Origin: Bacillota bacterium
Lineage (GTDB): Bacteria; Bacillota; Clostridia; Ch29
Reading direction: 5' to 3'
Length of the DNA stretch: 64,000 nt
NCBI GenBank assembly: GCA_013540605.1
Contig: JABVCK010000020.1
Location: forward strand, 1-64,000
This document shows positions 1-64,000 of this stretch, piece by piece; position 1 is the stretch's first letter, and each line of letters starts with the position of its first letter. The position numbers and the translations under genes are program-made. Under the pieces are notes generated by a model. That model worked only from the letters and a program-made list of their open reading frames with translations. It did not search any database and was not told the origin of the DNA.

Positions 1-31
1 GCTGGTTATGATTATGGTTCGCTCTGAACAT
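1..31 (-). CDS. Possible 5' end of a gene running off the left edge
   Basis: An ATG on the minus strand at 31-29 is preceded by a good ribosome site (GGAGAGGG, about 4 bases upstream), and the frame stays open to the window edge (10 codons, rich in Asn and His). Too little is visible to suggest a product. It could equally be chance, because only ten codons are seen. Confidence 0.3.
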   Translation of the reverse strand, partial: MFRANHNHNQ

Positions 32-110
32 TCTACCCTCTCCTTTGTATACCAAATATGTTTATATTTACTAGGTTAAGTATACCATAAAAGCGCCTTG
101 AAGTCCAGTA

Positions 111-160
111 TTATCAATGGTTTTGTGTGATTATCAATGGTTTTGTGAAGTTTTCAATGT
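111..160. repeat. Two and a half copies of a 20-base direct repeat
   Basis: The unit TTATCAATGGTTTTGTG plus three bases occurs twice in tandem, followed by a third half copy (TTTTCAATG). It lies in the 300-base AT-rich space between the left-edge gene start and the M24 peptidase gene. Nothing else is recognisable in 32-331. Confidence 0.6.
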
Positions 161-331
161 GCAAGCTTACCAGTTTTATACAGGAGTTATTGCAGTGGAA
201 TCTTTGTTATATTTCTTTCTAATCATGGACTTTTAACTCCTCTCAAGATAAGTTTACTTTTTGCTTAACTTTATGTCTAGTTTTTTGTTGAAAGTCCATT
301 CGGAGGTTTACACAATCATCTAAGCACTCTT

Positions 332-1459
332 TCAAAATATTAAATCATTTAAATCGTTCGGATGCTCTGTAATCACTATTTTACCGTCTTTAGTTAAAAT
401 CACTGTATCCGAATGCCTAAAACCTCCAATACCCGGAACATAAATACCCGGCTCAAGGGAAAATGCCATACCTTCTTCCAAAACTAGATCATTGTCAAAC
501 CTTAGATAGGGTTCTTCATGCTCGGATAATCCAAGGCCATGCCCTAGTCTATGAACTGCATATTCACCGTATCCTGCTTTCTGAATCACCTTTCGTGCAG
601 CCAAATCTACTTCTTTAGCTGTTAAACCAGGGCGTATTATATCCATAGCAACACGTTGAGCCTCGGTTGCAATTCTAAATAATTCCTTTTGTTCATCTGT
701 TGGCTTACCAACAAAAAAAGTCCTCTCACATTCAGCCCTATACCCGTTAAATCCAATTTGTCTACTATGTATAATAATATCGTTTTGTTCTAATTTCCTT
801 GTAGTGGTCGATACGTTTGGCATTACTGTCCTCACGATTCCTGAAGTAGTCATTGCTAAATTATACAAAACTGAATCAGGATATTTTACTGCAATTTCTC
901 TCAATACTGCATCATTTCCATATTGCTCCACTTCCAATTCGCTGAGTCCTGTACGCGCATGTTCAAGAGATTTACTTAAAGCCAAACTAACCAGTCTACC
1001 TGCTTCTATCATTAGTTCAATTTCTTGCTTATCTTTTACAAATCTCATTTCAGTTATTTTTTTGCCGATATCAACCAGTTCATATCCGTAATTTCTTATA
1101 TAATCTGCCAGGCCAAATGACATAACATCAAATTCTACTCCTATTTTAGTGCCATTTGGATATTTTGAAAGAATTCTATCCACATATTCAAGGAAAGACA
1201 TTTCATATTTCTCTGGATATTCATAATAAACATAAATTTTATCAACATTAGCTTCAGCTTTTGCATGTTCTTCTTCCAGACCTGGAATAATTAGACCGGT
1301 GGATTTGGATGTAAGAATGAATGATATGGGCCTTGACCAGGATATGCCTAAAAAGTTACTTAAATAATATATATTTTCTGGACGTGTTACTATACTTAAT
1401 GCGATATCATTCTTTTCCATAAAACTTTTCAGCTCAGATAAACGTTTTTCTGTATTCAT
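332..1459 (-). CDS. M24 (pita-bread) hydrolase, creatinase/prolidase-like
   Basis: 375 aa, full length for the family: N-terminal creatinase/prolidase domain (about residues 1-130), then the M24 catalytic fold. The GHGLGL motif near 305 and SLEPGIY near 335 are typical. Compared by eye with metal-dependent aminopeptidases, several of the five metal ligands are changed: the first Asp region reads IIIHSRQIGF, the second Asp is Glu (AECERTFF), and the last Glu region reads RHSDTV. This resembles metal-free members such as creatinase, but the position that carries creatinase's catalytic His appears to be Met, so substrate is open (C-N hydrolysis of a small amide or guanidino compound is inferred). 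The ATG has a strong site, AGGGAGG. It lies downstream of the hydantoinase genes on the same strand, suggesting the same pathway. Confidence 0.8.
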   Translation of the reverse strand: MNTEKRLSELKSFMEKNDIALSIVTRPENIYYLSNFLGISWSRPISFILTSKSTGLIIPGLEEEHAKAEANVDKIYVYYEYPEKYEMSFLEYVDRILSKYPNGTKIGVEFDVMSFGLADYIRNYGYELVDIGKKITEMRFVKDKQEIELMIEAGRLVSLALSKSLEHARTGLSELEVEQYGNDAVLREIAVKYPDSVLYNLAMTTSGIVRTVMPNVSTTTRKLEQNDIIIHSRQIGFNGYRAECERTFFVGKPTDEQKELFRIATEAQRVAMDIIRPGLTAKEVDLAARKVIQKAGYGEYAVHRLGHGLGLSEHEEPYLRFDNDLVLEEGMAFSLEPGIYVPGIGGFRHSDTVILTKDGKIVITEHPNDLNDLIF

Positions 1460-1636
1460 AATAATCCCTCCCTTTTAATTCCACATTCTGTTTACTTATA
1501 TGAAAATTGAAAGCCCTGAACTCCTTGCATACAGGTGACTCGACCTTTCTTCACCAACTGAAAATAATAATTCAACATTACCCGGTTTCATCCTTCTGAT
1601 GGTGCTACGCACGGCACAAGTGTTTAATTATAAAGT

Positions 1637-1966
1637 TTATAAGGTTGGTGGTGATGTAACCCAAAGAAGTTCTGCTTCCCTATCTCCAACATTTGTATTT
1701 CTATGTTCTTCATCTTTAGGCATAAATACTATATCACCTTTATTCAAATATTCTATTCTATTTGGTGTTTCCACTCTAACCTTACCCTTTAAAATAAGGC
1801 AAATTTCCTCTGTTGGATGTTTTGAAAATCCTTTTTCCGGTACACTTTTATTAACTTGTATCCTGCCAATACCTACCTGAATGTTTTCTGCACCGGCATT
1901 ATCCTTTGTTATAAGAACACTCAATAGAGATTTTGTATCTATTTCCGACCTTTTAACAACCTTCAT
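1637..1966 (-). CDS. Small cupin-domain protein
   Basis: 109 aa single-domain cupin. It shows the conserved beta-barrel pattern with HPTEEICLILKGKVRV and, later, KGDIVFMPKDEEHRN, the two cupin motifs, whose His/Glu residues normally hold a metal. Such proteins are isomerases, oxygenases or binding proteins; the substrate cannot be read. I start it at the second in-frame Met because GGAGTG lies about 8 bases before that ATG. It sits between the interrupted hyuB end and the M24 hydrolase on the same strand, so it was probably part of the same catabolic operon. Confidence 0.75.
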   Translation of the reverse strand: MKVVKRSEIDTKSLLSVLITKDNAGAENIQVGIGRIQVNKSVPEKGFSKHPTEEICLILKGKVRVETPNRIEYLNKGDIVFMPKDEEHRNTNVGDREAELLWVTSPPTL

Positions 1967-2453
1967 AAATATCACACTCCAAACTTATTTTTTAGTTCTA
2001 TTAACAAATATAATGGTTAAGTTAACCCGTTGTTCTAATTAAAATATAGATCAATGACATACCACGTTACCCTACCCTAGCCTTCCCTGGGTGTTGCATA
2101 CCTGTTCACAGCAATATTTAATAAAGCCCAAATACATTAACTTCCTAATAGGATCTTTATAGACAATTATTGATTAACATAATGTTTGGTACTTTTTCAT
2201 TTGTAAGCTTTTCTAGCACAACGGGTTAATTTAAAGTGATATGATTCTTTGGCAAACTTATAAAATTATAGTTACCAGCTACTTAAAAAAATAGAATTTT
2301 GATGAATTGCTCTAGTTTTTTCATATTTGAGCAAATTGCATATTTGAAATAACATGAAAATACTAATATTTCTGTGGGTCAAAAAGGAAATTCACCCCAA
2401 ACGTCGAATATATAAATGAAAACAAACCCAACGAAAGAGGTGAATTTCACACT
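1967..2453. other. Gap without genes
   Basis: AT-rich intergenic stretch between the cupin gene and the decayed IS. I see no gene, no clear hairpin with a T run and no convincing promoter. The IS end probably lies within about 2370-2400, just before the transposase start, but its terminal repeat partner was not found. Confidence 0.5.
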
Positions 2454-3668
2454 ATGTATATTCGACAAGAATGCATGTTTTCCTTTGAGGAGTTATTAAA
2501 ATTTCAACCCAAACAAAACTTGAAATGGTCTTATCCCGGCTGGACTTCTCCAATATTTTGCTAATACTATCAAGGCCTAAACATAAAAGGTGACCAAAAG
2601 GCTATGATGCCTTACCCCTGCTTTACGCCCTGATTGCAATGCAGCTTGAGAAAATCAAGACTATAGCAAAACTTGTGGATAGATTAAAGTCAGACCCTGT
2701 TTTTAGATACAACTGCGGGTTTGACGTGCCGGGTAATGTTCCGTCTACATCAACCTTTAGCAGGTTTTTAACCACAATATCAGAATCAGAAGCTTGGGAA
2801 AAAGACTTTGAGCAACTGGTTCTGAAAGCCAAGGAGCTAAATATTGTAACGGTACTGATGTTGCTATTGACTCGACGCAACTGGATGCCTTTGAGAAACC
2901 CAAACCAAAGTCTAAGCTAGAGGATGACGGTGTATCCCCTAACTAGGGAAAGAAAAAGGATACCAACGGTAATGATATAAAGTGGTTTGGCTGGAAGCTT
3001 CATATCCTTGCCGACTGCAAGAGCGAACTTCCTCTTGCCATAGACATTACACCTGCAAGTGTTAGTGATAGTATTATGGCAGTTCCCATGATGAAAAAGC
3101 TTAAAGAGTCCTATGGTGATACATTTAAAGTAAAACACTCTATTATGGACTCAGGCTATGATATTGAAGATAACTACAATTATACAGTTAATGAATTTCA
3201 TGCACAGCCAATCATAGCCTACAACAAAAGAAACAGTTATGCTCCACCAGAAGAACTAAATGAAAAGCTTCACCAAATATGTTCTATGGGGTATGAACTT
3301 GTATACTGGGGCAAAGATGGTGATTATCTGAAGTTTAGATGCCCTCATGTACTGGGTAAAGTAGACTGTCCCCATGGCTCTATCTGGTGCAGCAGTTCAA
3401 ATTACGGGTACTGCCTTAAGTAAACTATTAAAAGAACAACAGGTATTTCAGCTTTCCAATAAGAAGTTCAGATGAATGGCAGAAACTATACAACAAACGG
3501 ACTTCTATTGAAAGATGCAACAGCCGGTTGAAAGACTACTTGAATACCAATAACTTACGCTCTGCAGGTATAAAGAAAGCCAAAACCCTTGCATTGTTAA
3601 ATTGCATTACACTCGTTGCCGGCACAATTGCTATCAACACTGCTAAATCATTACCGAAAGCCGCTTAA
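2454..3668 (+). pseudogene. Decayed DDE transposase (IS5/IS1182-like, DUF772 type)
   Basis: Consecutive fragments in shifting frames together spell one transposase: an N-terminal DUF772-like part (2454-2850), the DDE core with DVAIDSTQLDAFE around 2850-2890 and HSIMDSGYD around 3140, and a C-terminal part ending GTIAINTAKSLPKAA at 3668. At least two frameshifts and two in-frame stops (near 2580 and a TAG near 2945) break it, so it cannot be made. It runs opposite to the surrounding operon and separates hyuB from the cupin and M24 genes. Confidence 0.8.
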
Positions 3669-3771
3669 TATTAAACTTTCAAAGTTCATAAGTTATTTAC
3701 AAGCATTGATATGCTTAGCTTTGCTATTATCTTTTTTAATAGTTTTAAAAATGCTTAATTATGCAATTTGC

Positions 3772-5523
3772 TCAATTAGCAGAATCATTTACTTTTAATT
3801 TTTTGCTTGTTTCATTAGCTTTATCCTTATTAATTATTAGTTTGCCATTACTTTCTTCAATAATTACTCCATATATTTTTTTTGCTTCTTCAATGGTAAT
3901 ATATTCATTTAAAACATCATCCAATACCATTATAGGATCTCTCTCTAATGGATCTCCATATCCACCACCACCGCCTGTTATATATCTTACTAAATCACCT
4001 TTTTTCAATGGATAATTAGAGAAAGTAGCTTTTTCAAACATTTTATCTTTACTAAACACCTGGACTTTATTGTTTGAACCTTCTTTTCCTCCATTGACAC
4101 CCCACGGAAAATATCTATACCTGCTGGCAATGGATGTTAGTTCTGCAGTTGAATTTAATAACCTGTAGTCTCTGATCAGACCATATCCACCTCTGAATTT
4201 TCCTGCACCGGAACTTAAATTAAATGAATATTGTTCAACTATTATAGGATACCTAGTTTCTGCTACTTCAGCAGGCATCACAAAAGTTTCTCCATCGCCT
4301 ATTGCAACCAGTCCGCTTTCTCCATCTTTATTTACTCCTGCTCCCCAGCCTCCAGCCTGTGGTTCACATAATACAAATGGTTGTCTAGTTTTATCATCAA
4401 TACCACCAAGTATTGTACCTACTATACTTAAGAAGTGAGCAGCGGTTATCCTTTCCGGAATATGAGGCGCCAGCGCTTTAGCAACAAGATCGGTCAGATG
4501 TGAGAGTGCTTCCCAGTTACACGAAACTGGCGCAGGTCTAGTTGCTGAGAAAACAGTTCCATCTGGAACAATTAGCTTCAACGGTTTATAAAGTCCTTCA
4601 CTTCCTACGCCGTGTGGAGAAATTATTGGTCTATATATAATCCTTGCAGCTGATAATGCCCCATATCTAGTACAATTAATTGGTGCTGGTACCTGAGGAT
4701 CTGAACCTGTTAAATCAATAATAAATTCATCATCTGTAATTGTAACTTTTGCTCTAACATAGACATCTTCAATGCCATTTGCCTCAGTATCTATATATCC
4801 ATCTGCTTCAAATACCCCGTGTGGTAATTTTTTTAATTCCTGTTTTGCAAGTTTTTCATCATTTTCCATCATTTTTTTAATACTTTGTAAAATTGCTTCT
4901 TTACCATATCTTTCACACAACTCAATAACTCTTTTTTCTCCTACTCTAAGAGAAGCCGTTTGAGCATATAGATCTCCTAACGTCATTTCTGGTGTTCTAA
5001 CATTAGCTTCAATAATATCTCTTACTGCTTCATTCAATTTCCCTTGTTCATATGCTTTAATAATTGGGAATTGTAAGCCTTCTTGATATATCTCGGTGGA
5101 ATTTGTAGACCAACTTCCCAAAGACTTGCCCCCAATTTCATTCCAGTGACCTTTATTTGCGGCAAAAGCTACTATTTCACCTTCATAGAAAATAGGTATA
5201 ACAGCAGATATATCACATAAATGCGTACCACTACCATTATACGGGTCATTAGTGATAATAATATCTCCCGGCTTTAAATTTTCATAACCAAATTTATCGA
5301 TTACTGATCTAACTGAATAAGTAATTGTTCCCAAAAAACCTGCAACTCCATTAGCTTGGGCAATTAAATTACCTTTGGCATCCGTTAGCCCGACTGCACA
5401 GTCCAAAACCTCATAAATGATGGGACTTTGACTTGTTCTACCCCAACTATAAAACATTTCGTCTGATGCAGCTATCAGACCTTCACTAATATTTTCCATT
5501 GTGAATATATCTACTTTACTCAT
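3772..5523 (-). CDS. hyuB: Hydantoinase B / oxoprolinase subunit
   Basis: 583 aa, the usual length for HyuB. The family's N-terminal metal-binding segment is visible (ITNDPYNGSGTHLCDI near residues 90-105), as are NKGHWNEIGG and the Gly-rich C-terminal motif YITGGGGGYGDP. With HyuA it forms the ATP-dependent hydrolase that opens hydantoin or 5-oxoproline rings; in creatinine users the substrate is N-methylhydantoin. The gene starts 4 bases after hyuA stops, with GGAGG upstream, so the two are translationally coupled. The decayed IS begins about 100 bases beyond its stop. Exact substrate is not deducible. Confidence 0.92.
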   Translation of the reverse strand: MSKVDIFTMENISEGLIAASDEMFYSWGRTSQSPIIYEVLDCAVGLTDAKGNLIAQANGVAGFLGTITYSVRSVIDKFGYENLKPGDIIITNDPYNGSGTHLCDISAVIPIFYEGEIVAFAANKGHWNEIGGKSLGSWSTNSTEIYQEGLQFPIIKAYEQGKLNEAVRDIIEANVRTPEMTLGDLYAQTASLRVGEKRVIELCERYGKEAILQSIKKMMENDEKLAKQELKKLPHGVFEADGYIDTEANGIEDVYVRAKVTITDDEFIIDLTGSDPQVPAPINCTRYGALSAARIIYRPIISPHGVGSEGLYKPLKLIVPDGTVFSATRPAPVSCNWEALSHLTDLVAKALAPHIPERITAAHFLSIVGTILGGIDDKTRQPFVLCEPQAGGWGAGVNKDGESGLVAIGDGETFVMPAEVAETRYPIIVEQYSFNLSSGAGKFRGGYGLIRDYRLLNSTAELTSIASRYRYFPWGVNGGKEGSNNKVQVFSKDKMFEKATFSNYPLKKGDLVRYITGGGGGYGDPLERDPIMVLDDVLNEYITIEEAKKIYGVIIEESNGKLIINKDKANETSKKLKVNDSAN

Positions 5524-5527
5524 CGCT

Positions 5528-7582
5528 TTAAGCCTCCTCTATGATAAGATTTCCATATTCATCAACAAATGCTTTCTGATCAGGATATAAAACTGTCACG
5601 GAAGTCTTTTCTTCAATTATCGCCGGACCGTTTATTTTACTATCTGTCCCTAATTTTTCTCTTTCATAAACAGCTACTTCGATCTTGCCATCTTCATCAA
5701 AATCAACAATTTTTCGACACCTGATAGCTTCTTCCGGTTTTCCTAGTATTTCTACAGGCTTAATTTCGGCCTTCTTAATCTTACAAAAAGCCGTGATGTT
5801 AAAGTTAACAAATTCAATGGGAGTATCAGGCAACTTAAAAGTATAATATTGTTCATGCAATTTTTCAAAGTTCTCTCTAATAATCTGGAGGTCTTCATCA
5901 TTTTTTAATTCCCTTGAAGGCACTAGCGTTCTCACTGTATGTTCCTGGCCTTTATATCTAATATCAGCTGATTTAACAATATATAGGTCTTTTTCCGCAA
6001 AACCATGCGCCAGGTACATTGCGTTAGCCTCTTCTATCATCTCGCTATATATGCTATTTGCTGTATCAATATTTTGATGATTGATACCAATTATTTTTGT
6101 CCTAATATAATCCTGTCTTAAATCAGTCATGAGCATGCCCCATGCAGAAAAGACACCAGGGTTACGGGGTACTACGATTTTTTTCACTTTTAATTCTCTT
6201 CCTAAGAAGGGACTATGAATTCCCCCATTACCGCCCATCGCTACCATAGCAAAATCTCTCGGGTCATAACCCTTTCTGATAGAAACCAGCTTTAAGGCAT
6301 TCATCATGTTATTGTTTGCTATTCTAATGATCCCTCTTGCTGCCTCTTCTACAGATATCTTATAATAATCAGCTATTTTCTTTACTGCTTCATATGATTT
6401 CTTAATATCAATATCATATTTATCTCCTAAAAATCTTGCAAGATCTATCCTCCCTGCAATATAATTGGCATCTGTCAAAGTCGGCTCCGTACCACCCCGG
6501 TTATAACATGCAGGTCCCGGTTCAGCTCCCGCACTCTGTGGGCCCACTTTAAGAACCCCAACAGAATCTATCCAAGCAATACTTCCTCCCCCAGCTCCAA
6601 TTTCTATAATATCGGTTATAGGTGCTTTAATAGGGTAACCGGCAAATATTGGTGTTTTTTCCAGGTGATAATCTGTTGTAATTTTTACCTCATTGTTATA
6701 GATCAGTGATGTTTTAGCTGTGGTACCTCCAATATCAAAAGTTATTATATTCCTTTCATTAATCATCTTACCAATTTCATTTGCTCCTATTACACCACCT
6801 ACAGGTCCTGATTCTATAACATTTATAGGATTAATTTTAGTCATTTCAAATGTTGCAGCTCCACCATTAGACAGCATACAATAAGGTTCAATCATTAATC
6901 CTTTTTCTTTCATTCTACTTTTTAATGTATCAAGATATTTCCGAGCTACAGGTTTTACAAACGCATTACAAACCGTTGTATTTGTTCTTTCATATTCCCG
7001 CCATTCTTTAATTAATTCAGACGATATACTAATTTCTACATCCGGCAATTCTTTTTCTAATATATCTCTTACCTTTTCTTCATGTTCAGGATTAGCATAT
7101 GAATGCAATAAACATACTGCTATCGCTTCAATTTCTTCATCTTTACATTTTTTTGCTATTTCTTTGACCTGTTTGGTATTTAACGGTATCAGTACATCTC
7201 CATCTTTGTTAAGCCTTTCCTCAACCTCAAATCGATATTTTCTTGGGACAAACGGCTTTGGTTTTGCGTAATATAAATTATAAAGATCTGTTCTATTTGC
7301 TCTTCCTATTTCAAGGGCATCTCTAAACCCTTTTGTCGTAATTAATGCAGTTTTAGCCCCCTTCCTCTCTGTTAACGCATTAATAACAATGGTACTACCA
7401 TGTACCACATAATTAGCTTCTTCTAAAGGTATATTTCCTTTTTCGACACAATCCATAACCCCATCTGCAAAATTACTAGGTGTGCTAGATGATTTTGTTA
7501 CAATTAATTCACCTGTATCTTCATTCATTGCAACATAATCAGTAAAAGTCCCTCCTATATCAATAGCTATCCTATAACTCAT
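5528..7582 (-). CDS. hyuA: Hydantoinase A / oxoprolinase subunit
   Basis: About 684 aa. It has the ASKHA-type ATPase signature at the start (RIAIDIGGTFTDYV) and a second phosphate motif in the middle (NIITFDIGGTTAKTS near 290), followed by the Gly-rich stretch EIGAGGGSIAWID. It is the ATP-using subunit that phosphorylates the ring amide before hydrolysis by the HyuB partner. I start at the ATG that has GGAGG seven bases upstream (MSYRIAID), two codons inside the longest frame. Cytoplasmic, no membrane segment. The neighbouring permease gene fits a role in use of an imported cyclic ureide. Confidence 0.92.
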   Translation of the reverse strand: MSYRIAIDIGGTFTDYVAMNEDTGELIVTKSSSTPSNFADGVMDCVEKGNIPLEEANYVVHGSTIVINALTERKGAKTALITTKGFRDALEIGRANRTDLYNLYYAKPKPFVPRKYRFEVEERLNKDGDVLIPLNTKQVKEIAKKCKDEEIEAIAVCLLHSYANPEHEEKVRDILEKELPDVEISISSELIKEWREYERTNTTVCNAFVKPVARKYLDTLKSRMKEKGLMIEPYCMLSNGGAATFEMTKINPINVIESGPVGGVIGANEIGKMINERNIITFDIGGTTAKTSLIYNNEVKITTDYHLEKTPIFAGYPIKAPITDIIEIGAGGGSIAWIDSVGVLKVGPQSAGAEPGPACYNRGGTEPTLTDANYIAGRIDLARFLGDKYDIDIKKSYEAVKKIADYYKISVEEAARGIIRIANNNMMNALKLVSIRKGYDPRDFAMVAMGGNGGIHSPFLGRELKVKKIVVPRNPGVFSAWGMLMTDLRQDYIRTKIIGINHQNIDTANSIYSEMIEEANAMYLAHGFAEKDLYIVKSADIRYKGQEHTVRTLVPSRELKNDEDLQIIRENFEKLHEQYYTFKLPDTPIEFVNFNITAFCKIKKAEIKPVEILGKPEEAIRCRKIVDFDEDGKIEVAVYEREKLGTDSKINGPAIIEEKTSVTVLYPDQKAFVDEYGNLIIEEA

Positions 7583-8134
7583 TTTCAAACCTCCTTCAAT
7601 AAATACTTCAATAAAATAAGTTTTTCATACATATACTCACTCATTCTTAAAATTACGTAGCCATGGATTTTTCAGAGACTTAAATCCCTCGAATATTAGC
7701 TCCTCCAAAGAAAGGTATTTTATTCTTTCACCTCTAATCTTAAAGGTATTCGAGAACAAACCAATAATAGTATAACCCGTTGTTGCAGCAGTAAAAAGAT
7801 TAAAAAGAGGGTTAAGTGCTATTCTCTTTGTTCTGCGTCTGCTTACGACCGTTCTCTTTACACCAAGCCTCACAATAACTTGCATTTTTCACCAAGATAC
7901 CTCGTAAGTTGAACGCTTAAGAGAATATCTTTAAAAAACGGCCTAATTTAGAACGTTCTTTTGACCGTATGAAGGCTAATAAAGTATCATATACTCAATT
8001 TCCTTCTCGGTCATTACTTTTTTACTTTTTCCAACCTGTCCAATAACATTTCTTTGTTATTCACCTCCTCATTTGTGCAATTTGGGTATATGGGTATTGA
8101 CAATAATAATTGTCAATACCCATCAATTCATTTA
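7583..8134 (-). other. Gap with decayed coding traces
   Basis: Between the permease and hyuA. One 82-codon open frame (7637-7885) with many Arg and Lys at its start matches nothing I recognise. A GGAGGTG site near 8065 leads into a 16-codon frame ending in a stop, followed by another 12-codon frame. These look like remains of a larger reading frame or chance. No clear terminator was seen, so read-through from the permease into hyuA is possible. Confidence 0.4.
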
Positions 8135-9475
8135 TTATGCAGTTACACTTTCATTACCTCTTTTAAGCCATTTTTCAGGTGTAAATCTATCAGGACTGAT
8201 TCTAGCTTTGATATACGTTAATCCATAATATACCACTCCCGTTATTATGTAACATTGAACTGCTGGAATCCCAATTGGTTTAATATATTGAGTATAATAC
8301 GCTACAAACATTCCTATAATTAAACTTATCGTAGCAATCCAGTTCCAGCCGGAAATTTCGACCCATTTTTTATCCCTCACGATAAAAAAATCCGTAACCA
8401 TAATTGCAGCTATACTAGGAAACATCAAGCCAGTAACAATTAAAAAGTTAACAAAATGATTTAAAATACCTGATAAAGCTGCAATTATTCCCACTACTGT
8501 AGCAATGCTTGTCAATATTGCCCTTCCTCTGTTATTGTCAACATTAAACAGATTGCAGAGAGACAATCCCATGGTATAATTGTTAACTAATTGTGAAGTC
8601 CACTGCGCTATGAAAAAAAGCAGAAATGCTTGTACCGGAAAACCGACATTAATCAGAATTTGAACTATGTCAAATTTCTGTTGTCCGGCTCCTAAAACTC
8701 CTCCCATCATAAATAGAACAAAACCTACTACTATGATTCCGCTAGGCATTAAAATATTATCTTTAATTGTTGGTTTACAGTAACGGCTGTAATCAGCAAG
8801 TATTAACCACTGACCTACATTGCAGCCTAACAATACACCAACAGCCGTTATCCATGACATAGTCTGTGGCGGGTCCCATGCTAAAACATTGGCCCATCCC
8901 ATATTATTAACAACCAAGATAAATGCCCAAACAAGAATGATAAGTCCACCCGGAACTGCTATATAATCAGTCCATGCCATGGATGAATACCCTATCACTG
9001 CAGGAATAGCAAATATAATTCCACATATTATTGTTACTATTGCCCATGGAAGGTATTGAGTTGTATAGTCTATTCCAAACATTGAACTTATTGCATTTCC
9101 TGCTACAGCAGTTTGTAAAGCCCACCATCCACATCCAACAATAAATGTCACAATTGACACTATACTTCTTGCTTGTGCACTTCCAAAGCTTGAACGAGCT
9201 ATCACAGAAGATGGCCTTCCAACCACTGCTCCAAGATAGCTAGTAATAGAATTACCAGCCCAAGTTATAATTACTAGGCTTACTATTATTATCCAAAAAA
9301 GTTCCCTTAAACTGAAACTTGCCACTACAGCACTACCAGCCATAATTACTGGAATACAAAATTCACATCCAGCATAAATCGTCGCAGGAGTCACCCAGTT
9401 CACCCTTTTATCAAGAGGTACGGCATTAATCGCAGATTCACTAGATGAAAATATCCCTTCATTTTTCTTTGACAT
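8135..9475 (-). CDS. NCS1-family permease (cytosine/purine/hydantoin type)
   Basis: 446 aa membrane protein with about 12 hydrophobic segments, the size and layout of the nucleobase:cation symporter-1 family (CodB, PucI, Mhp1). The start region (VNWVTPATIYAGCEFCIPVI) and the loop GAVVGRPSSVIARSSFG are typical of CodB-like members. These import cytosine, allantoin, hydantoins or similar ring compounds with Na+ or H+. The ATG has AAAGGTGG upstream. Placed between an aminotransferase and hyuA on the same strand, it most likely brings in the substrate of the HyuAB enzyme. Confidence 0.9.
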   Translation of the reverse strand: MSKKNEGIFSSSESAINAVPLDKRVNWVTPATIYAGCEFCIPVIMAGSAVVASFSLRELFWIIIVSLVIITWAGNSITSYLGAVVGRPSSVIARSSFGSAQARSIVSIVTFIVGCGWWALQTAVAGNAISSMFGIDYTTQYLPWAIVTIICGIIFAIPAVIGYSSMAWTDYIAVPGGLIILVWAFILVVNNMGWANVLAWDPPQTMSWITAVGVLLGCNVGQWLILADYSRYCKPTIKDNILMPSGIIVVGFVLFMMGGVLGAGQQKFDIVQILINVGFPVQAFLLFFIAQWTSQLVNNYTMGLSLCNLFNVDNNRGRAILTSIATVVGIIAALSGILNHFVNFLIVTGLMFPSIAAIMVTDFFIVRDKKWVEISGWNWIATISLIIGMFVAYYTQYIKPIGIPAVQCYIITGVVYYGLTYIKARISPDRFTPEKWLKRGNESVTA

Positions 9476-9729
9476 TGTAATTACACCACCTTTTATTATA
9501 AAAATTTGTTACTAAGAAATCTTAGAAGGCAACTCATTTACTTCACACGCAACATATCACCTCGGTAAAGACCACATTACCAAAGCTGCTGTCTGATGAT
9601 AAAAACTACTATCTCCCTTGGCTGCAGCCACCCAGAGAAACCGCCATATATTCCTATCTAGTTGCCAACAAGATATGGTAGCATCTTTATATAGGCATAC
9701 CCCCTTCATTTAATTTTTCTCAATAGCTC

Positions 9730-11076
9730 CTACCATCCTTTGGCTACTCGTAGCACTTCGTCTGGAATATCCCCTGCGAGATATTCCTTTATGGCTTCTT
9801 CAATTATGTCTAGAGCTTTATCAATCTGTTCTCTGGTAATTATGAGAGGCGGTTGAATTCTAAGTACGCTGTTGGCGAAAAACGTAAGTATAATACCCTT
9901 TTCCCAGCAGCGGTAACAGATTTTCGCTGCTGCCTCCTTTGCCTTTTCTCTTGTTGCCCTATCAGTGACAAGATCCACTCCTATCGAAAGCCCTATACCG
10001 CGAACATCTCCTATAAGCTCATACTTCTCTTTCATTTGGTTAAAACGATGCTCTACATATTCACCTAACTTATGAGCATGTTCCAATAAGTTTTCCTTAC
10101 GGATAATATCTATAGTAGCCAGGGCAGCTCTGCAGGAAACAGGATTGCCTCCCATTGTAAACAGGTGTGCCGGTGCTTCCCATGCCTGCATAATTTCTTC
10201 TCTTGCAACTATTGCACTCATAGGCATACCTGATGCTATAGATTTGCCCATTATGATTGCATCAGGTACTATACCAAAATGTTCGATTCCAAACCATTTC
10301 CCGGTACGACCGAAACCCTGCTGAACTTCTTCGCTTACAAACAATATGTCGTTTTCTTTGCAAATACCGTATAATTTATCCATATACTTCTGAGGAGGCA
10401 TAACCAGCCCAGCATCGCCTGCAATCGGTTCCATTATCACCGCAGCTACTTCTTCTGCAGGTAAATAGTATTCAAAAGCAATTTCAAGCTGTTTTAAACA
10501 TTCCATATTACAGCTTTCTCTCTTCTGGCCAAAAGCACATCTATAGCAATCCGGATAGGGTATATGATAAATATCAGGAACCAGAGGCCCAATTTTCCTG
10601 CGCATATTCAAGCTTAAAGCTGATAAAGAAATAGCTCCATATGTTGAACCGTGATACGACTGAATGAAAGAAATGATCTTGCTTCTTCCGGTATAAGCCC
10701 TTGCCAGTTTGATCATCCCATCATTGGCGTCTGAACCCGAAAGTCCAAAAGCCACTCTCTTTTTAAAATCTCCCGGCGTGATTTCTATAAGTTTATTTGC
10801 AAGTTGTACCAGCGGCTGGTGGTACATATACGCAGGAGTATAGTGAATAAAGTCATTTATCTGTTCTTTTATAGCTTTAACCACTTCTGGATGGGCATGA
10901 CCTGTATTCAAAGCTGCAGCACTGGATAGTAGGTCAATATACTCATTGCCATCAATGTCTTCTATTATGGCCCCATGGCCTCTCTTTATAACTAGAGGAT
11001 AATAAGGCACCCTGGCAGCAGGGGAAATAATTTCATCGTCTTTCTTCACTACTTCCATGCATTTATCTATTTTCAC
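9730..11076 (-). CDS. Class III PLP-dependent aminotransferase
   Basis: 448 aa with the complete fold-type I class III pattern: GLSGSDANDGMIKLAR (cofactor phosphate binding), SFIQSYHGSTYGA, and the PLP lysine in IIMGKSIASGMPMSA near residue 275. The usual DEVQ before it reads SEEVQQGFGRTG, so the Asp that contacts the pyridine nitrogen appears to be Glu. Family members act on omega-amino acids, 4-aminobutyrate, beta-alanine or amino-acid racemisation; which one is unclear. I prefer the GTG at 11076 with AAGGGG ten bases upstream; an ATG inside (11058) or longer starts are possible. It heads the catabolic operon. Confidence 0.88.
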   Translation of the reverse strand: MKIDKCMEVVKKDDEIISPAARVPYYPLVIKRGHGAIIEDIDGNEYIDLLSSAAALNTGHAHPEVVKAIKEQINDFIHYTPAYMYHQPLVQLANKLIEITPGDFKKRVAFGLSGSDANDGMIKLARAYTGRSKIISFIQSYHGSTYGAISLSALSLNMRRKIGPLVPDIYHIPYPDCYRCAFGQKRESCNMECLKQLEIAFEYYLPAEEVAAVIMEPIAGDAGLVMPPQKYMDKLYGICKENDILFVSEEVQQGFGRTGKWFGIEHFGIVPDAIIMGKSIASGMPMSAIVAREEIMQAWEAPAHLFTMGGNPVSCRAALATIDIIRKENLLEHAHKLGEYVEHRFNQMKEKYELIGDVRGIGLSIGVDLVTDRATREKAKEAAAKICYRCWEKGIILTFFANSVLRIQPPLIITREQIDKALDIIEEAIKEYLAGDIPDEVLRVAKGW

Positions 11077-11143
11077 TTGCAACCAGCCCCTTATCATGAA
11101 TAATTGCAAACATTAAATTTATTTAGATTCAACAAAAAATGTT

Positions 11144-11209
11144 GTGGTAGATGGTAATAGCATCCAGTCAACATAATTTATATTGGTAAATAATTGATAT
11201 ATCTACCAC
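11144..11209. promoter_or_regulatory. Widely spaced inverted repeat upstream of the catabolic operon
   Basis: GTGGTAGAT (11144-11152) and its exact complement ATCTACCAC (11201-11209) lie 48 bases apart in the 260-base space upstream of the aminotransferase gene. The spacing suits either a looped regulator site or the ends of a small mobile piece. Function is inferred only from position. Confidence 0.4.
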
Positions 11210-11336
11210 GGAGTTGGAAACACAGGTTTTCCTGTATTTCATCAAAACTCCTATGTAACGCAATTTATACAGCCTATGATAAATATGGTAATAAATACAG
11301 TTACACTATCCCTAGCCGGTCCTTGAAAACTTAATA

Positions 11337-12320
11337 TCAGGCACATTCAAACTCAAGCTTTACCCTCAGGTCAAAGTGTTGAGGATTCCGGTATCCATAG
11401 GCTCTACGTTTGATATTTTTAACCTTGTGGTTGTTACCTTCCGTAAGGCCGTTGGATATCCGGTAATCATAATAGTTGAGAATGCAAGGCAACCAGTTAT
11501 CAAGGGTTTTACAGAATGTTTTTAATTCAGGGATATCATATTCTGAAACAAGCCCTTTATAGTATTCTATAAAAGCAACTGCATCGTCCTTTGTGTTTCA
11601 AGTTTGAAGAATTCCCTGAATTCTTCTTAAGGTAGTGCAACTGTTCAATTATAGGATACTTGGTACAGGCAAGTATGAGGTACAGGGCCTCCTCTCTTTT
11701 AAGGTCTTCGACATTCTTAAGCATGGCCCAGCGAATTTTAAAAACCTCATCCTTTTTACCATACTTCTTTATATGATTTTGAATGTGCTTCCTTGCATCA
11801 TCCACGCATTTTTGAAGCCGCTGTGCTATATGGAAACGGTCAATAACCGGCTTGGCATTAGGGAAAGCACTCAAGGACGGAATAACAATAGCTGCGGCTC
11901 ATGTCCATGGAAACGGCTTCAATTTTAAGTCTTACTTCCTCAGGCCAATTCATGAGGTAAGCGGCTACGTCCTCCTTTTTCCTGCCGGTAATCATGGCTG
12001 CAATAAGGTATAGTCTGTCGTTGATACTTTCGGAGGAACTCAAAATGTTCATCAAACGGATGCTCAGGGTCACAGCTGCAGATATACCTCTTCTTTTGGA
12101 GCATAATGATTGTATCCATTCCCCAGATAGGTAGATGCTTAATAGGCTGCCACCGGCTGTCATGAACATTCTGGGTTATTCGGCCGCAGTGGGGACAAAC
12201 AGCAAAGCTATGCGAGGATGTTGCAAATACCTGAAATATGCCATTATTTACATTGACAGAGATTATCTCTATGCCTTGCAAACTAATCGTGTGTTTTATA
12301 AAATTATAGTTGGTTTTCAA
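11337..12320 (-). pseudogene. Broken ISL3-family transposase
   Basis: Three overlapping frames together give an ISL3 transposase: an N-terminal zinc-finger part (AVCPHCGRITQNVHDSRWQP), a central DDE part with PVIDRFHIAQRLQKCVDDAR, and the typical C-terminal end ISNGLTEGNNHKVKNIKRRA, finishing at 11337. Frameshifts near 11860-12000 and near 11580 stop it from being translated as one protein. It shares the operon's strand but is a separate insertion. Confidence 0.85.
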
Positions 12321-12494
12321 TCCGATATCACCTGCTTTCTGTTTTATTGGTATATTTCAGAATAAACGGGATATCGGATTTTTTCTACTCTTTTTACCAG
12401 CATATTGTTAATGTATTTTATGGAATTTTCAAAGTGCCACAAAAATCATTGTTGAACCTTTATTTATCAGTGTTGCGCAGTAAAATGTAAAACT

Positions 12495-13370
12495 TTATGC
12501 AGCAATCCGTAATTTGGTAAGCATAGTATCAAGTTTTATCCCTTGTTCTGCACAAACATACGCAAATTTGGCAATACACACTAAATACTGTTTGCGGAAA
12601 TACCCTATAGTATCTCCCAGAGTTTCGAGCTTTAAGGATTTCTTGTTGGTAATCCTGAAAAGCTCAAGAAAAGTATAGGACATAAAGACCATACTCCAGT
12701 AACGCTTGATGGAAGTTAACAATTCTACCTGGTACTTATGAAAACCGAACCCGGTTTTGTGGTATTTATAGCTTACTTCTATATCCCAGCGTTTCAAGTA
12801 GTATTCAATGATTGTGGAGGTGGTAAGACTTATATCAGTACTTATTATGAATACTGGTCTATCGGATAAGTCTTCTCTACTCCGGCAAAATAGGATAACT
12901 GCATTTTCAAGGTCATTGATTTACCCTCATACCTGTATACGTAGTACGTTTGGTCTCCTACTGTAACGGGGCAGGTTTCCTCCTTGCCTACGAAGATCGA
13001 AAACTTCTTTAAATTGGTCTTGATACCGCCGGGGTAAATTACCCTGTTTGACTTTATCCGTCCTATAGCATGATATCCTCTGGACAATGCATGGAGCATG
13101 ACTTTGCCCGATGTATACCAGGCATCTATTAATAAGTACGTTACTTCGGTAACCGGTACAAACTCGTTAAGGAGTTCCATGGCAAGCTCCTGTTTATTTT
13201 TGAAATATTTTCTAGCCCTTTTGCCAAAGAACTCTTTTCTAAGATAGAGTTTGAAATTTAGCGGTACAGAGTATTCTGCAATTTTATAATGGGATGTTAT
13301 CACACAATGTGCCCATACAGGTTTGTTGCCTTTACTGTGAGAGCAGTTTTGTTGCTTGTTTAACGCCCCC
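12495..13370 (-). pseudogene. N-truncated IS4-type transposase
   Basis: Two frames (12845-13370 and 12495-12797) together give the core and C-terminus of a DDE transposase: SHSKGNKPVWAHCVI, then YLLIDAWYTSGKV with the second Asp, and KRWDIEVSYKYHK with the catalytic Glu region. The N-terminal third, with the first Asp, is missing, and a frameshift near 12800-12845 separates the two parts. Assigned to the IS4 superfamily by motif layout only. Confidence 0.75.
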
Positions 13371-13699
13371 TTCCTATACTTTGGATATTTTACAGATTGA
13401 TTTAATAATGCTCTCTGTTATAGATAACGTTATTTTGTCCGGCTGGATTATTTAGAATTAGAAACAATTCTCTATCACAAAAACTTAGACTATAGTCATA
13501 AACCATAGTCTTAGACTATAGTCTACTTATTAAATAATATACAGAATATTTATACTCTTGTCAATATTAAATTAATACTACTCTGTTAAGTACGCAGAGA
13601 CAGGAAAAGAATCCTCCTCTGCCTGGGTTGAGAAACCCATAAAATATATGATGCATAGAGTTTATCAAGTACACGCTTTCTTACGGAAGATATATACTT
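13371..13699. other. Gap between IS remnants, with a doubled palindrome
   Basis: No gene is visible. The self-complementary decamer GACTATAGTC occurs twice, at 13488-13497 and 13514-13523, with a further half copy between. It may be the end of one of the flanking insertion sequences or an operator-like site. The rest is AT-rich and featureless. Confidence 0.5.
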
Positions 13700-14863
13700 T
13701 CAAGTACAAATTGCTTCAGGGGAAAAAATTTCCCTTTGGTCAAGACCAAGTTCATCCTTTGCATCCTGATAGAATCGGTCAATGGTATGTCTTCTGTGAA
13801 CATACTCCACAATCTTTACATCAGGAGTATCCAATGGCAGATCACTAAAGTAATACTTGGTATCGCCTGTTTCCCCTGACACCGGTCTTTCGAATACAAG
13901 CCACCCTTGCTTGCCTGTCTTGGTTTGAGTAGACCAGCAAGCCCTTAAGAAAGCAAACTGTTTCTTAAGCTCTCCTTTACTGCCGTCTCTCCAGCAGATG
14001 ACCTTCCAGTAATCCTGAGGTATTTTGTCAATGAGCCAGTCAACTCTGTACTGGGGAGGCATAGGAGTGGGTTCGGGCTTGATCCTTGGCCATCCTGAAC
14101 GTTTAGCTTTTGACTTTACAGGAGGAACGAATGTTTTAATATCCTGTTCAAATCTTACTGTAAAGTTGCAGGGTACGGATAATGCATAGGTTTCACCACG
14201 GGCTTCAAGACCCTCAATGAAAGTGTTATCCCTGCCGAAAAAGCTATCCCCAAGGATGATGTTATGCTTTACACCTAATTGATTTGCCTGGTCCAAAAGT
14301 TCCAGAGCGATCTGAGGCTTTGTTTTAAAAGTAACATCTTCAGGAACCTTGGCTTTCTTCATCCTCTGGATGTCAGATGTCCAACTTTCAGGCAGATACA
14401 GCCTTGCATTTACAGGCCATGTGTACTTGACGTCTGTATATTGGCAGCTCACAGCAATCTGACAATTACCCACTTTGCCCAGAGTGCCTGAGTACTGACG
14501 CGCTACACCCACGGAACAGTTTCCTTTTTTCGGAAAGCCTGTGTCATCAAATATAAGGGCTCCATCAGAAGCTACTGCATTTTCAAGCATAAGTTCTACT
14601 CTTTGCTTGTTTAACTGCTCGTGGTCCCAGGGACTGTTAGTGATAAAGTCCTGTAAAGATTGAGCTGATGTGCCTTCCATATATTCGATATTCGGCCATC
14701 ATTCCGCAGTTTTTATAAGGAATATCGCTTAATAAACCCGTTGTATAGCGCTCTGCAGCATTCATAGTATCACTAGGCGAAAGATATTCTTAAACTTATC
14801 AAGGTACTTTTGAAGTTTTGGCAATGCAAACGGCGATATTTTCTTTATTATATTTTGGCTCAC
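13700..14863 (-). pseudogene. Broken IS701-family transposase
   Basis: The 326-codon main frame (13700-14680) has the IS701 DDE core: GALIFDDTGFPKKG with the first Asp, NIILGDSFFGRDNTF with the second, and the Glu region HTIDRFYQDAKDELGLDQ. After this motif the frame runs into foreign sequence and stops, so the last 50-80 residues are lost. The true N-terminus starts at a GTG (14863-14861) with AAGGGGGT upstream, but the frame closes after 35 codons, so a frameshift or deletion separates it from the core. Confidence 0.8.
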
Positions 14864-15096
14864 AATTAGTACCCCCTTGATACCTATTTTATATAGGTTC
14901 AAGGTCTATTGCATTGGTAATGTAAGGTTACTGGTAATTCAACATTGTAGTATTAAATTGAAACTTCCAAAAAATATCAGTAAAAAGGAAGAAGTTGAAG
15001 ACTGTTTCAAAATCAAGAAAAAGGAAACCTGGGGACAACTTTCACTTTTTTAAGAACATGAATGGCTTAAAATAGCGGGTTCCCAGACTTCAACTG

Positions 15097-16078
15097 TCAA
15101 ACTCGGGATTTACGGCCGCCCCGTTTTATGCCGGCATTTATTTTACCGGGTTCCTCCACTAACTTCTTGGCTTTCTCTAATAAGCGTTCTCGGTGAGCTC
15201 TGTCTTTTTGAGCCCGGCGTTCGGAATATGTGATGATAAGGTTTTCATCGAGTTTACAGGTTTTGCCTTCTTCATCGCTGATGGAATTTACATGTTCTAA
15301 AATCTTGTAACGGAGTTTTTCAGGTTCTCCTTTATGTTCTACAGGACCTTGTATCTCTATGTAGTCTTTTGGGTCAAGGATTTGTTGCTGTATTTCACTG
15401 CTCATTTTTCGTATGCTGCTTGCAACAATATAGCCATATCCTGCGTCATGTATCCTCTTTAGGTTTATTTTGCTGTTTAATCCACGGTCTGCAACGATTA
15501 CTACTCTTCTTATACCGAATCTTTTTTTAGGTTATTCAGTGCTTGTGTCATGGTTTTACCGTCAAAAGTACTGCCGTTAAATAATTCATAGCCTATTGGA
15601 AATCCATCACTGTCAATCAATAGTCCCATAACCACCTGAACTTCATTGTATTTGTTATCCTTACTGTAACCAAAATTTCTGAGTTCGTCCTGGTTTACGC
15701 TTTCAAAAGCAAAGGTTGTTACATCATAAAATACTACATCTATTTTCATGTTGAAGAGGTTATAGTTTAATGCAAAAATGTGATTTTCAATCTTTTCTTT
15801 ACTCTGGCTTAAAATGTCCAAGGAGCGGTATAGATGTTGCAGTTTAAGTTTTGGCAGTTTAGCATACCTGTCCTGATGGTTAAAAGTGCCCAGTTTGCTC
15901 ATTGGTTCAAGCAGGTGCTGGAGAGCCATGATGAAAGTGGTTTGAGCAAGATTGAACGTTGCTTTTGAATCATACTTTCGAATATCCTCAAGACAGGAAG
16001 TTAATTCAAGCGCGTCCCATAACCTTTTATATACTATGTATCCCCAGTTTCTGATGGTTGCTTCGGATGAGTCCTCAA
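15097..16078 (-). pseudogene. Broken IS1634-family transposase, N-terminal and central part
   Basis: Fragments give the N-terminal half of an IS1634 transposase: RKYDSKATFNLAQTTFIMAL, KIDVVFYDVTTFAFES (first catalytic Asp), PIGYELFNGSTFDGKTM, and, after a frameshift near 15510, VVIVADRGLNSKINL with the second Asp. The C-terminus breaks off at 15097 where AACTGTCAAACTCGGG begins. Nearly the same 16 bases end the next IS1634 piece, suggesting an element end. Confidence 0.8.
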
Positions 16079-16084
16079 TATTAT

Positions 16085-16357
16085 TGTCCTATGTATCATC
16101 GCCTGGAAGATCGTATCCGGGCACATATATTAATCAGCTGGTTGGCGCTCTTATTGGTTACAATTGCGGAAGCGAAAACCGGTTCTACCTGGCCAAAGTT
16201 ACGAGATGAACTTGAACGGTTACATCTTGGACATTTTTCTTCTAAAAACGGAGACCTTTATCAGTCTACGAAACTTACCTCTAAACAGCGTGAAACCTTT
16301 GCGGCTATTGGGGTTGAGGCGCCTCCGAGGTTCCTTGAAATCCAACCGAAAGCATAG
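16085..16357 (+). pseudogene. C-terminal tail of another IS1634-family transposase
   Basis: The plus-strand frame encodes only the C-terminus of an IS1634 transposase (MYHRLEDRIRAHILISWLAL followed by the usual tail). It faces away from the fragment to its left. Downstream is an inverted repeat around 16387-16425 that could be a terminator, and an end-like sequence AACTGTCGAACTCGGG at 16434-16450. Confidence 0.75.
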
Positions 16358-16441
16358 TTACACGCACAAAACATTAAAAAACGCCTGTAAACCCTGTTGT
16401 GTCAAGGGTTTACGGGTATTTTATTTGCCTAGTAACTGTCG

Positions 16442-16666
16442 AACTCGGGCTTAAAAATTGATGCTGATAATTGTATTCAGTGTGGCATTTGCCAGAAGGT
16501 TTGTCCGGCTCAGGCCGTCAAAGGGAAGGATACTTTTTCGATAGACAAAGGCTCATGCCTTTTGTGCCTTGACTGTCTGCAAAAATGTCCTAAAAAGGCT
16601 ATTAAATATAGTTCAAGGAGGAATCCATATGATAGAGACGAAATACTCTTACACGATTTCCAGTAG
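16442..16666 (+). pseudogene. C-terminal remnant of a 2x[4Fe-4S] ferredoxin domain
   Basis: An open frame directly joined to the IS1634 end carries two cluster motifs, CIQCGICQKVCP and CLLCLDCLQKCP, each the CxxCxxCxxxCP of a bacterial 4Fe-4S ferredoxin, followed by a 20-residue tail and a TAG at 16666. No start codon or upstream domain remains, so the IS replaced the front of the gene. The original could have been a ferredoxin or the C-terminal domain of a larger flavodoxin- or radical-type protein. Its last 38 bases overlap the next gene in another frame, implying an old operon. Confidence 0.7.
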
Positions 16667-16955
16667 CAAAATCATTGAAAGGATTATCGAAGATGACCAT
16701 GCGGCTATCAACCATATGGTACTGCCGAAGGGAGAAGCGTTGCCGGAGCACTACTCAAATTCTAATGTTTATATGATTGTTGTCCGCGGCAATATCACTC
16801 TCAGATTGAATGAACAGGAGGAGCATTCATATCCTGCCGGAAGCATTCTTACCATACCCTATAAAACCAAAATGAATGTCTGCAATACACATGATGAGGT
16901 TCTGGAATTCTTTGTTGTGAAAGCCCCAAGCCCAAAAACGATTAATAATGGGTAA
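16629..16955 (+). CDS. Small cupin protein
   Basis: 108 aa from an ATG with AAGGAGG eight bases upstream. It is a single cupin barrel: PKGEALPEHYSNSNVYMIVV is the first motif and YPAGSILTIPYKTKMNV the second. The metal-binding pattern is partial (EHYSNSN instead of HxH). The start lies inside the ferredoxin remnant, so the two were coupled before the IS removed the front. It is one of the few plus-strand genes here and converges on htpG. Substrate unknown. Confidence 0.7.
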   Translation: MIETKYSYTISSSKIIERIIEDDHAAINHMVLPKGEALPEHYSNSNVYMIVVRGNITLRLNEQEEHSYPAGSILTIPYKTKMNVCNTHDEVLEFFVVKAPSPKTINNG

Positions 16956-16963
16956 CCCGTTCA

Positions 16964-17037
16964 GGCGTCAGCCTACCGCTGCCAGGAAAGGGCGTCGTAG
17001 GCTTGGCATTGACAGCGGGCAAGTGCTGACGCCCTTT
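16964..17037. terminator. Two-way terminator between the cupin gene and htpG
   Basis: GGCGTCAGC (16964-16972) pairs exactly with GCTGACGCC (17025-17033), and inner CCGCTG/CAGCGG segments extend the stem. A short T-rich stretch follows on the plus side. It fills the space between two converging genes. Confidence 0.6.
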
Positions 17038-17038
17038 G

Positions 17039-18916
17039 TTATATCATCATTTTACAGATATTGTTTGAAAACTCCACCGGATCATCTATTGGCAATCCTT
17101 CGATAAGCAGCGCTTGGTTATATAATAAATCCGTATATAGCTTAAGCTTGTCTTTGTCTTTTCCGTATGCTTCCTTCAATGATTTAAACACATCATGGTT
17201 TATGTTTATCTCTAAAACCTTATCCGCTTTTATATTCTGGCTGTTAGGCATGGCGCTTAATACTTTCTCCATCTCAATGGTAAGTTCCCCTTCGCTCGAC
17301 AGGCATACGGGATGATTCTTCAGCCTTTTTGATGCCCTGACAGCCTTGACTTTATCGGACAAAATATTTTTCATATACTCAAACAGTTCTTTATTTCCTT
17401 CCCCGTCCGTGTCGGAAGAAGTTTGGTTTTCTGTTTCTATCCCTAAATCACTGCCGGATACGGACCTGAATTCCTTGTCTTTATATTTCATAATCATTTT
17501 AATGGCGAACTCGTCCACCTCATCGGTAAAATATAAAATTTCATATCCCTTATCTGCTACGAGTTCGGTCTGGGGCATTTTCTCAATTCTTTCAATGGAT
17601 TCTCCGGCCGCATAGTATATATATTTTTGTTCTTCCGGCATTCTGGATACATATTCATCCAAAGTGACCATTTTTTTCTCCTTTGATGAATAGAACATCA
17701 ATAGGTCTTGCAGCACTTCTTTATGAGCACCGAGGTCGCTATAGATGCCATACTTCAATTGTCTTCCGAAGGATTTGTAGAATTTTTCATACTTATCCCT
17801 TTCATCTTTTAATAGGTTTTCGAGTTCATTTTTAATTTTAGTTTTTATGTTTTTGGCGATAAATTTCAACTGTCTATCGTGCTGCAGCATTTCTCTGGAT
17901 ATGTTAAGGGACAGATCCTCCGAATCCACCATTCCCTTTACGAAACTAAAATAATCAGGCAGCAGCTCTGCACACTTATTCATGATCAGAACGCCGTTTG
18001 AATACAACTCCAAACCCTTTTCATATTCTTTTGTATAGAAATCAAAGGGCATTTTTTCCGGAATAAATAAAATTGCTTTATAACTCACTGTGCCTTCGGC
18101 ACTGATGTGAATATGTTTTATTGGTTTGTCAAAGCCGTAGTGCTTTTCAGAATAAAAGTTATCGTAATCTTCCTGGCTGAGTTCGTTTTTATTCTTTTTC
18201 CATATGGGAACCATGCTATTGACAATCTGTTCTTCTGTATATTCCTCGTATTCTTTTTCACTGCCTTCTTTGAGCCTTGTCCTGGTTATATCCATTTTTA
18301 TCGGATATCTGATAAAATCGGAATACTTTTTAATAATGGATTTTAAGCTGTACTCCTCCAGGTACTTGTCAAAATTTTCATCCTCCGAATTCTCTTTAAT
18401 TTTGAGAATAACATCCGTGCCGACCGTATCTTTTTCACATGGCTCTATAGTGTAACCCTCTGCACCTTTGGATTCCCACTTGTAGGCCTCATTGCTACCT
18501 AATGCCCTGCTTATAACAGTAACCACTTCAGACACCATAAATGCCGAATAAAAACCGACTCCAAACTGTCCTATAATATCATGGCCGTCTTTTATTTCAT
18601 TTTCCATTTTAAAGGCTAACGACCCGCTTTTTGCAATAACTCCCAGATTGTCTTCAAGTTCTTGTTTTGTCATTCCAATACCGGTATCGGATATTTTCAA
18701 TATTCTATTTTTTTTGTCAGGTACTATCTTAATATAGTACTCATCTTTGTTGAAGCTCAAAGAATCATCTGTTAAAGCTTTATAATAAATCTTATCAATT
18801 GCATCGCTGGCATTAGAAATGAGTTCCCTTAAAAAAATCTCCTTATGGGTATAAATTGAGTTAACCATCAAATCCAGCAATCTTTTGGATTCAGCCTGAA
18901 ACTGTTTGATTGTCAA
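17039..18916 (-). CDS. htpG: HtpG, bacterial Hsp90 chaperone
   Basis: 625 aa, a normal HtpG length. The N-terminal GHKL ATPase domain has NASDAIDK (Mg/ATP Asn), DTGIGMTK and [12 protein letters not shown]; middle and C-terminal dimerisation domains follow, ending without the eukaryotic MEEVD. It is a cytosolic ATP-dependent chaperone. I start at a TTG (18916) because AAGGGGGAG lies six bases before it and the protein then opens [13 protein letters not shown] as in other HtpG; the longer upstream frame lacks a site. It is a single gene with its own promoter and CIRCE, so HrcA control is expected. Confidence 0.95.
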
Positions 18917-19014
18917 ACGTATCTCCCCCTTGCAGTATAACAATTCGCTTACTTTTTTGACACTAAACTAAAGCATCCAGATCATGTTTATCCAGTTTCT
19001 TTGTTTTCAAGTTG

Positions 19015-19041
19015 TTAGCACTCTCATTCTCCGAGTGCTAA
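19015..19041. promoter_or_regulatory. CIRCE operator (HrcA binding site)
   Basis: TTAGCACTC, nine bases, GAGTGCTAA: a perfect match to the CIRCE inverted repeat recognised by the heat-shock repressor HrcA. It lies just downstream of the -10 box, in the transcribed leader of htpG, about 100 bases before the start codon. Confidence 0.95.
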
Positions 19042-19052
19042 TTCTAATTTTT

Positions 19053-19081
19053 TATATACCAAAATATAAGTTTGATGTCAA
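19053..19081 (-). promoter_or_regulatory. Sigma-A promoter of htpG
   Basis: On the minus strand, TTGACA (19081-19076), 17 bases, then TATATA (19058-19053). The CIRCE operator follows directly, so a bound HrcA dimer would block the start site. Confidence 0.85.
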
Positions 19082-19095
19082 TATTTATTGTGTAG

Positions 19096-19138
19096 AAAAA
19101 GGATAAGTCCTTACTCTTCTTTGAGTAGGGACTTATCC
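19096..19138 (-). terminator. Rho-independent terminator after the trp operon
   Basis: Minus-strand stem of 16 pairs with one G-T (GGATAAGTCCCTACTC with GAGTAAGGACTTATCC, loop AAAGAA) followed by five T. It lies 215 bases past trpA and just upstream of the htpG promoter, so it separates the two units. It falls inside the transposase remnant listed next. Confidence 0.85.
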
Positions 19139-19245
19139 CTTGTAGTCTTATGTATTTCATCAAGCAACACTTCTTCTCCGTTATTGCCTCTAACCATTAC
19201 ATGGTATAAGGCTCCCGGATAATGGATACGTGGTTTTCCCGCCAT
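19111..19245 (-). pseudogene. N-terminal remnant of an IS200-like/RAYT transposase
   Basis: 44 codons from an ATG (19245). The first 23 residues, MAGKPRIHYPGALYHVMVRG and on, are the typical N-terminus of REP-associated tyrosine transposases; the rest diverges and stops inside the terminator stem. The catalytic HUH and Tyr residues are gone. The stretch 19246-19353 up to trpA shows nothing but a repeated TTTTTGGCCCA-like pattern. Confidence 0.6.
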
Positions 19246-19353
19246 ATTATTCACCTGGGTAATCATACTATTAATAAGGGAATATTTCAAGCCTGACCCC
19301 TTTTTGGCCCACTTTTTTGGCCCATTTTCTTCCTTTTCTTCTGTGGCAGGTCC

Positions 19354-20190
19354 TCAAGAGACATTCTCTATCGTGATTGCCCTTTTAACATTACTTATAA
19401 AAGATGAAACCTCCTCAAGAACTTTGCTGGAATTTATCTTCGCTTCGGTTATGCCCTGTTCCGTATTTTTTTCAATTATATCTATCAATGCGCTCCCAAT
19501 AATTACCCCATCTGCCAGTTCAGCCGCCTGGCGGGCAGTATCAGGCCCGGATATTCCGAAACCCACAGCCAGGGGAAGATCGGTCTTTGCCCGAATCCTA
19601 TCCAGAAAGCTGTCCAATCGTTCTGAAACCTCCTGCCTGGCTCCGGTTACCCCTGTAACGCTCACACAGTATATAAAACCCTGGGACAGTCCGGCAATCC
19701 TTTCCATTCTCTCGGGAGTTGTAGTGGGCGCAGCCAGCAGTACCAGCCTCATGTTATAGCTGTCCATGATCTCTTTCAAGAGTCCGGCCTCTTCAAAGGG
19801 TAAATCCGGAACTATCAGACCGTCGATTCCCGCCGATGCAGCCCTTTTTACAAATTCTTCTATCCCTTTTACATATACAGGATTATAGTAAGTCATCATG
19901 ATTAATGGCACATGTACCTTTTCCCTGAGACGTCCTGCCAGTGAAAAAATTTTCTCCAGGGTTACCCCGTTCGAGAGAGCCCTGACCGATGCCTTCTGGA
20001 TTGTAGGACCGTCTGCAACTGGATCTGAATATGGAACCCCTAATTCAACTATATCGGCACCGCTTTGGACCAGATTTAAAACCAGCTGTTCTGTAAACTC
20101 CAGGCTGGGGTCCCCACAGGTTAGATATGGAATTAGTGCTTTGCAGTTTTCGCCTCGCAGTTTATTAAAAGTCATATCTATTCTATTCAT
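19354..20190 (-). CDS. trpA: Tryptophan synthase alpha subunit
   Basis: 278 aa TIM-barrel enzyme that splits indole-3-glycerol phosphate to indole and glyceraldehyde 3-phosphate. The catalytic Glu and Asp are in [40 protein letters not shown] and VGFGISGP complete the family pattern. It works in an alpha2-beta2 complex with TrpB, passing indole through a tunnel. Its ATG overlaps the trpB stop (ATGA), so the two are made in step. Last gene of the operon. Confidence 0.97.
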
Positions 20191-21374
20191 TTGGCATCAC
20201 TCCTTAACAATTCTGAAACTTCGGTTACATCCTTATCTCCCCTGCCCGAAAGGCAGATTACAATCACCTTGTCTTTGTCCAGCTGTGGCGCCAGCTTACA
20301 GACAAATGCGACAGCATGCGCACTTTCCAGAGCGGGAATAATCCCCTCCAGCCTGGACAACAGGACAAAGGCATCCAGAGCCTCGCTATCGGTTATGGCG
20401 CTGTATTTTGCCCTACCGCTTTCCTTGAAGTAACTGTGCTCGGGCCCTACTCCCGGGTAATCCAGGCCTGCCGAAACCGAATGGGCCGGCAGTATTTGTC
20501 CGTCCTGGTCCTGCAATACATAACTTAGAGCACCGTGTAAAACGCCCTTGCTGCCAGCAGTCAGAGATGCAGCATGTTTACCGGTCTCTATACCGCTGCC
20601 GGCAGCCTCCACACCTATCATCTGCACCATTTCGAAATCCTTGAAGGGGTAGAAAAGCCCCATCGAGTTGCTGCCCCCGCCGACGCAGGCAATCAAGAAA
20701 TCCGGCAAACGGCCTTCAGCCTGCATGATCTGCTCTTTTGTTTCCTCTCCAATAACGCTCTGAAAATCCCTCACAATGGTAGGATATGGGTGCGGCCCCA
20801 CTACAGAACCTATTACATAATGGGTATTTTCAACGGTGGCAACCCAATTTCTCAAGGCCTCGTTCGTTGCATCCTTTAATGTTTTTGTACCCGATTCAAC
20901 CTTAACAACTTTAGCTCCAAGGAGCTCCATCCTGAATACGTTTAAAGCCTGGCGCCGGACATCCTCGGCACCCATAAATATCTCACACTGCAAACCTAAC
21001 AGGGCCGATGCAGTGGCGGTCGCCACCCCGTGCTGTCCGGCGCCCGTCTCGGCAATAATTCTCTTTTTCCCCATCTTCTTTGCCAGCAGAACCTGCCCCA
21101 GGCTATTGTTTATTTTATGGGCCCCTGTATGGTTCAAATCCTCCCTTTTAAGGTAGATCTTTGCCCCGCCGAGATGCTTGGTCAGTTTCTCGGCATAGTA
21201 CAAAGGTGTAGGCCTTCCAACGTACTGTTTTAAATAATACCGGAATTCTTCCTTAAATTCACTGTCATTTTTATATTCTTCATAGGCTGCTTCCAGTTCG
21301 TTCAAGGCCGGCATCAGCGTCTCCGGAACATACTGACCTCCAAATTCGCCGAAGTACCCCGAATCCTTTGCCAT
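20187..21374 (-). CDS. trpB: Tryptophan synthase beta subunit
   Basis: 395 aa, the standard TrpB1 type. The PLP lysine is in [13 protein letters not shown], the phosphate-binding loop is [10 protein letters not shown] and the substrate loop region is [12 protein letters not shown]. It joins indole from TrpA with serine to make tryptophan. It overlaps trpA by four bases and follows trpF after 29 bases. Opens with the usual [12 protein letters not shown]. No abnormal residues seen. Confidence 0.97.
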
Positions 21375-21403
21375 TATTCATACCCCCTGTTTCTGTTAAA
21401 TCT

Positions 21404-22048
21404 TCATGGTTGCTGCTTGTAAAAGTTCTTTACCCCGCAGATTAGCTTCTTAAGTTTTTCCCTATCCTTTTGCCCTGGCTCCCTTTCAACACCGCTTCCA
21501 ACGTCAATCCCAAAGGGACAGGCTTCCCTGATGGCCTCAGCGGCATTTGAAGGGTTGATACCGCCTGCAATTATGACCGGTATGTTCCCCCAGTCCTTGC
21601 CCTTTACCAGCGTCCACGGAAAGGTTCTGCCCGTCCCTCCGGACATCCCCTGTACATAGGTGTCAAGCAATATCCTGTGTACCACCTTGGCACGAATATA
21701 GGCCGGAATCTCGCCCCAACCCTTTTTTCCGTCAACCCTGAAGGCTTTTATCACCATATAAGCCTTATTAAATTCCCTGCAGTATTCAGAAGTCTCTTTC
21801 CCGTGAAACTGCAGGCCGGTTAGTTTGCATAATGCGGCTATTTCCTTTACTTCGTTTAAATCCCGGTCAACAAATACACCTATCTTTTCTATCCTCTCCG
21901 GCAAGCCTTTGCAAATCTCTCTTGCTTTTTCCGGTTCTACCCTGCGCTTGCTCGGTGCGAATATAAAACCCAGGGCATCGGCCCCTAAATCTACGGCCGT
22001 TTTTGCATCTTCAAGGTTTGTTATGCCGCAAATCTTTATCCATGTCAA
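21404..22048 (-). CDS. trpF: Phosphoribosylanthranilate isomerase
   Basis: 214 aa TIM barrel. KICGITNLEDA holds the catalytic Cys, GVFVDRD and LLDTYVQG the acid, and VIIAGGINPSNA the phosphate-binding loop. It converts phosphoribosylanthranilate to the carboxyphenylamino-deoxyribulose phosphate used by TrpC. It lies six bases after trpC. The sequence is complete and typical. Confidence 0.95.
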   Translation of the reverse strand: MTWIKICGITNLEDAKTAVDLGADALGFIFAPSKRRVEPEKAREICKGLPERIEKIGVFVDRDLNEVKEIAALCKLTGLQFHGKETSEYCREFNKAYMVIKAFRVDGKKGWGEIPAYIRAKVVHRILLDTYVQGMSGGTGRTFPWTLVKGKDWGNIPVIIAGGINPSNAAEAIREACPFGIDVGSGVEREPGQKDREKLKKLICGVKNFYKQQP

Positions 22049-22054
22049 CCCGGT

Positions 22055-22825
22055 TCACCCTTTCAACAGCTCCTGTATCTTGGTATCAACGTCAGAACTG
22101 GTAACCAGCGCCTCCCCAACAAGGATGGCATCCACCCCTGCTTGTACCAGCCTCCTTACATCTGTCCCGGTGGAGATTCCGCTCTCACTTACCAGCAGGC
22201 AGTCCTCCGGAACCGCCTCTGCCAGCCTTAGGGTAGTTTCAATATTGGTCTCAAAGGTTGTCAGGTCACGATTATTTATCCCAATAATCTCTGCCCCGCA
22301 TCTTAAAGCTGTTTCCAGTTCCCCGGCAGAGTGAACTTCCACCAGCGGATCAATCAGCAGTTCCCCGGCAAGGTCAATAAATTCTTTTAACTGTTGCTCT
22401 TTCAAAATGGCAGCAATTAGGAGTACAGCATCGGCGCCCGCAAACCCTGCTTCGTATATCTGATAGGGATCAATTATAAAGTCCTTGCGGAGCACCGGGA
22501 GGCCCACCTCTTCCTTTACCCTTTTTAAATCCTGCAAGCTGCCTTTAAAGAACCTGCTATCGGTAAGTACCGATATCGCCGATGCACCGGATTTCTCATA
22601 CTGTACTGCCAATCCTACCGGGTCAAAACACTTTTTCAATACTCCCCTCGAAGGAGATGCCCTTTTCACTTCAGCTATTAAGCTAACACCTGGCCGGGCT
22701 ATAGCATCCTTAAAGCTGCTCTTTTTATTCCCGACAAGGCCCTTTCCCAGCATCTCTCCGCATAATTCCAGTTTCCGTCCGGCAATCTCTTTTCTTTTAT
22801 GTTCAACAATCCTCTGAAGTATCAT
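22055..22825 (-). CDS. trpC: Indole-3-glycerol phosphate synthase
   Basis: 256 aa TIM barrel. SLIAEVKRASPSRG includes the catalytic Lys, LRKDFIIDPYQIYEA the second Lys, and IIGINNRDLTTF and LVSESGI the conserved ends. It closes the indole ring with loss of CO2 and water. Its start overlaps the trpD stop by four bases. Confidence 0.96.
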   Translation of the reverse strand: MILQRIVEHKRKEIAGRKLELCGEMLGKGLVGNKKSSFKDAIARPGVSLIAEVKRASPSRGVLKKCFDPVGLAVQYEKSGASAISVLTDSRFFKGSLQDLKRVKEEVGLPVLRKDFIIDPYQIYEAGFAGADAVLLIAAILKEQQLKEFIDLAGELLIDPLVEVHSAGELETALRCGAEIIGINNRDLTTFETNIETTLRLAEAVPEDCLLVSESGISTGTDVRRLVQAGVDAILVGEALVTSSDVDTKIQELLKG

Positions 22826-23865
22826 GATGCCTCTCCCATCTTCAAATTGGTATTGCTCAGCCGTATTAGTTCTTCCAGCTTTCCCATCGCTTTACCCGAA
22901 TCGATGCTATCAGCGGCAATCTTGACTCCTTCTCCCAGGTTCCTGGCAGCTCCGGCAGCTGATAAAGCAGCTGCGGCATTCAATAGCACTATCTCCCTTT
23001 CAGGGCCCTTTTCGCCGGCCAGTACCTTCTTTGTGATTTCAGCGTTATACGCAGCATCACCGCCCTTTAGGTCCGAAAGTCTTCTCCTGGGAAATCCAAA
23101 ACCCTCCGGGACAATTTCGAATGTTTTGACGCTCCCATCTTTTAGTTCTGTAACTTTGGTGGGACCAAGGGTTGAAATCTCGTCCATTCCACCGGCTCCG
23201 CACACTACATAGGCACTTTTTGCCCCCAGGTAATTAAGTACCATAGCAAGGACTTCTGTCAATCTGGCATCATAAACACCCAGTACCTGAACTTCTGCCC
23301 CGGCAGGATTGGTAAGGGGGCCCAACACATTGAAAATGCTGCGGATACCTATTTCTTTCCTGGGTCCTGCGGCATGCCCCATCGCCCTGTGAAAAGTAGG
23401 CGCATACAGGAAACCCACGCCAATCCGGTCAAGTATAATTTTTACTTCCTCCGGCGAAAGATCTATTCTTACGCCTAGGGCCTCAAGTACATCCGCACTG
23501 CCGCTTCTACTTGACACCGAGCGGTTACCGTGTTTTGCAACGGCCAGGCCAGCACCTGCTACCACAAAAGCAGATGTAGTTGAAATGTTGAAGGTGCCCA
23601 TACCATCTCCGCCTGTTCCACAGGTATCCACCAGAAGATGATGCCTAGGATTAATACGTATAGCCTTATCTCTCATCACCTGTGCACAGCCGAATATTTC
23701 CTCGGGCATCTCACCCTTCATCCTCAACCCCGTCAAGAAACTTCCGATCTGGGCAGGAGTGGCTTCTCCGTCCATTATCTGCCGCATTACTTCACCGGCC
23801 TCTCCGGAAGATAAGTTTTCACCCGCAATAACCTTACCAATTGCTTCCCTTATCAATATTCCCAT
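22822..23865 (-). CDS. trpD: Anthranilate phosphoribosyltransferase
   Basis: 347 aa. It has the GTGGDGMGTFNIST pyrophosphate-binding loop, KHGNRSVSSRSGSADVLEALG, and the metal-binding acidic pair region of the class IV phosphoribosyltransferase fold. It transfers phosphoribose from PRPP to anthranilate. TrpD is separate from TrpG, not fused as in enteric bacteria. It starts 20 bases after trpG and overlaps trpC by four. Confidence 0.96.
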   Translation of the reverse strand: MGILIREAIGKVIAGENLSSGEAGEVMRQIMDGEATPAQIGSFLTGLRMKGEMPEEIFGCAQVMRDKAIRINPRHHLLVDTCGTGGDGMGTFNISTTSAFVVAGAGLAVAKHGNRSVSSRSGSADVLEALGVRIDLSPEEVKIILDRIGVGFLYAPTFHRAMGHAAGPRKEIGIRSIFNVLGPLTNPAGAEVQVLGVYDARLTEVLAMVLNYLGAKSAYVVCGAGGMDEISTLGPTKVTELKDGSVKTFEIVPEGFGFPRRRLSDLKGGDAAYNAEITKKVLAGEKGPEREIVLLNAAAALSAAGAARNLGEGVKIAADSIDSGKAMGKLEELIRLSNTNLKMGEAS

Positions 23866-23885
23866 CTCCTTTCAGCTTTTCTCTG

Positions 23886-24449
23886 CTAGATTCTCAGAAA
23901 GTTCTGCAAAATCTCCATCCCATACTGACTGGCTACCGACTCAGGATGAAACTGCAATCCAAAAGTAGGGTACTCTACGTGTTGTACTGCCATAACGACA
24001 CCATCGTCACTATGAGCAGTTACAACCAATTCACCGGGCATACTATCCTTTTCAAGAATCAGCGAATGGTAGCGGGCTGCTTTAAATCTCCGGGGCAGGC
24101 CTTGCAAAATTCCAATGCCCTCATGATATATAATTGAAGTCTTTCCATGAACGGGTTTCCTGCCATGCTTCACTTTAGCGCCATATGCCGCACCGATGCA
24201 CTGGTGACCTAGACAAATACCTAATATGGGTATTTCCCCAGAAAAATGCCTGATTACTTCAACGCAAACCCCTGCATTTTCCGGGGCACCTGGTCCGGGT
24301 GAAATCACTATCTTTTCAGGGCGCATCTTTTTTAAACTGTATAAATCCATTTTGTCATTTCTAACCACTTCAATCCTTGCTCCCAGTTCTCCCAAATACT
24401 GAACCAGGTTATAAACAAAGGAATCGTAATTATCTATTACCAGCAGCAA
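23886..24449 (-). CDS. trpG: Anthranilate synthase, glutamine amidotransferase subunit
   Basis: 187 aa class I amidotransferase. The Cys nucleophile is in GICLGHQCIGAAYG, and His-Glu of the triad in GLQFHPESVAS. It supplies ammonia from glutamine to TrpE; proteins of this kind often also serve PabB. The start is best placed at a TTG (24449) because AAAGGGGGGG lies six bases upstream and the protein then opens [14 protein letters not shown] as in the family. It overlaps trpE's end by 20 bases. Confidence 0.93.
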   Translation of the reverse strand: MLLVIDNYDSFVYNLVQYLGELGARIEVVRNDKMDLYSLKKMRPEKIVISPGPGAPENAGVCVEVIRHFSGEIPILGICLGHQCIGAAYGAKVKHGRKPVHGKTSIIYHEGIGILQGLPRRFKAARYHSLILEKDSMPGELVVTAHSDDGVVMAVQHVEYPTFGLQFHPESVASQYGMEILQNFLRI

Positions 24450-25926
24450 GGAATCCCCCCCTTTCCGCCATCTCAACAGCATTCAGAAGTGCTTGAGCCT
24501 TATTGCACACTTCATGATACTCCCTTAGAGGCTTCGAATCTGCCACAATACCAGCCCCGGCCTGGACAAACGCTTCTTTTCCATTAATAAACATGGTTCG
24601 TATGGCTATACATGTATCCATGTTTCCTGTATAGCCTATATATCCTACTGCACCTGCATAGGGTCCCCTTCCATCGGGCTCCAGTTGTTCTATAATTTCC
24701 ATTGCCCTTATCTTTGGTGCCCCGGTAACAGTACCCGCGGGGAAGGAAGCCCTTAACACATCAAAACAGCTTTTACCCTTTTTCAGTTTTCCAGTTACTC
24801 TGGAAACGATATGCATTACATGGGAATAAAGTTCAATATGCATAAAACCTTTCACCTTCACGCTCCCATACTCGCTTACCCTTCCCAGATCATTCCGGCC
24901 CAGGTCTACAAGCATTAGATGCTCTGCCCTTTCTTTTTCATCCGCTAAAAGTTCCTCGGCCAATTTTTTGTCCTCTTCACCGGTCCTGCCCCTGGGTCTT
25001 GTTCCAGCTATGGGCCTAAGCTCGGCAAAGCCATCCTCCACCCTGACCATTACTTCCGGAGATGAACCGACCATCTGAATATCGCCGAAAGATAGGAAAA
25101 ACATGTAGGGGGATGGATTTAAGGACCTTAAACAGTTATAGACGGCCAAAGGCTCTGCCTGCAATTCGAACTTCATCTTTTGCGAAAGTACGACTTGGAA
25201 AATGTCCCCATCCCTTATATATTCTTTAGCTTTTCTCACCATCTCCTGGAATTGGTCCGGCGTACAGTTGTAGCTGTAATAGTTATCCCGACGGCTGGGA
25301 TTGTCCTTTACTGCAGGGACCTCCGGTACCGGTTTGTCGAGAATGGACCTTATTTGCCTGATTTTAAGAACGGCCCTGGTGTAATCCCCTCCCGGGTCAT
25401 TGCTGACCGGAACGTTTATTACAATCTTAATGGTTTGCTTAACATGATCGAAAATGACCAGTGTATCGGCAAACATAAAGAAGCAGTCCGGGTATCCCGT
25501 ATCCTTTCCGCCAGCTTTGGGTAAATTTTCCCAGTAACGGGCCATATCATATCCCAGGTATCCTACAGCTCCTCCGCAAAAAACAGGGAACTCGGGTATC
25601 TTTAGAGGTTTCACCCCCTGAAAAATGCTTTGAAGTTCCTGCAGGGGGTTGCAGCTATCGTAACTAATTGTTTTATTCTTATCCGTTATCTTGACTTTCC
25701 GGTCCTTTGCCTCAAAAAGTCTGGAAGCCTCAAAACCTATAAATGAGTATCTTCCCGGCCACATTCCACCTTCAACGCTTTCCAGAATAAAGGCATAAGA
25801 ACCCTTTTTTAATTTTAAAAAAGCTGACAGGGGCGTCTCCAACGCAGCCGAATATTCCTCATATACCGGAATAAGATTTACTTCTGTAGCTAACTTGACA
25901 AAATCCTCTTTAGACTGCGGAAACAT
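24430..25926 (-). CDS. trpE: Anthranilate synthase component I
   Basis: 498 aa. The N-terminal regulatory part carries the tryptophan-binding segment ([12 protein letters not shown], like the LLES element) and the NPSPYMFFL motif. The C-terminal chorismate-binding domain has [17 protein letters not shown]. It turns chorismate and ammonia into anthranilate and is normally inhibited by tryptophan. It overlaps the end of aroF by 17 bases and trpG by 20, indicating strict coupling. Confidence 0.96.
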
Positions 25927-26707
25927 TGCCTTCTTCCCTCCTTATACAGTTACCAAGTTCGGCCATAAAACTTTTAAACTGCTCCAGACTTAGAGACTGG
26001 AGACCATCACACAGCGCTTTGCCCGGATCAGGATGAACTTCCAGCATTAAACCGTCACATCCCGCTCCCAGAGCAGCTCTGGCCATTGGTATAACAAGCG
26101 AATTATCTCCGGTAGCGTGGCTGGGGTCAACTATAATGGGCAGGTCGCTGCGCATTTTAATATAGGGCACTACGCTCAAGTCAAGGGTGTTCCTGGTATG
26201 GTCAGCAAAGGTGCGTATTCCCCTCTCACACAGGATTATTCTCTGATTTCCTTCCAGCCTAATGTATTCTGCAGCACACATCCATTCCTTTACCGTAGCA
26301 GACATTCCCCTCTTCAAAATAACGGGATGCCTGCTTTTACCCACTTCTTTTAAAAGAGCAAAATTCTGCATATTACGTGATCCAATTTGCAATACATCAG
26401 CATACTTCGCCACCAGTTCAATGTCTCTGGTGTCCATTACCTCGGTAACCACTTTCAGTTTAAAAGCTTTACCGGCTTCTGCCAAAATTCTCAGTCCATC
26501 CTTTCCCAGACCCTGGAAGGAGTATGGAGAAGTTCTGGGTTTGAAAGCTCCTCCCCTCAAAAATTGTCCCCCTGCCTCGTGCACCGCTTTGGCTGTCTTA
26601 AAAATCTGTTCTTCACTTTCAACAGCACATGGCCCGGCAATAACGATGGGTGTGTTGTATCCGTATATACCGATGGTCAATGGCATATCAATACTCTCAA
26701 GCGCCAC
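25910..26707 (-). CDS. aroF: DAHP synthase (type I-beta, AroF/AroA(G)-like)
   Basis: 265 aa, without a fused chorismate mutase. It condenses phosphoenolpyruvate and erythrose 4-phosphate, the first step to chorismate. Family motifs: [52 protein letters not shown] and [12 protein letters not shown]. The start is a GTG with GGAGGTG eight bases upstream. As first gene of the trp operon it ties entry of carbon into the aromatic pathway to tryptophan demand. It is separated from the T-box leader by an intron remnant. Confidence 0.95.
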
Positions 26708-26768
26708 CTTGCCTCACCTCCTTTTCTAATTACTAGGCAAGCGGTATTAAACTAGTCTCTTGTGAACA

Positions 26769-27300
26769 AATCGGGATAGGGGGCGGTGATTAGCCGCCGA
26801 CCCTCCCACACCACCGTACAAGCCGACCTGGCATACGGCGGTTCGTCAGAATGAACAAGTCATCGAGTATCGCTTTGTTAGACTTACAAGTCCCAGTTTA
26901 GTCAAATATTCATTGTTTAAGGTACAAGCCAGAATAGGGCTATTGGAGATTCTGCAGTAGCCTTTTCTTGTGTTGGCAAATTCCCACGCTTTTCTGTTGT
27001 CTATTCCCAGCATAACCAAGTTGTCATGCCTGGTTTTAACTTTACGCCACTGTTTCCAGATACACATTCGCAGTCTTCGCCTAATCCATTCGTCAAGTGT
27101 ACTGGCTAGATTCTTCATATCGGCCAGCTCGAAGTAGTCGACCCATCCGATTATGCTACTGTTTAAGGCTTTTATTCTTTGCTCCGTACTCCAGCCGTTG
27201 CTTCTTGACAGGATTTGCTTTACCTTTTCTTTGAATTTTGCTTCGGCTAATGGTTCCCACTGCAAAGCCCATAGCGGACTTTCACCGCCAAGCTATCGCC
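26769..27300 (-). mobile_element. Deleted group II intron: maturase C-terminus plus domains V-VI
   Basis: The frame 26846-27265 encodes the C-terminal maturase (X/D) part of a group II intron reverse transcriptase (GWVDYFELADMKN, IRRRLRMCIWKQWRKVKTRH). The reverse transcriptase core is missing. Downstream, 26844-26810 on the minus strand folds as a domain V-like hairpin (GAACCGCCGTATG with TGTACGGTGGT), then a domain VI-like stem and an end near 26769 (CCCTATCCCGAT). A short GGCGGTGAAAGTCCGC near 27285 looks like a domain I piece. It sits between the T-box leader and aroF and would be transcribed with them. Without the 5' half it cannot splice alone. Confidence 0.8.
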
Positions 27301-27315
27301 CATGCCGGGCGAACT

Positions 27316-27449
27316 GAAAAAAAGCTTTCCGTCCCACGTATAGGGACGAAAAGCTTTTTCCCGCGATACCACCCTACTTGGCCTTATGGCCCACTCTTAA
27401 CGGGTACAGAAACCTAATGAGCGCCGCATGCTACAGTAAATCCGGAAAT
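27316..27449 (-). promoter_or_regulatory. Second, partial T-box (no Stem I) with terminator
   Basis: It contains the T-box sequence AGGGTGGTATCGCGG (27375-27361), the upstream CCGTTA element, and a strong terminator (27360-27316: AAGCTTTTCGTCCC pairing with GGGACGGAAAGCTT, then a T run). Only about 74 bases separate it from the first terminator, too few for a specifier stem. GTAGCATGCGG resembles the 3' side of Stem I in copy 1, so this is a partial duplication. Confidence 0.8.
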
Positions 27450-27750
27450 AAAAAACCTTCCATCCTCAAGGGACGAAAGGTTAATCTCGCGGTGCCACCC
27501 TTATTAGCTATTTAAAGCTCACTCACACAAAGTACAGGACCATCAGGCCCGATACCCGCCTTCTTTTAACGGTAAAGGTCTCCGGTAGGATGCTACTCTT
27601 GCAGTAAGAACAGGCTAACGGCAATTTCACCCTACAGCTTGTAGGCCCATTCGCTATACCCGGTACACACCGGAATCCCACCATCTCCGGCTCTCTGTAG
27701 TGTCTGCAGTATGCTACTTCTCCCACGCATTGCTTTTTACTAACTCGTTT
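27450..27750 (-). promoter_or_regulatory. T-box riboswitch for tRNA-Trp
   Basis: A full T-box leader: Stem I with AGAGAGCCGG and GGTGGGATTCCGG, a specifier loop GAATGGGCC whose codon UGG (27649-27647) reads tryptophan, the CCGTTA element, and T-box AAGGGTGGCACCGCG (27502-27488). The terminator is AACCTTTCGTCC paired with GGATGGAAGGTT plus T run (27484-27450). Uncharged tRNA-Trp would stabilise the antiterminator and switch on the operon. Confidence 0.92.
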
Positions 27751-27756
27751 TTATAA

Positions 27757-27785
27757 ATTATAAACAGTAAAAGTCCATTTGTCAA
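27757..27785 (-). promoter_or_regulatory. Promoter of the trp operon
   Basis: Perfect sigma-A consensus on the minus strand: TTGACA (27785-27780), 17 bases, TATAAT (27762-27757). Transcription should start near 27750, at the beginning of the T-box leader. Confidence 0.93.
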
Positions 27786-27790
27786 GTGTC

Positions 27791-27890
27791 TTAACAAGAT
27801 GTTGTGACAAGATGTCGGGTTAACAAGATTGTGTCGGGTTAACAAGATAATCACAGCTGAATGGTTAACAAGGATGTTAACAAGGATCGC
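27791..27890. repeat. Six irregular copies of a TTAACAAGAT repeat
   Basis: Copies of TTAACAAGAT or close variants (TGACAAGATG, TTAACAAGGAT) recur at 11-24 base spacing directly upstream of the trp -35 box; two are followed by GTCGGG. It may be a regulator binding array or an unstable tandem repeat. Confidence 0.6.
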
Positions 27891-27996
27891 GTCAATATAC
27901 TGTAAGAAAAAACAACCAAACTCTTCCTAATTCTATGGGATATATCGTAACCACGGTTTGATATGGAGCCATGTCTCTTCTCCCTCTTCATTATGT

Positions 27997-29518
27997 TTAA
28001 TTCAGTATTTCTTCAATCGTACCTATTAATTCATTCGCAATATTCAGGCTATCCAATCTCATGATACTCTCCACAGAATTTCCGAAGCTCAAAAGATTTA
28101 TGCTGCCATACCAAACAATCCTTTGATCAATTACTGCAAACTTTTGATGTATATTTGATTTAAAAATAATACTGGCTCCTGTATTCTTTATGGAACTAAT
28201 CATCTCCTCAAACGTAAGCCTGTCCCTTTCCTTATAATCTGTTTCAGGCCGGGTAATAACGGTAAGCTTTGCACCATTGTCAATCCCGGTCACAAGAATA
28301 CTTAACATCTGGCTTAAACGCTTTTTGGTGACATAAGGACTGACAATGACAATGTCTGACTTAGCAGACGAAATATCATTACTGAAAACTGTCAGGAAGT
28401 TGCTATTGTCAAAAATTGTATTAATAGATTCAAAAGGCCTGCTGTCATCCCTGGCCGAATATCCGATAGAGGCATATCCGTTCAATCTTTTTTGATACAT
28501 TCTTTCAAATACCATTGTCATATTGTATCATAGAATCAACAGCATCTTCCTGCTCATCACGAAGCTGTCCGTTGAATTCAACGTCAATCCGTTTTCCTGA
28601 ATAGCTTTTATCAACCCATTTAACATCCACCTTGTGAGTATTAAGCAGGTTTATCAGATCAAGCTCGCATCCCCTTGGAAGACACAAGTATTCAGGCTTC
28701 TCGTCAGATAAGGAAATGATCCTGGGCTTATCAAAAGTCGGCAATCTCATAGCTTGAGCCTTATAAAAGTCAGGGTTTCTAAAGGCTGCCAGACGTTTAA
28801 TAATATTCAATGCTTTATGCGAAAAGCCATTTTTACTGATGTACAGCATATTTGCTTTGGTTACATAAACAGTGTCCGGAAAATCAGACTTGCTTAATTT
28901 ATAATTTGTCTTGCTTCTCTCCCATGGCTTGCATTCTTCATCTTCATCCTGTCTTAAATCACCCAATTCACTGCCACTGCATAGTTGCAAATGTATAAGT
29001 CAATTTCACTTTCACTGAGCTTCCGAATACTGCTCAAAAAACTCCACTGATCCTCATAGGGCCGGAGGTTTTCATCTATAAAAACACTATTAAAGAACCA
29101 TACATGCGCTCCATTCCCTGAACGAGAACGTTCAACTGCAAATGGAATATTTTTTTCTGCACAGATATCTCTCAAAACCGATATATCTTTTTCCCAGCCT
29201 TCATCATCGAAATCAATAGCAAGGAGATAGCAGGTTTCATCAAGCAGCATAGGATATATGCCAAAAACATCTTTGCCTCTGAGATGCTTGTCTATTGCTG
29301 CAAAGTCCAAAGCTGCATAGTTTTTATTATTGCATTCGGAGCATTTAATCTTTGGCTTATTGCAAATTCCTCTTGCCCACTCATTCAAACATACAGGAGA
29401 ATACCCCGATTTACCCTCTTTGTTTTGCCACCTTTTTGCATAGACATCATCCCTGCCCTAATCTTTGATTTTCCTCCAGTAGCTTCTGGTATTTTTCAAA
29501 AAGCTCATTATATTCCAT
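27997..29518 (-). pseudogene. Broken TOTE-type AEP primase-helicase-PLD gene, copy 1
   Basis: In order: a coiled-coil start (MEYNELFEKYQKLLEENQRL), a primase domain of the archaeo-eukaryotic type with catalytic LAIDFDD and SRSGNGAHVWFF, the front of a helicase domain ending QEDAVDSMIQYDN, and a C-terminal phospholipase D-like domain (IHQKFAVIDQRIVWYGSINLL). Proteins with this layout are known from the nucleotide-dependent TOTE conflict systems. Damage: a deletion and stop just after the coiled coil (near 29460), a one-base loss at about 28985 relative to copy 2, and removal of nearly the whole helicase core, including Walker A, near 28510. No functional product is expected. Confidence 0.85.
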
Positions 29519-29583
29519 CTTTCCTTACTTCCCAATACCCATTTTTTCTTGAACCAATCCGCTCAATTCATAATACCCATAAT
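28863..29583. repeat. Long direct repeat, left copy (partner 42484-43206)
   Basis: 721 bases matching 42484-43206 almost exactly; I find only two single-base indels (near 28985 and 29458). It covers the primase part of the TOTE-type gene and about 65 bases upstream. Both copies have the same orientation, 13.6 kb apart, so recombination between them could delete or amplify the signalling island. Confidence 0.9.
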
Positions 29584-29959
29584 GCCTATACTATTTTGCA
29601 CAACTGTTTCTCCAAATGCAATCACTTCATAATTTCCTTGACTTTTGGAGTATTGAGGAGGTCCTCCTTTTTCAGCCATAGAACTACAGCGTACTCCGCC
29701 ACAACAATATAGTCCTAAACTTTGATTACTTATTCAATCTTGACCCCTACCAAATATCTTTTTTATACACTCAAGGGTTACCCAAAACCTGCAACTTTGC
29801 AAATGGCCTGTAACCCTTTATCCATCAGCCTTTCAATCCTTACGACGGTCTCTGTATGCTTCGAGCGGCGAAAGCCATTAAAAGAAAACACTTGATATGT
29901 TTCCTAATGAATTAACAAAATTAAACCCCAGGTTACCCCAGGATCGCTAATCTTAATAG
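29584..29959. other. Gap with weak coding traces
   Basis: Downstream of the PAS-GGDEF gene. Two short minus-strand frames look protein-like: about 29 codons ending KVKEIMK at 29626, and about 40 codons ending AICKVAGFG near 29786. Neither is recognised. GGGTTAC and GTAACCC (29774-29815) form a hairpin that may end the PAS-GGDEF transcript, but there is no T run. Confidence 0.35.
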
Positions 29960-31996
29960 CTATTCACATTCATTCATATACCGCACACAATTCCTGCCGG
30001 CAGCCTTTGCCTCATACATCATGTTGTCTGCCTTATTCACCAATGTATCAACCGTGTCCCCCGGACAGTAACCGGCAACTCCGCAACTGGCCGTTACATG
30101 ACCCACGCCCGGTATATCCATTTGGCTTAAACTTTCCCGCAGTTCTTCCGCTAAACGGGCCGCATTTTTTACCGTTGTATCCGGCAGAAGTATAACAAAT
30201 TCCTCCCCGCCCCAGCGGGCCAAGGTATCTATTTTGCGGATCCTGTTCTTAATCAATTCTGCTATGCTTTTAAGAACTAAATCACCGGCGTTATGGCCAA
30301 AACGGTCATTGATACTCTTAAAGCGATCTATGTCCAGCATTATCAGGGAAAACTTTCTGTCTGCCCGTTTGGCGCGCTCTATTTCTTCTTCCAGTTGTTG
30401 CGTAAAATAGCGGCGGTTATAGGCGTTTGTCAAAACATCAGTAACAGATAAATGGCGAAGTTCCTCTTCTATTTTTTTGTACCTGGTAACATCAGTGGCA
30501 TAATGAAGATAGACATCCTCTCCCAACGGGATCCACCACGTATCCCATATATTACCCGCCAGCTCCACTTCGCTGTTTATCGGTTCATTTCTGTCCAAGA
30601 CTTCGTCTCCGTGACAGAAATAGCATTTAGTGCCGGGTAAAGGGCTGCCTGTTTTTTTTAATGCCTCCCTGTATTCATCCGGCAGGTATTCCCCGCCATG
30701 GATGCCTTCCCAGCAATAATCTCCAATTTTTGTCCCAAATAATGACGCCGCCGCTTTATTCTGTGCCAGAATACGGCGCTCCCTTGAAACAAGCCAGGCC
30801 GGACTGGGAATGCCCTCCAGCATCAGGCGAAACCTTTCTTCTCTTCGCCTGTTTTCCTCTTCCAGCCGCTTGCGTTCGCTGACGTCGCGCACAATTCCGA
30901 CCGCATGCAAGGCGTCCATAATCCTCAAAGCAGACAGTGAGAGCTCTACATCAAGCTCCCGCCCGTCTTTATGTTTAGCTTTCAACTCCATTGTTTTCCC
31001 TATGGCATTCCCTTCCCTGTTCAATTGAAAGCGCTGGAAAGCCTGAATATGAACCTCATAAAGATGTTCATCCGGCACCAGCAGCCGGTGCAGTTCCTTC
31101 CCCATGATTTCTTCCCGGGAGTAGCCGAAGAGCTGTTCCGCTGCCGGGTTCCAAAAAGTGACGTTCCCCTGCCCGTCAAGCATGACGATGGCGTCCCGAG
31201 CCGAACCCAAAATGACGCTTAATGTCCCCTCTTTTTCCTGCAGTTCCTCTTCCATCGCCCTGCGTTCAGTCAGGTCAACAACCAACGCCAGGCATGATTT
31301 TTCTCCGCCGTAATCGAAAAGCTGCACATTTATTTCCACAGGGTACAGGGTACCGTCCTTCCGGCGGTGCACTGTTTTAAATAGGACCTGCTCCTGTTCC
31401 CCGCTGAACAATGGGTTAAGGAGTTTTTGGAAACTCTCCATATCAAATTCTGGTTTGAGGTCGAGAGGGGTCATGGTGTTCAGTTCTTCGATTGTATATC
31501 CCAGGTTTTTTCTGGCAGCGCGGTTTACAGCAACGAATTTTAAGGACTTCGGATGAAAAATATAGAGTTCATTCAGGGAGTTTTCAAAAAGCCGCTCAAA
31601 CATTCTGGCATGGGTATTTGCTTCATGAAGTTTCAAAGCCATTTCCACTGTGGATAGCAGCGCATATTTGTCCGTTCCCTTAACAACAAACCCGTAACCT
31701 TTGACCGCTTTAATCTTTTCGAGTATTTCCCTGGAGGTATTGGCGGTCAGAAATACTATGGGAATATCCCGGGATTTAAGTATTCTGCGGGCAGCATCTA
31801 TTCCGTCCATTTCCCCCGGCAATTCGATATCCATCAGAACCAGGTCTGGCGGAAAGCCGCCACTTATCTTTTGCACCGCATCTTCCCCTGTAACGGCAGT
31901 TTCCGTCTCATATCCGTTTTTATTCAAAAACTCCGCTACAATCATCGCAGTTAACCGGCTGTCTTCCACCAGCAGTATTTTTTCCCTTTTTTGCAT
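29960..31996 (-). CDS. Response regulator / PAS / diguanylate cyclase
   Basis: 678 aa. Receiver domain 1-125 (phospho-Asp in LVLMDIELPG, Lys in FVVKGTDK), three PAS domains (about 130-255, 260-385, 390-515; the first two have the usual NRAARKNLGY and NPAAEQLFGYS), and a C-terminal GGDEF domain with RWGGEEFVILLP. The inhibitory I-site RKID lies five residues before GGEEF, so product feedback is likely. It makes cyclic-di-GMP in response to phosphorylation and a small ligand or redox signal. No membrane segment. The third PAS contains CYFCHG, a possible metal or redox site. The gene stands downstream of the stressosome genes. Confidence 0.93.
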   Translation of the reverse strand: MQKREKILLVEDSRLTAMIVAEFLNKNGYETETAVTGEDAVQKISGGFPPDLVLMDIELPGEMDGIDAARRILKSRDIPIVFLTANTSREILEKIKAVKGYGFVVKGTDKYALLSTVEMALKLHEANTHARMFERLFENSLNELYIFHPKSLKFVAVNRAARKNLGYTIEELNTMTPLDLKPEFDMESFQKLLNPLFSGEQEQVLFKTVHRRKDGTLYPVEINVQLFDYGGEKSCLALVVDLTERRAMEEELQEKEGTLSVILGSARDAIVMLDGQGNVTFWNPAAEQLFGYSREEIMGKELHRLLVPDEHLYEVHIQAFQRFQLNREGNAIGKTMELKAKHKDGRELDVELSLSALRIMDALHAVGIVRDVSERKRLEEENRRREERFRLMLEGIPSPAWLVSRERRILAQNKAAASLFGTKIGDYCWEGIHGGEYLPDEYREALKKTGSPLPGTKCYFCHGDEVLDRNEPINSEVELAGNIWDTWWIPLGEDVYLHYATDVTRYKKIEEELRHLSVTDVLTNAYNRRYFTQQLEEEIERAKRADRKFSLIMLDIDRFKSINDRFGHNAGDLVLKSIAELIKNRIRKIDTLARWGGEEFVILLPDTTVKNAARLAEELRESLSQMDIPGVGHVTASCGVAGYCPGDTVDTLVNKADNMMYEAKAAGRNCVRYMNECE

Positions 31997-32276
31997 ATTC
32001 TCACCTTCAAAAGGCTATTTGTCCTTCTATTATACCTATGCCTCGATGTGCTCTGCCTGCCCTTTTAAAACCTTTGCCACATTTGTAGACCAACTGGTTG
32101 TCTTTATGAGAGCGTAAACCATTATCTTCTCCTAGCCCTGGAAGGTATAGCGAATGATTCCTTCCTCTCCTCTGGCCATCCTTGAGATGATGTTTGCATT
32201 TCCACAATATAAATCAAGATGCAATTTCAATATCAATGCTTTTATTTTAAATACAATCAAAGGAACCTCTCTCAAG

Positions 32277-33032
32277 TCATTTTTCACCAAACAGTTCTTT
32301 CTTTAAATCATCTAGCGTTTTTTCTGAAGACGGTTCAAAGGAAACTGCTTTCTCTAACGTCAAATTGATGTTGTTTTGTAGTAACTTATCTTGTAGTTTA
32401 TTAATAACAATGGTCAAATTTTTTTCTTCCGTTAGCGGTAAAACTACAAATATTTTATCTTCCATCACTAGTACACTATCAATTTTACGAACGTTTTCCT
32501 TAATTATAGAACTTGCCTCATCCAAATAATCATTTTCTACGCCAAAAAGCAAAAAGCTTAAAGATTTACCGGCACGAGTTGCCCGATCATATTCATTTAT
32601 TATAACTTCCTCTATTTTTGTTTTATTATCTTCTTTCTTACCTTTTATATTTCCATAAAGAGTCTCCATAACTTTTTCTATTCGTTTAGCCAGAAAATCA
32701 TGTTTAAATGGTTTTGCAATAAAGTCAATTCCACCAGCTTCAATAGCATCTTGCACAATTTTGTAATCGCTATGCCCAGAAATGAATATAATGGGAATAT
32801 TGCAATATGCTGGATGATCTCTCAGCTGCTTTGCAAAATCAATCCCACTAATCTCTGGCAATCCTATATCTAAAATGATAAGGCTGACATCATTCAGATA
32901 AAGATGTGGTCTTTGACTGATTACATTAGCAGAACTTAATTCTACAATATTTGAAAAACCACTTTCCTCTAATACTTTTTTAATTTGCAATCGAACAAGA
33001 TGACAATCTTCAATGATCAATATTTTTTTCAT
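32277..33032 (-). CDS. Response regulator with degenerate GGDEF domain
   Basis: 251 aa. A typical receiver domain (ILIIEDCHLVRLQI, phospho-Asp in LIILDIGLPE, switch IFISGHSDYK, Lys in IAKPFKHD) is followed after a linker by about 110 residues with the outline of a GGDEF fold. The signature is lost: VRKIDSVLVMEDKIFVVLPL occupies the place where active enzymes have RxxD, five residues, GGDEF. The RKID I-site remains, so the domain could bind c-di-GMP without making it (inferred). The 280 bases between this gene and the PAS-GGDEF gene show only an unrecognised 66-codon frame. Confidence 0.8.
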   Translation of the reverse strand: MKKILIIEDCHLVRLQIKKVLEESGFSNIVELSSANVISQRPHLYLNDVSLIILDIGLPEISGIDFAKQLRDHPAYCNIPIIFISGHSDYKIVQDAIEAGGIDFIAKPFKHDFLAKRIEKVMETLYGNIKGKKEDNKTKIEEVIINEYDRATRAGKSLSFLLFGVENDYLDEASSIIKENVRKIDSVLVMEDKIFVVLPLTEEKNLTIVINKLQDKLLQNNINLTLEKAVSFEPSSEKTLDDLKKELFGEK

Positions 33033-33109
33033 ACTAACTCAACACTACTCCTTCAGAGGTTACATCAAAAAAATTGTGGCCAGCCTCATCATCAAAATTT
33101 CCCAGCCCT

Positions 33110-33868
33110 TTACAACTTACGGATGATGAAGGACCCCGTATAAATATCTGTCTCTATTTCCTGATTATAAGATAGAAAACTGCTTTCTTCTTTCACATAA
33201 ATTCTGGTGCCGTTTATCTTCATCGTTACTTTCGAACCCCTGCGCGTAATTCCGGCAGAAAGACCGTCAATCAATCTGAAAAACCTGTGCATGGGCAGCA
33301 AGTAATCTGGAAAATCGGCTGGCAATTCATTTTCAGCATTATGATGATGCTTTATCAGATAATACACTTTATCATTTATGTCATATAGCGCCTTGCTTAA
33401 AGGCATCTGCCACCAATTTGAGCATGTTTACAACATGCCTGTAACAGCCTTCTTCGATCACACCGTTTATCTTTATCATGCCTGTACTTTCGTCATATTC
33501 GTCCATATACTTCTGGTAGGCCTCAAACAGCACGTCGTCCTGACCGCGGCAAGTTCCACATTTTCTATCCCCGGACCTCTGTCGCACGCAAGAATTTCAA
33601 TGGATACAGCTTTATCCGCCCCCTGTTTCTTTCTCATGTAAATATACCCTTCTTTTGCATACCTGTAAATGTTCCTTGCCAGTTCTGATACGGTCATGGC
33701 AATTTTTGTCACGTCAGCAAGCGAAAAATTGTTTTTCTGGGCAAAACTTTTTGCCATCTGCCTGGAAACGGCTATGTCGTTTTCGTCTTTTATTTTTAAA
33801 ACTATATCGTAATCGTGAGAATTTACATCAATCATCATCACTCCGTCATAAAAAGCACAGTCGGACAT
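33110..33868 (-). pseudogene. RsbT-like switch kinase, truncated and joined to an unknown sequence
   Basis: The first 110 codons (33868-33530) are an RsbT-type GHKL kinase: KIAMTVSELARNIYRYA (N box) and DRGPGIENVEL (G1 box). The G2 part is missing; instead the sequence continues, after a frame change near 33560, as an unrecognised 130-residue stretch (HVVNMLKLVADAFKQ, GLSAGITRRGSKVTMKING) with a second frame change near 33390. The start directly abuts the rsbS stop (TAAATG), the classic RsbR-S-T order. A functional RsbT is unlikely; the tail might be a separate gene. Confidence 0.7.
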
Positions 33869-34212
33869 TTAATCAAGTCGGTCTAGTATATCCATAGCGT
33901 CTTCTAGACTGCTTGCAGTGAAAATATCCTTCAGTTTTACGCCCATCTGTGCAAGCGTAAGCGCCACTTGCGGCTGAATCCCGCAGATCACCGTATAACA
34001 GCCCATGGCTTTGGCCATGCCGGCGGTCTCCGAAAGGACAAATGATATGTAACTGTCGATTACGTCGACCATACTGACATCTATCACTATTCCCCGGATA
34101 TTTTTCTCATTTATCTGATTGAGTAATTGCATCTGGAGTTTTTCTGCTGTGGCGTCGTCCAGTTCAATCTGAATGGGGACAATTAGATAATCGTAAACTT
34201 TATTGTCGGCAC
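33869..34212 (-). pseudogene. rsbS: RsbS, stressosome scaffold STAS protein, with 5' frameshift
   Basis: The main frame from 34132 has the RsbS core: GIVIDVSMVDVIDSYISFVL carries the Ser (VSMVD) phosphorylated by RsbT, then VICGIQPQVALTLAQMG. Homology continues upstream (VYDYLIVPIQIELDD) but has no start in frame and runs back to the rsbR stop. A GTG at 34212 in another frame gives PTIK, exactly the missing N-terminus, so one A has apparently been lost from a short A run at about 34197-34199. Either a real mutation or a sequencing slip. RsbS and RsbR form the stressosome core. Confidence 0.75.
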
Positions 34213-34216
34213 AACC

Positions 34217-34953
34217 CTATTCTTCATCTGTGTTCCCTCTTTTTTGGTTAATCAGTTTTCGCGTGATATCTTCTGTAGAGATGCTAATAGCGTATTTAAG
34301 TGCGCTTTCCAGGTCTCTTTTTATAATAATCATATTAAAATCAACGCCTATCTTTACAAGGGTATGGGCTATCTCCGGCTTTATCCCTGTCACAATAACA
34401 TCGCTGCCCAAAAGTTTCACGGCGTTGAACATTTCGATTAAAAATCCCCCAACAACCCTATCTATCATGGCCACACCAGTCACATCGACAATTACAACTT
34501 TAGCCCTAGCGGCAGCGGCGCTTTCAAGAAGTTTTTCAGCCATGCTCTGTGCCCTCTGACTGTCAAGTGTACCAATTACAGGGACAAGAAGCACATCCTG
34601 CCATAGCCGTATAATCGGGGTGGCAAGTTCGGCAAGGATATCACGGAGTTCTGTTATCCGCATCTGATTTTCCCTATTCATATCTCCGAGCACTTCTGTG
34701 AACGCCTTATAAACATCAACTATGGGAAAATTTTCTATTTTAGCGTGTAAAAGTCCTATGCCGTCCGATAGTTCCTTTTCACTTATACGATCTAAGAAAT
34801 TGGAAATGAGGGCTTTCAATTCTTCTTTAATATTCGCTTTTTCACAAACTCCGGCAAAGTCTACAAGAAAATCCTCCCACGCTTTTTTTGTCCATCATCT
34901 TTTGCCAGTTCATCCACAAGTTTACCAAGTCTTGAAATTATAATATCTTTCAT
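34217..34953 (-). pseudogene. rsbR: RsbR-type stressosome protein with a frameshift near its start
   Basis: The C-terminal STAS domain is typical: LATPIIRLWQDVLLVPVIG, VVIVDVTGVAMID (Thr phosphorylated in RsbR), IVTGIKPEIAHTLVKIGVDF. The N-terminal sensor part starts at an ATG (34953, MKDIIISRLGKLVDEL) and runs into a TAG. Adding one A to the A run at about 34888 restores a frame that joins smoothly (AWEDFLVDFAGVCEKAN) to the 200-codon main frame. This is the same kind of loss as in rsbS. If these are base-calling errors, RsbR is about 245 aa and complete. Confidence 0.78.
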
Positions 34954-35227
34954 GATTAATGAAACCTCATTGCAAAATGTGGTTATCCCTTCCCATTTAT
35001 AATAATTTTATTATATTTTTCACAAAAATCAACACGTTTTTGGTTTTTTCTTCATTTTTGAAAATTTTAAGCTATGCTGCACCTCCATGTAATTGTAATT
35101 TTTTAACAATCACCGCATGCTGAAATTGTACCAGCTCCGGCCGCATCAATGTCAAGGTTTCGCTTTGCCGGCTGGGGCCGACCTTGACATTGGCGACCTC
35201 CGCCAGTTCATTATTATCAAGCGGTGG

Positions 35228-35431
35228 TTAGATGACCTCTGCCGATGGAATCGACCCATAATAAATACTGGCAGGTGTTTCGTAACCTAAGGCCTGATAG
35301 GGCCGGATGTTGTTGTATTCTTCAATGTATGTCCTTACTGCCCGGTAAACCTCTTTAGGTTTGTGATATGAATCGTAATAAATTCTTTCCCACTTGAGAT
35401 TACGGAAGAACCTTTCTGTTATGGCATTCAC
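35228..35431 (-). pseudogene. C-terminal fragment of an IS3-family transposase
   Basis: 67 residues of the OrfB integrase end: NAITERFFRNLKWERIYYDS and EYNNIRPYQALGYETPAS, with the usual last Glu region absent. It abuts and overlaps the end of the second rsbR gene, so the IS cut into that gene's 3' end. The 35034-35227 stretch to its left carries a GGTCAAGGT/ACCTTGACA inverted pair but no gene. Confidence 0.8.
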
Positions 35432-36140
35432 CTGGGAAATTACTACCCCGTGCCCATACGATTTTTCTCTGCCGGCTCCTGTCTTCCTCGATCATGGCTA
35501 TAGCCTGGCGCAGAGCATCTTCAAGGTCACGCGCTATCACCACCATGCGGAAATCGATCCCCAGCTTAACCAAGGTGTGGGCGATTTCGGGCTTAAGGCC
35601 GGTTAGGATAACCTCCGCTCCTAGTAGCTTCACTGCGCTAAACGTTTCGATGTCAATCGTGGGGACCCCGGTGATATCCACAACTACCACTTTGGCCCGC
35701 GTGGTACTGACGCGCTCCAAAAGCTTTTCTGCCATACCCTGCGCCCAGTCACTATCCAGGCTGCCAATCAGCGGCACCAGCAGTACCTCCGCCCAAATGC
35801 GGATAATCGGCGTTGCCAACTCCGAAAGCATGCGCTCAAGCTCGCGAACAGCCTGCTCGCTATCGTGGCGCAGCTCACCACAAAGCTCTAGTATCAGCGG
35901 CAAAAACTCGGTTGTCGGAAAAGTTGGTGTACGCCCGATAACAAGCTTCAGTTTTGCCCCCAGCGCCGTTTCTCCCAGTTCATGAGGCAACCCAAACAAG
36001 GGTTCCCGTATCATCTCACGCAAATTATTTCCGGTGGCACCCGAAACAACTCCTGGAAAAAGTTTGCGCCATAGTTTCTCTTCGTGCTTACTACCAGCCT
36101 CCAGTTCCTCAACAAGCATTTCTACCCGGTTGTCATCCAC
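35400..36140 (-). CDS. rsbR: Second RsbR-type stressosome protein, ends altered
   Basis: About 246 aa from a GTG (36140) with AAGGGAG nine bases upstream. N-terminal sensor part (no recognisable globin motif), then the STAS domain: LATPIIRIWAEVLLVPLIGS, VVVVDITGVPTID, ILTGLKPEIAHTLVKLGIDF. Compared with its neighbour, about 8-10 residues are missing right after VPTID, a helix of the STAS fold, and the last about 20 residues come from the joined IS3 sequence. Function may be impaired. It lies next to the GGDEF/KaiC/HD-GYP genes, giving the cluster two different sensor RsbR proteins. Confidence 0.78.
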   Translation of the reverse strand: MDDNRVEMLVEELEAGSKHEEKLWRKLFPGVVSGATGNNLREMIREPLFGLPHELGETALGAKLKLVIGRTPTFPTTEFLPLILELCGELRHDSEQAVRELERMLSELATPIIRIWAEVLLVPLIGSLDSDWAQGMAEKLLERVSTTRAKVVVVDITGVPTIDIETFSAVKLLGAEVILTGLKPEIAHTLVKLGIDFRMVVIARDLEDALRQAIAMIEEDRSRQRKIVWARGSNFPGECHNRKVLP

Positions 36141-36245
36141 TTTAACATACTCCCTTCTTGTCAAACGAAAGTACGAACACGACAAATCTCATGAAGGGTA
36201 AAAGTATATTAAGCATCTCCCCATAGCAAATTAAAGAGAATATTA

Positions 36246-37661
36246 TTACGATGGGTCCAAATAGAAGCGGTTTTTCCCTTGTCTTTTCGCCTGATATAAG
36301 GCCTGGTCCGCCCTTTCAAGCAAGGAATCAGCAGAATCGTTGTTTTTCGCTAAAGCTATCCCCAGGCTTGCGGTAACCTGGCGGTACGGGAAAGGATAAG
36401 TCTCTATCGATTTCCGTATTCTTTCCGCCACTTTTGCAGCACCTTCCTTTTCCGTCCCTGGAAGAATAATTACAAACTCCTCCCCTCCGTAGCGACCCGC
36501 AATATCCACACTCCTGATGCTGTTTTTTATTATCTCTGCCGTTTTCTGCAGCACCACATCGCCGGCCACGTGGCCATATGTATCATTGTAAGCCTTGAAA
36601 TAATCTATGTCCACGAAAATAATCGACAAAGGGGTACCGTACCTCATTGTCCTCTCGAGTTCGGTAAACAGCATGTTCCGCAGGGAACGCTTATTAAAGA
36701 AACCGGTCAAGAAGTCGGTTTCGGCTTCTCTTTCCAGTCGGCGGATAAAAGTTGCATTGGCCAGGGCCACTGCGGCGAAGTTGGCATATATCTGCAGATT
36801 TTTGCTACCGTTGTCATCCGGGGAAACAGGGGCCACTATACCTAACAACCCGACGGCACCCAAAGCACTCCAGAGGGGATAAACAATAATTTCAGTCCCA
36901 GGAGTAACCTCTACACCGCCAAGACCCGGTAGAGTCCTTAACTCCTCAAGACTCAGAGATAAGGGCTCAACTTTTGAAAAAACCTGTTCAATCAACGGCT
37001 GGACCAACGGCCATTCGGTCCCGGTCAATAGGTGGCTGTGTTCACCTTTGGCTTGCGCTATTCTGATTTTGTCACCTTCTCGAAGGCCTACAAAGCATAA
37101 ATCAGCCTTGTAGATTATAATCAACGAATTCGCTATAAGGTCCAGAACCTTGTCCAGCTCGACGATGGAGGTCATCAGGCGGCTGATCTCATAGATGCTG
37201 TTCAGCTCAAGCCTCCGTAATCCTAACAGGTTTTTTTCCAGGATAGCCTTAAAAACCTCATTAATCGTCTGGTAAATGCTATGTGCTTTCGTAACAAAGA
37301 TATTTTCTTCCTCACGTCCCACCTGGGTTATAAGCCTGGTAGGAGTGACAATAAGGAACCCTATCTTTTGGGCGTAGGAGCCCAGGCGGTACGCGCAAAG
37401 TTTAATCCCGTAAGGGCAGGTAAGCATGTCTTTATCTTCTAATGAACCGAGGGCAGACTTATAAAAGCTGATACACTTTTCGTCGCGGAGCACCCTCCCT
37501 TTATTTACCTCCCGGCATAATTCAACGGGCAGACTAAATTGGGAAAAAGAACCACCATTTATATCAAAGATATAAATATTTGCATCCATGACCTTGGCCA
37601 GCGTATCCTGAAAGTCCTGCCAGTATTTTACCGATATATTGAGGAGAAGGTTTGTTGGCAT
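36246..37661 (-). CDS. PocR-GAF-GGDEF diguanylate cyclase
   Basis: 471 aa. Residues 1-130 form a PocR-type sensory domain with spaced cysteines (DEKCISFYKSA, MLTCPYGIKLCAYRLG), 160-300 a GAF domain, and 305-471 a GGDEF domain with FVDIDYFKAYNDTYGH and RYGGEEFVIILPG. The I-site RSVD precedes it by five residues. It should make c-di-GMP in response to a small molecule or metal-bound signal. It begins 11 bases after the KaiC-like gene, on the same strand, so the two are probably co-transcribed. Cytoplasmic. Confidence 0.92.
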   Translation of the reverse strand: MPTNLLLNISVKYWQDFQDTLAKVMDANIYIFDINGGSFSQFSLPVELCREVNKGRVLRDEKCISFYKSALGSLEDKDMLTCPYGIKLCAYRLGSYAQKIGFLIVTPTRLITQVGREEENIFVTKAHSIYQTINEVFKAILEKNLLGLRRLELNSIYEISRLMTSIVELDKVLDLIANSLIIIYKADLCFVGLREGDKIRIAQAKGEHSHLLTGTEWPLVQPLIEQVFSKVEPLSLSLEELRTLPGLGGVEVTPGTEIIVYPLWSALGAVGLLGIVAPVSPDDNGSKNLQIYANFAAVALANATFIRRLEREAETDFLTGFFNKRSLRNMLFTELERTMRYGTPLSIIFVDIDYFKAYNDTYGHVAGDVVLQKTAEIIKNSIRSVDIAGRYGGEEFVIILPGTEKEGAAKVAERIRKSIETYPFPYRQVTASLGIALAKNNDSADSLLERADQALYQAKRQGKNRFYLDPS

Positions 37662-37672
37662 CTAGGAGCACC

Positions 37673-39076
37673 TCATCTTAACATATCTGCTCTGTCTAAT
37701 TTACCGAGAATACTTATTCCGTTTGGCGTTATCTCATATTCCCTCAGGTCCTTGTTATGGTAGCTTCCGCGGGTTTTCATGATTCCAAGGACTTTTTTGA
37801 TGTGGGAATTATCCTCTACATACCGCAATATGATTATATTATCGATTATTAAGGATATTTGTGTTTTGGATACTATGAGGGATGAAAAGGGGTCGTCGTT
37901 GACCGCCGTAAATATGGTGTTAATCTGCCGTCTCCTGAGCTGCTGTCCCAGCGCCCAGAGATAATCCTTGTACTTTTGTAGATCAGAAACGCTGTTTTCA
38001 AAAGAAGAGATGCTGTCAATGACAAACCTCTCCACCTTTTTTTCCCTGATCATGTCCAGTATCTCAAAAGCGTGTTTATCTACATCCAGTTCTACGGGAG
38101 AAATAAACTTGATATCGAGTCGACCCTCTGCCAGATGTCTATCTATCTCCCACCCCAGGTGACGGGCAGTATTAAGAATTTGAGCCGCAGGCTCTTCAAA
38201 TGAAAGGAATATTCCTTTTTCGCCTTTTTCAGCCCCTTCCAGTAGGAACTTAAGGGCAAATATCGTCTTGCCCGCACCTGTGCCACCGGAGATGAGTGTA
38301 ATAGTCCCTTCTGATAACCCATCAGACAACATTTCGTCTAAATCCGGGATCCCGAATCCCTTGCGCCCCTGCTTGACCTCGTACCGGAGTTCTTTACCCT
38401 CCGGCCTCATCCTCGGGTACACTTCTATTCCCACAGGGCTGATTTGAAATAAATGTTCCCCCTGTTCAAAACTGGTCCCCCTCATTTTCCGAATACGTAT
38501 AAACCTTTTTTGAAAACGCTTTTCTTCCTGCCCGTAAAGGTGAAAAATCCCGTCAGCTATGGCAAACTCGCTTAAGAGCGTCAGCTCCTGTTCTTCGTAC
38601 TCGCCGACGAGAAACACGGTAATTTCCCATATCGATAAAACGGCAGCCAGGTCAAAAACAAAAGCCTTAAACGTTTTTTCGTCCGGGAAGAGGTCTCTTA
38701 TGGCCTTGAAACTATCAATTACAACTATGTTCGGCAGATGTTTTTTGATCATTTCAGTCAGGTATTCCAAAGCCTTGTCCGTCCCCTGTTTGCGCAGAAC
38801 AAATCCCAAATCCCCGTAAATAACCTTGTCCCCCAGCAAATCATCTGAAAAAAACTCAAACCCCTGCAGATGCCTTACCATCTTGAACTGTGATTCCGAT
38901 ATAGTAGTCAGATATAGACTTTTGAGGCCGCTCCTGGCGCTGTTAAATATGATGTTTTGAACAAATATCGTCTTTCCGCTTCCCGGAGCGCCGGAAACAA
39001 TGTTTAATGAATAAACAGGTATGCCGCCACCAAGAATATAGTCAAAATTTTTGATTCCTGTTATCAATTTATCCAT
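37673..39076 (-). CDS. KaiC-like double RecA-type ATPase
   Basis: 467 aa with two KaiC/RadA domains: Walker A SGAPGSGKTIFVQN near residue 30 and SGGTGAGKTIFALKF near 265; Walker B-like IVVIDSFKAI and FVIDSISSF; and a Glu pair in FLSFEEPAAQ in the second half. The first half lacks a clear Glu pair (SLYLTTISESQ). Outside cyanobacteria such proteins are signal-transducing ATPases whose partners are usually unknown. It starts three bases after the small upstream gene ends and precedes the GGDEF gene, pointing to a role in setting c-di-GMP level or the stress response (inferred). Confidence 0.88.
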   Translation of the reverse strand: MDKLITGIKNFDYILGGGIPVYSLNIVSGAPGSGKTIFVQNIIFNSARSGLKSLYLTTISESQFKMVRHLQGFEFFSDDLLGDKVIYGDLGFVLRKQGTDKALEYLTEMIKKHLPNIVVIDSFKAIRDLFPDEKTFKAFVFDLAAVLSIWEITVFLVGEYEEQELTLLSEFAIADGIFHLYGQEEKRFQKRFIRIRKMRGTSFEQGEHLFQISPVGIEVYPRMRPEGKELRYEVKQGRKGFGIPDLDEMLSDGLSEGTITLISGGTGAGKTIFALKFLLEGAEKGEKGIFLSFEEPAAQILNTARHLGWEIDRHLAEGRLDIKFISPVELDVDKHAFEILDMIREKKVERFVIDSISSFENSVSDLQKYKDYLWALGQQLRRRQINTIFTAVNDDPFSSLIVSKTQISLIIDNIIILRYVEDNSHIKKVLGIMKTRGSYHNKDLREYEITPNGISILGKLDRADMLR

Positions 39077-39079
39077 CTA

Positions 39080-39448
39080 TCATTCCTCCCTGCAAGAAAA
39101 AGAGACACCGGCAACTTCTTCTTTCAGCTTGTTTTTTATTTCCTCCGCTCTTTCATGGCCAAGAAGTTTGGCCAAAATTGCTACATACCTGGTGATAAAC
39201 TTCTTGAACATGTCTTGGACAGGCAGGTCCGGGTTTTCCTCTAAACCGGCTGCTATCCTTGCGCATGATATCCCATTCTGGTCATACTGCAGGAGTTCTA
39301 TTTCCTTATACTCCAGCGAAACTTCCCACACAACCCTTTCTATAAGAAGATTTACAGAAACCATCCCAAGGTACTTCGCCGACGCAGTCCATATCTCCTT
39401 CAGCAAAGTTTCATAGTGCTCAATCCGCTCCTTTTTGAATTCACTCAT
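39080..39448 (-). CDS. Small helical protein of unknown function
   Basis: 122 aa from the second Met, which has GAGGATTG upstream; the frame begins earlier but without a site. Charged and mostly helical, with two Cys (ISCARIA near 75 and FSCREE at the end). No known domain recognised. It is sandwiched between the HD-GYP and KaiC-like genes with gaps of 34 and 3 bases, so it is most likely a partner or adaptor of the KaiC-like ATPase. Confidence 0.65.
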   Translation of the reverse strand: MSEFKKERIEHYETLLKEIWTASAKYLGMVSVNLLIERVVWEVSLEYKEIELLQYDQNGISCARIAAGLEENPDLPVQDMFKKFITRYVAILAKLLGHERAEEIKNKLKEEVAGVSFSCREE

Positions 39449-39482
39449 AACAATCCTCCTCAGATAAAAACATAGATTCAAA

Positions 39483-41669
39483 TTAGTTATACCTTGCTGT
39501 TTGAAAATTTCCACGGGGACGGATTATCTGCGAGAGCACTTCTACAAAAAGTTCCATTAGGGTATCTACCCCCCCCCCCCACCCGGAAATTTTTTCCATT
39601 TCGCCTTCCGGAATCTGGAGGAAAGCCTCCACAATGCGCGGGTCAAACTGCCGGCCCGCCCATCGCCTTAATTCCTCCCGCGCCCGCCGTTGAGTAAGCG
39701 GCTGCCGGTATGGCCTGGCGGACATCATGGCATCGTAAGTATCGGCCACGCGGATAATACGCGCCAGCAGCGGAATCTCTTCCCCAGCCAGGCCGGCGGG
39801 ATAACCACCGCCGCCATAGTCCTCGTGATGGTGCCGTACGGCTGTAATGACCGCCGCCGGAAATCTGGCGGGCTCCAAAATCCTGGCCCCCACAACAGGG
39901 TGGCTCTGCATCTCCTTTCTTTCTTCCTCAGTGAGAGGTCCCGACTTGAGAAGAATGTCTTCGCGCACGCCGATCTTGCCCAAATCGTGTAAAAGCCCGG
40001 CCAGGTAGACTTGTTCCTTTTCTTCGGCGCCAAGCCCCAGCACGCGGGCACATGCCCGCGCCCAATTCGCCACCCGCACGGAATGACCCCGCGTGTAAAC
40101 GTCCTTGGCCTCCAATGCCGCCGCCAACGCCTGCACGGCACTCAAATAATAATCCCGCAGCGACGAGTAAAGACGGGCGTTCTCCAGCGCCAGCCCGGTC
40201 TGGCTTGCGATGGTCGCCAGGTAACCGACTTCTTCTTCCTTCCAGCGATGCGGGGAGGAAGAATATACCTTCAGTGTACCCAGTACATTTCCCCTGGCCA
40301 GTACGGGAACCACGGCAACCGAACGTATCTCTTTGCTGTAATATGGCAGGCGCAAAGAGGGAGCGCACTTTGCCAAATCTTCCACGAGCTGCGGCTGCGC
40401 CGTTTTCAGCACCTCACCCAAGATTGTGCCTTCTGCTCGCACTCGCTCAACCTCTGCCTGCAAGTCCTTGCTCATGCCCAGGCTCGCTTTCAGCACCAGT
40501 TCGCCCGTCTCCTCGTCAAGCAGCCTCAGCGCACACCACTTCGCACCCAGGACTTCCTTCAGGCTTTGCAGCGCATATCCCATGAGCACGTCCGCTTCTA
40601 AACTGGAAGATACCAGTTGCCCGACCTCAATAAGTTGCTTGAGCATCGCCGCGTTTTCCTCCAGATCCCGGAAAAGACGAGCGTTCTCCAGGGCCAGGGC
40701 AAGGCTTGTACCAAGGACGCTTAAAAAGCGAGCTTCGTCTTCGCCGAACTCCGCACCCTCAGGTTTGCCGGACAGTGTCAACACCCCTGTTATTTTATCC
40801 CCGACCTTGAGGGGCATGGAAAGGGCTGGCCGCTTCTCCTCGACCGTGCTGCCTTCCGGGTGGCTGTCAAATCGCAACTCACTTCCTTCGCGCGTTACCG
40901 CTTCAATGACCTCTTTTTCGGGAACCACCCGGAACTCTTTGCTCGATTCCGCAGTAGCAGCAACTTCAGTTGATTCGGGGGTTCCCCCGGCAAGCATGAC
41001 CACCGACCCGCTGGTGGCGCCGGTCAGCCCGAGGACGAGTTCCAGGGCCTTTTGAGCTGCTTCTGATACACGAAGGCTTGACGAAACAACCTGGCTGAAC
41101 TCGAACAAGGCCGCAAGCTTTTCAGTCTTTTCCTGCAACTCTTGCTTCGAATACAAAAGCCGGGAAAGAGTATCCGTGAAGGTATGAAAAGGTTCGACTG
41201 CCTCCCGGAGGCGCTCTTCCGGCCATACCGGTACCCTCCGGGCAGCTTCCATAAGTTCCTTTCCATTAAGGCTCAATTCTCTTGCCAGTTCCGGCACAAT
41301 CTCGAGACGCAGTGGTTCCAGGCTTACGTTCTCCCCTATCACGACGGCTACAGTCTCGTTTTTTATTTTGATCGGGAGAGCAATAAGTACCAGACCTGCA
41401 TGGCACAACTGCAACGTGGGTTGCCCGGATTTGGCAACGGCCTTTGCCGTTTCAATCCGGGAACCCTTACAACGCGCATGACCCGGGTCCGTATTATTGA
41501 TTATGGCACAGAAAGGGCAAAGATTACTTATCCTGGTAATCGGCTTGCCGCTCGGGTCTGTAACTAGAGCTGCAAGGCCCGTGACTTTACTTACTTGCTC
41601 CTGTATCTGCTGCAATCCCGCTTCTTCCAAAAGTTCCTTATAGTCCAGGTGCGAAAGTTCCTTTTTCAT
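39483..41669 (-). CDS. PocR-GAF-GAF-HD-GYP phosphodiesterase
   Basis: 728 aa. Residues 10-165 are a PocR domain with Cys cluster (LCPFCAIINNTDPGHARCKG, LQLCHAGL), then two GAF domains (about 185-335 and 345-500), then an HD-GYP domain with HDLGKIGV and HHEDYGGGGYP, residues needed to cut c-di-GMP. It therefore opposes the GGDEF proteins nearby. The gene is much richer in G and C than its neighbours, suggesting transfer. A run of 12 G near the 3' end (39580-39569) precedes an odd 33-residue tail; a one-base change there would end the protein at once. Confidence 0.92.
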   Translation of the reverse strand: MKKELSHLDYKELLEEAGLQQIQEQVSKVTGLAALVTDPSGKPITRISNLCPFCAIINNTDPGHARCKGSRIETAKAVAKSGQPTLQLCHAGLVLIALPIKIKNETVAVVIGENVSLEPLRLEIVPELARELSLNGKELMEAARRVPVWPEERLREAVEPFHTFTDTLSRLLYSKQELQEKTEKLAALFEFSQVVSSSLRVSEAAQKALELVLGLTGATSGSVVMLAGGTPESTEVAATAESSKEFRVVPEKEVIEAVTREGSELRFDSHPEGSTVEEKRPALSMPLKVGDKITGVLTLSGKPEGAEFGEDEARFLSVLGTSLALALENARLFRDLEENAAMLKQLIEVGQLVSSSLEADVLMGYALQSLKEVLGAKWCALRLLDEETGELVLKASLGMSKDLQAEVERVRAEGTILGEVLKTAQPQLVEDLAKCAPSLRLPYYSKEIRSVAVVPVLARGNVLGTLKVYSSSPHRWKEEEVGYLATIASQTGLALENARLYSSLRDYYLSAVQALAAALEAKDVYTRGHSVRVANWARACARVLGLGAEEKEQVYLAGLLHDLGKIGVREDILLKSGPLTEEERKEMQSHPVVGARILEPARFPAAVITAVRHHHEDYGGGGYPAGLAGEEIPLLARIIRVADTYDAMMSARPYRQPLTQRRAREELRRWAGRQFDPRIVEAFLQIPEGEMEKISGWGGGVDTLMELFVEVLSQIIRPRGNFQTARYN

Positions 41670-41695
41670 CGGCCTGCCCTCCTAAAAATGTAAGT

Positions 41696-41890
41696 TTTGC
41701 TGATTTATCCATAGTCCTGATGGACTTTTTTATTATCTCTGCCGTCTTCTGCAGCACCACATCACCGGCCATGTGGCCATATATATCATTGTAAGCCTTA
41801 AAGTTATCTATGTCCACGAAAATAACGACAAAGGGATACCGTACCTGATGTCCTATCGGATTGACCCCCGAATTTTGGAGTGATCTAACT
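41696..41890 (-). pseudogene. GGDEF-domain fragment
   Basis: About 50 residues of a GGDEF domain (FVDIDNFKAYNDIYGHMAGD to SIRTMD), close to the 36.2-37.7 kb cyclase, cut at both sides before the GGEEF signature. Its frame continues into the start of the HD-GYP gene. A leftover of a duplicated cyclase gene. The IS3 derivative begins directly on its other side. Confidence 0.75.
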
Positions 41891-41896
41891 AAACTG

Positions 41897-42483
41897 GACA
41901 CACAGAACGGTGCTTTTCTCCTCTTTTCTTAGAGTTACTCATTATTTCATAAAAGAAATCGTTTGTTTTGCTTGCCAGGGTAATAAACATAATATTCAGA
42001 ATAAAACTTAGGCTATTACCCATATATTTCCATTTATGCGGCCGATAGGAGCCTATCCCAGTCTTTAATAGTTTTTCTTTGTGTAAGTTAGGCTGCTAGA
42101 GATTTCCTGTAATGCCTTTCAAACTCTATGGGAGACATATATCCCAAGGCACTGTGCAGTCGTTTTGCATTGTCGAATGTCTCAATATAATCTTTCTTTC
42201 TAAAGCCTTTCGTTCAGCATCATCACTGCGAAGATTACCTTTGCCGGGAAAAGCCTGGTCGCCATGAGCGTTGTATTGTTGTACCCAACGCCGGATAGTT
42301 GTAGCACTGACGCCAATATCTTCTGCTACATTAACAGGTTTCTTGCCAAGGTCTGTAATAAGCTTAACGATTTCTTTCTTGTAGTCAGCACTAAATTTTT
42401 TTCAGTCATTTGCTTAACACGCCCTTTCTTTAGGTTCTATTATAACAACCTTTCTGCGTTTCCAGCAAACCGAGTACAGTCCA
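41897..42483 (-). mobile_element. Deleted IS3-family element
   Basis: Minus strand: the start of OrfA (FSADYKKEIVKLITDLGKKP, VSATTIRRWVQQYN, a helix-turn-helix) passes at about 42205 straight into the last 35 residues of OrfB ([20 protein letters not shown]). About 1 kb between is gone. Putative ends TGGACTGTACTCGG (at 42483, minus) and TGGACACACAG (at 41897, plus) are only partly alike. It cuts off copy 2 of the TOTE-type gene. Confidence 0.78.
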
Positions 42484-43141
42484 ACATAAACAGTGTCCGG
42501 AAAATCAGACTTGCTTAATTTATAATTTGTCTTGCTTCTCTCCCATGGCTTGCATTCTTCATCTTCATCCTGTCTTAAATCACCCAATTCACTGCCACTG
42601 CATAGTTGCGAAATGTATAAGTCAATTTCACTTTCACTGAGCTTCCGAATACTGCTCAAAAAACTCCACTGATCCTCATAGGGCCGGAGGTTTTCATCTA
42701 TAAAAACACTATTAAAGAACCATACATGCGCTCCATTCCCTGAACGAGAACGTTCAACTGCAAATGGAATATTTTTTTCTGCACAGATATCTCTCAAAAC
42801 CGATATATCTTTTTCCCAGCCTTCATCATCGAAATCAATAGCAAGGAGATAGCAGGTTTCATCAAGCAGCATAGGATATATGCCAAAAACATCTTTGCCT
42901 CTGAGATGCTTGTCTATTGCTGCAAAGTCCAAAGCTGCATAGTTTTTATTATTGCATTCGGAGCATTTAATCTTTGGCTTATTGCAAATTCCTCTTGCCC
43001 ACTCATTCAAACATACAGGAGAATACCCCGATTTACCCTCTTTGTTTTGCCACCTTTTTGCATAGACATCATCCCTGCCTCTAATCTTTGATTTTCCTCC
43101 AGTAGCTTCTGGTATTTTTCAAAAAGCTCATTATATTCCAT
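42484..43141 (-). pseudogene. TOTE-type AEP primase gene, copy 2, truncated by IS3
   Basis: Same coiled coil and primase domain as copy 1 (LAIDFDD, SRSGNGAHVWFF), here with the frame intact through the primase (198 codons from 43010), but cut at TVYV by the IS3 derivative, so helicase and PLD parts are absent. The deletion after the coiled coil is shared with copy 1, so the gene was already broken before duplication. The tail after TVYV is IS sequence. Confidence 0.85.
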
Positions 43142-43206
43142 CTTTCCTTACTTCCCAATACCCATTTTTTCTTGAACCAATCCGCTCAATTCATAATACC
43201 CATAAT
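42484..43206. repeat. Long direct repeat, right copy (partner 28863-29583)
   Basis: 723 bases, identical to the left copy apart from two extra single bases. Left boundary is the IS3 end, right boundary is CATAAT at 43206, where the two copies diverge abruptly. Confidence 0.9.
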
Positions 43207-43222
43207 TTGTTAAAATAAGGAG

Positions 43223-43390
43223 GTGTCCAGGACCTCTGTTCCCAAGGTGCAGTCAGAGGACTCTCAGGCGTCGCAAAAGCCAAAGGAAACGGCAACAAAA
43301 AAAGTGAAGACACTAACAGTTGCCGCACGCCCTAAAAGAACTCTGCCTCGCCAGCAGGAACATGCGCGGGGTCGAGCAGTCAACACGTAG
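43223..43390 (+). other. Possible 55-codon basic reading frame between inverted repeats
   Basis: A frame from a GTG rich in Lys, Arg, Gln and Thr (KVQSEDSQASQKPKETATKK). AGTGAAGAC (43300-43308) and GTCTTCACT (43391-43399) form a perfect inverted repeat around its second half. It is not recognised and could be the end of a longer protein brought with a mobile piece. The rest of 43400-43667 shows nothing clear. Confidence 0.3.
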
Positions 43391-43667
43391 GTCTTCACTT
43401 ACCCTAAATCTAGCATCTTTGGGGCGAATAGTCAAGACCTACGGAGTGTTAAATTGATTGAGTAATTTCCAGTTCTTACATCTGCCCTCTCTCCTGTGTA
43501 GGCTTAGTTTTCTATACCCTTTTTCCTGAAAACTTACAGTTTGTGCCATCAAAAACTCCAAATTTTTTTCAGCAATTTACTTGACTTTTACCGCAGTCTT
43601 AAAGGAACACCGTCGAAGTTTCATTACTCTTGTACTCTCTAAAGAAACTCCTCATAAACCGCTCACC

Positions 43668-44474
43668 TTACATCTCATTTTCATCATCCTCATCAAACGG
43701 ATATTCGTCATCATCGTCATCCCCACAAGAAAAGCATCCCACCCATCCTTCCAACGAATATACATCTTCTTCAGATACAAATGAATAATCTTCATCTTCC
43801 TTTAGTTCATCCAAAACCTCTTTGACAGACCTTTTAAGCTGGCGGTTCATAAAGTCCAGGTCAGCAATAATTTCCATTACTTTTCCATCTGCTACCGATT
43901 TTTCTATATCATCCGTTAGTCCTGCCGGGTGTATTAACGAGCAGCACCTGGGAAGTGTGTCCCACACACAGCTGTAGTCAACCTCAAGCTTTCCATTAAA
44001 AAGCTCTTTGAAATAGAAAACGAGCTGCTCTCTCGAAACCACTCCGTGATTCAATAGGATTAAGAGAGATTCTAAAGCATCGGTTCTTACATATTCATCT
44101 AATGAAGAATTTTCTATAATGTTTTTGATTGGTTCGATGTTTCCATCACACACAGAGGCAAGAATATTTTTGAAATCCTCGGTGATCGTATCGCCAAGCA
44201 GGCCAAATATCTGCTCTTCCGGCAGCAATGCAATCTTAATCATACTTTCATATGCTCTTGTCTCGCGAAAGTATGCAAGGAGATAAATCGCTGGAAAATG
44301 AACCAGGTATTTTTCGTCTTTTGATAAATTTTCTGCATCGCTCAGCGTATATTCCAATATTTCAAGCAATTCCGGGATCGCTTCCTCTTTATTCGCCAAA
44401 GCATATTTTACAGCCTCTATCGGGTAATGATTCTCAAACCGCTCATACCCCTTAAAAATTTTTAAATTCATCAT
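43668..44474 (-). CDS. DUF1186 protein
   Basis: 268 aa built of helical HEAT-like repeats as in DUF1186: LLEILEYTLSDAENL, LLAYFRETRAYESMIKIALL, EYVRTDALESLLILL. The end is very acidic (DDDDDEYPFDEDDENEM) and lacks the SEC-C zinc motif carried by its paralogue at 59.4-60.3 kb. Biochemical role unknown. RBS GAGGAG before the ATG. It follows the 585-residue gene by about 100 bases on the same strand; the trio with the YkgJ gene looks like one operon. Confidence 0.8.
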   Translation of the reverse strand: MMNLKIFKGYERFENHYPIEAVKYALANKEEAIPELLEILEYTLSDAENLSKDEKYLVHFPAIYLLAYFRETRAYESMIKIALLPEEQIFGLLGDTITEDFKNILASVCDGNIEPIKNIIENSSLDEYVRTDALESLLILLNHGVVSREQLVFYFKELFNGKLEVDYSCVWDTLPRCCSLIHPAGLTDDIEKSVADGKVMEIIADLDFMNRQLKRSVKEVLDELKEDEDYSFVSEEDVYSLEGWVGCFSCGDDDDDEYPFDEDDENEM

Positions 44475-44580
44475 CGTAGCTCCTCTCTATGTTTGCCTAT
44501 TCCTCTCTCCCGCGCATCGCGTGGATGTTAATCTGGGCTTATATGTCATGGAATGTATATAGAAAAATTCACAGCATGAT

Positions 44581-46338
44581 TTACCTCCCCTTCCTGGACA
44601 CTCTTGCATCAAACAATCCGGATGCTTGTAATGCCTGGGTGATCTCGCCTTTAAAGGCTGTATGCCGGGGATATTTACTTCGATATCTTTCAATTAAATC
44701 CATACCTTCCTGCTTTTCTCCCCTGTTCGCCAGGGTCTCAGCCATTGCAACCAACAGTCCAGCTGCTTTATGATAGCTCCCCCGATGCTGGTTGCTGACA
44801 ATTGCATCTACCCTGCGTCCTATTTCATCTATACACCATTTTAGATAAAACTCCTCTTGCTCCTTGGTTAGTTTTATAGACTCTTTTATAAAATCAATAA
44901 CCTTCCGGTACTTTTCAATATACTCCTTACTTGTATTATAACTTGTATTTCCAATAGCATCCTCCCATTGTTTGTAAAGAATTTTTGAGTGAATTCCTTC
45001 CTCCGATAAAACTGCCATCATAAAAGTGACAAATACCGGTTTGGGATTCTCACTGGAGCTCCACCCAAGGGGACCTTTGCCTTTACACATTTCAAATACC
45101 TTTTCATATCTTCCACCCAAAAGCAGGGCATTGAATAAAACCCCTTCGGATGCAAAAGACGTATTTTGCTCCCTGCTGTGGTAGTTGTTTACAGGTATCC
45201 TGCTTTTACCTCGAAGCTCCATAATCCTTTGTTCAGCCTCATCCCGAATCTCTTCAAAGCAACCGCATTCAATAGCGGTAATATACAAGTCAAGCAAATA
45301 TCCTATAGAAGGATTGGAATAAAAGCATTCCCTGTACCCTTCCAGTTTCAGCTTATTGTCATTAAGCTTTTCCCCTATCCTTGAAATGGTTTCTGCTACT
45401 TCAGCCCTTACTGCATAATCTCTGGGAATCCTAGACAAACCTTCTCTGGCAACCTGAATAACCGAATCTTTATCATCTTTCATCTTTAAAGCCGCAATCC
45501 AATCCAGATATGCCTTGGGATATTTATCTGGATATTGCCTTGCAAATTCAGAAATAGCAGGAATACCACCCTTAATAAAAACAGCTTCCCTAAGCAACTC
45601 GCTGACATGCATTTGACTTTGATTTTTTAAAAATTCAATCCAATCTGCCAGAAAAGCATCAAAATCCGGCAACGGAGTGTCTAACGCATCCATTATGTTT
45701 TTCAATTTAATTCTACGAGCCAGATACCCGTATTCATTCATTGATTCATTCATTGATTCATACAATGAAGCCGGCCGCTCTTCGGAAGTGGAATTCATAT
45801 ATACAGACCTGAGAAATAGCGCAACCTGCTCATCCATATCCATTTTTAACATATTACGATAATCCGGGTCGCCAGGAAGATGCCCCGGTTCCTGTCCCAT
45901 CTCCAATATGTCGAATAGTCTCCTATAGGCCTCTTCAGCAAGCTTATATTTCCCTTGCAGCAATAAGCTTCTGGCTTGCATAAAAAATTCGTCCATTTCC
46001 TCTGCCCAACTTTCATCGCCCCAATCTCTTTCTTCGTGGATAGCATCATCCCATCCCCATCCATCGCAATATTCACCATCCTCCACTCGCTGTGCAAAAG
46101 CTTCTATCTCATCCATCAGCGTTTCCACATTGGATATAACTTCCTTCTTATGCTTCGGAAGTACTAATTTATCCAAAAACTCTTGCCTCTTTGAAGGATG
46201 TTCTTCGCTGGCCCAATTCAAGATCAGGTTTCGGAAATCTTCTGTGGAAAAATTTCTTAAATGCATCCTTACTTCTTCCATAAATTGTTTATAGCTTAAT
46301 ACGGCCATGTCTCTACTCTTTCCCATTTCTATCCCCAT
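44581..46338 (-). CDS. Large helical-repeat (TPR-like) protein of unknown function
   Basis: 585 aa, mostly alpha-helical, with TPR-like pairs (ARSLLLQGKYKLAEEAYRRL near 140 and several further paired helices to the C-terminus, e.g. VAMAETLANRGEKQEGMDLI). An acidic, Trp-rich segment around residues 95-125 (DGWGWDDAIHEERDWGDESW) is unusual. Its start overlaps the YkgJ-type gene by 10 bases; other Met codons 4 and 10 residues on are possible starts. Likely a scaffold or binding protein; no enzyme motif seen. Confidence 0.65.
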   Translation of the reverse strand: MGIEMGKSRDMAVLSYKQFMEEVRMHLRNFSTEDFRNLILNWASEEHPSKRQEFLDKLVLPKHKKEVISNVETLMDEIEAFAQRVEDGEYCDGWGWDDAIHEERDWGDESWAEEMDEFFMQARSLLLQGKYKLAEEAYRRLFDILEMGQEPGHLPGDPDYRNMLKMDMDEQVALFLRSVYMNSTSEERPASLYESMNESMNEYGYLARRIKLKNIMDALDTPLPDFDAFLADWIEFLKNQSQMHVSELLREAVFIKGGIPAISEFARQYPDKYPKAYLDWIAALKMKDDKDSVIQVAREGLSRIPRDYAVRAEVAETISRIGEKLNDNKLKLEGYRECFYSNPSIGYLLDLYITAIECGCFEEIRDEAEQRIMELRGKSRIPVNNYHSREQNTSFASEGVLFNALLLGGRYEKVFEMCKGKGPLGWSSSENPKPVFVTFMMAVLSEEGIHSKILYKQWEDAIGNTSYNTSKEYIEKYRKVIDFIKESIKLTKEQEEFYLKWCIDEIGRRVDAIVSNQHRGSYHKAAGLLVAMAETLANRGEKQEGMDLIERYRSKYPRHTAFKGEITQALQASGLFDARVSRKGR

Positions 46339-46871
46339 AATTCCTGATATTTTTCTTTGTATTGTTCAAATTCATCCCCATAGTACTTCTTAAGGCGTTC
46401 AAAGATTTCAAACACAACAGGACAAACCGCACAGTTTTCAACAAGGTTGATGAGCCTTGACCATATTTCATCTTTATGCGTAAATGGATATTCCCTGCAA
46501 TTTTCCGGCCTGCATTCATAGATTGAGCAACCAATTCCTGTTAAAAACGGACAGGGTTTTTTATTCATTATAAAGCCTTCTTCTGTTTTGACAAGGTACT
46601 TATCTTTGAACGCAACATCTGTCATTCCCAATCTTTTGGAAATCACCTGTATTTCATTTTCTTCAACTACTGGAACAATGCTCTTACAGCAATTCGAGCA
46701 GGCAACACAATCAAAACCTTCAAATAATTCCTTATGAAGGTTATTTACAAGCCTGTCCACATCGTCAGGTTCCTGCTCTTTTAAAAATGCCCGCAGTATC
46801 CAGTTTTCATCTTCTACTTTTTTAAATGCTTTTTTTAGTTTTTTCGGTGGTAACACAAAAATCCCTCCCAT
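46329..46871 (-). CDS. YkgJ-family cysteine-cluster protein
   Basis: 180 aa. It has the YkgJ pattern of clustered Cys for a metal or Fe-S site: DCVACSNCCKSIVPV near 60, then KPCPFLTGIGCSIYECRP and ENCREYPF, plus a late CAVCP. Members are thought to bind zinc or Fe-S and some act in modification of proteins. Overlap with the next gene suggests joint function. Its first codons overlap the end of the DUF2075 fragment in another frame. Confidence 0.82.
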   Translation of the reverse strand: MGGIFVLPPKKLKKAFKKVEDENWILRAFLKEQEPDDVDRLVNNLHKELFEGFDCVACSNCCKSIVPVVEENEIQVISKRLGMTDVAFKDKYLVKTEEGFIMNKKPCPFLTGIGCSIYECRPENCREYPFTHKDEIWSRLINLVENCAVCPVVFEIFERLKKYYGDEFEQYKEKYQELWG

Positions 46872-47021
46872 TTATTTTATGAAACACTTTTTGAATTCTG
46901 TTCCCGTATCCTTCTTTGGCTGAAGTTTTCTCTAAGGTCCAGACCCTTTGAGCTTCATCAAATATTACTACCTTTTCAACCGGAGGCGTTTCAACAGCCA
47001 GAGCGTCATCTCTAAACCACT
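46822..47021 (-). pseudogene. Fragment of a DUF2075-type ATPase/helicase
   Basis: About 65 codons open on the left only by truncation. KVVIFDEAQRVWTLEKT is the Walker B region of DUF2075 (superfamily 1-like) ATPases. Walker A and all later motifs are absent; the 5' side ends where the hairpin array starts. Confidence 0.65.
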
Positions 47022-47151
47022 CCCTGCACTGAAAGTGCAGGGAATTATTTTGCGACTGAAAGTCGCATTGCTGGCTGAAGCCAGCTTAAGTCTGAAACTG
47101 AAAGTTTCTGTATAAACTTAAGTTTACTGAAAGATCACTTACTCAAGTAAG
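47022..47151. repeat. Array of five short hairpins, several with GAA tips
   Basis: Perfect stems: 47022-47042 (CCCTGCACT-GAA-AGTGCAGGG), 47051-47067 (TGCGACT-GAA-AGTCGCA), 47070-47085 (GCTGGC-TGAA-GCCAGC), 47094-47108 (GAAACT-GAA-AGTTTC), 47138-47151 (CTTACT-CA-AGTAAG). Stem sequences differ but three share the tip ACT-GAA-AGT. They lie next to the IS200-type tnpA and may be its recognition hairpins. Confidence 0.8.
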
Positions 47152-47175
47152 CTTAAGTTTTTGGACTGAAACTCC

Positions 47176-47577
47176 TTATTCTGTAATTTTAAATATATCC
47201 TCTATGTTATCTTCTCTTTGCTGCTCGATGTATTCCTTAATCATCTCATCTGTTACTGCTCCAACTGTCCTGCAGAAATATCCTGCTGACCATAAATGCT
47301 GTCCCCAGTATCTCTTCCGTAATTCGGGAAATTCTTCCTGCAACATCTTCGAGCTCCTTCCTTTCAGATACTGCATTATCTTGCATGGTGCAAGTGTTGG
47401 AGGACACGATATTAGCATATGCACATGATCCTTTCCCACGCTTCCTCGAACTATCGTAATACCTCTAGCAGCACATCCTTGTCTTAGCAGTTCTCTTAAT
47501 CTCTCCGCGACTTTTTCCCTTAGTACTTTATATCTATATTTCGTTGTCCACACTACATGGTATTGTATGTCATACAC
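47176..47577 (-). CDS. tnpA: IS200/IS605-family Y1 transposase TnpA
   Basis: 133 aa, full length. The HUH metal motif is in GKDHVHMLISCPP and the catalytic Tyr in VTDEMIKEYIEQQ; YHVVWTTKYRYKVL and GQHLWSAGYF are typical. It moves single-stranded DNA by recognising end hairpins, without target duplication. No TnpB accompanies it, so this is an IS200-like unit. Its two sides carry hairpins with the same tip. Confidence 0.93.
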   Translation of the reverse strand: MYDIQYHVVWTTKYRYKVLREKVAERLRELLRQGCAARGITIVRGSVGKDHVHMLISCPPTLAPCKIMQYLKGRSSKMLQEEFPELRKRYWGQHLWSAGYFCRTVGAVTDEMIKEYIEQQREDNIEDIFKITE

Positions 47578-47679
47578 TGTCTGGCTTCCCTTCTAAAACT
47601 CATCCATCAGTATGTCGAGTAGACGCTCGACTTCCACCTCATCCTGATTATACCAGATGACACTAAAGATGTCTGCAAG

Positions 47680-47723
47680 TCCTGAAAGGATTCTGTGAAA
47701 GGATTCACGGACTGAAAGTCCGT
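47680..47723. repeat. Hairpins with GAA tips on the other side of tnpA
   Basis: TCCT-GAA-AGGA (47680-47690) and ACGGACT-GAA-AGTCCGT (47707-47723), with TGAAAGGATTC repeated twice between. Same tip motif as the array at 47022-47108; probably the transcript-upstream end of the IS200-like element, which ends near 47750 in the portal gene. Confidence 0.75.
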
Positions 47724-47749
47724 AGGTTTAAACCAATCACTTGTTAACA

Positions 47750-48179
47750 AAAGGGGCCACAGCTCCAGCACCTGTCCGCCCTTGCCCCGCACTACCTGCG
47801 CATAGGCGTTTCCCCATAATAGAAGCTGGGTCATCAGCACCTCCCGGAAGGTAAAGCTGGTCATCTCCGGATTGGGCATATCGTGGAGTATGGAATACAA
47901 AGGGTGGGCCGTGACCTTTTCCTTGCCCCGGTCAAGCCTCCTGTACAAGGGCAGGGGCAGGCTGGCCACCGTCTCGGCAATAACTCTGACACAGGCATAA
48001 ACGGCAGTTACGCGCATTGCGGTTTCCTCATTTACCCTGACACCTGCAGTGGAAGCCATACCTGTACCGACATCCTCTCCCAGAAGGAATGCCTTCAGCC
48101 TGCCGCTTATGGGGCTGTTACGCCTGTCACCAGGGCCCGCTCTTGGTTGAAAAAACCTTGATAATATCGATAGTTTCAT
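47750..48179 (-). pseudogene. Phage portal protein, N-terminal part
   Basis: About 143 codons from an ATG with AGGAGGAACG upstream (48179). RVNEETAMRVTAVYACVRVI and YSILHDMPNPEMTSFTFREV are the start of HK97-type portal proteins. It breaks off after VLELWPLL, where the IS200-like element begins; a normal portal is about 400 residues. Second gene of the prophage head module after the terminase. Confidence 0.88.
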
Positions 48180-48248
48180 TGTCGTTCCTCCTGAAAATGG
48201 GCATGAAAAAAGCACCCTTCTAAGGTGCTAATATTGTCATATTCCTAT

Positions 48249-48869
48249 TTACTTGTTCTCTATCACTTGAAAAATACAACGGTTCAATGGCTCCAAACCT
48301 TTATTGACAGCAGTAATCGTAGCTTCTAACAAAGTTTCGCTTTCAATTAAAGACCAGTTAATAATATAACCGGAATCCAAAGCCAACTGCCGCATAAACT
48401 CTCTGATAGTACGACCATTACCTTCTCTAAACGGATGTATCATATTAAGTTCAGACATGTAATAAGCTGCCTTTTTAGAAAACTCCTCCGGATTCAAGCC
48501 TCTTAAATAGTTGTCCTTTTTTAGTTCATTAAATAAATTTTTTAAGTTTTCTTCAATAAACTGCCATTGACAGAAAAGTGTAGAACCCTTATGAATATTC
48601 TCAATTCTAAATTTGCCTGCAAAAGGATAGATGTCTTGAAAAATATATTTGTGTATCCTCTTTAAGTGAGTTATTCCAAATCTGCCTTTAACAGGCTGTT
48701 CTTTTTCAAGCTGGTATTGTCGAAGCATGGTAATATCCGCTTCATACTGCGCTAATGCTTTTACATCCCGGATGTTCTCTTTGTTAATCAACACCTCGGA
48801 ATCTTTATAGCAATAGATAGATTGATGGTTTTCTGCAGGATCATAATTTGAAAAGCCACTATCACTCAT
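48249..48869 (-). CDS. fic: Fic-domain AMP transferase toxin
   Basis: 206 aa from the ATG that overlaps the antitoxin stop. The complete active-site motif HPFREGNGRTIREF is present, as is the upstream flap region (FRIENIHKGSTLFCQW). Fic toxins modify target proteins (DNA gyrase and topoisomerase IV for VbhT/FicT) by adding AMP to a Tyr or Ser. No inhibitory helix is seen in the protein itself, which fits inhibition by a separate small antitoxin encoded immediately upstream. It lies between terminase and portal genes of the prophage remnant and appears intact. Confidence 0.92.
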   Translation of the reverse strand: MSDSGFSNYDPAENHQSIYCYKDSEVLINKENIRDVKALAQYEADITMLRQYQLEKEQPVKGRFGITHLKRIHKYIFQDIYPFAGKFRIENIHKGSTLFCQWQFIEENLKNLFNELKKDNYLRGLNPEEFSKKAAYYMSELNMIHPFREGNGRTIREFMRQLALDSGYIINWSLIESETLLEATITAVNKGLEPLNRCIFQVIENK

Positions 48870-49068
48870 TATTATACCGCCCAAATTTAGAAGAGTGACT
48901 TTCCTTTATCCTTGCAATGGCCTCTCTGCTACTGATCTTATCTTCGAGGTACTGTTTGCCAATAGCTTGTGCATGTGCGCTCGGTTTTAATCCCTCAAAA
49001 GCCATTGACGCCCCGACACTGGAAATTATTCTAGTATTCTTTAAAACCTTTCGAACCCTTGTTTTCAA
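48862..49068 (-). CDS. VbhA-like antitoxin of the Fic toxin
   Basis: About 68 aa. SMAFEG fits the Fic inhibitory motif (S/T)xxxE(G/N), whose Glu blocks ATP binding in the partner; SAHAQAIGKQYLEDKISSREAIARIK is the VbhA-family tail. I prefer a TTG start at 49068 because AGAGGTGG lies just upstream; the longer frame lacks a site. It overlaps fic by eight bases, typical of toxin-antitoxin pairs. Confidence 0.85.
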   Translation of the reverse strand: MKTRVRKVLKNTRIISSVGASMAFEGLKPSAHAQAIGKQYLEDKISSREAIARIKESHSSKFGRYNNE

Positions 49069-49122
49069 GAGCACCACCTCTCTATTTATTATACTCAAAT
49101 CTGTGCCAAAAGACAATTTTGT

Positions 49123-49818
49123 TTAAAGCCCCCAAAGCACCAATATCCCTCTTCCATCATACACGCTGCCTTTATTTTCATGCCGAATCGCCCTGTCCAA
49201 GGCCATGATTAGCGCAACCGCACCATCAATCCGCTCGGTGCTTTTTTCCTTGTCCGGCTTGATATTCCCTGCCGGATCGGTTTTCACATGGATATTGTCC
49301 ATCATCCAGCGAAGCACCGGATGCCCGCCATGGGTCATTACGTTAAACATTTCCCTGTCGGCCACATGTAGTTCATCGTATAAAACAGCATGGGGATTAA
49401 TCCCGTGTTTAGAATATGCCTCACTTGATAATACCTGGTAAAAAGAGTTCATTGCCGGATATATTACTCTCTTTTGGAAAGCTATAATTTTAAGCCTTTT
49501 TTGAAGAGCCGGACATGATCTGATCATTTCTATAGCCACTTGATATATTAAACTGGCTTGCGCCCTGTCAGCAGCGCAACTGTAGATTTCTGCACCCCGT
49601 TCGCCATCAGCAGTAAGCATGTACAGCGCTATTGCTGCTCCAAGCTCCGTCTTGCCTTGCTTTTTAGGAAACTCTACATATACTGTTGTGAATTGTCTGT
49701 AGCCATCTTCTTTAATAACCCCGAACACATTATGAATAATCTCTCTTTGCCAGGGAAGTAAAATAAATGGTTTCTTATACGACTCCCCCTTAGTGTGCTT
49801 TTTTAAATTCCACCTCAT
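49123..49818 (-). pseudogene. Phage terminase large subunit with a large internal deletion
   Basis: Residues 1-165 are the ATPase front: LPWQREIIHNVFG, EFPKKQGKTELGAAIAL (Walker A-like) and HAVLYDELHVAD (Walker B). Then the frame jumps from NVMTHGG directly to the C-terminal end HPVLRWMMDNIHVKTDPAGN, KSTERIDGAVALIMALDRA. About 300 residues, including most of the nuclease, are missing, yet the frame stays open. No packaging activity is expected. Its start overlaps the truncated methylase. Confidence 0.88.
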
Positions 49819-50464
49819 AATGCCCCTCGGTCTGGTAGTACGGCGGGTCGCAATAAAAAAAGGCGTTGTCCCTGTCGTATTGAAGGATCAACGCCTCAAA
49901 GTCTTTATTCTCGATGACCGTATCCTTAAGCCTGCGGCTTCCCGACCATATAAGGTGGAAGGTTTTCCGGATATCAAAGGGCTGGCAGCTATATGAGGTG
50001 CAGCCGCTGCCGTAGCTGTAGCGGATCAGCTTGAAGAAGGCGGCGGCGCGTTTTACGTCCGACATGGTCGCGTTTTCAATGAGAATCGCTTTGATTTCCT
50101 CAAACTGCGGCTCGGTCAGATAGATCTGCGCCAGTTCCAGTTCCTCGTTTAAGTATTCATTGGTGAATTCCTCCTTGAGCAAGTATTTTTTCAATGCGGC
50201 AAACTCATCTCTGCCGTTTAGCGGCAGAAAATTCAGTTCCTTTAGCAGAGCCAAGGGGCGTTCTTTCACACACAGGAACAAATTGGCAAGGTCGGTGTTG
50301 TAGTCATTATAGACCTCCATGCTTGCATCCGGTTTCCTGCCGAAGAGTACCCAACCGCCGTCGCCAAAGACCTCAATGTATCTTCCATAATCTTTGGGCA
50401 TCCGCTGATAAATAAGTTCGCGCAGGGCCTTTTTGCCGCCGACCCAGCTGATAATGCTGTTCAA
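49790..50464 (-). CDS. DNA adenine methylase (D12 class), C-truncated
   Basis: 224 aa. The AdoMet motif (SIISWVGGKKALRELI; the usual second Gly-rich block reads EVFGDGGWVLFG) and the catalytic DPPY (FFYCDPPYYQTEGHYEVEF) are present. After DPPY only about 18 residues remain; usual members go on for another 40-60. The end lies in the terminase start, so one deletion probably removed both the methylase tail and the DNA between. Activity doubtful. Would methylate adenine for phage self-protection. Confidence 0.82.
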   Translation of the reverse strand: MNSIISWVGGKKALRELIYQRMPKDYGRYIEVFGDGGWVLFGRKPDASMEVYNDYNTDLANLFLCVKERPLALLKELNFLPLNGRDEFAALKKYLLKEEFTNEYLNEELELAQIYLTEPQFEEIKAILIENATMSDVKRAAAFFKLIRYSYGSGCTSYSCQPFDIRKTFHLIWSGSRRLKDTVIENKDFEALILQYDRDNAFFYCDPPYYQTEGHYEVEFKKAH

Positions 50465-50471
50465 TCATCCA

Positions 50472-50672
50472 TCACCTCCTTGGCCTGCTGATCCTGTCCA
50501 TATCGGTCCGCATACAGCTCCCGTCTGTACTCCAGCAGATAAAGCCGACACCAGGATAGGGACAGCCTTTGCAGCGCTCGGTGTCTTTTGGCAAGGGTAC
50601 GTTGTGAATTTTTCTTGGTGGCGCAGGATCGCTGCCGGTTTTTTTCTCCTGTGTTTTTGTGTCTGTGTTCAT
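50472..50672 (-). CDS. Small Cys-containing phage protein
   Basis: 66 aa ending eight bases before the methylase start. Four Cys (ERCKGCPYPGVGFICWSTDGSC) could bind zinc; the front is charged and Pro-rich. Similar short proteins sit before Dam genes in clostridial prophages, but I cannot name a function. Confidence 0.55.
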   Translation of the reverse strand: MNTDTKTQEKKTGSDPAPPRKIHNVPLPKDTERCKGCPYPGVGFICWSTDGSCMRTDMDRISRPRR

Positions 50673-50768
50673 AGTTCAGCTCCTTTCCGGCAACAAAAAA
50701 AGACGCTGCCTATTCAGATAGCACCTCATGCTTGTATGCCTTTAATAAAAAAATAGCGGCATGCATTT

Positions 50769-51368
50769 CTACACACCGCCCATCTTAGGAATTTCATCTG
50801 GCTCATCTTCCACATATTCATATTCGCCGGTGCTTTCATTGTAGATATATCCTGCTTCGGCAAGGTCTATATCAAGAATACTTGCCGCCAGCTCAAGCGC
50901 CTCGGCAGAACCGCCTTCTGGTGTAAAGCAACTTAGGGTTTTGCCGCCTTTAAACTCTGCCTTGCCGGTATTATAGCCAAAGTCCTCATCAGCCCATTTG
51001 TAGTCAAAACGGATATCGGGAAACATAGAGGACAGCTTTTCTATCAGTCCGTTGATACTGCTCCATGCGGTTAAGAATTTTACCGTGCTGCCGTCAAAAT
51101 TCTCTGCGGTACGTTCGTCATAGCCATAGCTGTTCCATTTCGTTCCCCAATTTTTTATGCTCCAGTCATACCAGCAGTTTTCAGCGCCGTACTTTTCAAT
51201 CTCCTCCCTGCCAAGATTGCCCCTGTAGATGTGTTCCGGCATCGGTGTAATTTTATTGAAGTCAATGCTGCCCGTTCCAATCTCATCATTTTTGATGGCT
51301 TCAAACATTGCTCTGACTTTTTTCTTATCACCATGTGCGGTGAGTATGTTTGTAATATGATTTGGCAT
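50769..51368 (-). CDS. Api92/YubB-like phage or ICE protein
   Basis: 199 aa. The start MPNHITNILTAHG and the layout ITPMPEHIYRGN, WYDWSIKNWGTKWNSYG are those of the YubB-type ferredoxin-like domain found in phage and conjugative elements (DUF1281-like). The C-terminal 30 residues are acidic. Function unknown. It starts two bases after the preceding gene's stop, on the same strand. Confidence 0.75.
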   Translation of the reverse strand: MPNHITNILTAHGDKKKVRAMFEAIKNDEIGTGSIDFNKITPMPEHIYRGNLGREEIEKYGAENCWYDWSIKNWGTKWNSYGYDERTAENFDGSTVKFLTAWSSINGLIEKLSSMFPDIRFDYKWADEDFGYNTGKAEFKGGKTLSCFTPEGGSAEALELAASILDIDLAEAGYIYNESTGEYEYVEDEPDEIPKMGGV

Positions 51369-51369
51369 A

Positions 51370-52330
51370 CTATATTCCTCCCATCGTCTGTCCGTTAAAG
51401 TTTTGTTCAGTTCCCTGCTTCAGCTCCTGTTCCGGCTTGATAAAGAAATTCTTGCTATCCCAAAAGCTGACGTAGATCTCGCCGCAATGAATCTTGATAC
51501 CTCTTTGTTCAAATCCTTCACCCCAGCCGTCGGAATACTGTCCAGTGAAATAATCTGCGAGTATGGACATTTCAGACTCGGTCAGCTCACCATAAACCTC
51601 AACCACCATAACGCCCCACAGCTCGCCGTTGTATTCTTCAACGGTAGGATGGGCGCTGTAGACCTTTTCAGCCAGCGCCTTGTCCCTGTCGAAGTAAACC
51701 ATTAAGCCTCGCTGTCCCTCATTTGGAAGTTTTTCTTTTTCAATAGCCTCCAAAATTTTATCCATGTAATACAGTGCTTCTGCCGGTGAGAGTTCTTCGA
51801 GCATATCGTCCGCACCGCACTCTCCGTACTCATAAGACGGATAAATTTTCACAAATAAGGGACTGAAAAATCTTAGGGTTTGCTTTTCCTTGACGGTGGT
51901 CTGTTTAGGACTGTCACCGGTTTTCACAACGTAGCCGAGACTGGTATATGCACCGGCATTGTTTGCTTCATACTCAACACCTACCCGTTCATAATCCAAA
52001 TAGGGCCATGCACTTTTAGGGATTTCAACCTTGCCGCTCTCCACGAGATAGACGCACTGCAGAGAATATCGCTGCATCCCTGTCGGACATTTTCTCAATT
52101 TTTGACCCCAGGATGTCAAGCTGTTCGAGGGAGTCATGCTCATGGATGTACCGCTTGAGGTTTGGGATAGAAGATTGGACATCAGTGATGCAGATGGCAA
52201 CTGTTGTGCCAAATTCACCATGGGGAGTGAGCTTTTCAAAGACAGCGAGCTTTTCTCCGGTGTCGGACGGCAGGGACAGCCACTCGCCATGCGCCTTATC
52301 CTTGATGTTTGAAACCAATACTTTTAACAT
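51370..52330 (-). pseudogene. Accessory element protein (possibly ArdA-like) with a frameshift
   Basis: An N-terminal frame (52330-52025, MLKVLVSNIKDKAHGEWLSL, VAICITDVQSSIPNLKRYI) passes near 52050 into the main frame (VESGKVEIPKSAWPYLDYERV to QNFNGQTMGGI). The first part resembles proteins annotated as antirestriction ArdA-like in clostridial elements; the second carries a DUF-type domain with GVMVVEVYGELTESEMSILA. Whether the break is real or one gene has a sequencing slip cannot be told. Assignment of function is weak. Confidence 0.55.
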
Positions 52331-53057
52331 TCTTTTTCCTCCAATCTTTTAAATGTAGGCATTAAAATTGACAACAAAAAAAGCGGCGGCATCTTATTTC
52401 TAAAATACCACAGCTAATTTGCTAATAGGGGATTCCTTATTTGGTTTTAGCTGTATAGTAGACGAAACAACCGGGTTTTTATCAGCGGTTTATCATCGTT
52501 TTTACCCCTCAAAAACTGCCCTTCAAAATCGCCGGAAAGCCTTATTTCATGCGGCTTTCGGCACGTTTTATCAGAACTATGCACTCGATGTGCCTTGATT
52601 GGGCAAAAATAATGCCGCTTGAAGCTGGTAGCCCCTTGGCGGAAGGGTATATTTCTGAAAAATTCACCTAAGAATGCGATTTTTTGCTGCCCGCTTTTAC
52701 TCACAAGCTGTATAAAATTGTAAGCAATAAAACCTTCAAAAAGCGTATTGATCTCTTGAAGGCTTTATTCGATACAATTTTTCATCTCAGGGATACTCCA
52801 ATTGTTTTTATAGTTCTGAGCAATTTACTCTAGTGAATCGGGTACCTATTGCTTCCGTGTATTTTCAATGGTTTCCCGTTAAGAAAAGAGACAATCAATT
52901 CCCATTGCGTTCCGTCCAGAACATGCGAATCAACGTATCGTTTCTTCAGCAAATGCTTTAACTTCGATACGGACAAGTTTTATGAGAGCCATCTCCACCG
53001 TTTAGAAATGTTTCTTTTCCGGTTTTCTTTTGAGTGGAAATGGCAGGATAGCCTTTA
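52331..53057. other. Gap, probable conserved non-coding part of a conjugative element
   Basis: Upstream of the ArdA-like gene. 52440-52700 contains a compact stretch with inverted pairs (AGCCTTATTTCATGCGGCTTT near 52545 among them) of a kind I associate with Tn916-type and related conjugative elements; the 85-codon frame it contains on the minus strand is likely spurious. Further on are A/T-rich hairpins near 52725-52780 (CTTCAAAAAG / CTTGAAGG). No clear gene to 53057. Confidence 0.35.
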
Positions 53058-53204
53058 TCAGTCAACCGTATCACCATCCAGCCTTTTCAGTGCTTCACAA
53101 ATGCTCTTATATGTATTCTCAAACTGAGGCATTGTGCTTTCACCTGCATCCTCCATCCTCTGCTTTATTTCAGTCAATATCGCGTCGGTAGTTTCAAATT
53201 GCAT
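53058..53204 (-). CDS. Small protein of the SAP cluster
   Basis: 48 aa (QFETTDAILTEIKQRMEDAG to LKRLDGDTVD), helical and acidic. It starts 46 bases after the 104-residue gene's stop; the ribosome site is weak (CCAGG). Coding-like composition and position support it, but no family is recognised. Confidence 0.45.
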   Translation of the reverse strand: MQFETTDAILTEIKQRMEDAGESTMPQFENTYKSICEALKRLDGDTVD

Positions 53205-53250
53205 ATAGCCTGGTTGAGAATCTATCAGACTGCAACAATCGATGAACGCC

Positions 53251-53565
53251 CTAAGGTTTTTCTGTTACAACCGCCAGCTGCTCCAAGGCACATTTTGTAT
53301 CAGCTGCATTAAGCGCATCCATAGCCTTCTGAATTATTGCGTTCATATCTGCACCCCATATAGCAAATCGGGAGTAAGTCGCCCTTGCTTCCGAATCGCA
53401 AGCATTGGCAAGAGCTCGTCCTAACCGTTGCATAGTCATTGATTCATCACCCAAGCCTTGAAAATGTCGTGTATGTGCTTTTTCAAGGCCAAAGGGTACT
53501 TTTTGGTAATATTCCATTACAGCACTCAGCGTACTATATCGAATCATTCCTGATCGTTCATTCAT
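53251..53565 (-). CDS. Small helical protein of the SAP cluster
   Basis: 104 aa, mostly helical (STLSAVMEYYQKVPFGLEKA, ATYSRFAIWGADMNAIIQKA). GAGGTG precedes the ATG. It lies nine bases after the SAP-domain gene, so both are surely one transcript. No family recognised; it may be a partner of the SAP protein. Confidence 0.65.
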   Translation of the reverse strand: MNERSGMIRYSTLSAVMEYYQKVPFGLEKAHTRHFQGLGDESMTMQRLGRALANACDSEARATYSRFAIWGADMNAIIQKAMDALNAADTKCALEQLAVVTEKP

Positions 53566-53574
53566 GGCAACACC

Positions 53575-54726
53575 TCAACATTTAATGTTCGGATAATTCT
53601 GCTTGAATCGCCGCTTTGCCTTTGCATATATCTTTGTTAAAGCATCAGTATCTCTGCGGCTCTCCATTAATACAATATCTGCACATTCTTCTGGAGTGAA
53701 AAGATGTAAAGGCGCGCTCAATCGATTCATTCGGTCAAGCATCACCGCTTTGAGTTCATCGTCCGTTAAGCTGAGTTCTTTCTGACATTGTATAACCGCG
53801 CTTGTGATGCCAAGTGCCACTGTCGCCGTTGAATCTTTATAAGGGAAGAAGCTCTGGGCAAAAATGTCGAGGTACTTCGGATCGTAGCCATTGCTAAGAC
53901 CGCTTAGATCATAAAACACCACTTCTGATAACATGCCCAGCGCATCTTTTATCTTCTTTTCCTCCATCAGAAAATTTGACATGTGATGCCTGCAGTTTCT
54001 GTATAATCCAAAGTTACCGGCTGCGAAGTGCTCCATGCTGCGCTTATTAAGATAGCCCCATATTTTATCACGATAAGGCATATAGGGTGGCTCATGAATT
54101 ATTTTGTTGAGCGACCATATATCCAGATCTTCAAGTGGATGCCGGTGTATATATGGCACATAACCTTCTTCTTCAAGCGCTTGCTTTCCGAGTTCAGTTA
54201 ACTGATATGTTCTTTTGGCAAAACGGGAGTTAAGTTCTTCATGAGGGATCTCTGTCATAAGACGCTGTACCAGCTCGTCTTTTTTACCGCTCACTTTAAG
54301 TCCACGAGCTTTCAATTCACTTTTTAGAACTGTTGCATTCTCTTTCTCAATGGCACTCTGCAAGTTTCCAATCTGTAGAAATCCTCTATCAAGCAAGGAG
54401 CGAAGCCCCTTTTGAACATCTCTCACCCCATACCTGTACCACCAAAAGCCCTGAAAAGAATTATCTTCCGTAAAATAAGAATCGGCATAATAAAGCATCA
54501 GCACTTCATGCGGATATAATCCGTGCTTGCTTGCAATGGCATCTTTGATTCTTTTCTCGGCCGGAATAACTTCATCTGTTACCGATGGTATTATTTCTGA
54601 CGTCACTTTTACGGAAGACGATATATTTGATTTTGGTTGCTTTGCTGTTCCGGTCGCCATTTTATCTGATGCAACAGGCTTCACGCTTTGAGCTGGTTTC
54701 TTTCTGAAAAGGTCAAAGAATGACAT
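53575..54726 (-). CDS. SAP-domain protein
   Basis: 383 aa. After an unstructured, Ser/Lys-rich first 50 residues it has a helical segment and a SAP motif around 125-165 (TVLKSELKARGLKVSGKKDE), a 35-residue fold that usually binds DNA. The C-terminal 200 residues are helical and unrecognised (ALGMLSEVVFYDLSGLSNGY). RBS GAGGGGG. First gene of a small three-gene unit next to the AbiE remnants, in the defence-rich part of the window. Confidence 0.75.
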   Translation of the reverse strand: MSFFDLFRKKPAQSVKPVASDKMATGTAKQPKSNISSSVKVTSEIIPSVTDEVIPAEKRIKDAIASKHGLYPHEVLMLYYADSYFTEDNSFQGFWWYRYGVRDVQKGLRSLLDRGFLQIGNLQSAIEKENATVLKSELKARGLKVSGKKDELVQRLMTEIPHEELNSRFAKRTYQLTELGKQALEEEGYVPYIHRHPLEDLDIWSLNKIIHEPPYMPYRDKIWGYLNKRSMEHFAAGNFGLYRNCRHHMSNFLMEEKKIKDALGMLSEVVFYDLSGLSNGYDPKYLDIFAQSFFPYKDSTATVALGITSAVIQCQKELSLTDDELKAVMLDRMNRLSAPLHLFTPEECADIVLMESRRDTDALTKIYAKAKRRFKQNYPNIKC

Positions 54727-54785
54727 GATTGCCCCCTCCTCTCTAATTTACATCGCAATTTTCTGAAGGCTCGATTTGCAAAATT

Positions 54786-55322
54786 TTACTTATCCGCATC
54801 CTTGCCAAAGGCTTTGTGATATAGCATCCTTGTGCTTGCTATCACCTGCATCCAAGTTAAATCAGCCGCATAACTGTTTTTTTGCTGATACCGGCTCCAT
54901 AATTCTGCGAGCACCTGTGACTGTTCTATCTCCCACATGTTATCATGTCCGGTTTCCAACAGGCGGGTATAGCTGCCTCTCCTTTCAGCTGTATTTTTAA
55001 ATGCCTCAGAAAACAAGTCCCAATTGATGTCCTGTTCCCTGAGTGTGGTCAAAATGTAGACATCATAATAATCACGCATTCTTGTACTGGTGGTGCTTCT
55101 TGATAAAGTTGCATCCATATCCATTGTGGAGCGGGTATCAATACCGACCATTGCCGCTACCAGCATGCCGCCCTTCAATATGAATTTATCGCGAAAGGGG
55201 GACAGGGATATCCTCTCCAATAGCCGCTCAAGCATGAAGTTTCTTAAAATGATTTCAGCCTGCACGCTTTTTTCCTTTGATAGATTTCGTATCAACGCCT
55301 TCAGCTGAGTTGATGTGTTCAC
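54786..55322 (-). pseudogene. AbiEii-type nucleotidyltransferase toxin, internally deleted
   Basis: 178 codons. The front has the family start FILKGGMLVAAMVGIDTRST and MDMDA with the first catalytic Asp pair; it then jumps to STRMRDYYDVYILTTLREQD, which lies about 200 residues in a normal protein of about 290. About 100 residues, including the other catalytic residues, are missing while the frame stays open. The toxin is most likely dead. It overlaps the antitoxin gene by four bases. Confidence 0.85.
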
Positions 55323-55912
55323 AGCAGCACCTCCAGATAATTTCTTATAACCTTCTCAATTCTCAAAACACCGGCATATTTCATCAGCTTGTTTAAATCC
55401 TTGTCCGATCTGCGGACATATCTTTTAAGCGCATCCGATACCACTGCTGCGTCCTGGTTATTTCTGTCCCGAAGGATATCGCAAATGGTGCGCTCCATAT
55501 TGTATGTCCTGATGTCGTTTCCGAAGGTGGTCTGCTTGGTACAAATTCCAAGGTCAAGCAATTCCTTTTTGACAGTATGAACAATCAGTCCCTCCTGATT
55601 CAACTTACTGGTGTTGTATCCTGTTGGCACTGTCACGCAATAAGCAACCGGATCTCTGTCCGTTAAATCATTCAAAAATAAAGCGGTTTCATGGGAGTAT
55701 ACCATTTTGCTTTTCCGCAGCTGGTGGAGCAGCATTTTGTCCTCCCATACCTTCGGTGTGATATAGATGCCGTGAGCAATCCGTTCAAGCTTGCCCTGCC
55801 TGACAAATTCACACAGGTACTCCCTATGAATGTCATGAGCATCTGCAAGCTTAGCAGTGATTACACCCTTGCTGCTTTTAATCAAAGCTTCCAGCTTTTC
55901 TGTTCCGGTCAT
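55319..55912 (-). CDS. AbiEi-type antitoxin (type IV toxin-antitoxin)
   Basis: 197 aa, complete. N-terminal winged helix (GVITAKLADAHDIHREYLCE, LERIAHGIYITP) for binding its own promoter, then the antitoxin part (SHETALFLNDLTDRDPVAYC, YNMERTICDILRDRNNQD). AbiE systems abort phage growth through the nucleotidyltransferase partner. AAGGGTG before the ATG. Intact although its toxin is deleted, the safe direction for loss. Confidence 0.9.
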   Translation of the reverse strand: MTGTEKLEALIKSSKGVITAKLADAHDIHREYLCEFVRQGKLERIAHGIYITPKVWEDKMLLHQLRKSKMVYSHETALFLNDLTDRDPVAYCVTVPTGYNTSKLNQEGLIVHTVKKELLDLGICTKQTTFGNDIRTYNMERTICDILRDRNNQDAAVVSDALKRYVRRSDKDLNKLMKYAGVLRIEKVIRNYLEVLL

Positions 55913-56045
55913 TGTATCACCCTTCTTGACAATTTTGCTTTAATTATAATTTACAAAAGCATAAATGTCAAGAAGCGTTGGAATAATTATCCTAACAGTG
56001 GAAATGTCAAGAATAGTGCAGAGTGCAAACACCCAAAATTCTAAA

Positions 56046-56165
56046 ATCAGGCAGCGAGACTCTGTGCGGCCTGTCTGTACATAGCCGGCGGAAGCCCGCC
56101 GGGGTTAGCCGTGTAGATCCGCTGCCGGTTGTAGTAGACCAATATGTACCGGAATACGATTGCCT
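56046..56165 (-). pseudogene. C-terminal scrap of an IS3-family transposase
   Basis: About 38 codons ending LPPAMYRQAAQSLAA, preceded by VYYNRQRIYTANPGG, the very end of an IS3 OrfB, different from the other two IS3 pieces in the window. Nothing else of the element is seen between 56166 and 56340. Confidence 0.7.
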
Positions 56166-56339
56166 TTAACCGTTAAGGTAGATACGGTCTATACACTCTA
56201 CTTCCAATGTAACGTTGTCTTTAAGCAGTTCTGCTACAGTTGGCATAAGCAGCACCTCCTTTATTCGATTTTGTTTTCTACATTGTCTCTTAAGTTTCCT
56301 GCTACGATCCCGTAACGTCTTTTATTCCTTACCTTCTAT

Positions 56340-57852
56340 GAGTCTCGTATGAAGCAACCTCTGTATGGGATAAAGAAAAGAAGCAACCGCGCAACAAGCA
56401 AGTCTGTATCGGGAAGCTTGACCCCAAGACAGGGGAATTTATTCCATCCAAACGATTAAATCCCGAACAAGCTCTGTTCGTGATCCGGCTGTGAGCGCCA
56501 CTGCAAAGATCATAGGACCGACATTGTTGCTGGACAGTATTACTGCTGAACTGGAACTAGACAAAGTATTAAAGAGTTGTTTCCCGAAAGTGTACCAGCA
56601 AATTCTGTGTATGGCCTACTATCTTGCTATGCACGGCGGCTCCTTAAGTCACTGTGAAGCTTGGAGTAAAAGTCATGCCCATCCATTCAACAAAACATTA
56701 ACAAGTCAACGTATCAGTGAAATCCTTCAGTCCTTAAATATTGACGGGCAACAAACCTTCTTTTCCAAGTGGGGAGAAAGTGTACTAGAAAACGACTATT
56801 TGTGTTATGATATCACCTCCGTTTCTTCCTATGGAGAACTAAATGAATACATCAAGTACGGCTACAATCGGGATGGCGATAAACTCCGACAGATCAATCT
56901 AGCGTTACTCTTTGGCCAGAAAAGTCAGTTACCCGTTTATTACCATCGTTTGCCTGGAAACATTAGTGACGTCAGCACCCTACATCACTTCTTGAAGACT
57001 TTTAGTTACCTAGAGCTGCCCAAGCTACATCTGGTGATGGACAAAGGTTTTTACAGCCAAAAAAATGTGGATGAACTGTTGGCAGCAAAGGACAAATTTA
57101 TCCTTGCAGTTCCTAACCGACTTAAGTGGGTTCAACATATCATTGATGAGACCCGGGACACTATCCAGAATCCGGAAAGTTACCGGAAGCTGGATGGTGA
57201 GATTTTATATGTTCACACAAAGCTGTATCCTTGGGGAAAAGAGCGTAGACGCTGTTATGTGCATCTGTACTACAATGCCCATGCTGCAGCAGAGGCTATA
57301 GATAGTTTTACTGAAGAACTACTGACGTACAAAGAAGAACTAGAAAGCGGTCAAATGGTTAGTAATCATGAAGATGCCTACAAAACCTTCTTTGTTATTA
57401 AAGAGACACCTGTACGAGGTCGTAAAGTGTTCTTTAACAACGAAACCATCCAGAAATATCGCAACCAGTATGCTGGCTTCTACGCCTTATTGACCAATGA
57501 TATCAAGGACCCTGTAGAAGCCCTCAGGGTGTACCGTAATAAAGACACCGTCGAGAAATGCTTTGATGATCTAAAAAACCAGTTGGACATGAAACGACTT
57601 CGCATCCATAGTGCGGCATCCATGGACGGTAGGCTCTTTGTCCAGTTTATTGCGCTTATCTTCATAAGTGCTCTGCGTAAAAAGATGCGAGACACCGGGC
57701 TCATCGATAAATATACGACTCGCGAGCTCCTTTTGGAAATGGAGACGCTGACTAAAGTCCGTTATTCAGGCAAGTACGGGCATATCCTTACGGAGGTTAC
57801 CAAACCGCAGAGTCATATTTTGGAAAGCTTGGGGATTAATCTGGAAACATAG
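56340..57852 (+). pseudogene. IS1634-family transposase, nearly complete, 5' frameshift
   Basis: The 453-codon main frame (from 56491) has the DDE parts: DYLCYDITSVSSYGELNEYI, LPKLHLVMDKGFYSQKNVDE and the Glu region YRNKDTVEKCFDDLKNQLDM. Upstream in another frame is the usual N-terminus (VWDKEKKQPRNKQVCIGKLD, RLNPEQ); about one base change near 56475 would join them (giving RDPAVSATAKIIGPTLLLDS). The extreme N-terminus before 56350 is absent. Inactive as it stands, but the least decayed IS in the window. Confidence 0.82.
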
Positions 57853-58021
57853 TTATAATTTTACCGGGAATTTAGGATAAATTGGGTTTATAAAATACAT
57901 AAACCATTGATTTTACCTACCTTTCCTTAATTTTTTGCAAATAAAAAACACGACCAAACTGTAATGTTCAATCGTGTAAATAATTTTTTATACCTTTAAG
58001 TGCTATAGCAAATTGACAAAT

Positions 58022-58564
58022 CTATTCAACTCCAAAAAGTAAATCCTTTAATTCATCTGCCACCTGCAAAGCACTTTTACCATCAATATTCTTTTGAATT
58101 TTTGCCTTTTTGTATGTTCTTCCAAAGTATTCAATGTCCAGACTTATATCCTTTAAATAATGCTTTTCATTTTCTTTGGTTACTGGCGATTCCATTGGCT
58201 TTGAGTAATCATCATAAAATGTAATTCTTTTTAGAATATTTTTAGCCTTATCCTTTAATGCTATTGTAATAAGACTATCATCCTTTTTTATTATTTTCCA
58301 ATAGTTATCCATCAGCCCACTTGGCGTCATAGCAAGAATAAAATTATCATTATTTTCTTTGAGAATTTTGCTTAAAACTACACTTGCCTTCTCTCTAAAG
58401 GTACGCTCAAAAGGATATTCTCTTTTCAAGAAGGTTATGTGGCTATTGAAATACTTCTCAACCTCAAAGTCAAAATCAAAGAATTTATATCCCACTTTGT
58501 CCGCTAATATCTTACCTACAGTAGATTTTCCAACACAGGAAACGCCTACAATAATAATTTTCAT
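58022..58564 (-). CDS. Shikimate kinase-like P-loop protein
   Basis: 180 aa from the ATG with GGAGTG upstream. Walker A is GVSCVGKSTVGKILA; the following FFDFDFEVEKYF corresponds to the shikimate kinase DxD region, and the rest has the size of an AroK/gluconate kinase-like fold. The usual substrate Arg and GGG motif are not clear, so the substrate is unknown; it need not be shikimate. It lies behind the CcbP-like gene with a gap of about 50 bases. Confidence 0.7.
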   Translation of the reverse strand: MKIIIVGVSCVGKSTVGKILADKVGYKFFDFDFEVEKYFNSHITFLKREYPFERTFREKASVVLSKILKENNDNFILAMTPSGLMDNYWKIIKKDDSLITIALKDKAKNILKRITFYDDYSKPMESPVTKENEKHYLKDISLDIEYFGRTYKKAKIQKNIDGKSALQVADELKDLLFGVE

Positions 58565-58611
58565 CAATTTCACACTCCATGTTATTAACAACATTATGCC
58601 TAATAAACAGT

Positions 58612-59340
58612 TTATCGATTACAAAACCAAAAATTGTAATCCTCCACCAAGTGATGATTTTTACTTTCCTTCTCAACCGTTTCCAAAAGGCAAAGGGGAA
58701 ATGAATACTGTTTTCTTCCCATTTTTACTCTGACAATAATACCATGTAAATCATCAGAACCCTCAATGGCTGTAACCTTAATTATATCTCCGACTTTCAA
58801 CGGACCAGGGTCATCCACAATTTCGGCTTCAAAAGGAAACTGAAGGTGGTCTTCAAGGTAATTCTGCCAGGCTTCCTCTATTTCCATGTCATCTTCGCTG
58901 CCGCATTTCCTTACAAATTCATCCACCCTTCGTTCCTGTTCTTCATAGAGCTTTTCAGCACGCTTCATTTCAATGGAACGCAGATTATCAGTGGATGCTT
59001 TCACATACTCAATTTCAGTCCCCGGAACAAGAAGTTTAAGCAGCTTCTTAAACTGACTCATGTCGGTCTCTTTTTTCTCTTTCTTAAGCTTTATCACTCC
59101 TTCATCAGTCTTCAGATTTATGAGTGCCTGTCTGCTTTTTGTACAAGTAACTCCTTTGATGCAGCCCCATTCAACAAAGAGGCTATCACTGCTCAATCCT
59201 GTCAAGATATGCAAACCTTTTTCATAAAGCTTTGCTTTTGCATTTATCAGTACCACATCCAGCGACGGGTGCTCTCCGAGATAATCAAATTCAAAGGCTC
59301 CAAGCTCTTTTCCGTATTCACTTTTTATGACTTCAAACAT
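58612..59340 (-). CDS. Unknown protein with C-terminal CcbP-like calcium-binding domain
   Basis: 242 aa. The N-terminal 100 residues are unrecognised. The C-terminal 100 (AWQNYLEDHLQFPFEAEIVD, PLKVGDIIKVTAIEGSDDLH, YSFPLCLLETVEKESKN) match my recollection of the CcbP calcium-binding domain of cyanobacteria. A charged helical linker joins the halves. It starts 27 bases after the DUF1186-SEC-C gene and is probably co-transcribed with it. Confidence 0.6.
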   Translation of the reverse strand: MFEVIKSEYGKELGAFEFDYLGEHPSLDVVLINAKAKLYEKGLHILTGLSSDSLFVEWGCIKGVTCTKSRQALINLKTDEGVIKLKKEKKETDMSQFKKLLKLLVPGTEIEYVKASTDNLRSIEMKRAEKLYEEQERRVDEFVRKCGSEDDMEIEEAWQNYLEDHLQFPFEAEIVDDPGPLKVGDIIKVTAIEGSDDLHGIIVRVKMGRKQYSFPLCLLETVEKESKNHHLVEDYNFWFCNR

Positions 59341-59367
59341 CCTGTATTCCCTTTCATTTATAACTTC

Positions 59368-60303
59368 TTATTTTCCACAACACTTTTTATACTTTTTCCC
59401 ACTTCCACAAGGGCAAGGATGGTTCCGGCCTATCTTTTCGATATTCCGAACAGTCGTTGTGTTTTCAGCAATCAAGTCATTTTCATCATAGTCAAACCCA
59501 TGTATAAATGGATTATATTCCTCATCACCCTCGTCATCGTACATATCTTCTATTTTGCTGGTATTTCCCAGCCATTTCGAAAGGCTTAAAACATCTTCCT
59601 TGGAAACAAGGCTGTGCTCCGAATACATTTTAGCTTCTTCCAGAACACATTCAATGCTTTTTGAGCCTTGTTCTTCAAGCCTGTAATCAATATCAGGAGA
59701 AGAAAATCCTAGAACATCCCCATCATTAGCTTTATTAATCTCTTCTTCCAATCCCCGAGGATGAAGATCAAGGCTTTTATCAATCAAGCACTCAACAATG
59801 TCTTCTCTTAAAAGGTGAAGCTTTTGGTTGTAAAGCTCTTTGAAATAGCAGACAACTTCATCTCTATCTATTATTCCATTTGCCACTAAGGCTACAAGGG
59901 ATCCAAGTGCTGCCCGCCTAACATATGCATCACATTCCCTGCTTTCGATGATTTCCTTAATAGGTTCCAGGTTCCCATCATAAACCGATGCGATAATGCT
60001 TGAAAGCCCTTCCGTTATCGTATCTTCCAACAAAGGATTTATTATTCTCGGAGGCAGTTTCGCAATAGCTACTATACCAGGATAAGCTCGCTTTTCCTTA
60101 AAATATGCCAGAGTATACATTGCCAGGATGTGGAGAACAAAACTTCCTTCTTTGCATAGCTCCTCTGCATTGCTAACCGTATAATCCAGTATTTCGAGCA
60201 ACTCCCCGGAGTACTTTTCCCTGTTTCCAATCAAATCGTTAAGCACTTCTATGGAAATGCCCTCTTTTATAGTCTCTAAGGCTTTTAAATGTTTTAAATC
60301 CAT
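59368..60303 (-). CDS. DUF1186 protein with SEC-C zinc motif
   Basis: 311 aa. Residues 1-220 are helical repeats like those of the gene at 43.7-44.5 kb ([46 protein letters not shown]), so the two are paralogues. The end has the SEC-C motif [16 protein letters not shown], a zinc site also found in SecA and many bacterial conflict or stress proteins. Function unknown. It is the first gene after the Tn554-type recombinases, 90 bases away. Confidence 0.82.
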
Positions 60304-60397
60304 AATTCTTTCACTCCAAATCTAAATTCTTATGCAGCATGTTCTAAATATTTACACCATGATTCTACCATTTTAACGTTCACTTTAAAAGCGGTTT

Positions 60398-60799
60398 TTA
60401 CTCCATAGAGTGCCGCTGCATCAGTAAAAACAACCGTCCCCGGAGCAACTCACATTCTTGCTTTAGAGCACTATTTTCCTCCACCAGCTTTTTAATATAC
60501 TCATCTTTTTTAGCAAGCTTCTCTTTCAGGTTGGCTATCTGAGATTGTTTTCGGGATACCGGCGGTACGGGCACTGAAGGCTCAGCTTTTGCATACCCTA
60601 TTCCATTGTCGTTCAAAAGCTTTCGTATATGAGGCTTGGCAAATACAGAACGTGACAGCCCTGTAGTTTCCATCAAATCTTTAATTTTAATACTGTACCC
60701 CTCGTTTTTAAGGTCATGGATTGCTCTGAGTACAAGGTTGGTAGTCTTTTGACGCTGTGTTTCCTGTTTTGCCACGAGCTGTTCCGGGACTTTACGCAT
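60398..60799 (-). CDS. tnpC: Tn554-type TnpC-like protein
   Basis: 133 aa from the ATG with GGAGGG eight bases upstream. N-terminal helix-turn-helix-like part (IKIKDLMETTGLSRSVFAKP), C-terminal coiled coil (IANLKEKLAKKDEYIKKLVE). It matches the small third gene of Tn554-like transposons, which aids orientation and frequency of transposition. It overlaps tnpB by eight bases. Confidence 0.8.
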   Translation of the reverse strand: MRKVPEQLVAKQETQRQKTTNLVLRAIHDLKNEGYSIKIKDLMETTGLSRSVFAKPHIRKLLNDNGIGYAKAEPSVPVPPVSRKQSQIANLKEKLAKKDEYIKKLVEENSALKQECELLRGRLFLLMQRHSME

Positions 60800-62321
60800 G
60801 ATAATCACCCTCCATCAATTTTTTGACTATTTTTTCAAACAGCTCCGCGTTACGCATCGCATTGGTCTTTATCATGGGATAGTCCTTGAATTTTTCAGCC
60901 TTGGTCTGCCATGCCAGCACCTGTTCCCTAAAGTATGGAAGCTGCTCCCTGTCGGGAATAAAGTGCTTGCAGTCCAGGCAGTTCCACATGTCGCTTTTAC
61001 AGCCTGTAATATCTCCACAGATACCTCCCCGGACACGGTGTGCCCGAATACTTTTCAGCAGCCGTTTTTCGAGCTGTCCTTCCATATTGAGGATTCTGCC
61101 GCCGAACATTACATATGGATTTTCACTGTTTTCTTGTTCACTTAATACATATTTCTGCTTCTGAATCAGCGTTTTCGGTTTCAAATCCAGATGAGCATAG
61201 GAACCGAATAACATTGCATCACCGTGGTGGCCGGTCATATCCGCAATCTGAGGCAAGGTAAATCCCGCCTCCAGCCTATCGGTAATGCCATTGTGCCGGA
61301 ACTGATGAGAGGTCAGTTTGTACATTTCCCCATCCTTATCACGGATATTATATTTTGCGCATATATTCTTAAAATTGTATGAAACATAACCCCATTGTAC
61401 CGTATGATACCTACTCATTGATGTTGTCGTTCCATTTTTCAAGGTAAACTTGACCTGATAGGTAAAAAGGGCATCCTTTTTATTATCAGCCATAAACGGC
61501 TGCAATGATTTTGCAAGTTCCTGCTGCTCTCTGATCAGCCTTATCAGATATCCTCCACTTCCAGTGTCCTCTATATGAATTACCCTTTGTATCGGTTCTT
61601 TGTTCCCGCCATTCTGCTTCCATGTCGGGATAAAGAGGCAGAAATGCCCGTTATACGGCTTTAAGCAGTCTATCCTCATACCCTGTACTTCACTGATTCT
61701 TGATGGAATTAGCCGCAGTATCCAATAGATACACTTTATGGTCAAGTCTATTTCATCCCGCATAAAAACGGTATCAAGCTGCTTAGCAACGTCTTCAGGG
61801 ATGTACTTATAGCCCAGCTTTTCGTGACTGTCATAGGGATTGTCTGCAAAAGGATTTTTAATATATTCACCATCCCAGCCATTCATCGTTTTAAGAAAAA
61901 CGCTGACTGCCGACCATTTGGCATATTTTGTGCTCATTGCCTGTGGAGTATGGTCCAGGAGCTCTTTGTACTGTGAAGCAGTACTGATGTTAATCTCCGA
62001 CAGCAGGGTATCTTCAGGCAAAAAACGAAAGAAGGACACCAGATCCAGTACATTTCGTTTCACACCTCTGATACCAATGCCGTTCAATAGTCTTATGATG
62101 GCAAAATATTTCACAACGGTGCGATACTGAACCTGAATGGCTGAAAAATAGATGGATACAGTATGAGGGTATTCTGCAAAACTCCGTCTTCGTTTGTCGC
62201 AGACCCATGTATCATCTTCAAAGCGAATGTTTGAGCCAAGCTCGTTTAGGAATTCGATATATCTTGCCTTTTGATACTCATCATAGGTTTCTGTTATTAA
62301 CGGTTTTAATATCCCACTCAT
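60792..62321 (-). CDS. Tyrosine recombinase, Tn554-type
   Basis: 509 aa. Catalytic set seen: first Arg in LIPSRISEVQGMRID, HQFRHNGITDRL for HxxR, GHHGDA for the second His, and the Tyr nucleophile in GSYAHLDL. A late Cys group (ICGDITGCKSDMWNCLDCKH) suggests a zinc site, known in Tn554-type recombinases. Complete; start overlaps the partner recombinase by four bases (ATGA). Confidence 0.88.
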   Translation of the reverse strand: MSGILKPLITETYDEYQKARYIEFLNELGSNIRFEDDTWVCDKRRRSFAEYPHTVSIYFSAIQVQYRTVVKYFAIIRLLNGIGIRGVKRNVLDLVSFFRFLPEDTLLSEINISTASQYKELLDHTPQAMSTKYAKWSAVSVFLKTMNGWDGEYIKNPFADNPYDSHEKLGYKYIPEDVAKQLDTVFMRDEIDLTIKCIYWILRLIPSRISEVQGMRIDCLKPYNGHFCLFIPTWKQNGGNKEPIQRVIHIEDTGSGGYLIRLIREQQELAKSLQPFMADNKKDALFTYQVKFTLKNGTTTSMSRYHTVQWGYVSYNFKNICAKYNIRDKDGEMYKLTSHQFRHNGITDRLEAGFTLPQIADMTGHHGDAMLFGSYAHLDLKPKTLIQKQKYVLSEQENSENPYVMFGGRILNMEGQLEKRLLKSIRAHRVRGGICGDITGCKSDMWNCLDCKHFIPDREQLPYFREQVLAWQTKAEKFKDYPMIKTNAMRNAELFEKIVKKLMEGDYHA

Positions 62322-64000
62322 TTGTCCACCTCGCTGTCCACAATAGAATTTACAATGTTTTGATTGAAAACTTCCGCATAATATCTTGCAGTAGTACCAC
62401 TGTTAAGATGCCCCAGCCAATAGGCAAGTTCTTCCACCGTTGCACCGTTTTCAATCAGCGTAACGGCAAGTGTCTTACGGTACTGTCTGCTGATAAAGCA
62501 CCAAAGCTCTCCGGTTTCATCACAGATTTTGTATTTTTCAATCAGCTTGTTTATGAGCAGTGCAAAATACCATATATTGAGCATACTGGCTTTAAAGTTC
62601 TCTCTTTTCCGGATAAAGATATATGGGAGACCATATTCATCCCGCAGCAGTTTCGTAGATTTGATTTGCCTCTCTATTTCATTGGCAAGAGAGCAGGAAA
62701 TCAGTACCCGATGATAATCGGGGGCACCGACCTTGCGTCTTGCAGACAGCATCTTGTAGGGCTTATACTTCAGCAGTACATAACCCTCATATTTGGATTT
62801 TTCAAGGCAATCCGCTTCGAGGAAAAGCACTTCCTTTGCCCGCATACCTGTATTGGAAAAGATTTTGAACAGCAGCTGGTAAACCTCCTGCAGCTCGCTT
62901 ATATGAACTTTGAGCTGTTCCATCACACATTCCGGAATGACAGGGGTATTTTTGACATAATCCTTGGAGTTCCTAAAGATGAATTTCTCAAAGGGATTTT
63001 GATACGGCCGGGGGCTTTTGATGCTCTCGTCCCTCATATTGCCCATCAGGTAGGCGCATACGATTTTACAGGTGCTAAAGACTGTCATTATATTCCCCTG
63101 TGTTTTTTCCCTGCCACAGTTTGTCGTTTCTGCATTCTCAAGGGCAATGTGAAGCGCTTTCGCATCCACATCATCCACATCTGCAAAATATTTGATGTTT
63201 GGATTGTGCGTGGTCAGTAGATTAACCGCATAGGCAACCTGGGACAGGAACCGGTCTTTTATCCGATTGACCGCCATAAAGCGATGCTTCATGTAGTGTT
63301 TCACTTCCAACCGCATGGAAGGACTGTTGATGATGGTAAAATCCATCTTGTTGTAATACAGAGATGGACCGTGCTTACTGTACAGTACCCACACATCCCT
63401 GTTTACATCTAACTGGAGCCGGTTTTCCGCTATGAACTTTTGGGACTGCACCTCAGATTCATCTCTAGCAATGTCTTTTAGTACAGATTGGAACGCCTTG
63501 TCATATCCTTTAATACCTGTCCTTGCAACTGTTCCAAACAGCCATTCATTCAGTTTGTGAACACTTATTCTTTCACGTCGTTCTGTATAACCCTCGGCGA
63601 CAGAACGAAGATACGCGGTTGTAGCATCAAGCATTGCCATGCAATATCTTGCTACCCTCATGGCTCCGATTCGTGACGTAATATCCTGCAGGCTGTCTTT
63701 GCGCTCCATTGCTTCCTTGATTTTTTTCATCCAGAATGCTCCGAATTCTTCATTTACGATATCAACAAAAAGATGGCTGTTGTCTATCTCTTCAAGGATA
63801 TACATAAAATTGTACCGGATTGTATTTTCTTTACTGCAGAGCATTGTTTCAAACACATGACCTATGCCAACCTCTTTTGAATGAATGCATTTGTCGCTTT
63901 CGTACCATTCCATAACAAACTGCTTGGTGTAGTAACGAAACATTTTTAGAAAGTCTTCACGATAAGCCTTGTACCCAATGGCAACAAAGGAAATGCCTCC
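62318..64000 (-). CDS. Second tyrosine recombinase, Tn554-type, 5' end outside window
   Basis: At least 560 codons. The first internal Met is at 63943, but the frame continues in phase to the window edge (FVAIGYKAYREDFLK), so the true start is probably beyond. Catalytic set: Arg in NTGMRAKEVLFL, SRQYRKTLAV at the HxxR position (the His is Arg here), GHLNSGTTARYYAEV with second His and Tyr. Works as a pair with the next recombinase. First gene of the transposition module. Confidence 0.85.
   Translation of the reverse strand, partial: GGISFVAIGYKAYREDFLKMFRYYTKQFVMEWYESDKCIHSKEVGIGHVFETMLCSKENTIRYNFMYILEEIDNSHLFVDIVNEEFGAFWMKKIKEAMERKDSLQDITSRIGAMRVARYCMAMLDATTAYLRSVAEGYTERRERISVHKLNEWLFGTVARTGIKGYDKAFQSVLKDIARDESEVQSQKFIAENRLQLDVNRDVWVLYSKHGPSLYYNKMDFTIINSPSMRLEVKHYMKHRFMAVNRIKDRFLSQVAYAVNLLTTHNPNIKYFADVDDVDAKALHIALENAETTNCGREKTQGNIMTVFSTCKIVCAYLMGNMRDESIKSPRPYQNPFEKFIFRNSKDYVKNTPVIPECVMEQLKVHISELQEVYQLLFKIFSNTGMRAKEVLFLEADCLEKSKYEGYVLLKYKPYKMLSARRKVGAPDYHRVLISCSLANEIERQIKSTKLLRDEYGLPYIFIRKRENFKASMLNIWYFALLINKLIEKYKICDETGELWCFISRQYRKTLAVTLIENGATVEELAYWLGHLNSGTTARYYAEVFNQNIVNSIVDSEVDK

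Follow-up and report, generated by a model that had tools for sequence, protein, structure and literature searches.

An h122-KaiC-PocR-GGDEF gene unit conserved among Clostridia lies beside decayed stressosome genes

Genes for a KaiC-like ATPase, for several predicted c-di-GMP enzymes and for stressosome proteins are clustered within the window, which is the whole 64,000-nucleotide stretch that was analysed (Table 1). The genes listed in a preliminary description of this DNA were all present, on the minus strand; the stressosome genes did not form a working set, as judged by their lesions relative to intact relatives. The PocR-GAF-GAF-HD-GYP protein retained its HD and HH..GxGYP motifs and matched D. 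putei at 95% (amino acids), with a dN/dS of 0.30. At the other end of the cluster, the receiver-PAS(x3)-GGDEF gene was 76% identical in nucleotides to part of the locus designated L036.

Table 1 Features of the locus, with the evidence for each assignment.
Feature	Coordinates	Strand	Evidence or remark
Receiver-PAS(x3)-GGDEF, GGEEF and RxxD	29960..31996	-	Pfam GGDEF 2.8e-49, Response_reg 8.6e-20, PAS in three stretches
Receiver domain with degenerate GGDEF-like C-terminus	32277..33032	-	Pfam Response_reg 3.8e-22 only; weak DgcR-family match
rsbT fragment	33476..33868	-	Homology stops at 33547
rsbS, frameshifted near start	33869..34217	-	STAS match begins only at profile position 30
rsbR2, frameshifted	34217..35010	-	Nucleotide comparison with L036 and L041
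IS3-type transposase (integrase core) remnant, fused to rsbR1	35228..35427	-	Pfam rve_3 3.3e-9, rve_2 4.5e-7 (66-residue fragment)
rsbR1, decayed	35427..36185	-	91% nucleotide identity to D. putei rsbR
PocR-like/GAF/GGDEF, predicted diguanylate cyclase	36246..37661	-	Pfam GGDEF 1.6e-48
Two-domain KaiC-like ATPase, 467 aa	37673..39076	-	Pfam KaiC 1.5e-80; PDB KaiC 3.9e-72
h122, 122-aa helical protein, putative partner	39080..39448	-	Directly upstream of KaiC
PocR-GAF-GAF-HD-GYP, putative c-di-GMP phosphodiesterase	39483..41669	-	Pfam HD_5 2.4e-39, PocR 9.7e-37, two GAF

The KaiC-like ATPase matched PF06745 in two stretches, and a Walker A motif was found in both domains (GAPGSGKT and GGTGAGKT). 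Like KaiC of the KaiABC clock, it is a two-domain RecA-type ATPase with a CII-type catalytic EE pair in domain 2 (E294 and E295), which was nearly invariant in an alignment of orthologs, and with a serine, S408, that is equivalent to KaiC S431 and was invariant in the alignment. Unlike that protein, it carries TT(I/L/V)SE in place of an EE pair in domain 1, has leucine (L409) at the KaiC T432 position, so that one of the two phosphosites is lost, and ends without the KaiC C-terminal tail. The gene unit also differs from the clock in having h122 as the partner and a GGDEF enzyme as the output. KaiA (PF07688) was found in 0 of 18 genomes, with a positive control, and KaiB (PF07689) in 1 of 29 (G549, a distant relative; none in G000), with a positive S. 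elongatus control. Given the missing KaiA and KaiB and the leucine at the T432 site, a KaiABC clock was rejected. Archaeal KaiC-like proteins reportedly act as signal hubs and have genes for interchangeable sensors and outputs as neighbours, an arrangement that resembles the present one; the subfamily described here differs in being bacterial, in having a small partner specific to it and in using GGDEF or HisKA proteins for output. In BcsE, a dead RecA/KaiC-like ATPase and a c-di-GMP-binding domain are joined in a single protein (PMC7439463). BcsE is similar in linking a RecA/KaiC-like domain to GGDEF-type c-di-GMP control, whereas the ATPase and cyclase of this locus are separate proteins with active-type motifs.

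The stop codon of h122 lies 3 nt ahead of the KaiC start. The h122 protein had no sequence match in Pfam, NCBIfam or PDB and no PDB relative by profile search, and no relatives were found among viruses. Its AF2 model (pLDDT 83.7) returned nothing under E 1e-3 in Foldseek, and VIA scores were only at the level of helical bundles (Z up to 6.3), so no fold is claimed. That h122 serves as an adaptor or sensor for KaiC would be a guess.

In 27 relatives, an h122 ortholog immediately preceded KaiC. In 26 of these, as in the window, h122, KaiC and the PocR-like/GAF/GGDEF gene were arranged in identical order and with near-constant spacing (intergenic gaps of 3-64 nt and 13-27 nt in the 26 relatives), while the flanking genes differed. 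Carriers included Moorella, Desulforamulus, Desulfotruncus, Desulfofundulus, Thermanaeromonas and others. Among 113 genomes of one class, h122 was present in 20, KaiC in 19 and both together in 18 (p ~1e-17), and one of the two genomes with h122 only had a contig edge at the KaiC start. The three genes are under purifying selection, with dN/dS values of 0.12 for KaiC, 0.21 for the PocR-like/GAF/GGDEF gene and 0.36 for h122. Their distribution is patchy: 6/22 Moorellia, 19/113 genomes of the Desulfofundulus class and 0/145 classmates. These genes form a fixed three-gene unit in many heat-loving Clostridia, and the unit is intact in this genome. The preliminary description had proposed looking for conserved linkage in other Clostridia, the alternative being chance neighbours brought together by IS activity. 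On the synteny observed, that alternative was rejected for the three genes; chance association through IS activity was accepted for the stressosome pieces of the window. Linkage of the HD-GYP gene to the unit, which had also been proposed, varied among the relatives.

In the PocR-like/GAF/GGDEF protein, the GGEEF motif and the RxxD I-site (R383..D386) were invariant in 18 orthologs, as were C49, C63 and C82; by these GGDEF motifs the domain is predicted to be of the active type. The PocR profile (PF10114) scored 21.2 bits in this protein, against a cut-off of 23.9, compared to 126.7 bits in the HD-GYP protein, and a low-confidence model of the PocR-like domain resembled the CodY GAF domain. 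Distant h122-KaiC pairs adjoin a HisKA-HATPase histidine kinase instead, and the N-terminal sensor of this kinase matched that of the cyclase (hhalign E 5.4e-7, residues 8-217, probability 92%). Because these distant relatives pair h122-KaiC with a kinase that carries a related sensor, the output appears to be swappable.

Several lineages carry the full Moorella-type operon for a c-di-GMP stressosome (RsbR-S-T, PP2C and RsbU_N-GGDEF) next to the three-gene unit, on one side or the other. Both the unit and the stressosome genes are intact in D. putei and M. stamsii. RsbR, RsbS and RsbT were found in order beside the unit at L035, L036, L038, L039, L040, L041, L049, L053 and L095, and of the 18 genomes that have both the unit and RsbT, 12 had RsbT no more than 10 kb away from KaiC. 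An RsbT tree placed the neighbouring RsbT proteins in two clades, located on opposite sides of the unit. RsbT of this stressosome family was absent from 9 of 27 genomes that carry the unit, and several Moorella genomes had the stressosome operon without the unit. The order of genes is equal to that of the stressosome-diguanylate cyclase operon MtR-S-T-X-G of Moorella thermoacetica (Quin et al. 2012), as that operon is outlined in PMC12143880 and PMC4976288. Compared to that outline, the loci of the relatives add h122-KaiC-PocR-GGDEF and often HD-GYP and GGDEF-EAL genes, and the window has R, S and T broken and X and G missing. The literature searched contained no paper that joins KaiC to the stressosome and no description of an h122-KaiC-PocR-GGDEF operon.

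Comparison with intact relatives identified lesions in each stressosome gene of the window. In rsbR1, a 21-nt in-frame deletion in the STAS domain at 35651 removed the segment with the conserved phospho-Thr position, and the 3' end was lost and replaced at 35427 by the integrase-core (rve_3) fragment. Single-nucleotide deletions were found in rsbR2 (at 34881) and rsbS (at 34201), and the point at which rsbT homology ends leaves the gene with neither the ATP lid nor the G2 box. Elsewhere RsbT is followed by genes for PP2C and RsbU_N-GGDEF; both were absent behind RsbT of the window, and no second RsbT of this family was found elsewhere in the genome. Sequencing error alone could account for the two 1-nt deletions. 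It cannot explain the loss of 21 nt from rsbR1, the junction with the IS remnant, the truncated RsbT or the lack of PP2C and cyclase genes. The rsbR2-S-T segment was 82% identical in nucleotides to L036 and 79% to L041, and the locus is composite, with an IS remnant and flanking repeats. By these comparisons, the stressosome is decayed and a patchwork of two stressosome clades, and the window segment, which is 94% identical in nucleotides to D. putei, arrived by horizontal transfer. Because the stressosome genes are damaged and the PP2C and RsbU_N-GGDEF genes are missing, the "complete c-di-GMP control set" of the preliminary description was too strong; in this genome, probably only the KaiC branch, the HD-GYP protein and the receiver-GGDEF proteins still function.

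We consider it reasonably probable that h122, KaiC and the cyclase are one co-translated signalling module, in which a KaiC-type ATP-driven switch gates a diguanylate cyclase and which lies near the stressosome but can exist apart from it. A switch feeding the c-di-GMP pool, as suggested earlier, stays the best reading, although we infer its biochemistry; what the sequences show is which genes are present, their order, co-occurrence and motifs, the decay and the transfer. The missing EE pair of domain 1 and an hhalign probability no higher than 92% count against this reading. The KaiC-like ATPase would assemble as a hexameric ring, and domain 2, with its EE pair, would hydrolyse ATP and might phosphorylate the protein's own Ser408, the one phosphosite conserved, which would make it a switch with two states and not a KaiABC oscillator. 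With h122 bound as adaptor or sensor, the ring would dock on the PocR-like/GAF sensor common to the partner proteins and control cyclase dimerisation. How much c-di-GMP is made would then depend on the nucleotide or stress state together with the ligand of the Cys-containing PocR-like domain. Genes close by for HD-GYP, GGDEF-EAL or stressosome-cyclase proteins may provide additional c-di-GMP inputs gathered in one locus; in this genome, the module was acquired horizontally and lies next to stressosome genes that are no longer intact.

Other readings of the locus were weighed against this switch. Rhythmic c-di-GMP production under a KaiC-based timer or oscillator, suggested by a full-length, two-domain homologue that retains the S431 equivalent, is highly improbable: KaiA and KaiB were missing from nearly all genomes searched with working controls, and the second phosphosite, the domain 1 EE pair and the C-terminal tail are gone, so the "ATP-dependent timer" proposed earlier found no support. 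The earlier reading in which RsbR/S/T, KaiC and the c-di-GMP enzymes act on one another in a single pathway that works here draws on the conserved neighbourhood, with complete operons beside the unit in relatives, and on the two stressosome clades that adjoin it. That reading is nonetheless quite unlikely, as all four stressosome genes of the window are damaged, their downstream partners and any other RsbT of the family are absent, and genomes exist with the unit or the stressosome only. Because each occurs without the other, direct cross-talk between them would be hypothetical, and their co-location could result from a shared second messenger alone. The patchy spread and composite locus would also fit genes that have nothing in common but horizontal mobility and a c-di-GMP theme, with KaiC not directly coupled to the cyclase; the fixed order and tight spacing between variable flanks, and the related sensor kept by h122-KaiC pairs despite a swapped output, make this unlikely as well.

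KaiC-like ATPases are common outside cyanobacteria, and their outputs are mostly unknown. In the subfamily described here, the small partner is fixed and the predicted output is clearly enzymatic, namely c-di-GMP synthesis, while a sister branch uses a histidine kinase, and the role of a KaiC without KaiA or KaiB becomes testable through a cyclase assay. With the unit, the Moorella stressosome-cyclase pathway also has a second putative switch, dependent on ATP, as its neighbour. We tentatively suggest that the KaiC-type ATPase, as a ring working with a new helical partner, may constitute a second, clock-free KaiC switch. It would control either a GGDEF enzyme or a histidine kinase, as interchangeable outputs reached through the sensor that they share, and would run parallel to the stressosome in c-di-GMP control in many thermophilic Clostridia.

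The HD-GYP, KaiC-like ATPase, GGDEF and RsbR/S/T-type genes of the preliminary description, and the gene for the 122-aa helical protein (h122) directly upstream of the ATPase, were all found in one cluster. Its first four genes are tightly packed (intergenic gaps of 34, 3 and 11 nt). The pieces are of known kinds; none of the papers searched describes their combination.

Features of the window cluster and its surroundings
Feature	Position	Strand	Remark
Cluster of eleven features	41669-29960	-	In order: PocR-GAF-GAF-HD-GYP, h122, KaiC-like ATPase, PocR-like/GAF/GGDEF, rsbR1 with transposase (rve) remnant, rsbR2, rsbS, rsbT fragment, receiver protein with degenerate GGDEF, receiver-PAS-GGDEF (to 29960)
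Region similar to Desulforamulus putei	41763-35427		94% DNA identity
GGDEF fragment	41638-41901		Lies upstream of HD-GYP; ~90% identical at the DNA level to the GGDEF at 36246-37661
98-aa reading frame and frameshifted upstream part	33110-33547		Between broken rsbT and receiver gene; no family match
AEP-TOTE primase gene fragment, repeats	28863-29583, 42484-43206		Near-identical, direct, 13.6 kb apart
T-box leader	27466-27739	-	Near group II intron maturase fragment (26846-27265) and trp/aro genes

A KaiC scan of named genomes returned 16 relatives (63-95% identical), including Moorella mulderi and M. stamsii, Desulfofundulus, Desulfotruncus, D. putei, Desulfovirgula, Thermanaeromonas, Ammonifex and an Atribacteria bin. 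The neighbourhood was read in 27 relatives, comprising these 16 and further genomes. All 27 have the h122 gene at a distance of 3-64 nt upstream of KaiC. In 26 of them PocR-GGDEF follows KaiC after 13-27 nt, the exception being Fervidicola, in which both KaiC and PocR-GGDEF are broken; for these three genes, the linkage suggested in the preliminary description is thus conserved elsewhere. In a few other loci (L035, L044, L097) one gene of this trio has a broken frame. In the class holding Desulfofundulus (113 genomes), KaiC occurred in 19 genomes and h122 in 20, with 18 shared (Fisher p = 1e-17 for co-occurrence, ignoring phylogeny), and every shared pair was adjacent; in one of the two h122-only genomes, KaiC begins at the contig end. 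The dN/dS values against D. putei (KaiC 0.12, cyclase 0.21, HD-GYP 0.30, h122 0.36) indicated that these genes are maintained by selection. On this comparative evidence, the h122-KaiC-PocR-GGDEF trio is a unit. In Fervidicola ferrireducens (L047, L056), KaiC and PocR-GGDEF are in fragments and an RsbR-S-T operon lies on a separate contig. D. putei also carries KaiC and GGDEF remnants (L040, about 7257-7376) matching the window's GGDEF fragment, and together these appear to be a decayed tandem trio copy.

In several relatives an RsbR-RsbS-RsbT-PP2C-GGDEF operon adjoins the trio, mostly followed by GGDEF-EAL. Its GGDEF protein carries a weak RsbU_N domain, as does the Moorella cyclase MtG, which is the known target of the Moorella stressosome (PMC12143880, PMC4976288). 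RsbT of the stressosome family was present in 18 of the 27 trio genomes (the window's included) and lay within 10 kb of KaiC in 12 of these 18; chance expectation is under 1% each for random placement in 3 Mb, the genomes not being independent. At least three layouts were seen, with the stressosome directly downstream of the trio (L039, L040, L049, L053), downstream with 3-5 kb of other genes between (L037, L038, L095), or upstream (L036, L041), and RsbT of the upstream layout formed a separate clade in the RsbT tree (support 100/100). Some Moorella genomes (for example G401, G446 and G506) have the operon but not the trio, and RsbT of this family was not found in nine of the 27 trio genomes. 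Together with the several layouts, these results show that trio and stressosome are two separable modules, which have been brought together repeatedly. In L050 (G438), RsbT beside the intact trio is split by ~1.6 kb, an independent stressosome disruption.

Lesions in the window stressosome were called by comparison with intact relatives. The rsbR1 gene lacks 21 nt encoding residues TAAGGFL of ...PTIDTAAGGFLIETF..., a stretch that holds the phospho-Thr by comparison with RsbR, and an integrase-core fragment has taken the place of the gene's 3' end. Both rsbR2 and rsbS carry a 1-nt deletion, and rsbT stops ahead of the ATP-lid motif. No second RsbT of the stressosome family was found in the window's genome, weaker matches being other HATPase proteins. 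The two RsbR, the RsbS and the RsbT pieces noted earlier do exist, but all are damaged, and the PP2C and RsbU_N-GGDEF of intact relatives are missing; the window stressosome is dead.

The rsbR2-S-T segment matches L036/L041 at ~80%, and its RsbT groups with their clade; set beside the D. putei-like region, this indicated that the window locus is composite. KaiC was not found in about 145 classmates of the window genome, five of its own family included. The window KaiC is 95% identical to that of D. putei, and D. putei TrpE is only ~51% identical to the TrpE flanking the cluster. The trio cluster thus reached this genome by horizontal transfer. Moorella and Thermanaeromonas, of one family, are placed far apart in the KaiC tree, which indicated that the trio moved repeatedly. 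The primase repeats flank the cluster and could be the product of recent duplication, the scar of an insertion or, possibly, an assembly join.

Domain 1 of the KaiC-like ATPase has the Walker A motif GAPGSGKT, and domain 2 has GGTGAGKT. The protein resembles KaiC of the KaiABC clock in Walker A, in the domain-2 EE (SFEE) and in S408, the counterpart of KaiC S431 in the alignment, which shows no variation across 25 sequences. It differs in having TT(I/L/V)SE at the position of the catalytic EE in domain 1, in having Leu after S408 where KaiC has T432, and in lacking the KaiA-binding tail. Searches for KaiA were negative in all 18 genomes covered and those for KaiB positive in one of 29, with cyanobacterial controls positive for both. 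The ATPase is therefore KaiC-like but not the KaiABC clock protein, and the timer proposed earlier was not borne out.

In more distant h122-KaiC pairs, whose KaiC is about 35-45% identical, the gene downstream encodes a PAS-HisKA-HATPase kinase, and most of these loci have a CheY-like gene nearby. The kinase N-terminus matches that of the cyclase over residues 8-217 (hhalign E 5.4e-7), and KaiC may dock on a sensor common to both. For still more distant KaiC-like proteins, the next gene encodes a GGDEF-HD-GYP protein, a SpoIIE-type phosphatase or a histidine kinase, so a KaiC gene next to an output gene is a general theme. Such proteins lie directly before GGDEF-HD-GYP in L061 and L065 and before PAS-SpoIIE-HATPase in L064, apparently a recurrent pairing. 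Beyond the parts, their conservation and the selection on them, which are read from sequence, we infer a KaiC oligomer, its phosphorylation, its binding and the direction of control: on the preferred reading, a KaiC ring that depends on ATP and has h122 as its partner would switch the cyclase between states, and the PocR-like domain of the cyclase, with three invariant cysteines (C49, C63, C82), may add ligand or redox input.
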